Below, piece by piece: positions 1 to 22,071 of a stretch of 22,071 nucleotides of DNA. Source of the stretch: a virus; IMG/VR virus record IMGVR_UViG_3300042897_000068, positions 1-22,071 of that record. One strand, given 5' to 3'. Numbering within the stretch: position 1 is the stretch's first letter; the number at the start of each line of letters is the position of its first letter. The translations under genes and the position numbers were made by a program. Under the pieces are notes generated by a model. The model ran no database searches and was not told where the DNA came from. It saw only the letters and a list, made by a program, of their open reading frames with translations.

Positions 1-502
1 GATTAATAAGTTTACCTGCATGAAAGTATGATGATGCTATCTGACGTTTTTTAAGAATAGCCACGTGCATGTAGTTTATCTCTGCAAGTATTTCATATAA
101 CGCCATGTGATATTGAGCATCTCTTATCTTAGCAAATCCAAACTTTTGCTCCTCCTTATCAAAGATAGGTAAGAAGTTTAACCACATATAATAATCTCTT
201 GTAAGATACCAAGACTTATCTTTTGACTTTACTATTACACCTAATCTACATTTAGCTTTTTGGTCATCCCAATATTTAATAAAATCCTTAGATTTAAATG
301 GAGCTACACAATATACTTTATCCTTGTTGAATCTTGTAGACTCAGAATTAAATATGGTATTAGTATTATCATCAAATGCATACTCACCTGGTTCTTTAAA
401 TATTGACTTTATATAATCACCAAAATCTTTTCTACTATCAAATGTAGTAGTAGTCCAGGTACCATTATCCCAGGTTGGTATATCTGTATATATATTTTCC
501 AT
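1..502 (-). CDS. terL: Terminase large subunit (TerL), N-terminal 167 residues, cut by window edge
   Basis: The frame is open from ATG at 502 to the window edge, giving 167 residues. TerL is the ATP-driven motor and nuclease that packages DNA into the prohead. Seen: residues 98-113 (SWYLTRDYYMWLNFLP) resemble the aromatic-rich segment before the ATPase core of phage terminases, followed by FGFAKIRDAQYHMALYE (121-137) and VAILKKRQIASSYFH (147-161). The last segment occupies the place where T4-type terminases carry RQxGKT, so it is read as a variant Walker A lacking the Gly-Lys pair. The pattern matches what I remember of crAss-like phage TerL. Walker B and the RNase H-like nuclease domain lie outside the window. 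The gene begins 2 nt after the stop of the 171-aa gene and is last in the visible unit. Family moderately sure; the Walker reading is an inference. Confidence 0.72.
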   Translation of the reverse strand, partial: MENIYTDIPTWDNGTWTTTTFDSRKDFGDYIKSIFKEPGEYAFDDNTNTIFNSESTRFNKDKVYCVAPFKSKDFIKYWDDQKAKCRLGVIVKSKDKSWYLTRDYYMWLNFLPIFDKEEQKFGFAKIRDAQYHMALYEILAEINYMHVAILKKRQIASSYFHAGKLIN

Positions 503-504
503 AA

Positions 505-1020
505 TTAACTATCATAAGATAAACCAATTCCTCCACGTACTTTACTAGACTGCTCATCTTGTAAATCTTTATATACGCCTTTGAAAGATAATCTTATCTG
601 ATCAAAGTTTTTAGCTGCTGCTACTAGTGAGTTTATATTCCCATCTCTACCTGCAGTAATAGGTGTAGTTTCCATGTATCTAGCTAATCTATCTAACATA
701 GATGCCATACCTTTATACGCTCTAGATGTTGCTGTACTATACATATCATCACAGAATCTTAATGCATTTCTGATTGCTTCATCTTCTGTAGAGAAATCTG
801 CTTCTATCTCTTGTAGTACAATCTCTTCTTTATCTATTTCTGGAGTATGAAAAAATGGATTAGAGTCTGGACTAGGACAAGTCATATAAAATAAATATTG
901 ATATATCTTAAGATAATTATCAGGATACTTATCCATTATATTTTTAAGAGTACTTAGAGTATAACAATGTTCTGTAGGTATTACAACCCCGTTGTCAATG
1001 TCAAATAGTTTAGTGTACAT
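505..1020 (-). CDS. Conserved phage protein in small-terminase position, 171 aa, function unknown
   Basis: A 171-aa soluble acidic protein ending 2 nt before terL. Seen: no signal peptide or membrane segment. Residues 38-57 contain KIYQYLFYMTCPSPDSNPFF, a Y-x-x-x-P-x-S/D-x-N-P-F pattern I associate with phage proteins beside packaging genes. The second half (residues 79-160) is predicted helical with regular charges (LRFCDDMYSTATSRAYKG, then LDRLARYMETT). Small terminase subunits are short helical proteins encoded just upstream of terL, so the position fits that role, but no N-terminal DNA-binding HTH is evident and I do not recognise the family. It follows the 96-aa gene after a 1-nt gap (TAATATG), so translation is probably coupled. 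Role is a positional hypothesis only. Confidence 0.6.
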   Translation of the reverse strand: MYTKLFDIDNGVVIPTEHCYTLSTLKNIMDKYPDNYLKIYQYLFYMTCPSPDSNPFFHTPEIDKEEIVLQEIEADFSTEDEAIRNALRFCDDMYSTATSRAYKGMASMLDRLARYMETTPITAGRDGNINSLVAAAKNFDQIRLSFKGVYKDLQDEQSSKVRGGIGLSYDS

Positions 1021-1021
1021 A

Positions 1022-1312
1022 TTAAAAAGGATTTATTACTTTTGGTTTAGACTTTATATTGAATAGTTTTTTAAAACCATCTATGAATCCAGTAGCAAGA
1101 TATGGATTAAAAAATAAATGATCATTATCAACTACAACATATCCTTTTAAATATTCTTCTTCTTCTGAATGATCTCTAAATTTTTTTGTATTAGGTTTAA
1201 TCTTTACAAGTAACTTATCTTTATATCTAAATAATACTAAACCTGAATAACCTAATATAACTGTTCTACCTGGGTAGTTCTTGTCATAATGTCTTACTTG
1301 ATAAAATTTCAT
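1022..1312 (-). CDS. Hypothetical phage protein, 96 aa
   Basis: A 96-aa basic protein that I do not recognise. Seen: alternating hydrophobic/charged stretches suggest a small beta-rich fold (TVILGYSGLVLFRYKDK, residues 17-33; GYVVVDNDHLFFNP, residues 57-70), then a basic C-terminal helix (GFIDGFKKLFNIKSKPK). No signal peptide, TM segment or cysteine motif. It lies between the 84-aa and 171-aa genes with gaps of 10 nt and 1 nt, so it belongs to the packaging-side unit and is probably co-translated with its neighbours. Length, spacing and codon use match surrounding genes, so it is likely real. Confidence 0.6.
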   Translation of the reverse strand: MKFYQVRHYDKNYPGRTVILGYSGLVLFRYKDKLLVKIKPNTKKFRDHSEEEEYLKGYVVVDNDHLFFNPYLATGFIDGFKKLFNIKSKPKVINPF

Positions 1313-1322
1313 AATTATAAGT

Positions 1323-1577
1323 TTATAGTTTTTTTACTGCTTTAGATTTTATAAATATATCAAGAAATTCTTCATATGGAGTATCTATGCAATAAGTAGT
1401 GCCCATATCTGTATATAATACTGTATACTCTTCTGGTTCACTATCATTGTTTACTGATTGTCTTATACTAACTATATAATCTAGATCAATGCACGTAGGT
1501 ACAAATACTAAGTGTTCTGATCCTGTTATCTCATTCAATCTTGTATTTTCTAATACACCATTACAAACATGTACCAT
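1323..1577 (-). CDS. Hypothetical small beta-rich protein, 84 aa
   Basis: An 84-aa acidic protein. Seen: two hydrophobic beta-like stretches (DLDYIVSIRQS at 32-42 and EEYTVLYTDMGTTYCID at 49-65) followed by a short helix (TPYEEFLDIFIKS, 66-78). The order 'I-x-SI ... TV-x-YTD-G-TTYxVDxPxEEFLxxI' resembles a generic small fold seen in FlbD-like proteins and many short phage genes; this is a resemblance of pattern, not a family assignment. The ATG at 1577 follows the nuclease stop by 1 nt (TAAGATG). A second in-frame ATG lies close by but is not needed. No function can be assigned. Confidence 0.55.
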   Translation of the reverse strand: MVHVCNGVLENTRLNEITGSEHLVFVPTCIDLDYIVSIRQSVNNDSEPEEYTVLYTDMGTTYCIDTPYEEFLDIFIKSKAVKKL

Positions 1578-1578
1578 C

Positions 1579-2385
1579 TTATAAATTTTTTAAAATTGCT
1601 ATTACTTCTTCTTTTAAATATGGCATCTCCATTGGTATTACTTGTTTGATAACTGGATCACCTCCGTCATCATATTTGGTAATAGGATAACCATTATTAT
1701 CTTCACCTTCTAATTCAAATGTTACATGATGTATAAACATCTTTCCTGGTTTTAGTTTAGGATTGTGCTTTAACATAATATACATGTAAATACTTAATTG
1801 TAATGCATAGTGATTAAAGTTACAGTCATCTAAATGAGATACTGGATGTTGTAGTTTATCACTAATACCATCCCAGTTTTTATAAGATTCTGTATCTATC
1901 TTCTTATTAGTCTTGTAGTCTATAATGTTTATCTTGTCATTTACTACTTCTACCAAATCTGATTGACCACATATCCCTACTGATTTCAAAAATACCATAT
2001 GCTCAGGATATACTCCTGGATCTAGTTTTTGTGAAGGTGCATGTTTTAAATTATTAATCTCAGGTACTGGAGGTACAATAGGAATAATGACACCATCAAC
2101 TTCCAATGAAGATAAACTGCATAGATCTGACTCTCTCTGATTATGGTAGTATGTACCTAATGTAGTAGCTCTTAATGCTTCATTATCCCAAATTTGTATT
2201 ACAGCTTTAGGATCTAATCCAAACCATTTAGACTTAGAATTTTTAGTAACCTTTTTAGCTACTGCCTCTTTATCAAAATGCTTTTTCATTTTTGATATAA
2301 GACTTGTTACACTGGTCCATTGAATTTGTTCTTCACCTTCAATGCTAGTATAACTATGATCATCTGCTTTAAATACTATACTCAT
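1579..2385 (-). CDS. PD-(D/E)XK superfamily nuclease (RecB/Cas4-like core), 268 aa
   Basis: A metal-dependent nuclease. Seen: the core motifs appear in order: E128 in YPEHM, G140-Q-S-D143 (GxxD), D156-Y-K158 in NIIDYKTNKK, and Q196-L-S-I-Y200 in YALQLSIYMYIML, the Q-x-x-x-Y helix typical of RecB/Cas4-type nucleases. No CxxC iron-sulphur cluster and no helicase domain are present, so it is a free-standing nuclease. Nucleases of this family next to an IHF-like gene and terL are known in crAss-like phages, where roles in DNA processing, recombination or packaging have been suggested. Here it sits three genes before terL. Its start overlaps the stop of the 110-aa gene by 4 nt (ATGA), so translation is coupled. 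Catalytic assignment is strong; biological substrate unknown. Confidence 0.85.
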   Translation of the reverse strand: MSIVFKADDHSYTSIEGEEQIQWTSVTSLISKMKKHFDKEAVAKKVTKNSKSKWFGLDPKAVIQIWDNEALRATTLGTYYHNQRESDLCSLSSLEVDGVIIPIVPPVPEINNLKHAPSQKLDPGVYPEHMVFLKSVGICGQSDLVEVVNDKINIIDYKTNKKIDTESYKNWDGISDKLQHPVSHLDDCNFNHYALQLSIYMYIMLKHNPKLKPGKMFIHHVTFELEGEDNNGYPITKYDDGGDPVIKQVIPMEMPYLKEEVIAILKNL

Positions 2386-2714
2386 GCTGTCTCAAGATTA
2401 TCTATTATTTCTTTAGCTAATATTACAGATGCTTCATCATTTGACTCTAGCATCTTTTTTAAATTCTCACACTCTTCTGAATCTAGTTTATTCTCAAGTT
2501 GAATAATACGTATACTCTGCTTATACATTTTTAACTCAAGTTTATCAAGATATGAATATGAAGGTGGAGTAATATTACTACCACCCATTGCAAATGTAGT
2601 TGATGTAGTAGTAAGTGTACTACCTAAATCCATACCATTACTACCAATATGAGTAGTATTAGGTATACAAAGACCTTGTGCTGTTGTTAAATGTGCAATA
2701 GTTCCCATACTCAT
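2382..2714 (-). CDS. Small protein with Ser/Thr/Gly-rich N-terminus and C-terminal coiled coil, 110 aa
   Basis: Seen: residues 1-50 are rich in Thr, Ser, Gly and Met with no charge clustering and look disordered or beta-like (LTTTSTTFAMGGSNITPP). Residues 53-108 form a strongly predicted amphipathic helix or coiled coil (SYLDKLELKMYKQSIRIIQL, then LENKLDSEECENLKK). No TM segment. This architecture suits a small virion or scaffold-associated protein that multimerises through the helix, but I cannot name it. It overlaps the zinc-protein gene and the nuclease gene by 4 nt on each side (ATGA junctions), which places it firmly in the co-translated IHF-nuclease cluster. Confidence 0.6.
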   Translation of the reverse strand: MSMGTIAHLTTAQGLCIPNTTHIGSNGMDLGSTLTTTSTTFAMGGSNITPPSYSYLDKLELKMYKQSIRIIQLENKLDSEECENLKKMLESNDEASVILAKEIIDNLETA

Positions 2715-3010
2715 AATGAATTAAGTTTATCTTCCTCTTCTTCTGTAAGAACTGCATGCCATCTTAAGTCTGGACACTCAGATGATAATGATCTTGTTTT
2801 AAATGATAATGAACATCCACATAAATTACAACATGGTTGTGTACCTTTCATAACACAGGTTGTACCTTCATCATCTTTTCTTGGACATACATTACATACC
2901 TCACGTCTTTCTGCTGCTACCTTTTCTACAAAGGCATCTCTTATGATAGAGTTTTTTAAACCCTCCATGATTTGCTTTCTATTCTCCCAAATCTTTCCCA
3001 GCTTTCCCAT
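2711..3010 (-). CDS. Cys-rich zinc-binding phage protein, 99 aa
   Basis: Eight cysteines in an ordered pattern: C39-x2-C42, C52, C60-C61-x2-C64-x-C66 and C79. The segment CCNLCGCSLSFKTRSLSSEC (60-79) followed by P80 is a hallmark I recall from a widespread family of small phage proteins with a C-GCG/C-x5-KTRS-x4-CP core, presumed zinc-ribbon-like. Residues 1-30 form a basic helix (GKLGKIWENRKQIMEGLKNS). The start at 3010 lies inside the 3' end of the HU/IHF gene (32-nt overlap); an alternative start at 2968 would remove the overlap but would delete the KIWENRKQIMEGLKN segment that I remember in homologues, so 3010 is preferred. Function unknown; nucleic-acid binding is plausible given the neighbours. 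Confidence 0.7.
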   Translation of the reverse strand: MGKLGKIWENRKQIMEGLKNSIIRDAFVEKVAAERREVCNVCPRKDDEGTTCVMKGTQPCCNLCGCSLSFKTRSLSSECPDLRWHAVLTEEEEDKLNSL

Positions 3011-3368
3011 CTTGTTTGCTTTTTAAAAATTTTTCCTTTAATTGTTTTTCCTGATCTAAGATACCCTTAATATAATTTAAACGGTCAAGTTTAGTCTCAA
3101 TTCTTTTTTTATTAAAATAACTTGTAAATGTATCAGTGTTTAATTTTTTAAATCTACATGTATATTTATTAATTAAACCTTCTACTGTTTTTGGTTTTAC
3201 AGTCATTACACCTAAACCATCTAAGTTTATCTTTGAGTATTTTAACTCTGTAAGATTTTTTCTGACTTCTTTATAGTAAAAGGTCATAAAGTTATCTACA
3301 AGAGTTTCTGATATATTCATATCCTCAGCAACTTGCTTATATAGATCTTTAGGTTTTCTTGGTATCAT
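2979..3368 (-). CDS. HU/IHF-like DNA-binding protein, 129 aa
   Basis: A histone-like DNA-bending protein. Seen: the N-terminal helices (YKQVAEDMNISETLVDNFMT, 10-29, then EVRKNLTEL) lead into INLDGLGVMTVKP (47-59), which matches the 'V-x-L-x-GLG-x-F-x-V' strand-turn of HU/IHF. The beta-arm region is shortened or divergent, and a basic Lys-rich helical tail (residues 86-125) replaces the usual C-terminus; at 129 aa it is longer than the 90-100 aa of HU. IHF-like subunits of this kind are part of the conserved gene set of crAss-like phages. ATGA overlap with the winged-helix gene upstream. Probable roles are genome compaction, packaging or replication; which one cannot be told here. Confidence 0.7.
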   Translation of the reverse strand: MIPRKPKDLYKQVAEDMNISETLVDNFMTFYYKEVRKNLTELKYSKINLDGLGVMTVKPKTVEGLINKYTCRFKKLNTDTFTSYFNKKRIETKLDRLNYIKGILDQEKQLKEKFLKSKQDGKAGKDLGE

Positions 3369-3727
3369 CTTCCTAAAAATTTATAGTCTAGTAATACATC
3401 TCCTTCTGTTTGTATCATTAATGCAGGGTTGAGTTTAATGATCTTCTTATCATCATTCTCTTTTATCACAAGCATATTCTTAATTGCTTTGTTGATAGAA
3501 TTTCTTACTGTTTGTGGTGACTTAAAAATTAACTGTTCATCTGATGATGCATCATAACAAAAGTGTGTTAATTCCATTGGGCCAGTGATACTTAATAAGG
3601 TTAAACAGTTTAAGTCAGATTCACTCACTACTATACGTTTTGTATAGCAATGAGTTAAAATCTGAAACTTAACTATCTCCCATTTTGGCATCACAATACG
3701 TTTCTGTACTTGATTTACTAATGCCAT
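3365..3727 (-). CDS. Winged-helix DNA-binding-type protein, 120 aa
   Basis: Seen: residues 68-86 (FKSPQTVRNSINKAIKNML) read as a helix-turn-helix recognition segment, followed by a hairpin wing VIKENDDKKIIKLNPAL (87-103) and a closing strand DVLLDYKFL (110-118). The 'TVRN-x3-K-x3-N-x-L-x-x-K-x(5-6)-KxIxLNP' layout is typical of phage winged-helix proteins encoded beside IHF-like genes. The N-terminal half (10-60) carries additional helices (KWEIVKFQILTHCY). It probably binds DNA, perhaps as a regulator or with the HU/IHF-like partner that overlaps it by 4 nt. No enzymatic motif. Fold assignment is by eye. Confidence 0.55.
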   Translation of the reverse strand: MALVNQVQKRIVMPKWEIVKFQILTHCYTKRIVVSESDLNCLTLLSITGPMELTHFCYDASSDEQLIFKSPQTVRNSINKAIKNMLVIKENDDKKIIKLNPALMIQTEGDVLLDYKFLGR

Positions 3728-3733
3728 ATCTGG

Positions 3734-3985
3734 TTATTTTTTAACTGGTTCTTCTACTTCAGTAGGTTGCTCTTGTTGGTTTTGCTCCATCATTGCATAC
3801 TGATACTGAATACTAGTTCTTTTGAATCTTGCTTCATCAATTTCACACAAGATTTTTTCATACTCTGCTTGTGCTTTTAAATAAGGTAATGACTCTGTGT
3901 AGAATTTAAGCATCTGATTTTTTTTCTCAGCTAATTCTTCTGCTGTTAACTCTACTTCTTGCTCTTGTTGGTTTAAATTTTCCAT
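3734..3985 (-). CDS. Glu/Gln-rich helical protein, 83 aa, first gene of packaging-side unit
   Basis: A highly charged, single-helix or coiled-coil protein (LTAEELAEKKNQMLKFYTES, then LKAQAEYEKILCEIDEARFK) with Gln/Glu-rich ends. I do not recognise a family; small coiled-coil proteins of this kind are common near phage packaging and head genes. The start was placed at the ATG at 3985 (MENLNQQ) rather than the longer frame beginning at 4018, because the 11 extra residues are unlike the rest and the extra sequence contains the promoter-like TATATTTG/TGTATATT elements. It is the first gene after the terminator at 4045-4076 and so is likely to start a new transcript. Confidence 0.6.
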   Translation of the reverse strand: MENLNQQEQEVELTAEELAEKKNQMLKFYTESLPYLKAQAEYEKILCEIDEARFKRTSIQYQYAMMEQNQQEQPTEVEEPVKK

Positions 3986-4017
3986 TGTACTTGTTTTTAA
4001 GTTTATACAAATATACA
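3986..4017 (-). promoter_or_regulatory. Putative promoter of packaging-side unit
   Basis: On the minus strand TGTATATT (4017-4010) overlaps TATATTTG (4015-4008), the latter a full match to the Bacteroidota -7 consensus TAnnTTTG. It lies 30 nt after a terminator T-tract and 22-24 nt before the ATG at 3985. No clear TTTG -33 box is seen at the usual distance, so host-type recognition is uncertain and a phage-specific promoter is possible. Confidence 0.45.
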
Positions 4018-4044
4018 TATAAAGTTTAAACTTTTATTATTTAA

Positions 4045-4076
4045 ACAAAAAAACTCAGACTTATTAGGCCTGAGTT
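4045..4076 (-). terminator. Rho-independent terminator after lysis block
   Basis: On the minus strand a 9-bp stem AACTCAGGC / GTCTGAGTT (one G-T wobble) with a 7-nt loop (4076-4052) runs straight into a T-tract (4053-4047). It sits 21 nt after the stop of the 52-aa gene, so it closes the fibre/lysis transcript. Confidence 0.85.
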
Positions 4077-4097
4077 AATTATGTATTATGGAAAGTG

Positions 4098-4256
4098 TTA
4101 TCTATTTTTAATAGTAAAGTTTAGTATAGTTAACATGTAAAATGTTCTGTCTATATCTACTTCAATTGAGAGTAGATCTATAGCACCAAGTCTTAATCTT
4201 AAACAAATCTTATCCCATTGTTTATTCTTAGATTTCCAAGAGTTTCTGTATTTCAT
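4098..4256 (-). CDS. Small basic hypothetical protein, 52 aa
   Basis: A 52-codon frame from ATG at 4256 to TAA at 4098. The protein begins MKYRNSWKSKNKQWDKICLR and continues into an amphipathic stretch (AIDLLSIEVDID) and a more hydrophobic tail (YMLTILNFTI). It begins 3 nt after the stop of the M15 peptidase gene (TAAATTATG), the same spacing used by many neighbours, and fills what would otherwise be a gap before the terminator. It is too short for a family call. Last gene of the lysis block, so a lysis-accessory role is possible but unproven. Confidence 0.5.
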   Translation of the reverse strand: MKYRNSWKSKNKQWDKICLRLRLGAIDLLSIEVDIDRTFYMLTILNFTIKNR

Positions 4257-4259
4257 AAT

Positions 4260-4727
4260 TTATAATTTAATCTCAAAATGCATCCAATCATAATCCTTTT
4301 CTACACCTAATGATATAAAACCATGCTTGTAAAATATATCAATCATTGGTTTATACTCAGGTCTTGCAAATCTAGCAGTACGTTTAGTTTCTTTAAGCGT
4401 GTTTCTTGCAGGATCTAAATCAATAGCTATTCCCCAAGCATGCTTTGACCATGATGAACCACCTCTCATTTTACGGTAATTAAATACTCCTCCGTATAAA
4501 TCAATTCCAAGTTCTTTAATCTTAGCAAGACCGTAGTGAGCTAAAATATCTGTAAATACAGCTTTTAAATTAGGTGCAATAAGTTTATGACATCTTACTT
4601 TAGAAGTTGTACTATCAGTATCCCATGCAATTCTTAATGGATATGGACATAGAACTGTTTCTAAATATCCAGCACCAGTTTCATTTGGTGTACCATATTT
4701 TTTTGTTGCTTGCTGTGTTGTTAACAT
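4260..4727 (-). CDS. M15-family zinc peptidase, probable endolysin, 155 aa
   Basis: A probable peptidoglycan-cleaving enzyme of the VanY/D-Ala-D-Ala carboxypeptidase (M15) type. Seen: [10 protein letters not shown] (94-103) is the S-x-H-x-x-G-x-A-x-D motif with zinc ligands H96 and D103, and DWMHFE (147-152) supplies the third ligand H150. [15 protein letters not shown] (79-93) is the substrate-loop region seen in phage members (FNYRxMRGG). At 155 aa it is a single catalytic domain without a cell-wall-binding module and has no signal peptide, as expected for an endolysin needing a holin. The holin lies three genes upstream in the same unit, and another predicted hydrolase precedes it by 15 nt. 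Fold and residues are very likely; whether it acts as an endo- or carboxypeptidase cannot be told. Confidence 0.88.
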
Positions 4728-4742
4728 ATTCTTATTTATTAA

Positions 4743-5234
4743 TTAAATAACTACTTCATAAAAGAAATTAGTTTTACACCAATCATAAAGATCTTGAGGT
4801 GAAAACTTGTATGCTTTTTCTACGCCATATACCCAAGCTACATATTCAGAACAATACATTTTCTTTTCTGTATCTCCTTTTTCAACCCATCTATGAGTTA
4901 ATAACTCAATTGGTTGTCTTACAAGTAAACCTTCAAAGTCATATGCTGTAGTTCCTACTTTAGTAAGAGCACGTTGAGCAAATGTTTTCTCATTAACAAG
5001 ATCACTAGATCTATGAACTGTTATTTCATAATCATATTTCTTTTGCCAATCATTCCAAGGTCTTACATTAACTCCATCATTCTGAGCATCTATTACATAT
5101 GGTTGTCCCCATATCTCTATAAATAGTGCGGTATGACTAAATTTAGATCTTGTTGCCTTTTTAATTAATCTACTGATTAATCTTTTTCCACTACAGTGTA
5201 GTATGTCTCCTGTTTTTAATGCTGTTGGATTCAT
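4743..5234 (-). CDS. YiiX/NlpC-P60-like permuted papain-fold cysteine hydrolase, 163 aa
   Basis: Seen: LKTGDILHCSG (6-16) and SRLIKKATRSKFSHTALFIE (21-40) with H34, then KKMYCSEYVAWVYG (124-137) with C128. In the circularly permuted NlpC/P60 families (YiiX/YebB/YaeF, DUF830-type) the catalytic His lies in the N-terminal 'SHxALxI' segment and the Cys in a later 'YCSE-x-V' segment, as here. Such enzymes hydrolyse amide or ester bonds in cell-wall peptides or lipids. No signal peptide. It lies between the one-TM protein (1-nt overlap, TAATG) and the M15 peptidase, so a second lytic enzyme is the simplest role; a lipid or deubiquitinase-like activity is less likely. The acidic third residue was not identified. 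Confidence 0.8.
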   Translation of the reverse strand: MNPTALKTGDILHCSGKRLISRLIKKATRSKFSHTALFIEIWGQPYVIDAQNDGVNVRPWNDWQKKYDYEITVHRSSDLVNEKTFAQRALTKVGTTAYDFEGLLVRQPIELLTHRWVEKGDTEKKMYCSEYVAWVYGVEKAYKFSPQDLYDWCKTNFFYEVVI

Positions 5235-5548
5235 TATTTGTTTTGTTTAATTTGAAATGTTACAAGCTCACCTACAGTATCAGATAGTTTTCCTATTTGT
5301 GATGCCATATTCTTGATCTCTTGTTGAGTCACTTCTTGAATTAACTGATACTTTAGTCTATGTTCTTGTTCAAGTAATTCTAATTTACCTTTTAATCTAC
5401 CATGATCTTCTCTATGTGCGTGGAAGTCATCTTTAAGTTCTTCTAGACCTGTAGTAATATTATTGTAAGAAGCTTTTAAGAAAAAACTTATTAGACCTAT
5501 TACAGATCCTGCTACAAATAATATTATAGTTAATGTTGTTGAGTTCAT
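5234..5548 (-). CDS. One-TM protein with long coiled coil, lysis-associated (spanin- or XhlA-like), 104 aa
   Basis: Seen: an N-terminal membrane segment at residues 6-24 (LTIILFVAGSVIGLISFFL) with few residues before it, followed by about 80 residues of amphipathic helix or coiled coil (LEELKDDFHAHREDHGRLKG, then KLELLEQEHRLKYQLIQEV). This type-II, N-anchored plus coiled-coil layout resembles i-spanins or the XhlA-like holin accessory proteins. Its place between the holin and two wall hydrolases supports a part in lysis. No partner o-spanin lipoprotein is adjacent; the only lipoprotein in the window lies 15 kb away. Family not recognised by sequence. Confidence 0.65.
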   Translation of the reverse strand: MNSTTLTIILFVAGSVIGLISFFLKASYNNITTGLEELKDDFHAHREDHGRLKGKLELLEQEHRLKYQLIQEVTQQEIKNMASQIGKLSDTVGELVTFQIKQNK

Positions 5549-5625
5549 GTCTTATTGTTTTATAAATATATACATATAATATACAAAAATAAATAATAGT
5601 ACCCTACTAATTCTTTAGTTAAATT
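5549..5625 (-). promoter_or_regulatory. Intergenic segment with putative promoter before the coiled-coil lysis gene
   Basis: This 77-nt gap in an otherwise tight block contains TGTATATT on the minus strand (5585-5578), 29 nt before the ATG at 5548, in the same relation seen before three other unit starts. Just after the holin stop there is only a weak 5-bp hairpin (TAGTA-GGG-TACTA), so termination here is doubtful. An internal late promoter for the hydrolase genes is possible. Confidence 0.35.
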
Positions 5626-5853
5626 CTATTTTTCAACAGTTAGTTGTGCCAACGTTGCAGTAACAGAACCCGCTAATAATAAATATCCACTTAATGTAAC
5701 TAATGCTGCAGGTAATGCAATAGGTGCAGCTACTATAACTCCACCAATAGCACTAGCTATCACACCTATTCTTTGTACTTTTTTCCAAAAGGTTGGTGTC
5801 TTACCACTCCATCTTGTTTTTAATTCTGTTGCTGTTGTTTTTATCTTTTTCAT
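5626..5853 (-). CDS. Holin-like two-TM protein, 75 aa
   Basis: Seen: a basic amphipathic N-terminus (MKKIKTTATELKTRWSGKTP), then WKKVQRIG and two hydrophobic segments, approximately residues 29-47 (VIASAIGGVIVAAPIAL) and 50-70 (ALVTLSGYLLLAGSVTATLA), ending LTVEK. Small size, basic cytoplasmic end and two membrane spans fit a holin, which permeabilises the inner membrane and controls lysis time. The 'TPxFWKKVQ+IG ... APxALPAALVTxSGYLxxAG' pattern is one I remember from Bacteroidota phages. It overlaps the 80-aa gene by 4 nt (ATGA) and precedes the coiled-coil protein and the two hydrolases. The stop codon is TAG, evidence that TAG is not recoded here. Confidence 0.78.
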   Translation of the reverse strand: MKKIKTTATELKTRWSGKTPTFWKKVQRIGVIASAIGGVIVAAPIALPAALVTLSGYLLLAGSVTATLAQLTVEK

Positions 5854-6092
5854 AATTCAAATTGATTTCTTATTTCTATTGGTACATTATCCATTTGTTG
5901 AAATACATAAAACAATAATGGTGTTTGTTCAGCAATAAAAGATGGTATTTCTGTATTTGCTACACCTTCATTTTCAAAAGTTCTATATGTTGCTATATAG
6001 TTTTCTATTAATGGACTTGAAGGCTTTAAACAAACATTTGCTTCTAAGTCATCTTCTATGATCATTGATGATACTAGTATAAATTTTTCCAT
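5850..6092 (-). CDS. Hypothetical acidic protein, 80 aa
   Basis: An 80-aa acidic protein I do not recognise. Seen: an N-terminal strand (KFILVSSMIIEDD), a Cys/Lys loop, then ENYIATYRTFENEGVANTEI and LLFYVFQQMDNVPIEIR. No signal peptide or clear TM helix. It sits between a receptor-binding candidate (3-nt gap) and the holin (4-nt overlap), so it could belong to either the tail or the lysis group. ATG at 6092 follows the upstream stop closely (TTATAAGATATG). Confidence 0.5.
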   Translation of the reverse strand: MEKFILVSSMIIEDDLEANVCLKPSSPLIENYIATYRTFENEGVANTEIPSFIAEQTPLLFYVFQQMDNVPIEIRNQFEL

Positions 6093-6095
6093 ATC

Positions 6096-6866
6096 TTATA
6101 ATTGTGAGAATACCCCTAATTTCATTAAATCAAATTGTCCTGTATTAGTTACAGAAGTTACAGACATACATCTACTTGCATATAAATTTAAAGCTTGTGA
6201 CGTTGCAGGTAAGTCTGTTGAAACTGTACCCGTTGCAATTGCTCCAGTTTCATTATTAACTACTCTATATATAACACTTGTAGACATTGGTTTATTAAGT
6301 AAGGTTATACTATATACAGTTGTCATTATAGCACCCGCATCTCTATTAGCAGGAAAACCAACTCCTAAATCAATCTTAGTTGCAGTACCTGTTGCATCAT
6401 TATGGAAAACTTGTAAATTAGTATCTCCAACCTCACTACCAACACCTATTATATTAATCAACGTACTCACTAAAATATTTGATGACGTACCATAATTTAA
6501 ATCAGTAATTTGACCAGCTAAACCATAAAATTGTTGACATCCTGCAGAATATGAAGTATCTGAAACATTAAAGTCACAAACATATCTAAATCCACCATGG
6601 ATATACCATAGCAAAGCAGATCCTCTTAATGCTGTATATCTTCCGCCTGCTACAGTTGATGCATAATATCTAAGTCTAATTTGCTTTGTTGCTAAATTAG
6701 TAGATGCAACTGACTGTGCTAATGTTGAAGCAGTAGCCGAAGCTACTAATCCACCATCTGCTTGTACAGTTGTAGAGTTATTATTATAGGTAAAACCTCT
6801 GAATATTTCTGAAGGTTTCTGATACATTGTATCTAAAACGTCTTCACTCCAATATGTACCTGCCAT
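6096..6866 (-). CDS. Tail fibre/receptor-binding-type beta protein, 256 aa
   Basis: Seen: a Ser/Thr/Gly-rich beta protein with few charges and a distinctive block: IRLRYYASTVAGGRYTALRG (63-82), then SALLWYIHGGFRYVCDFNVS (83-102), followed by AGCQQFYGLAG, GVGSEVGDTNLQVFHNDATG and a late ASRCMSVTSVTNTG. I remember this 'GRYTxLRGSxLLWYIxGGFRxVCDFxVSDT' block as a C-terminal domain of tail fibres in Bacteroidota phages; here it is a stand-alone polypeptide. The cysteines C97, C110 and one near the C-terminus (SRCMS) could be structural. It is likely a virion protein at the tail tip that contacts the host surface. Located between the 114-aa protein and the pre-holin gene. Confidence 0.6.
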   Translation of the reverse strand: MAGTYWSEDVLDTMYQKPSEIFRGFTYNNNSTTVQADGGLVASATASTLAQSVASTNLATKQIRLRYYASTVAGGRYTALRGSALLWYIHGGFRYVCDFNVSDTSYSAGCQQFYGLAGQITDLNYGTSSNILVSTLINIIGVGSEVGDTNLQVFHNDATGTATKIDLGVGFPANRDAGAIMTTVYSITLLNKPMSTSVIYRVVNNETGAIATGTVSTDLPATSQALNLYASRCMSVTSVTNTGQFDLMKLGVFSQL

Positions 6867-6876
6867 CTTATTATTA

Positions 6877-7221
6877 TTACAAAATTATTTCAATATCATT
6901 TACTGTAATCCCAAATGTTCCAGCCATTTGAATTCTGAATCCTAAATAGTATAAGTAAGTAGTTGTATCAGTATATGATAAACCTGTAGGTACTTGATCT
7001 TTTACTAATTCATATAATGTATTAGTATCTTCTGCAGATACAGGATACATATTGTTAGCAATAACTTGACCGCTTTCTGATGCGTACTCAAACATATACT
7101 GAGAATCAAATCCAAATCTTAATTGTTGACTACAACCTTGTAAAATTCCTGTTACCAATCCTGTTTCTTGACCTGTAATACCGTTATTGTAAGTTACTGG
7201 TACTAATGTTTTAATTTTCAT
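6877..7221 (-). CDS. Small tail-associated protein, 114 aa
   Basis: A 114-aa protein with beta-rich composition (TLVPVTYNNGITGQETGLVT, 5-24) and aromatic-rich patches (FGFDSQYMFEYASESGQ; TTTYLYYLGFRIQMAG). No signal peptide or TM. I do not recognise it as a named family. It lies between two fibre genes with short gaps (10 nt and 34 nt), so it is most simply a fibre cap, adaptor or fibre-assembly protein. Confidence 0.5.
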   Translation of the reverse strand: MKIKTLVPVTYNNGITGQETGLVTGILQGCSQQLRFGFDSQYMFEYASESGQVIANNMYPVSAEDTNTLYELVKDQVPTGLSYTDTTTYLYYLGFRIQMAGTFGITVNDIEIIL

Positions 7222-7255
7222 ATTGTTTTTTTTATAAAGTTACTAATTATTATTA

Positions 7256-8518
7256 TTATGCGTATATTACTTCTGCTGTTGTAAGTATACAAGTCCATCT
7301 AATTGAAGTTGCTACAACTCCAGTTACTTTTATGTCTAATCCACCTGTTACAGTATTTGCTGTTAAGGCTGGAGTAGTCCAAGATGGTGTATTTTGAACT
7401 ACATTAATATTTGAGATAAGTAAAGTAGTTGTTGCAGCAGTTGTACCTCTTTGAATAAATCCATCTATATCCCAAGCACTTGTATTTGTTGAACCACTTT
7501 GTCTTGCTATAATTGTACCTTTAAATCTTATTGAATTATTATTTTGTAAAATTAAAGGTATTGCAGTTCCCCCATAATTACCTAAAGTATATGGCGTATT
7601 ATTACTTGTATCAATACCAACAGACAATGTAGAACCCTGTACAGTTCCTTGAACATTTGATACTGGTGAACCTGCCCCAGTAGTTATTTGTGAACCATAA
7701 GATAATCTGCTAACATGAGAAAACGTATCCGCATTGGTTAATATTGCCATTGACCTATTGCCTGTTGCTTTTGAAAGTTCACCAATAGCTACTGAATTAG
7801 TACCACTTGCTATTGCTACTCCATATTGCGCACCTGCCATAGCCATAGAATTAGTACCACTCGCAGTTGAAAAATTTCCTGCAAAAGCATTAACACCAGT
7901 TGCATTACCATTTTGAATTGCAAATGAATAACTATTTGTAGCCCTTGATTGCCCTTGAATAGCAACTGAATTATCACCACTTGCAACACCAACACCACCA
8001 AGATTACCACCAAGCCAAAGACTTCCAACTCCTGAAGCTATACCTCCTGTTCCTATAGACGTACCATAATTCCCTGTTACTTGATTTTGATAACCAATTG
8101 CTACTGAAGCTAATCCACTTGCTCCACCGTTATAATTAAATGGTCCGGGTTGAATATCAACGGCATAATTACCTCTTTTAATACCACCATTTGTAGGTGA
8201 ATTATCTGGAATGTGTCCTACTATAAAAGCACCTGTACCCTTTGGTAATAAAGCCATATCTGCGTTTGTAGTTGCTGAAACAGCTGTTAAACTATCTACA
8301 GGTACAGTAGCGTTAGGTGCTGTTGTGTTCTGTGCTTCGGTGAAATAAGTTAGACCACCTGCACTATATGAAACTGTCTGCCAACTTGTAGTATATTGAT
8401 AGGTTATACCAGTTGCCGTATCCGTATATCTGTCACCAGCAACCGCTGAATGTACAGGTGCGCCAGTTCCAGTTGTTTGATTTATACCTTGAAGGTATTG
8501 ATTACTATTTACTCCCAT
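7256..8518 (-). CDS. Tail fibre with YadA-like head repeats and conserved distal beta domain, 420 aa
   Basis: Domains by eye: N-terminal segment with GDRYTDTATGITYQYTTSW (28-46), common in phage fibres; neck segment GLTYFTEAQNTTAPNATVPV (55-74) through LLPKGTGAFIVGHIPDN; repeat region about 138-260 with the YadA-head pattern A-x-G-x-x-S-x-A-I-G (for example ASGTNSVAIGELSKATGNRS, 237-256); C-terminal domain 266-420 with QNNNSIRFKGTIIARQSGST, AWDIDGFIQRG, LDIKVTGVVATSIRWTC and EVIYA. The neck and C-terminal domain match the second half of the 807-aa neighbour, so the two are paralogues. Presumed homotrimeric and virion-attached. No outer-membrane anchor, so it is not a bacterial autotransporter. 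Confidence 0.75.
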   Translation of the reverse strand: MGVNSNQYLQGINQTTGTGAPVHSAVAGDRYTDTATGITYQYTTSWQTVSYSAGGLTYFTEAQNTTAPNATVPVDSLTAVSATTNADMALLPKGTGAFIVGHIPDNSPTNGGIKRGNYAVDIQPGPFNYNGGASGLASVAIGYQNQVTGNYGTSIGTGGIASGVGSLWLGGNLGGVGVASGDNSVAIQGQSRATNSYSFAIQNGNATGVNAFAGNFSTASGTNSMAMAGAQYGVAIASGTNSVAIGELSKATGNRSMAILTNADTFSHVSRLSYGSQITTGAGSPVSNVQGTVQGSTLSVGIDTSNNTPYTLGNYGGTAIPLILQNNNSIRFKGTIIARQSGSTNTSAWDIDGFIQRGTTAATTTLLISNINVVQNTPSWTTPALTANTVTGGLDIKVTGVVATSIRWTCILTTAEVIYA

Positions 8519-8533
8519 TGTTATAAAATTTTA

Positions 8534-10957
8534 TTATGCTATTACTTCTACTGAATCTAATCTTGCACTCCATCTAATATCTGTTGCTAAAAGACCAATT
8601 ACTTTAAAATCAATTCCACTTGAAGATGTAGTAATTGTTGGCGTTCCAAAACCCCCAGTATTTACAACTAATGAAATTGAGGGTGTGCCAAGTATTGCTA
8701 CAGTTCCTGACGTAGCACCTCTTACAACTGTAATATCAATATCCCAAACCCCAGAATTTACTGAAGAAACTTGTTTACCTATTATCATTCCCTTAATTCT
8801 CATTAAGTTATTATTTTGTAAATCAATACTTGAAGTATTAGTTCCATTGTAAGAATAAAGAAGTGTTGCTGTTGCATTTGTTGTTTGTGCCGCAAGTTGA
8901 AACCATGATCCTTGATTTTGAGTTGCTCCTGCACTAGCACTAAATGTACCATTAACAATTCTAGTAGAGTGTCCATAATTTTTTGCACCTAAACCAAAAC
9001 CAGCACTATAAAAACCATCTATTAAATAATTTCTTCCAGTTGCAAAACATTGAGTTCCACTTACTGTACCATATGCTCCTACCGCTAATGAATTACCACC
9101 TGACACAGTTGAACCACCAATACAGGCACTAGCATTTCCAGATACATTGCATCCACCCACAGCTAATGAGTATGAACCAGTCATATTACATGAATCACCA
9201 ACTACTAATGAAGAAGTTCCACCTGTTATAGCATTATTTGTACCACCAGTAATAACACTATAAGTAGTAGGTGAAGTTATATAGTTATCTATACCACTTA
9301 AAATTGTATTTCCAGTTCCCCCAGCAATTCTTGCAGCTGATGTTATACTTGTTTGTAGGTCTAAGCACTTTATACCTCTTTTATTTCCCCCAGTTGCAGT
9401 TCCGTCTGGTACTCTATTAATTATTGAACCATTACCTTTAGGTATTATAATAAAATCTGCACTTGCAGTTGTACTTACCGCACTTAAACTGTTTGCGTAA
9501 ACAGTAGCATTAACTCCTGTCGTTGCTTGAGCTTCTGTGAAATAAGATAAGCCTGCTGTAGTCCATTGCGTTGTTCCTGCGCCTAAGTAACCTAAAACTT
9601 GACCGCTTGTTGGTGCAACTGTTGGTAAAGTATATGCATTATTGCTAACATGTAGAACACCTTTTAAATATGTATGAGCTAAAGAGTCATTTCCAATAAC
9701 AGCTGTATCACCGCCTTTACCTATTGCTTGAGAACCAATAACAATTTCATTAGTAAGACCGTTTGCTGAAGCGGCTGATTGGTTTCCAATATATACAGAG
9801 TTACTATTACTAGATAAAGGTAAAGTAGAACTTCCATAGTATCCTCCTGCATTAAGCCCAATACCAACAGATCCACTACCTCCATTATATCTACCAGCAT
9901 TGGTTCCTACATAAACATTAAGAGTTCCAGTACCTGCACCTGCACTTATACCAAGAATAGCATTATTAGCACTACCTGATGTACCTCTACCAACTGTAAG
10001 ACCATTAACTAAAATATCACCATTAACATCTAACAGTTTAGTTGGTGAGGCAGTTCCTATACCTATGTTAGTACCATTATCAAAAATATTACTGTTACCT
10101 AATGTACCTGTTCCGGTAAATTTAGATACATAATTTGTAGTTCCAGATCCTCCTACTTTAGCGTTAAATATTGCAAAGTCAGAAGAAGATAAATAACCAT
10201 TTGTTGATCCTGATGCTTGAGTAATACTTATTGCTGGAGTTGTTCCTCCAGATGATACTATTGGTGCGGTACCAGTAACATTAGTTACAGCATTATTAGG
10301 AACTACTTGATTTAATGTTGTTAACCCAACTGAATAATGTTGAGATCCCTCTGTTCTAAATGTAGCTGTTTGAGATACACCTGTAGTATTCTCCATTGAG
10401 ATTTTTACTACTATTCTATCTGAAGCAAGTAAAGCAGTTGCAGAAAATACACCATCACTAACATACATTGTAGTAGTAGTTGACATATTAGTAACTATCT
10501 TAGGATCAGGAGTAAACAATAATGTTTCTATTCCTCCTAAATCTCTCTTATATACTGTAGGTCTAATTACCCAATTCTGTCCAGCTGCACCTGCATTAAA
10601 ATGCAAAAAGAATTGCCATAATCCTGCTGGAATTTGTATTGTTCCAGGTATACCATTTGGTGTTTGATATTCAGCAACTATTGTTGTAGCTCCACCAGCT
10701 ACTGTAAAAGGAACAGTTTGTTCTGCAACACTTGTTACAACAGAAGAAAATTCTTTATATGGTGATTGAGTTACACTTTGATTTAAATAATATGTTGTAG
10801 TACCAGATCCACCAGGAATAGTAATAGTTGTATTACCTCCTGCATCTGATGATGAAACACCAGCACCTACAAAATCAATACTTAAAGCATCTGTAGTTAT
10901 ATTTACACCTTCTTCAAGTATTGCAAGTTTTTTCTTTATATTAATTTTTGTACTCAT
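8534..10957 (-). CDS. Large multidomain tail fibre, 807 aa
   Basis: Domains by eye: basic N-terminus (1-20); a beta-sandwich-like region about 55-212 (YLNQSVTQSPYKEFSSVVTS, GLWQFFLHFNAGAAGQNW, RIVVKISMENTTG); a link region NGYLSSSDFAIFN (253-265); NIGIGTASPTKLLDVNGDI (297-315), a fibre motif frequent in Bacteroidota phages; a short repeat array 340-405; the module EIVIGSQAIGKGGDTAVIGN (404-423); a neck LSYFTEAQATTGVNATVYAN (470-489); a second array of glycine-rich YadA-like repeats (about 550-660); and a distal domain 675-807 ending IRWSARLDSVEVIA. Residues 470-807 parallel the 420-aa fibre. Likely a long side or central fibre. Gap of 11 nt to the 418-aa gene. Confidence 0.78.
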   Translation of the reverse strand: MSTKINIKKKLAILEEGVNITTDALSIDFVGAGVSSSDAGGNTTITIPGGSGTTTYYLNQSVTQSPYKEFSSVVTSVAEQTVPFTVAGGATTIVAEYQTPNGIPGTIQIPAGLWQFFLHFNAGAAGQNWVIRPTVYKRDLGGIETLLFTPDPKIVTNMSTTTTMYVSDGVFSATALLASDRIVVKISMENTTGVSQTATFRTEGSQHYSVGLTTLNQVVPNNAVTNVTGTAPIVSSGGTTPAISITQASGSTNGYLSSSDFAIFNAKVGGSGTTNYVSKFTGTGTLGNSNIFDNGTNIGIGTASPTKLLDVNGDILVNGLTVGRGTSGSANNAILGISAGAGTGTLNVYVGTNAGRYNGGSGSVGIGLNAGGYYGSSTLPLSSNSNSVYIGNQSAASANGLTNEIVIGSQAIGKGGDTAVIGNDSLAHTYLKGVLHVSNNAYTLPTVAPTSGQVLGYLGAGTTQWTTAGLSYFTEAQATTGVNATVYANSLSAVSTTASADFIIIPKGNGSIINRVPDGTATGGNKRGIKCLDLQTSITSAARIAGGTGNTILSGIDNYITSPTTYSVITGGTNNAITGGTSSLVVGDSCNMTGSYSLAVGGCNVSGNASACIGGSTVSGGNSLAVGAYGTVSGTQCFATGRNYLIDGFYSAGFGLGAKNYGHSTRIVNGTFSASAGATQNQGSWFQLAAQTTNATATLLYSYNGTNTSSIDLQNNNLMRIKGMIIGKQVSSVNSGVWDIDITVVRGATSGTVAILGTPSISLVVNTGGFGTPTITTSSSGIDFKVIGLLATDIRWSARLDSVEVIA

Positions 10958-10968
10958 TTTTTATCTTT

Positions 10969-12225
10969 TTAATAAATTTCTCTCCATTGCATTGCACAAC
11001 CTACAGTAGTAGAAGTAGTACCTAAATTTGTTACAGCAATCACATATATTTCTGAATTAGTGCTATCATAATTTTGAGCAATATAATTTTCTCTAGCATT
11101 TGAAGCATCACTATCAGCACTAACAGAACCTCTATTGCCTACTGCTGCGGATACATAACCAGAAGCAAAAACTTTACCATCAGTATATGCAGTAGCTCCA
11201 ACATTATATTCAACTCCTGAACTTGAATTTACAGCTGTCCAAGAACCTCCTGTTAAAAAAGAAACATTAGGTAGTTTTATAACCTTGTAATATAAAGGTT
11301 CTTTTACAGAATAAAAACTAAACTCCTCTAATTTACAAGTTAGTCTATTTAAATAACCTTGAAAAGTATTACTTAATCTTATTGCTAATAATGGAACTGT
11401 TGCTCCTGCAACTACTGTTCTTAAGTTTGTATTAAGTGTTGAATAATCTTGACCTGTTTCTACATAACCACCTTCACTTATTACAGAAGAACAGATTTGA
11501 TCAAATGATCCACCTGTTGTAGGACCTGTATTAAAAATCTCACATCTTACTGGAAGATTTGGAGATTGCATATAAGGTACAGTAATTGTATTTGATGTGT
11601 TAAACTCATGGGCAATTATATACTCACCATTTACTAAGAATCCACATCTTACTCTTCCTAATCCTAACCATGTAAAATCTATAAAGAAAAATTGAGTTTT
11701 TGTAATATCAAGGTTATACCCTGAGGGGCCTGTTCCATCACACTTGTCTACATTCCAAGAAGACTGTACTATTCTTGTTCCAATAGCAATTCCACTTGTA
11801 CTAGTTCTTACATTAAATGATAATGTACCCTCACCATTTTGTTCAAAATATATACCATTAAGATCATCAAAGTATCCTGTTCTTTTAGTTACATTAGTAA
11901 CAGGTGCCTTAAAACATATTGTAGAATAAATTAACTGACTTTTACCAGGCATGTATGCATGATAAAGTTTAGTTTGATGAATTGCACTACTATTAGGATC
12001 AGATGTTGTTGATAATAAAGCAGAAGATTGATTAGGAATAAAAGTTACTGCACCACCATTAGTTAATTTATCTAAGAAGTTTGTATTTAAACCATAAATA
12101 TGTTTATAATCTCCAAGTGTAAATGGTTCAGAAACCCTTTGTCTACCAAAGGCATCAGCCAACATTGGGTAACTAGTAAATATTGGTTCACTAGGTAAAC
12201 CTGCTATAGTAACTTGAGTACTCAT
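10969..12225 (-). CDS. Phage receptor-binding/fibre-type protein with DAFGRxRVS motif, 418 aa
   Basis: Seen: residues 24-40 (DAFGRQRVSEPFTLGDY) match the 'DAFGRxRVSxPxTLxD' signature I know from structural proteins of many large and marine phages. The rest is beta-rich and jelly-roll-like: HAYMPGKSQLIYSTICFKAP (residues 89-108), GIYFEQNGEGTLSFNVRTST, FFFIDFTWLGLGRVRCGFLV, GEYIIAHEFNTSNTI, LRTVVAGATVPLLAIRLSNT, and a last domain YIAQNYDSTNSEIYVIAVTN ending AMQWREIY. The 'GxGxVRxGFLVNGxYIxxHxFN' stretch looks like a concanavalin-type carbohydrate-binding sandwich. Likely a tail-tip or receptor-binding protein. It lies 3 nt after the 201-aa gene and 11 nt before the 807-aa fibre. Confidence 0.65.
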   Translation of the reverse strand: MSTQVTIAGLPSEPIFTSYPMLADAFGRQRVSEPFTLGDYKHIYGLNTNFLDKLTNGGAVTFIPNQSSALLSTTSDPNSSAIHQTKLYHAYMPGKSQLIYSTICFKAPVTNVTKRTGYFDDLNGIYFEQNGEGTLSFNVRTSTSGIAIGTRIVQSSWNVDKCDGTGPSGYNLDITKTQFFFIDFTWLGLGRVRCGFLVNGEYIIAHEFNTSNTITVPYMQSPNLPVRCEIFNTGPTTGGSFDQICSSVISEGGYVETGQDYSTLNTNLRTVVAGATVPLLAIRLSNTFQGYLNRLTCKLEEFSFYSVKEPLYYKVIKLPNVSFLTGGSWTAVNSSSGVEYNVGATAYTDGKVFASGYVSAAVGNRGSVSADSDASNARENYIAQNYDSTNSEIYVIAVTNLGTTSTTVGCAMQWREIY

Positions 12226-12228
12226 TTA

Positions 12229-12834
12229 TTACGAGTTATATATAATAATTAATTCAGTACCAGTACCATTATATGTAAATGTTCCAGTTGTGTAATAGTT
12301 ATTCAAAGATCCTGCATCAAAGTTTAATGTTTCTCCAGATTTAATTGTTGAACCTAATACAGTTCCATTACCAGTCCCTACATTAGCTACAGAAACACTA
12401 AATGTTTCAACTGCAATAGAACCTGAACCAGTTACTCTAATAAAGTTTGGAGTTCTTTGAATTGACGTTGTATTAGTAACAAGTGTAGCTAAATAACTAT
12501 TTGGATTTACATATGTTATTGGTGCTACTGGGGTACCTGGTGTATTACTACCTGCTTGAAAATAAACTGGTGGATTAAATGTACCCGTATCTGGATTATA
12601 AATTCTTACTTCTAACCATGTAACATCATTAGCATCAACAATTAAAGAAGCTTCATAATCAGCTCCAGCTTGTATAGCTGCAAGTATTTGGTTAAGTAAT
12701 GAATCTACATTACTTGTATTTGTATTGATATCAGTAAGGTTATCACATGCACATTCTTGTCCCAATAGCATTTTTAATTGCCATGGCATGTTTGTTCCTT
12801 TACCACCGTATGTTTTTAAATTTCCTACAGACAT
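12229..12834 (-). CDS. Virion/tail-associated protein with SVGNLKT N-terminus, 201 aa
   Basis: The start is placed at ATG 12834 (MSVGNLKTYGGKGTNMPWQL). A longer frame to 12906 would add a hydrophobic, Phe/Ile-rich leader that is merely translated promoter and terminator sequence. The 'SVGNLKTxGxKGxNxPxQ' opening is one I remember from structural proteins of Bacteroidota phages. Residues 27-60 contain ECAC and a short Asn/Leu helix (VDSLLNQILAAIQAG); the rest is beta-rich (EVRIYNPDTGTFNPPVYFQA, then SIAVETFSVSVANVG) and ends LIIIYNS. First gene of the large fibre/lysis unit. It could be a fibre-attachment or tail-tip protein; exact role unknown. Confidence 0.6.
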   Translation of the reverse strand: MSVGNLKTYGGKGTNMPWQLKMLLGQECACDNLTDINTNTSNVDSLLNQILAAIQAGADYEASLIVDANDVTWLEVRIYNPDTGTFNPPVYFQAGSNTPGTPVAPITYVNPNSYLATLVTNTTSIQRTPNFIRVTGSGSIAVETFSVSVANVGTGNGTVLGSTIKSGETLNFDAGSLNNYYTTGTFTYNGTGTELIIIYNS

Positions 12835-12890
12835 AATAATTGATTTATATATAATAATATACAGAAAAGTTTCTATATATACAAATATAA
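12835..12890 (-). promoter_or_regulatory. Putative promoter region for the fibre/lysis unit
   Basis: On the minus strand TATATTTG (12889-12882) follows directly on the terminator T-tract, and TGTATATT (12863-12856) comes 21 nt before the ATG at 12834. The sequence around the latter closely resembles that before the fibre gene at 20764 (about 22 of 25 positions the same by eye: TGTATATTAT, then TATATAAAT). Either element could set the start of this long transcript. Confidence 0.45.
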
Positions 12891-12916
12891 AAAAGAAAAG
12901 CCACATCTCTGTGGCT
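12891..12916 (-). terminator. Rho-independent terminator after the repeat-fibre unit
   Basis: On the minus strand a perfect 7-bp stem AGCCACA/TGTGGCT with tetraloop GAGA (12916-12899) is followed by TTTCTTTTTT. It starts 8 nt after the stop of the 48-aa gene and is followed at once by the next putative promoter. Confidence 0.85.
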
Positions 12917-12923
12917 CTTACTT

Positions 12924-13070
12924 TTAATTTTCTTGAACTAGTTGAGGTTCTGCAAATAGAACTCCTAATGCTTGTGTTATCATAGCTGCATCTTGTAAAC
13001 TAAATGCTCCTTTAAGGAATGCTTGATTTAAAGCTTGTTCAACTACTTGTTTTGCATCTTCTGTTTTCAT
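12924..13070 (-). CDS. Small helical phage protein, 48 aa
   Basis: A 48-codon frame from ATG 13070 to TAA 12924. Sequence features: MKTEDAKQVVEQALNQAFLK then GAFSLQDAAMITQALGVLF, giving two amphipathic helices joined by a short turn. The ATG overlaps the stop of the 72-aa gene by 4 nt (ATGA), and the stop is followed by a terminator 7 nt later, so it is very probably translated. I recall similar 'QAxxKGxFSLQDAxxIxQAL' small proteins near tail genes of Bacteroidota phages, function unknown. Confidence 0.65.
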   Translation of the reverse strand: MKTEDAKQVVEQALNQAFLKGAFSLQDAAMITQALGVLFAEPQLVQEN

Positions 13071-13285
13071 ATTGCTTGTAATTCAGTAATTTGTGCATCT
13101 GTAAGTCCAGCAACAAACCATTCTTTACCCATCATAATTCTGATGTGTTCTTCATTACGTGTTACTGTAGCTGTTTCTTCTTCAGTTAAAGTCTCTTTAA
13201 CTTTTAACTCATTTAATAAGTTTACACTATCATATGCTGCTGATACTGATTTTGCTACTTGTTCTGCTGTTAATTCTAATTCCAT
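13067..13285 (-). CDS. Small helical phage protein, 72 aa
   Basis: A 72-aa acidic, all-helical protein (ELTAEQVAKSVSAAYDSVNL, then LTEEETATVTRNEEHIRIMM and KEWFVAGLTDAQITELQ). No TM or signal. The EETATVxRNxEHIxIMMxKEWF core is one I remember beside tail-fibre genes in related phages, but no function is known to me. Its place just after the four-fibre run, and its overlap with the 48-aa gene, suggest a fibre-assembly factor or small tail component. Gap to the 235-aa fibre gene is 42 nt with no hairpin. Confidence 0.6.
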   Translation of the reverse strand: MELELTAEQVAKSVSAAYDSVNLLNELKVKETLTEEETATVTRNEEHIRIMMGKEWFVAGLTDAQITELQAI

Positions 13286-13327
13286 GATAATTTGTTTTTT
13301 GTAAAGTTAATATATTTATTTTATTTA

Positions 13328-14035
13328 TTAAGCTAGTTGTAATGGTATTTTATAATCAGTACCATTAATTTTTACTGTCCAAGATATTGTAGGTGTTAAT
13401 GCTTCAGTAGCAATTGCACCTACATTATTACTACTTGAACCAATTACTAATTGATTATTTGCAGTTGCACTTGCATTCTGACCTAATACTATAGAACTTG
13501 AGTATCCGTTAATTTGTGTTCCTGAACCAATTGCAATACTAAAATTTGCTGCACCAACATTTTCTCCAGCAAGTTGACCAATTCCAATATTATTTTGTCC
13601 TGTTCCATTAGGACCTCCTGATAAAGTGCTCCAACCAAGTCCTACATTACCAGAACCTGTAGTTATACCTGTTCCTGCAGTTATACCAACAAATGTATTA
13701 TAAACTCCTGTTGTATTATTTAATAATGTTTGATAACCTATAGCTGTATTACTTTCACCTGTTGTATTTAGACTTAATACATTATAACCAAAAGCTGAAT
13801 TATTTATTCCACCAGCAAGTGAAGCTAATACTAATTCACCATATGCAGTATTATTATTTGGTAATACTGGTGGTGTTACTCCTGCTAATAAATCCTCTAC
13901 TGATATTGCACCAGGTAAATAGCCATCACTTCTTCTTGCATCTTTTAATCCTAATGGTATAAGTGTTCTTGAGGCATCAACTGTATTTACTACATGATTA
14001 CCTTTGATCCATGATATAAAATTTAAAATATCCAT
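13328..14035 (-). CDS. Short tail fibre of the shared-anchor family, 235 aa
   Basis: Smallest of the repeat fibres. Domains: N-terminal anchor 1-52 (MDILNFISWIKG, VDASRTLIPLGLKDARRSDG, YLPGAISVEDLL), nearly the same as in the 481-aa and 397-aa fibres; a short Pro/Asn linker; about six repeats of the 17-residue pattern N-T-T-G-x-x-N-T-A-I-G-x-x-x-L-x-x (77-185); then ATANNQLVIGSSSNNVGAIA (190-209) and the cap SWTVKINGTDYKIPLQLA. The anchor presumably docks on a common tail attachment site and the cap seals the trimeric beta-roll; both are inferences from conservation. Last fibre of its unit. Confidence 0.75.
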   Translation of the reverse strand: MDILNFISWIKGNHVVNTVDASRTLIPLGLKDARRSDGYLPGAISVEDLLAGVTPPVLPNNNTAYGELVLASLAGGINNSAFGYNVLSLNTTGESNTAIGYQTLLNNTTGVYNTFVGITAGTGITTGSGNVGLGWSTLSGGPNGTGQNNIGIGQLAGENVGAANFSIAIGSGTQINGYSSSIVLGQNASATANNQLVIGSSSNNVGAIATEALTPTISWTVKINGTDYKIPLQLA

Positions 14036-14060
14036 TTTGTTTTATTTTTAAGTTATTAAA

Positions 14061-15506
14061 TTAAGCTAATAAAATTCTTTGTGCTACACCATTAATAATT
14101 ACATTCCAGTATTTAGTTTGAGTTTGTGCTGCTATAACTACTGTACCTGCATTAGTTCCAGAAGAGCCAACAACAAATTGATTAGATGCTGTTGCAGTAG
14201 CATCAGTTCCAATCATAATACTATTATTAAAGTTACCTGATGCAGTACCAAGACCAATACCAATGTTATTACTTCCTGTAGTATTTGAATACAATGCTTG
14301 TAAACCTATTGCTATATTATAAACACCAGTAGTATTGCTATATGATGCACTTGAGCCTAGTCCAGTATTACCATATCCATTAGTATTTGCAGCAAGAGTA
14401 TTAGTACCTACTGCAGTGTTACTATAACCCTCTATATTACCATATAATGCAGAACTACCAATACCTATATTTGATGATCCAGATTGATTAGAATAAAGAG
14501 CATTTGTACCTATACTAGTGTTTGTATTTCCACTAGTAGTTGATCGTCCTGCCATATAACCAATTGATACATTTGAAATACCTGTATTAATTTGATAACC
14601 TGCATAATATCCAATTGCAATATTATTGTAACCAACTGTATTTGCATTTAATGAATAATTACCTATTCCAATATTATGGTTACCAGTTGTATTTGAATAA
14701 AGTGAAGAATCACCAATTGAAAGATTATTATAACCATTTGTAGTCATATATAAACAATCTATACCAATTCCAATATTTCTATACCCAGTTGTATTACTTC
14801 TTAACATATAATTTCCAACTGCAACATTTCTATAACCAGAACTGTTAGTATATAATGCTTCTAAACCTATTGCAAAATTACTATTTCCCCCATTACTATA
14901 TAAAGCACCATGACCTATTGCTGTATTATTAAAATTATTATTACAATTATATAATGAATCATTACCCAAAGCAAGATTATTATATCCAGTAACATTAGTA
15001 AATAATGATTGATTTCCTACTGCTAAATTGTTATAACCAGTAGTATTACTTTTTAGTGTACTTTCACCATATGATGTATTACTTGATATATTACCTTTAC
15101 CATTATTCCAAATGGTAAGATCTGTTGCATTTGATTCTAACCATGCAGGAACTCCAGCTACTATATTACCACTACCTAATACTGATGTACCATTAATAGT
15201 TTTGATATTAGTACCACTATATAGTATATTTTGTTTATTAGATATTTGAGAATACACATCAGAAAATTGAGATTGTACACCAGAAAATTGACTTTGCAAA
15301 TCTTCTTGAGCATAGATATTACCACTTATACTACCCCAACTTGATGATGCTGAAGAAAGTAAATCTCCTACTGATATTGCTCCTGGCAAATACCCATCTT
15401 TTCTTCTATTATCTTTTAACCCTACAGGGATAAGAGTTTGAGAAGCATCTACTGTTGTTACTTGTCTCTTACTCTTAAGCCAAGAGATAAAATTTAAAAC
15501 ATCCAT
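14061..15506 (-). CDS. Tail fibre of shared-anchor family with about sixteen 17-residue repeats, 481 aa
   Basis: Domains: anchor 1-51 (MDVLNFISWLKSKRQVTTVD, ASQTLIPVGLKDNRRKDGYL, PGAISVGDLL); coiled-coil-like neck 66-92 (EDLQSQFSGVQSQFSDVYSQ); collar segment GTNIKTINGTSVLGSGNI (98-115), familiar from phage fibres; neck module LTIWNNGKGNI (130-140) shared with the 514-aa fibre; repeats 154-424 (for example NTTGYNNLAVGNQSLFT); tail module ATASNQFVVGSSGTNAGTVV and cap YWNVIINGVAQRILLA. Very poor in charge, rich in Asn, Gly and Ser, as expected for an elongated trimeric beta-roll. Start supported by identity with paralogue starts. 24 nt from the 514-aa gene. Confidence 0.8.
   Translation of the reverse strand: MDVLNFISWLKSKRQVTTVDASQTLIPVGLKDNRRKDGYLPGAISVGDLLSSASSSWGSISGNIYAQEDLQSQFSGVQSQFSDVYSQISNKQNILYSGTNIKTINGTSVLGSGNIVAGVPAWLESNATDLTIWNNGKGNISSNTSYGESTLKSNTTGYNNLAVGNQSLFTNVTGYNNLALGNDSLYNCNNNFNNTAIGHGALYSNGGNSNFAIGLEALYTNSSGYRNVAVGNYMLRSNTTGYRNIGIGIDCLYMTTNGYNNLSIGDSSLYSNTTGNHNIGIGNYSLNANTVGYNNIAIGYYAGYQINTGISNVSIGYMAGRSTTSGNTNTSIGTNALYSNQSGSSNIGIGSSALYGNIEGYSNTAVGTNTLAANTNGYGNTGLGSSASYSNTTGVYNIAIGLQALYSNTTGSNNIGIGLGTASGNFNNSIMIGTDATATASNQFVVGSSGTNAGTVVIAAQTQTKYWNVIINGVAQRILLA
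14235..15047 (-). repeat. Coding array of 17-residue (51-nt) fibre repeats, about 16 copies
   Basis: Consecutive units such as NTTGYNNLAVGNQSLFT, NVTGYNNLALGNDSLYN, NTTGNHNIGIGNYSLNA and NTTGSNNIGIGLGTASG; one unit is 16 residues. Conserved are the NxxG turn, the N at position 7 and the (A/I/V)-x-G at 9-11. DNA copies are diverged but keep similar AT-rich codons, which could allow slippage or recombination. Confidence 0.85.
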
Positions 15507-15530
15507 TTTTATTTATTTTTAAGTTAGTTA

Positions 15531-17075
15531 TTATGCTAATAAGATTTTTCTTGCTACACCATTGATTACAACATTCCATACATTAGAAGAAGTGTTAATT
15601 TCTGATGCTACTGAACCTGCATTTGTTCCTGCGGATCCTACTGAAAATTGATTAGCTGCTGTAGCAGCTGCTCCAAAACCTAATATTACCGAACCACTAA
15701 AATTACCTGAAAGTGTAGCAACACCAATCATAGTATTATTATTACCAGATACATTTGTTGTTCCAGCTGTATTTCCTATAGCAATGTTATTACTTCCTGT
15801 AATATTATTTGTTAATGATCCACTACCTATTGCTGTATTTGCTTGTCCTATTGTGTTATTATTTAATGCTCCTGAACCTATAGCTGTATTGTCAATTCCT
15901 GTAGTTGTTGAATACATAGCAGACTTTCCAACAGCAGTATTATCATTCCCTATTGTATTTAAGAACAATGCCTGTACACCAACACTAGTATTATTATTAC
16001 CAGTAGTATTAGTTAATAATGAACTATTACCAACAGCAGTATTATAACTTCCAGTAGTTGTATTTAATCCTGAACTAAAACCAATTGTAGTATTTCCTGT
16101 TCCAGATGTTGTAAAAAGTGAAGCACTATAACCAATTGCAGTATTTCCTTGAGCTAATGCATTTTGTAAAGTTCCAGAACCAATTGCTATATTTCCACTA
16201 TAGATTGTATTAGTATTTAAAGACTTATAACCTATTGCAACATTGTCTGTACCTGTTGTATTATTTTGTAATGCTTGTAGTCCAAATGCTGAATTATTAA
16301 TACCAGTAGTTGTATTTCTCATAGTATCGTTACCAACAGCTGTATTGCCACCATTTGCTGCATTAAAACTTGATAAAGCATAAGAACCAATTGCTAATAA
16401 ATCATTACTTAAAGTATTTGCTTGCAATGCATTAGTACCTATTGCTATATTTCTTGATCTAATTTGAGAAGATGAACTTGCTCCCCAACCAATTGCAACA
16501 TTAGTTTGACCTGATGTATTTGCATATAACGCATCTGAACCAATAGCAATATTACCCGCTCCAGTAGTATTTTGTTGCATTGCTGCATATCCATATACAG
16601 TATTATTCCAACCAGTAGTATTATTTCTAAATGCCTGCATACCGTATGCAGTATTAGTGTCAATATTACCTTTACCATTATTCCAAATAGTAAGTTCACT
16701 TCCATTGTACTCTAACCAATAAGGTAATGTACTACCAGCATAGTTAGGAATATTTAAAGTTGATCCAATTAACGTAGCTGCACCAGATGAACCTGATGTA
16801 GTTAAAGTAATATTATTCTGTTTAGCATTTAATAAAGATATTAAATCACCTTGAGTATTAATGTTACCAACAATAGATCCCCAAGTAGGGGTAGTTGGAG
16901 GTAATAATCCTGCAATACTACTAACTAAATCAGTTGTAGTTATTAATGCTGGTTGATAATTACCATAAAAGTTTGCATCTCTTACACCAATAGTAAACAA
17001 GTCTGTTGCTTCTAATAGTGTTCTAACCTTTCTATTATCAATAAGGTTAGTATAATTTGTTATATTGTTTAACAT
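15531..17075 (-). CDS. Tail fibre with divergent anchor and about eighteen 17-residue repeats, 514 aa
   Basis: Domains: N-terminus 1-53 (MLNNITNYTNLIDNRKVRTL, LFTIGVRDANFYGNYQPALI, TTTDLV), a divergent version of the family anchor that keeps the '(I/V)G(V/L)+D ... Y-x-P-(A/G)-(L/A)-I-(T/S)-x-x-D-L' spacing; segment WGSIVGNINTQGDLISLLNA (65-84); module LTIWNNGKGNI (129-139), as in the 481-aa fibre; repeats about 152-457 (NTTGNNNTSVGVQALFL, NTIGNDNTAVGKSAMYS); then ATAANQFSVGSAGTNAGSVA and cap VWNVVINGVARKILLA. The cap is almost the same as that of the 481-aa fibre although the anchor differs. Separated by 31 nt from the 719-aa gene. Confidence 0.8.
   Translation of the reverse strand: MLNNITNYTNLIDNRKVRTLLEATDLFTIGVRDANFYGNYQPALITTTDLVSSIAGLLPPTTPTWGSIVGNINTQGDLISLLNAKQNNITLTTSGSSGAATLIGSTLNIPNYAGSTLPYWLEYNGSELTIWNNGKGNIDTNTAYGMQAFRNNTTGWNNTVYGYAAMQQNTTGAGNIAIGSDALYANTSGQTNVAIGWGASSSSQIRSRNIAIGTNALQANTLSNDLLAIGSYALSSFNAANGGNTAVGNDTMRNTTTGINNSAFGLQALQNNTTGTDNVAIGYKSLNTNTIYSGNIAIGSGTLQNALAQGNTAIGYSASLFTTSGTGNTTIGFSSGLNTTTGSYNTAVGNSSLLTNTTGNNNTSVGVQALFLNTIGNDNTAVGKSAMYSTTTGIDNTAIGSGALNNNTIGQANTAIGSGSLTNNITGSNNIAIGNTAGTTNVSGNNNTMIGVATLSGNFSGSVILGFGAAATAANQFSVGSAGTNAGSVASEINTSSNVWNVVINGVARKILLA
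15705..16622 (-). repeat. Coding array of 17-residue fibre repeats in the 514-aa fibre
   Basis: Units such as NTTGAGNIAIGSDALYA, NTIGNDNTAVGKSAMYS, NTIGQANTAIGSGSLTN and NITGSNNIAIGNTAGTT, all 17 residues, interrupted by a few longer insertions (SSSSQIRSRNIAIG; SSFNAANGGNTAVG). The period is set by the protein; it is not a CRISPR array. Confidence 0.85.
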
Positions 17076-17106
17076 ATCTTTTTAATTTAATTATTTATAT
17101 AAACTT

Positions 17107-19266
17107 TTAATCTGCAAGAAGCATCTTGTATGTAACACCATTTATTACAATTGGAAAATGTTTTGTTGATGATAATGCTGCTGCTGTAACTGCAGTTGCA
17201 TTACTAACTGTTAAATCACCTTGTAAGTATGTTCTTACTATATTAGTATTACCTAATTGAACTGTATTAGAACCTTTACCTTCAGCATCATAACCAATTA
17301 CTATTTGATTTGTTTGATTATTAGCTGATGATTTTGAATTTCTACCTATAAATACTGAAGCTGTTGTAAGTGTTAAATCTGTTAAACCTACAATATAACG
17401 ACCAGCATTATGTCCTAAAAATGTATTATCATCACCTACAGTACTAAATCTACCTGCACTAATACCTAATGCTACGTTATAGGAACCTGATATATTATCA
17501 CCAAATGCTGACTCACCTATTGCAACATTGTAACTTCCAGTAGTATTGTCAGATGCTGCAATAAAACCTATAAAAGTATTATTTATACCAGAAAAATTTG
17601 AATCTCCAGCATAACTACCTAAGAATGTATTACCACCACCATTATGATTATCTCTACCTGATTGAAATCCTAAAAATGTATTATTAGAACCTGTAGTATT
17701 ATCAAGATTACTATTGATTCCACCAATTGTATTATTAAGATTATCTGCAACAAAAATATTACCAATATTTACAGTATTTGAACCTTTACCAATTGTACTA
17801 AAACCAATTGCAATTTCATTTATTTGATTATCTGCAAAAGATTTTATATTTGTACCTAAGAAAACTGAATTATTAGCAATAGTCATTGGTGTAGTACCGT
17901 CTGCTAAAAATGCACCTGAGTTTATACCAAGAAATGTATTATTATCACCTATTGTATTACTGAAACCAGCATTATTTCCAATAAATGTATTGGCATTTCC
18001 AATTGAAGTATAATAACCTGCTGAGTAACCAAAAAATGCATTACTGTTACCAGAAATATTTGAATATCCTGAATCATTTCCATAAAATGAATTACCTGCG
18101 CCAATAGTGTTTGAGGTTCCAGATGCATATCCTGTAAATGTATTATACAATGCAGTTAAAGTATTATATCCAGAATAGCCACCAATAAACGTATTAAAAC
18201 TTGCAGTAGTATTTTTAGATCCAGCACTTTGTCCTAAGAATGTATTTTGAAAACCAATAGTATTACTTTTTCCTGATTGAAAGCCTACAAAAGTATTACT
18301 AGCACCAGTAGTATTAACATTACCAGTTAGAGCTCCAACAAATGTATTTGCCGTTCCTGTTGTATTTAAACGTCCTGATGAAACACCATTAAAGGTATTA
18401 TAATCTGCTATATTAAAATATCCAGCATTAGAACCAGTAAAGGTATTAAAACTACCAATTGAATTTGTAAATCCTGCTACTCTACCTATAAATGTATTAT
18501 CATTTGCTGTAGTATTATTATAACCTGATCTATCACCAAAAAATGAATTACTATTACCAGATGAATTTAACTTTCCTGATGTATAACCAAAGAAGGCATT
18601 AGACTCACCAATTGTATTTACAGATCCAGAATCATATCCAAAGAATGAATTAAATGTTCCTATAGTATTTAAATCTCCAGCATTATTTCCTACAACAGTA
18701 TTAGATATTTGATTACCATTACCTCTACCTACTCTAACTTCAAAGAAATATGAATCAGCAATAAGAGTATGTATAGCTTCATCTCTTGATATTGGTAATG
18801 TTTTATTACCTCCAGCATCAATTGATGTACCTAAAAAATTCCATTCTGTATTATTAGCAATAGATATTGTTTGATAACTTGTTCCATTCCATATCCATGT
18901 TGATGTATCTACTGTTGATACATATAATACATTTGTTAATGCTGGAGTATTTGGAGTAAAAATTACACCTGGTGTTGTTGGAGTCAATTGATTAAAGTTT
19001 ATAACTTCATCAACTATAGGTACTGGTATTACAGATAATACCCCTAAGTTATTAATAGTTAATCCAGGACCTACTATAATTGTTCCAGGTGTAGTTGTTG
19101 TTGCAAGGGGAACAATGCTTCCAAATGCAGATATTGGTACTACAACTGATAAGAATTTATCATCTCTTGATAAATCTGGTACACCAACAACGGTTACCGC
19201 ATTTGCAGGTACAGTCGCTCTGTAATCCTTTCTTTTAATCCAGCTTATAAAATTTAAAACATCCAT
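17107..19266 (-). CDS. Longest 17-mer-repeat tail fibre, internally duplicated, 719 aa
   Basis: Start placed at ATG 19266 (MDVLNFISWIKRKD), which matches paralogue starts; the frame extends upstream to 19290 but that ATG lies inside the hairpin at 19282-19314. Domains: anchor 1-50 with a diverged second half; beta-like domain 60-180 (TSTWIWNGTSYQTISIANNT, TLPISRDEAIHTLI); first repeat array about 186-455 of the form N-T-F-x-G-x-x-(A/S)-G-x-x-N-T-x-G; module SVFLGTNIKSFADN and FSTIGKGSNTVNIGN (about 467-503); second, shorter array 518-625; second copy of the module SVFIGRNSKSSANNQTN and YDAEGKGSNTVQLGN (637-673); then TYLQGDLTVSNA and cap KHFPIVINGVTYKMLLAD. First gene of its unit. Confidence 0.8.
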   Translation of the reverse strand: MDVLNFISWIKRKDYRATVPANAVTVVGVPDLSRDDKFLSVVVPISAFGSIVPLATTTTPGTIIVGPGLTINNLGVLSVIPVPIVDEVINFNQLTPTTPGVIFTPNTPALTNVLYVSTVDTSTWIWNGTSYQTISIANNTEWNFLGTSIDAGGNKTLPISRDEAIHTLIADSYFFEVRVGRGNGNQISNTVVGNNAGDLNTIGTFNSFFGYDSGSVNTIGESNAFFGYTSGKLNSSGNSNSFFGDRSGYNNTTANDNTFIGRVAGFTNSIGSFNTFTGSNAGYFNIADYNTFNGVSSGRLNTTGTANTFVGALTGNVNTTGASNTFVGFQSGKSNTIGFQNTFLGQSAGSKNTTASFNTFIGGYSGYNTLTALYNTFTGYASGTSNTIGAGNSFYGNDSGYSNISGNSNAFFGYSAGYYTSIGNANTFIGNNAGFSNTIGDNNTFLGINSGAFLADGTTPMTIANNSVFLGTNIKSFADNQINEIAIGFSTIGKGSNTVNIGNIFVADNLNNTIGGINSNLDNTTGSNNTFLGFQSGRDNHNGGGNTFLGSYAGDSNFSGINNTFIGFIAASDNTTGSYNVAIGESAFGDNISGSYNVALGISAGRFSTVGDDNTFLGHNAGRYIVGLTDLTLTTASVFIGRNSKSSANNQTNQIVIGYDAEGKGSNTVQLGNTNIVRTYLQGDLTVSNATAVTAAALSSTKHFPIVINGVTYKMLLAD
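17392..18711 (-). repeat. Two coding arrays of NTFxG-type 17-residue repeats separated by a GKGSNTV module
   Basis: Units such as NTTGASNTFVGFQSGKS, NTIGFQNTFLGQSAGSK and NTTGTANTFVGALTGNV. The arrays cover residues about 186-455 and 518-625 of the 719-aa fibre. These repeats prefer Phe at position 9 and Gly at position 15, unlike the A-I-G/A-L-Y type in the two following fibres. Confidence 0.8.
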
Positions 19267-19281
19267 AATGCATATATATTT

Positions 19282-19314
19282 AAATACCACAGACTTATTT
19301 TATCTGTGGTATTT
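19282..19314 (-). terminator. Perfect 12-bp hairpin between fibre units, possible terminator
   Basis: Arms AAATACCACAGA and TCTGTGGTATTT pair perfectly around a 9-nt loop. It lies 10 nt after the stop of the 76-aa gene and 16 nt before the 719-aa fibre start. The T-run after it on the minus strand is short (ATTTAAATATATA), so it may be a weak terminator, an RNA-processing or stability hairpin, or a bidirectional structure. Confidence 0.55.
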
Positions 19315-19323
19315 TAATTAAAT

Positions 19324-19554
19324 TTATTTATAAAGTTCTTTTACTCTTGCAACTACATCTGCATCAGTCCATTCACCAATTGCATCATATGCATCTCCAG
19401 TCCATAGTACTAAAATACCTAGTTCTTTAGTATATGCTTTTACTTCTTTTCTAGAGTTGTTATCTACAATCTCATCAATTGTTAATTCTTCAATAGTTCT
19501 TTTTAATTCTTGAACTACTACTATTTCTTTTGCTGTGTCAAATGTGATTTTCAT
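19324..19554 (-). CDS. Small fibre-linked phage protein, 76 aa
   Basis: Seen: MKITFDTAKEIVVVQELKRT then IEELTIDEIVDNNSRKEVKA, VLWTGDAYDAIGEWTDADVV and ARVKELYK. Two strands then helices, acidic. The 'ITIxEIVDNxxxKxV ... LWxGDAYDAIGxWTDxDVxARxxELY' pattern is one I remember beside fibre genes in Bacteroidota phages, with no known activity. It directly follows the 397-aa fibre (16-nt gap) and precedes a hairpin, so a dedicated fibre chaperone, adaptor or small virion protein is a fair guess. Confidence 0.6.
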   Translation of the reverse strand: MKITFDTAKEIVVVQELKRTIEELTIDEIVDNNSRKEVKAYTKELGILVLWTGDAYDAIGEWTDADVVARVKELYK

Positions 19555-19570
19555 AATATGTTTTTATTTA

Positions 19571-20764
19571 TTAAAGTCTTACTGCCTCTATGGCAAAAGT
19601 TGTTTGATTATAGTATAAGTATGTATTTCCAGATATAGCTCCATTTGGAACATTGATAGCTGTAGTTGCTGCTGTTCTATCTACATAAGAGGGTAAAGTT
19701 GCATTAGCAAATACTGTTTGTCCTGATAGTGTTCCAGCTTTATGTGCTTGATAGCCAAAAGCATTAACATTATTACCTGTAGAATTCATTCCTGCTTCTT
19801 GACCAAAGAAATTAGAACGGCTAACTGAACTTTGGTAACCAGCATGATTACCAATAAAATTTGAATCAGTAGCATTAGTAGATTGAAACCCTGCCTCTAA
19901 ACCAATAAAATTACATCTAACCGCATTGGTTGCTTGATAACCAGCAGCTGCTCCTATAAAATTAGATGTATTAGCATTAGTTGCTTCATATCCTGCATTG
20001 GGTCCTAAGAAATTACCTTGATATGCATTGGTTGCATTTTGCCCAGCAGATTGCCCAAAGAAATTAGAATAGTTTGCAGATGTTGCACCATACCCTGAAT
20101 CTTTACCTAAAAAATTAGAATCATTTGCATTAGTGGCTCCTCTACCAGCATTGTATCCTAAAAAATTTGATTCAGTTGCATTAGTTGCATTTAATCCTGC
20201 ATACCTTCCTAAAAAATTAGAATCATTTGCACTAGTTACATTTGCACCAGCATCTAGCCCGATAAAATTTGAATACTGTATATTAGTGGTTCTAGCACCT
20301 GCTTCAAATCCTATAAAGTTACAATGAATTGCACCACCTGCAGTTTCTCCTGCGCTTTTACCAATAAAGTTACAAGCATTTGAACCATAAGCACTTCTTC
20401 CTGCTTGTTGACCAATGAAATTAGAAACAACTGCATTATTAGAACCTTCTCCTGCAAGTTCTCCTAACGAAACACAAGATATTGAACTATAAGTACCGGC
20501 TTGTTGACCAAATGCAATATTATATCTATTATCAAGTAGAGCAGCTGGTGGAGTCAAGGTATAGATTGAATTACCATTAACAGCAAATAATGAAGGTGGA
20601 GCAGGTGTTGATGCTAACAAATCAGCTACAGATATTACTCCTGTTAAGTAACCATCATCTCTGCGGTCATCTTTTTGTGCTACTGGTATAAGAGATTTAG
20701 TTGGATCTACTGAGGTTACTTGACGTTTACCTTTTACCCAAGAAATAATATTTAAAATATCCAT
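19571..20764 (-). CDS. Tail fibre of shared-anchor family with SNFxG-type 17-mers, 397 aa
   Basis: Start placed at ATG 20764 (MDILNIISWVKGKRQVTSVD), matching paralogues; an upstream in-frame ATG at 20806 would translate promoter-like sequence. Domains: anchor 1-51 (PTKSLIPVAQKDDRRDDGYL, TGVISVADLL); linker SIYTLTPPAALLDNRYN; repeats 82-340 of the type ATNAxxSNFxGxxAGxx (NATNATESNFLGYNAGR, GATNANDSNFLGKDSGY); C-terminal domain TLPSYVDRTAATTAINVPNG, then TYLYYNQTTFAIEAVRL, which differs from the INGV cap of its paralogues. The repeats are the most regular in the window. The alternative end suggests a different tip or receptor. Confidence 0.8.
   Translation of the reverse strand: MDILNIISWVKGKRQVTSVDPTKSLIPVAQKDDRRDDGYLTGVISVADLLASTPAPPSLFAVNGNSIYTLTPPAALLDNRYNIAFGQQAGTYSSISCVSLGELAGEGSNNAVVSNFIGQQAGRSAYGSNACNFIGKSAGETAGGAIHCNFIGFEAGARTTNIQYSNFIGLDAGANVTSANDSNFLGRYAGLNATNATESNFLGYNAGRGATNANDSNFLGKDSGYGATSANYSNFFGQSAGQNATNAYQGNFLGPNAGYEATNANTSNFIGAAAGYQATNAVRCNFIGLEAGFQSTNATDSNFIGNHAGYQSSVSRSNFFGQEAGMNSTGNNVNAFGYQAHKAGTLSGQTVFANATLPSYVDRTAATTAINVPNGAISGNTYLYYNQTTFAIEAVRL
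19745..20521 (-). repeat. Coding array of SNFxGxxAG 17-residue repeats
   Basis: About fifteen units in residues 82-340 of the 397-aa fibre, for example GATSANYSNFFGQSAGQ, NATNAYQGNFLGPNAGY and EATNANTSNFIGAAAGY. The NFxG core recurs every 17 residues, with occasional 15-19-residue units near the start. Confidence 0.85.
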
Positions 20765-20810
20765 GACTTTATCTTTACATTTATTTATATAATATAATAT
20801 ACACAATAAT
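20765..20810 (-). promoter_or_regulatory. Putative promoter of the 397-aa fibre gene
   Basis: On the minus strand TGTATATT (20803-20796) is followed by ATATTATATAAATAAAT and lies 31 nt before the ATG at 20764, directly after the terminator at 20811-20850. It closely resembles the segment at 12863-12839. Confidence 0.4.
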
Positions 20811-20850
20811 AATATAAAAACAAAATCCCAGACTATTAATCCGGGATTTT
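20811..20850 (-). terminator. Second terminator, end of the mini-unit
   Basis: On the minus strand AAAATCCC (20850-20843) pairs with GGGATTTT (20829-20822), with one mismatch and a further G-C pair inside, followed by GTTTTTATATT. The stop codon of the 14-codon ORF lies in the loop. Confidence 0.7.
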
Positions 20851-20880
20851 CTTACCTAACTCATCTAGTAAATGTTGCAT
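20836..20880 (-). CDS. 14-codon ORF between two terminators (possible leader peptide)
   Basis: ATG at 20880 to TAA at 20836 encodes MQHLLDELGKKIPD. It begins 9 nt after the promoter-like TATATTTG (20897-20890), and its last four sense codons and stop fall in the stem and loop of the terminator at 20811-20850. A ribosome finishing this ORF would cover the hairpin, which is the arrangement of a translation-coupled attenuator or leader. It may equally be chance coding within a small RNA. Confidence 0.3.
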   Translation of the reverse strand: MQHLLDELGKKIPD

Positions 20881-20889
20881 GATACAGTG

Positions 20890-20897
20890 CAAATATA
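20890..20897 (-). promoter_or_regulatory. Promoter-like TATATTTG right after terminator
   Basis: TATATTTG on the minus strand fits the Bacteroidota -7 consensus TAnnTTTG and follows immediately on the T-tract of the terminator at 20899-20932. The same octamer follows the terminators at 4045-4076 and 12891-12916. No -33 TTTG is evident, as the upstream sequence is the hairpin. Confidence 0.4.
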
Positions 20898-20898
20898 A

Positions 20899-20932
20899 AT
20901 AAAAAATCCCAATAAGAATTAACTTATTGGGA
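20899..20932 (-). terminator. Strong rho-independent terminator after the lipoprotein gene
   Basis: On the minus strand a perfect 10-bp stem (TCCCAATAAG with CTTATTGGGA, 6-nt loop) is followed by TTTTTTATTT. It ends the co-chaperonin/DUF3310/lipoprotein unit, 60 nt after the lipoprotein stop. The 60 nt between (20933-20991) hold no gene I can support. Confidence 0.9.
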
Positions 20933-20991
20933 AATCTTCAGCCAGCGAAAAACTGAGAACAAAAAAGGTATGCAATATTAGGTATAATATT

Positions 20992-21225
20992 TTAATTAAT
21001 AAACCTTCTACCTCTCTTTTTTCTAACTTTTTTTGTTTTAACTAAACCACGTCTTGCCTGTTGTCTATTTTTTATCATTGCATTTTTCATTCTACCATCC
21101 TCAGCCATTACAGTTCTTTCTCTATTACCTAGATCAGAATTGTGAGTCCTACCTTGATTATAGTTAGGACCAACTATATGAGGAGCACATGAATACAATA
21201 ATAATACAAGCAACAAACATTTCAT
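20992..21225 (-). CDS. Small basic lipoprotein, 77 aa
   Basis: Seen: signal peptide MKCLLLVLLLYSC with lipobox L10-Y11-S12-C13, then APHIVGPNYNQGRTHNSDLG and a strongly basic C-terminus (QQARRGLVKTKKVRKKRGRR). Predicted to be lipidated at C13 and carried to the outer or inner membrane, leaving a 65-aa mature peptide with high positive charge. Phage lipoproteins of this size act as o-spanins (Rz1) or as superinfection-exclusion factors; the basic tail and the absence of Pro-richness argue somewhat against a classical Rz1, and the gene is far from the lysis block. ATGA overlap with the DUF3310 gene; followed by a terminator. A hydrophobic start with only one lysine is short for a signal peptide but acceptable. 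Confidence 0.65.
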   Translation of the reverse strand: MKCLLLVLLLYSCAPHIVGPNYNQGRTHNSDLGNRERTVMAEDGRMKNAMIKNRQQARRGLVKTKKVRKKRGRRFIN

Positions 21226-21662
21226 TTTTTCAGTTCAGCAATTCTTCTTTTTAAATACACTTCTGCTTTTTCCAGATCCTCTAACTCCTTAGAAGAATCT
21301 TTTTTACCTGCTCTTACAATATACTTAATTACATTACCTAAGTAAAAGTCTTTATCTAATCCCCATGCTTCAAGTACGTTGAATACTTCATATACATTTC
21401 CATCACAACCATAGTGAGCTGGTCTTAGTGGAGAAGCTTTAGCAGTACAATCTGGTACTGTAACCGCTTTAGGTTTTTGACCAGCAAAAGGATCTACTCC
21501 TACATAAGGACTTGGTTCAGTTTTCCTGATATAATCTTTATACATTTCCTGACTTTTATTTGCAGCAATCTCAGCCATAATTTTCAAACTCTTTTTATAT
21601 GTAGTAGATGTCTCAGGTTTTCCTACCATCCTTTTATATTCATTACAAACTAATTCAGCCAT
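21222..21662 (-). CDS. DUF3310-domain protein, 146 aa
   Basis: The C-terminal domain (residues 79-146) is a good match to the DUF3310 (SaV/nucleotide-kinase-annotated) family of phages: P81-A-H-Y84, VYEVFNVLEAWGLDKDFYLG (90-109), NVIKYIVRAGKKD (110-122) and LEDLEKAEVYLKRRI. This family is often annotated as a nucleotide kinase, but a true kinase P-loop is absent here; it resembles MazG-like helical folds, and activity is unproven. The N-terminal 75 residues are helical and specific to this protein. Start taken at 21662 (MAELVCNEYKR), one nt after the upstream stop (TAAGATG); an ATG at 21692 would overlap the co-chaperonin gene by 29 nt. Confidence 0.75.
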   Translation of the reverse strand: MAELVCNEYKRMVGKPETSTTYKKSLKIMAEIAANKSQEMYKDYIRKTEPSPYVGVDPFAGQKPKAVTVPDCTAKASPLRPAHYGCDGNVYEVFNVLEAWGLDKDFYLGNVIKYIVRAGKKDSSKELEDLEKAEVYLKRRIAELKK

Positions 21663-21663
21663 C

Positions 21664-21954
21664 TTACCAAACAATTGCAATGTCATATTCACTAAGCATA
21701 AGCTTAATACTTTTCTCTACTTCAATAACTTCTGCACCTTTAATTGCATTAACTGAAATATAAACTGAATCACCTGCTGCTACACTAGTAACATCATCAC
21801 CAACTGCATACACTTCTAAACGTGTCCACTGTTTCATTGACTCTTGTTCAATGTGTGCTTTATCTGCTTCACTCAATTGGATAGCTGATTCTTTCATCTC
21901 TGGTTGATTAACCAATACTCTTCGTCCTTTTAGGCTCTTAAATGCTGTACTCAT
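21664..21954 (-). CDS. GroES-like (cpn10) co-chaperonin, 96 aa
   Basis: Seen: the layout of a cpn10 chain at the right length: FKSLKGRRVLVNQPEMK (5-21), corresponding to 'xxPLxDRVLVxxxExE'; SAIQLSEADKAHI (23-35) in the place of the mobile loop with its I-x-L anchor; LEVYAVGDDVTSVAAGDSVY (46-65), corresponding to 'GxVVAVGxGxxxVKxGDxVx'; and IKLMLSEYDIAIVW (83-96), corresponding to 'YxIVxExDILAVx'. Phage co-chaperonins such as T4 gp31 replace host GroES so that GroEL can fold the major capsid protein. If correct, this gene would adapt the host chaperonin to a large virion protein. ATGA overlap with the partial gene upstream. The glycine pair of the GroES mobile loop is missing. Identified by pattern only. 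Confidence 0.65.
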   Translation of the reverse strand: MSTAFKSLKGRRVLVNQPEMKESAIQLSEADKAHIEQESMKQWTRLEVYAVGDDVTSVAAGDSVYISVNAIKGAEVIEVEKSIKLMLSEYDIAIVW

Positions 21955-22071
21955 GATTCTTGTTTTTTATTATAACTTAACATTTCTACTTTCAACTTTG
22001 GATAACTGTTATAGCCAACCAAACTAAAGTCCTGTAAAGATAGTGAATTTATTACACTATTAAAGTTTAAA
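21951..22071 (-). CDS. C-terminal 39 residues of a cut-off gene
   Basis: A frame open from the window edge to TGA at 21951, encoding LNFNSVINSLSLQDFSLVGY then NSYPKLKVEMLSYNKKQES. The stop overlaps the co-chaperonin start as ATGA, the junction type used throughout the window, and the codon use is alike, which supports a real gene end. Too little remains to name the protein. 'DFSLVGYxSYPKLKVEM' reads as alternating beta strands. It is the upstream member of the co-chaperonin unit. Confidence 0.55.
   Translation of the reverse strand, partial: LNFNSVINSLSLQDFSLVGYNSYPKLKVEMLSYNKKQES

What the first reader, a model, noticed from the sequence alone, without database searches (positions are those of the whole stretch)
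13328..20764. Five fibre genes built as interchangeable parts: common anchor, variable 17-mer array, common cap
The 235-, 481-, 719- and 397-aa fibres begin with nearly the same block (MD(I/V)LN(F/I)ISW then, in three, a TLIPVGLKD-type segment and DGYLPGAISVxDLL); the 514-aa fibre has a diverged version. Four of the five end in a cap of the form W-x-V-x-INGV-x-(R/Y)-K-x-L-LA. Between these ends the repeat number varies from about 6 to 25 and the repeat type differs (A-I-G/A-L-Y, N-T-F-x-G, SNFxG). This suggests one attachment site served by several alternative or combined fibres, and a locus that expands by duplication and exchange. Seen directly: the shared ends. Inferred: that they dock to one site and that this broadens or switches host range.
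Basis: partly seen in the sequence, partly recalled or inferred. Interest (0 to 1): 0.62.

Follow-up and report, generated by a model that had tools for sequence, protein, structure and literature searches.

The report
Mix-and-match tail fibres in crAss-like phages
A crAss-like phage carries a row of five fibre genes built from a start block, a replaceable repetitive middle and (in four of them) a matching end block, and close relatives from other samples have swapped the middles at exactly those block boundaries; this is a clear natural case of how a phage may change what it sticks to, although fibre swapping as such is already known.

Summary
Confirmed: five minus-strand genes (235, 481, 514, 719, 397 aa) carry related ~50-aa N-terminal blocks, 17-residue repeat arrays and, in four of five, a ~35-aa C-terminal block. 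Relatives with a complete tail region show these are Crassvirales (Pfam Crass_capsid, ring 1, ring 2, muzzle). About 130 related loci show the genes really are modular. Anchors stay at backbone identity while bodies are replaced. 74% of 113 distinct breakpoints fall at residues 40-62 (9% expected if uniform). Two 99%-identical genomes (L010/L011) differ almost only by two replaced bodies. Two anchor types and two body types occur in all four combinations, and the same body (97.6% DNA identity) sits on different anchors. One strain pair shows gain or loss of a whole fibre gene, with a cap remnant where it is absent. Corrected: the anchors are not one interchangeable set. They form three classes in fixed gene order, two of them usually single-copy, so several dedicated slots fit better than one shared docking site. 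F397 lacks the cap. Bodies are predicted YadA-like beta-rolls. No reverse transcriptase, invertase or integrase was found in five relatives, which suggests homologous recombination. Docking site and host-range effect remain inferred.

The parts
13328..14035 (-). F235 fibre: class I anchor (res 1-~52), YadA-like 17-mer array, cap (res ~200-235)
   Evidence: AF2 model
13883..14035 (-). F235 class I anchor
   Evidence: HMM 1.6e-26; A2
14061..15506 (-). F481 fibre: class I anchor, array, cap
15354..15506 (-). F481 class I anchor
   Evidence: HMM 2.1e-27
15531..17075 (-). F514 fibre: class III anchor, array, cap
   Evidence: AF2 model
16917..17075 (-). F514 class III anchor
   Evidence: HMM 1e-5; clade support 98
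17107..19266 (-). F719 fibre: class II anchor, longest array, cap; in many relatives this slot holds a ~180-aa protein without an array
19117..19266 (-). F719 class II anchor
   Evidence: HMM 5.7e-18
19571..20764 (-). F397 fibre: class I anchor, SNFxG-type 17-mer array, no cap
20612..20764 (-). F397 class I anchor
   Evidence: HMM 1.1e-25
13328..13432 (-). cap of F235
   Evidence: hairpin E218-223/E226-231
14061..14165 (-). cap of F481
15531..15635 (-). cap of F514
   Evidence: hairpin E499-504/E507-512
17107..17211 (-). cap of F719 (most diverged)
20822..20850 (-). terminator-like hairpin just upstream of F397 (with a second at 20907-20932)

Best explanation
The five genes encode trimeric, YadA-like fibres of a crAss-like phage, inferred to be tail fibres. 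Each is built from an N-terminal anchor that joins it to the virion at a class-specific slot, a 17-residue-repeat beta-roll body that presents the binding surface, and usually a C-terminal beta-hairpin cap that ends the roll and probably nucleates trimerisation. Anchor and cap DNA flank each body, so homologous recombination between co-infecting relatives, or between neighbouring slots, replaces the body while both ends stay. Whole fibre genes are also gained or lost. The phage can therefore vary its adhesin surface without disturbing assembly. Shown: modular anatomy, body replacement at anchor and cap borders, cross-anchor transfer, gene gain/loss. Inferred: virion docking, trimer state, receptor binding, host-range effect, and the recombination enzyme (a Sak4-like AAA_24 annealing protein is present in one relative).
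For: Anchor and cap homology. Four-combination square of anchors F481-type/F235-type with two bodies, each combination seen in two or more contigs (duplicate contigs). L010/L011, 99% identical, differ by two replaced bodies bounded by anchor or array on the left and cap on the right. 113 distinct broken gene pairs: 74% of 5' breakpoints at residues 40-62 against 9% expected; where capped pairs regain identity the mode is 25-55 aa from the end; 14 of 36 strain-level gene pairs have changed bodies. Body plus cap 97.6% identical over 653 bp on anchors 79% identical. Loss or gain of a class III gene, leaving 93 nt of cap. Fold: beta-roll resembling trimeric autotransporter heads. Other bodies on these anchors: collagen and weak CBM5/12. 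Crassvirales hallmarks in a relative. crAss001 precedent: the N-terminus of a trimeric fibre docks in a tail hub (PMC10172136).
Against: No experiment on these phages; no host known. Anchor N-terminal ~20 residues and caps are low-confidence in the models (pLDDT 35-60). Only monomers were predicted. The anchor has no significant sequence match to crAss001 gp22 (hhalign probability 1.5%). Foldseek hits to solved structures have E above 0.01. About half of the capped broken pairs (26 of 57) show no regained identity at the cap at the threshold used.
Confidence: 0.8

Rival explanations
1. One docking site, alternative fibres: all five fibres compete for the same hub and each virion carries a mixture or one type, broadening host range.
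For: Shared anchor ancestry of all classes; the three class I anchors in the window are 57-62% identical; class I copy number varies between loci.
Against: Classes II and III are usually single-copy and in fixed order next to each other; anchors group by slot across genomes. Anchors with distinct hydrophobic N-termini (MDxLNFISW versus MLNNITNY) are kept apart over long divergence.
Confidence: 0.25
2. Hetero-assembly: class II and III proteins are fixed branching or adaptor parts of one compound appendage, and class I fibres attach to them or to the hub. In crAss001, gp22 binds the hub and contacts additional fibre proteins.
For: Fixed order and mostly single-copy II and III; many class II proteins keep one short array-less body (body cluster 0, ~180 aa) across many genomes and several anchor types; crAss001 precedent (PMC10172136).
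Against: Some near-complete genomes lack a detected class II (G004) or class III (G003), and bodies of both classes are also swapped.
Confidence: 0.45
3. The mosaics are metagenome assembly chimeras made at shared anchor or cap sequence.
For: All relatives are metagenome contigs, and shared blocks are exactly where assemblers may cross over.
Against: The same configurations recur as near-identical contigs from different samples (window/L009 99.98%, L012/L013, L037/L046, L023/L025/L026, L108/L153/L129), and all four anchor-body combinations are seen in at least two contigs.
Confidence: 0.05
4. Programmed variation (invertible shufflon or diversity-generating retroelement) rather than homologous recombination.
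For: Tail-fibre switching by these means is known in other phages; DGR diversification has been reported for p-crAssphage (review PMC10136315).
Against: 0 of 359 anchored ORFs lie on the minus strand relative to the array; no RT, serine recombinase or tyrosine recombinase in five relatives, with positive controls ringing; the changes are whole-body replacements, not point changes.
Confidence: 0.04
5. The bodies diverge fast under selection and anchors slowly; no exchange is needed.
For: Bodies are presumably surface-exposed and should evolve quickly.
Against: 98.5%-identical backbones with unrelated bodies, and near-identical bodies on different anchors, cannot arise by gradual divergence.
Confidence: 0.02

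Closest known systems
Crassvirales tail fibre/spike region (PhicrAss001 gp22-gp26; BACON-repeat proteins of p-crAssphage)
   Same: Same virus order (Crass_capsid, ring 1, ring 2 and muzzle in a close relative); a region of lineage-variable fibre genes; N-terminal docking of a trimeric fibre; repeat-built appendages that change by duplication and transfer (PMC10172136, PMC10136315, PMC6949934)
   Different: Anchor, array and cap have no significant match in crAss001; several paralogous anchor classes share a locus, and bodies are bracketed by conserved ends; YadA-like rolls instead of BACON or polygalacturonase domains
YadA-like head beta-roll of trimeric autotransporter adhesins (YadA, BoaA, BpaC, CbpF)
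   Same: Predicted beta-roll array; the best PDB matches of F235 are such heads (BoaA 3s6l, TM 0.70 on the target)
   Different: 17-residue rather than the typical 14-residue repeats (the latter from general knowledge); no membrane anchor; presumably fixed to a virion by the N-terminus; E-values weak
Metaviromic islands / flexible host-recognition modules of aquatic phages (PMC3909814; PMC7468147)
   Same: Near-identical phage cores with interchangeable host-recognition genes
   Different: Here the exchange unit is resolved to a body between an anchor and a cap, in parallel slots of one locus
Modular tailspikes/fibres with conserved N-terminal anchors and several RBPs per virion (e.g. CBA120; modular E. 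coli tailspikes PMC10408124)
   Same: Conserved virion-binding N-terminus, exchangeable receptor-binding part, several paralogues
   Different: Conserved C-terminal cap as well, repeat-array bodies, Crassvirales

Membership tests
Crassvirales | crAss-type major capsid, ring and muzzle proteins | tested here: met
   In relative G001 (backbone 92-93% nt identical to the window where shared): PF23898 3.5e-32, PF24228 8.4e-11, PF25702 1.7e-25, PF25731 1.1e-30; the window itself holds only a TerL fragment of the same phrog
YadA-like head repeat (PF05658) | sequence match to the Pfam repeat | tested here: not met
   0 hits for the five fibres; a neighbour (7256-8518) does match at 3.9e-14
YadA-like head repeat (PF05658) | beta-roll fold | tested here: inconclusive
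   AF2 roll pLDDT ~88; top PDB hits mostly TAA heads, but E 0.01-0.1
YadA-like head repeat (PF05658) | homotrimer | not testable with these tools
   only monomer prediction available
crAss001 gp22-type hub-docked fibre | N-terminal residues homologous to gp22 1-26 | tested here: not met
   HMM E 0.065 for the best domain, outside residues 1-26; hhalign probability 1.5%
crAss001 gp22-type hub-docked fibre | docking hub proteins THA/THB present | not tested
   no THA/THB model was identified; no hit among the proteins scanned
Modular phage receptor-binding proteins | conserved N-terminal anchor with exchangeable distal part | tested here: met
Modular phage receptor-binding proteins | binds a host receptor | not testable with these tools
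   no host known; collagen and weak CBM5/12 bodies on the same anchors are only suggestive
Shufflon / invertible fibre locus | inverted gene copies plus invertase | tested here: not met
Diversity-generating retroelement | reverse transcriptase | tested here: not met
   five relatives; the window's own genome is incomplete

The most novel reading that the evidence does not exclude
A multi-slot plug-in fibre system: distinct anchor classes mark fixed docking positions on a crAss-like tail, and a shared pool of capped bodies moves by homologous recombination between slots, strains and even unrelated fibre genes, letting the phage combine several adhesins combinatorially on one virion.
Probability: 0.4. 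Interest if true: 0.65.

Novelty: new variant of a known kind. Interest (0 to 1): 0.5.

Why it matters
It gives a resolved natural example of how crAss-like phages may change their adhesins: which segment is exchanged, where the borders lie, and that this happens between strains that are otherwise 98-99% identical. It predicts slot-specific docking partners that virion structures or proteomics could test, and it supplies anchor and cap models (alignment A2, cap HMM) that would let fibre genes be recognised in crAss-like genomes where they are now hypothetical.

Tried and rejected
Anchor search in annotated phages: no match. Relatives in cellular genomes by anchor and by TerL: none, so no host link. 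PF17236 MCP search: no match, and no control rang either, so uninformative. Homology of the anchor to crAss001 gp22: not significant. PDB sequence search with the fibre and anchor profiles: no relative (one chance-level hit, Cap5O, E 0.011). DGR, shufflon and integrase: not found. Promoter scan: no more sites than shuffles. Tree of 50-residue anchors: few columns, many forks unresolved; only the F514 and F481 clades are well supported among those that hold window genes. My rule-based I/II/III classification is a regular-expression sorting checked by eye against the tree; borderline rows (L050, L042, L066, L073) may be misfiled.
Full report
What is there. Five open reading frames on the minus strand (13328-20764) encode proteins of 235, 481, 514, 719 and 397 aa, called F235, F481, F514, F719 and F397 here. 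Three share a ~52-residue N-terminal block at 57-62% identity to F481. F719 is a clear relative and F514 a distant one (Smith-Waterman z 13-17 for F719 against the three, 9-10 for F514 against F235 and F481). All five arrays have 17 as the strongest repeat period. Four of the five end in a homologous ~35-residue block; F397 does not.

Which phage. The window is a 22-kb virus record. A relative (G001, 121 kb; backbone 92-93% identical to the window where shared) carries the crAss-type major capsid (PF23898), ring 1 (PF24228), ring 2 (PF25702) and muzzle (PF25731) proteins, plus matching terminase and portal families. This is a crAss-like phage, distant from the named ones: terminase identity to annotated phages is about 23-26%. 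No host was found; Bacteroidota is inferred from the order.

The anchor family. A scan of viral contigs with the anchor found 449 relatives, of which 76 loci were kept. Two more scans added loci. An iterated HMM gives 227 anchored ORFs in the first 76 loci plus the window and 359 in all 127 loci with an anchor, none on the opposite strand (loci overlap, so some ORFs are counted more than once). Three anchor classes appear: I (MDxLNFISW...TLIPVGLKD...GAISV), II (...PxDxSLxAVGxPxxxRDDxYL...) and III (NxTNxxNLI...DLxxxGxRD...Y.PAL). In the window F397, F481 and F235 are class I, F719 class II and F514 class III. The usual order is I..., II, III, I..., and classes II and III are mostly single-copy. 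In the anchor tree the F514 and F481 types form supported groups across genomes (98 and 95 SH-aLRT). Large contigs carry 0 to 4 anchored genes; the window and L010/L011 have 5.

Bodies are exchanged. (i) L010 and L011 are 98.2-99.2% identical over the shared stretches, yet two stretches are unrelated: the distal array of the class III gene and the body of the last gene. In both, identity returns at the cap. In the last gene the first 48 codons are 99% identical and the rest of the body is different, of F481 type in L011. (ii) Among 113 distinct broken gene pairs, 74% of 5' breakpoints lie at residues 40-62 (9% expected under a uniform model). In 31 of 57 capped pairs identity returns, most often 25-55 residues from the end. 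Of 36 distinct strain-level gene pairs (backbone 95-99.5% identical), 14 have changed bodies. The scan required an anchor match of at least 100 bp, so earlier breakpoints could not be counted. (iii) Anchor types F481 and F235 each occur with body clusters 2 and 3, so all four combinations exist. In all, 18 of 63 anchor clusters carry more than one body and 13 of 77 body clusters more than one anchor. (iv) A body plus cap is 97.6% identical over 653 bp between L112:8700 and L124:2910, while their anchors are 79% identical. The window's F235 body is 92.6% identical to L015's, with anchors at 78%. (v) L125 and L022 (98% identical) differ by presence of the class III gene; where it is absent, 93 nt of its cap remain, which reads as a deletion scar.

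Could this be artefact? The same configurations recur as near-identical contigs from other samples (window/L009 at 99.98% over 11.6 kb; others), and each of the four anchor-body combinations is seen in at least two contigs. Chimeric assembly is unlikely to explain them, though L010 and L011 are each single contigs.

Fold and function. AlphaFold2 on F235 with 19 relatives gives a beta-roll (pLDDT ~88), a strand-strand-helix anchor and a C-terminal hairpin, the last two at low confidence. F514 gives the same order of elements: helix, strands 26-32 and 40-46, helix 47-55, array, hairpin 499-504/507-512. The closest solved structures are mostly trimeric autotransporter heads, with weak E-values. 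The array is widespread in viral proteins (PHROGs 6002, 4636 'tail spike' and 23837; annotated tail fibres). Bodies on the same anchors in relatives include collagen repeats and weak carbohydrate-binding modules. The cap and array also occur on proteins with other N-termini (MSFTGQINFGYP..., MAVVTVIGK..., MSTEINIKK...), the last being the type of the window's own 8534-10957 gene. The cap is therefore better read as an end or trimerisation module than as part of a docking system.

Mechanism. In PhicrAss001 twelve tail hubs each hold the N-terminus of a trimeric fibre, which contacts further fibre proteins (PMC10172136). By analogy the anchors here dock to the tail, but neither homology to gp22 nor hub genes were shown. 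Conserved anchor and cap DNA on both sides of each body gives ready homology for recombination. A Sak4-like AAA_24 protein (PF13479, 2.9e-27; the Sak4 reading is from general knowledge) in G001 is a candidate enzyme. No reverse transcriptase, serine recombinase or tyrosine recombinase was found in five relatives, and no inverted copies.

Comparison and novelty. Exchangeable receptor-binding parts behind a conserved N-terminus, multi-fibre virions, and flexible host-recognition modules on near-identical cores are all known. High diversity of the crAss fibre region is also reported. What is added here is the detailed anatomy: three anchor classes in fixed slots, a conserved cap, and breakpoints that map to both borders. 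I rate it a new variant of a known kind, interest 0.5.

Noticed in passing
window 6096-12906: A second fibre/structural block on the same strand: 807-aa and 420-aa proteins (the latter with Pfam YadA_head, 3.9e-14), a 418-aa virion structural protein (PHROG 1645, 47% identical to cyanophage S-RIM32), a 225-aa protein. Relatives of the 807-aa gene can carry the same cap (L141:9719).
   Followed up: partly
L010:3208-3744, L028:2764-3297, L048:5107-5652: Many class II slots hold a ~180-aa array-less protein; its body is conserved across quite different anchors (body cluster 0). In the window this slot holds the 719-aa array fibre instead.
   Followed up: partly
window 19325-19551 (minus): Small ORF (~75 aa, MKITFDTAKEIVVVQELKRTIEELTIDEIVDN...) between F397 and F719, followed by a hairpin (19278-19318) upstream of F719; function unknown.
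   Followed up: no
L022:9231-9349: 93-nt cap remnant left between two fibre genes where L125 has a whole class III gene; it reads as a deletion scar.
   Followed up: yes
window 4260-5234: Lysis-like pair: M15 peptidase (PF13539) and YiiX/C92 amidase (PF05708).
   Followed up: no
L087:15392-17224: In relative G001 a 611-aa tail-region protein with a strong Fib_succ_major domain (6e-106) next to an Lcl_C match, another possible adhesin outside the anchored array.
   Followed up: no
L035:2131, L063:7256, L137:7362: A further anchor type (MSFTGQINFGYPITSQNIITNIPDNAVLPLS...) upstream of class I genes, carrying the same cap (and arrays where read), in proteins up to 1031 aa.
   Followed up: partly

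Follow-up and report, generated by a model that had tools for sequence, protein, structure and literature searches.

A Candidate Phage Small RNA with a Conserved Tag and a Covarying Terminator Hairpin Upstream of a Fibre Operon

Organization of the Locus

What is enclosed by two transcription terminators that stand close together, without a normal gene between them, in front of a phage fibre operon? The locus lies in a window (the whole stretch of DNA analysed, 22,071 bases) that is a fragment of a virus record and has its main genes on the minus strand, and all features of the locus described here are on that strand. A 77-residue ORF (20992–21225) marks the end of the preceding gene cluster, as judged from the ORF list and from relatives. 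It is followed by T1 (20907–20932), an intrinsic terminator hairpin comprising a 10-pair stem and TTTTTT, with a U-tract extending to about 20899, and by TATATTTG (20890–20897, designated P1), which is identified through its conservation as a putative Bacteroidota-type −7 box of a short RNA. Next is a short leader containing a 14-codon ORF, MQHLLDELGKKIPD (20836–20880, ATG to TAA). The tag UUAGGUAAG (20851–20859), recognized by exact match and by a covariance-model match, is separated from P1 by about 30 nt and forms the 5′ foot of T2 (20822–20850), a terminator hairpin with a covarying stem of 13 pairs and the U-tract GTTTTTAT. An AT-rich stretch that includes GTATATTATA then leads to the first fibre-like gene (19571–20764, ATG at 20764), which is the first of the fibre operon. 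The candidate promoter of this operon, P2 (TTTTG-N19-TATATTA, 20795–20825), has its TTTTG (20825–20821) within the U-tract of T2. The first fibre-like gene itself matched neither PHROG nor Pfam, and its reading as a fibre or structural gene is based on an N terminus common to the downstream genes and on the PHROG matches of those genes. T1, a promoter box, the ORF and the second hairpin, which the original prediction had joined into a mini transcription unit, are thus all present on the minus strand, and the TAA of MQHLLDELGKKIPD does fall in the loop of T2, the second terminator.

The number of terminators is not significant by itself because T1 and T2 are two of three terminator-like sites in 15000–22071, where the shuffled mean is 2.3. 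Folding z-scores, each against 200 shuffles, are −3.2 for the T1 region, −3.2 for the unit and −4.2 for T2. Of seven related records, four (G001, G002, G003, and G013) carry at this locus two intergenic terminators on the same strand with a spacing below 60 nt, and just one more such pair was found in the seven, on the minus strand of G013; both counts are lower bounds because the gene mask hides some copies. The arrangement is unusual, as had been supposed. Three such mini-units are present in G013 around 70.0–71.4 kb.

A Predicted Short RNA Conserved among Relatives

The reading that we favour, and regard as probable on balance, is that the locus encodes an untranslated phage small RNA of about 70 nt that has its own promoter, P1, ends at T2, and acts through the tag and the hairpin. 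We infer its transcription, its ends and its action in trans as follows. T1 would terminate the preceding transcript. The short RNA (20815–20886) would start at P1, a promoter of host type, a few bases past the TTTG if the predicted length of about 70 nt is correct, and would be terminated at the intrinsic terminator T2, whereas the fibre operon would be started separately from P2, with a −33-like box set in the U-tract of T2. The 5′ half of the RNA is AT-rich and is not conserved among relatives. The conserved parts would be the UAGGUAAG tag, predicted to be unpaired, and the T2 hairpin, through which the RNA may act in trans by base pairing or protein binding.

The conservation of P1, the tag, T2 and P2, the covariation of T2 and the nonconservation of the ORF were obtained by comparison. 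No near DNA relative of the window was found in the collection of named phages; IMG/VR contains many relatives. In G001 (117.9 kb), the longest of the close relatives to be read completely, leftward genes give way at a strand switch (∼24.6–24.9 kb) to a long block of rightward genes, and the equivalent of the window locus is at 27.3–27.5 kb. A BLAST comparison of the unit with loci from relatives showed P1, the tag and T2 to be retained in diverged relatives and the ATG and the ORF to be gone. A scan of IMG/VR with the pattern AGGTAAGRRRRTCC..GGRATTTTGTTTT returned 68 stretches, which together with the loci from relatives give 50 distinct elements. Because the tag and the outer stem are specified by this pattern, their invariance in the resulting alignment (A1) is no evidence; the inner stem was left free. 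The elements share descent, and the shuffles used below do not correct for kinship. The element pattern had 0 matches in the genome_contigs collection, so no bacterial carriers were identified there.

A motif-free survey that used the N terminus of the fibre protein as probe yielded 70 distinct upstream stretches. GTATATT[AG] is present in 34 of these, and 20 of the 34 also carry GGTAAG with a hairpin behind it; neither is present in the remaining 36. Among these 20 motif-bearing leaders, the strict TAnnTTTG box occurs in 12, TATATTTA in two, and TA[TC]ATTGCA in six. Both AGGUAAG and the promoter box upstream of it recur among the relatives, a group of phages from lake water, and the unit of 8-base tag and hairpin is conserved. 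The tag is lost in the A-site elements of L059 and L060, which keep P1 and the hairpin. Distant relatives (e.g. L066, L079, and L090) have only a plain terminator before P2, and in L180 the element comes immediately after a stop codon and no promoter was seen. Plain terminators in this position and an element right behind a gene are what would be expected of an insulator, in which T1 and T2 would shield the fibre promoter from upstream read-through, the RNA would be a by-product, and the tag would be part of an efficient terminator. We judge this explanation to be unlikely because a terminator accounts neither for the conserved promoter box just upstream nor for the paralogous promoter-tag-hairpin copy at the strand switch that is described below. 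In the fibre leaders of L066, L079, and L087, TTCTAG..CTAGAA or CTAG..CTAG pairing surrounds ACCTCATT just before the plain terminator, and CATTTACTAGA is common to the window RNA and L087.

Covariation in the Terminator Stems

In T2, all 416 of 416 cells of the 13 pairs are standard pairs in 32 of 33 distinct elements. Double changes occupy 41 cells, as compared with a mean of 12.6 in shuffled alignments and 0–6 in slid controls, and are confined to three loop-side pairs, which the search pattern had left free. In the outer purine run, A and G vary opposite a constant U run, and many of the stem changes produce G-U pairs; variation of this kind opposite a fixed U run preserves pairing solely in RNA of this strand. 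An element acting at the DNA level, either a dyad operator or a bidirectional terminator, is very improbable: the covariance model (R1) matches the hairpin on the opposite strand as well, at lower scores, but the G-U changes and the free A/G exchange in the 5′ purine run keep no dyad and no reverse U-tract. R1 matches the window at 20816–20859 with 64.3 bits, a score to be read with this sequence itself in the training set, and matches 14 of 19 records at E < 1e-6, at one or two places in each.

The T1 stem is paired in 99 of 99 cells in 11 distinct sequences. Its changes are one-sided (G-U) only; among these 11 sequences there is neither a double change nor an excess over shuffles, so the support for T1 consists of conservation and stability. 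Compensatory changes, proposed as a check on both stems, are accordingly found in T2 (the 41 double-change cells) and are absent from T1.

The 14-Codon ORF

An ORF of 14–15 codons was seen by eye in six of the 20 motif-bearing fibre leaders (L112, L029, L010, L005, L004, and L002). In L037 and L038 it is reduced to ATG-CAA-TAA, encoding MQ with a stop at codon 3, and P1, the tag, T2 and P2 are retained. An ATG frame runs through the tag in 11 of the 49 pattern-found elements, always in the single frame that UAGGUAAG leaves open. The coding potential of the short RNA is therefore not conserved. One of the two explanations originally proposed was an attenuator in which ribosomes translating MQHLLDELGKKIPD set termination at T2, and the start of the ORF near the inferred 5′ end and its stop codon in the T2 loop would suit such a mechanism. 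However, the ORF is present in a minority of the leaders and is lost in two relatives that keep all else, so translation-coupled attenuation is not supported. Moreover, a single fold of the unit from the window shows no alternative antiterminator pairing, and the fibre operon has its own candidate promoter past T2. We consider a leader-peptide attenuator to be scarcely credible. The other explanation, a mini transcription unit producing a small regulatory RNA, fares better: the promoter box, the tag and the hairpin are conserved, the last with compensatory changes. In its sequence the locus has the attributes of a small-RNA gene, namely its own promoter, a predicted 3′ end at an intrinsic terminator, and no conserved coding potential.

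Promoter Boxes on Either Side of the Hairpin

Of 49 elements, 30 have the box TAnnTTTG at a distance of 25–58 nt upstream of the tag (shuffles: mean 2.5, maximum 8), and exact TATATTTG is present in 27; no strict match is present in 19, some of which have TATATTTA, TATCTTAG or TA[TC]ATTGCA. The support for P1 comes from this conservation because TATATTTG, taken by itself, is no rarity in the window (five copies as compared with 3.8 expected). Across seven records, TATATTTG has a density of 1.15 per kb upstream of genes in the sense orientation (33 sites), 0.28 in the antisense orientation, and 0.10 in coding sequence. This distribution marks TATATTTG as a promoter box of general use in these phages. 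The published consensus for Bacteroides fragilis, as it is quoted in PMC7366714 and PMC2483708, has the same −7 box together with TTTG at −33, and PMC7366714 states that, for Flavobacterium johnsoniae, the −7 box alone has been confirmed. A clear TTTG at −33 was not seen by eye for P1 in the window.

Past T2, 34 of the 49 elements have TATATTA at 19–20 nt from the G of TTTTG (shuffles: mean 0.8, maximum 4), and TTG-N19/20-TATATTA occurs upstream of genes 19 times in the sense and 0 times in the antisense orientation in the seven records. The promoter boxes recur at near-constant distances before what appear, from length and order, to be the same genes in several records. The spacing, the sense-only enrichment and the recurrence before genes are the grounds on which P2 is considered the candidate promoter of the fibre operon, one whose upstream box falls within the U-tract of T2. 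From this overlap of terminator and promoter comes a simple map of two classes of promoter for a group of phages whose members identified here are known solely from metagenomes. A T4-type late promoter between T2 and the fibre gene was also considered; one copy of TATAAATA is located at 20789–20782, but the motif is not enriched in the window (nine copies as compared with 7.6 expected), and this candidate was rejected.

Paralogous Copies and Possible Modes of Action

Many genomes contain a paralogous promoter-RNA-terminator copy ∼1.4–3 kb upstream, for example at ∼2.5 kb in L112 and ∼1.4 kb in L062, and those strong R1 matches that can be placed are in the interval from the strand switch to the fibre locus. 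The upstream copies carry TATATTTG before the tag, with the exception of L168, which has TATATTTA instead, and mostly have another TATATTTG-like box past the U-tract. Downstream of them is an ORF of 96–111 residues, a candidate structured RNA (L143), or tRNA-Cys (L079). In L135, an additional promoter box and an ATG come after the tag element, and the next gene is preceded by a plain terminator and P2, showing that the element is not bound to P2. A third, weaker R1 match in L135 and L161 is a tagless plain terminator before P2.

In the put/nut antitermination sites of lambdoid phages, a conserved RNA tag is located near a terminator after a promoter. Factor-controlled termination of a similar kind, in which early transcripts from P1 would halt at T2 unless AGGUAAG in the nascent RNA is bound by a phage or host factor that permits read-through into the downstream genes, would fit the position of the tag, which is fixed at the foot of the terminator at a variable distance from P1 (30 to 54 nt), and the presence of a same-strand gene downstream in the copies read. 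Nevertheless, it seems to us rather unlikely. Most copies directly precede another promoter box (P2 or TATATTTG), which makes read-through unneeded, and the downstream content differs among copies; unlike put/nut, the phage element lacks a second hairpin or known factor, and its downstream genes have a promoter box of their own.

For the favoured small RNA, the tag was considered as a seed for pairing with phage mRNAs. Its complement CTTACCT occurs 0 times in 876 phage start regions from seven records. TTACCTA occurs six times in these regions as compared with a mean of 1.8, but this was not borne out in 425 upstream regions of the seven records, where complements of the tag are not enriched. 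A seed role of the tag toward phage mRNAs was rejected. A broader and more doubtful proposal, which we make tentatively, is that these elements could represent a new family of RNA regulators in lake phages, in which the UAGGUAAG tag and the terminator hairpin would form one recognition unit serving as a protein decoy or a termination switch, with one copy of a pair at the strand switch and the other before the fibre operon, and with a U-tract that doubles as the −33-like box of the next promoter. With a model, a tag and many natural variants, the RNA can be searched for in existing infection or metatranscriptome data.

Several other conserved stretches are present nearby. A second candidate noncoding RNA in L143 (2150–2330, plus strand), extending from GTGCCAGACACG to CCTGGGTTTTTT with its own TATATTTG and terminator, is also found in L008, L062, L145, and L168, near the upstream copy, and has no Rfam match in L143 or L062. 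Pairing of the tag with this RNA was rejected by eye because CTTACC (L143 and L008) is replaced by CTTCCC (L062 and L168) and the tag is unchanged. In the window, the minus-strand stretch before T1 (20933–20985) is well conserved, with CTCCTTTTTNTTCTCAGTYTTCTCGCTGG in relatives preceded by TACTTTAG or TAATATTG, and is possibly a further short RNA that ends at T1. A G-rich block, GGGGGTACC..., that is not in Rfam is located at the strand switch in L109 (3660–3760) and L049 (∼4900).

Comparison with Known RNAs and Phages

Phage-encoded small RNAs are a known kind of gene product: they are short, have their own promoter, end at an intrinsic terminator, and have no conserved ORF. The present family differs in that it is not in Rfam, is present in two copies in many genomes, and is known here from sequence. 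In the window, no match to an Rfam family attains the cut-off of that family, and the single match that does so in five related loci is a tRNA. NsiR1 (RF02399), also a short RNA with a 3′ terminator hairpin, weakly matches T2 and T1 (25.6 and 21 bits as compared with a cut-off of 39), mainly through the terminator. AgrB (RF02891) is of comparable length and has a 3′ hairpin, but it scores 29.7 bits against a cut-off of 40, and in the phage RNA its first stem lacks several pairs or has them disrupted. Membership in either family was rejected since both scores are below the cut-off and the best subthreshold matches are driven by the terminator. A description of the element was not found among the top matches, by title and abstract, in the open-access literature on crAss-like and Flavobacterium phages or on phage-encoded small RNAs; in the literature searched, little has been described of small RNAs in phages that have promoters of the Bacteroidota type. 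Phage-encoded small RNAs in general are reviewed in PMC12197685.

The thymidylate synthase resembles those of Cellulophaga phages, one structural protein resembles cyanophage proteins, and the capsid protein resembles those of Leptolyngbya phage Lbo-JY46 and crAss-like phages with 22–29% identity. On these protein similarities, the kinship to named phages is distant, and the resemblance to crAss-like phages is likewise only distant. A Bacteroidota host is favoured by the TAnnTTTG promoter box. In Lbo-JY46 (L259), TAnnTTTG has a density of 5.7 per kb in sense upstream regions as compared with 1.3 in the antisense orientation, a Bacteroidota-like signal that makes the recorded cyanobacterial host of this phage worth checking.
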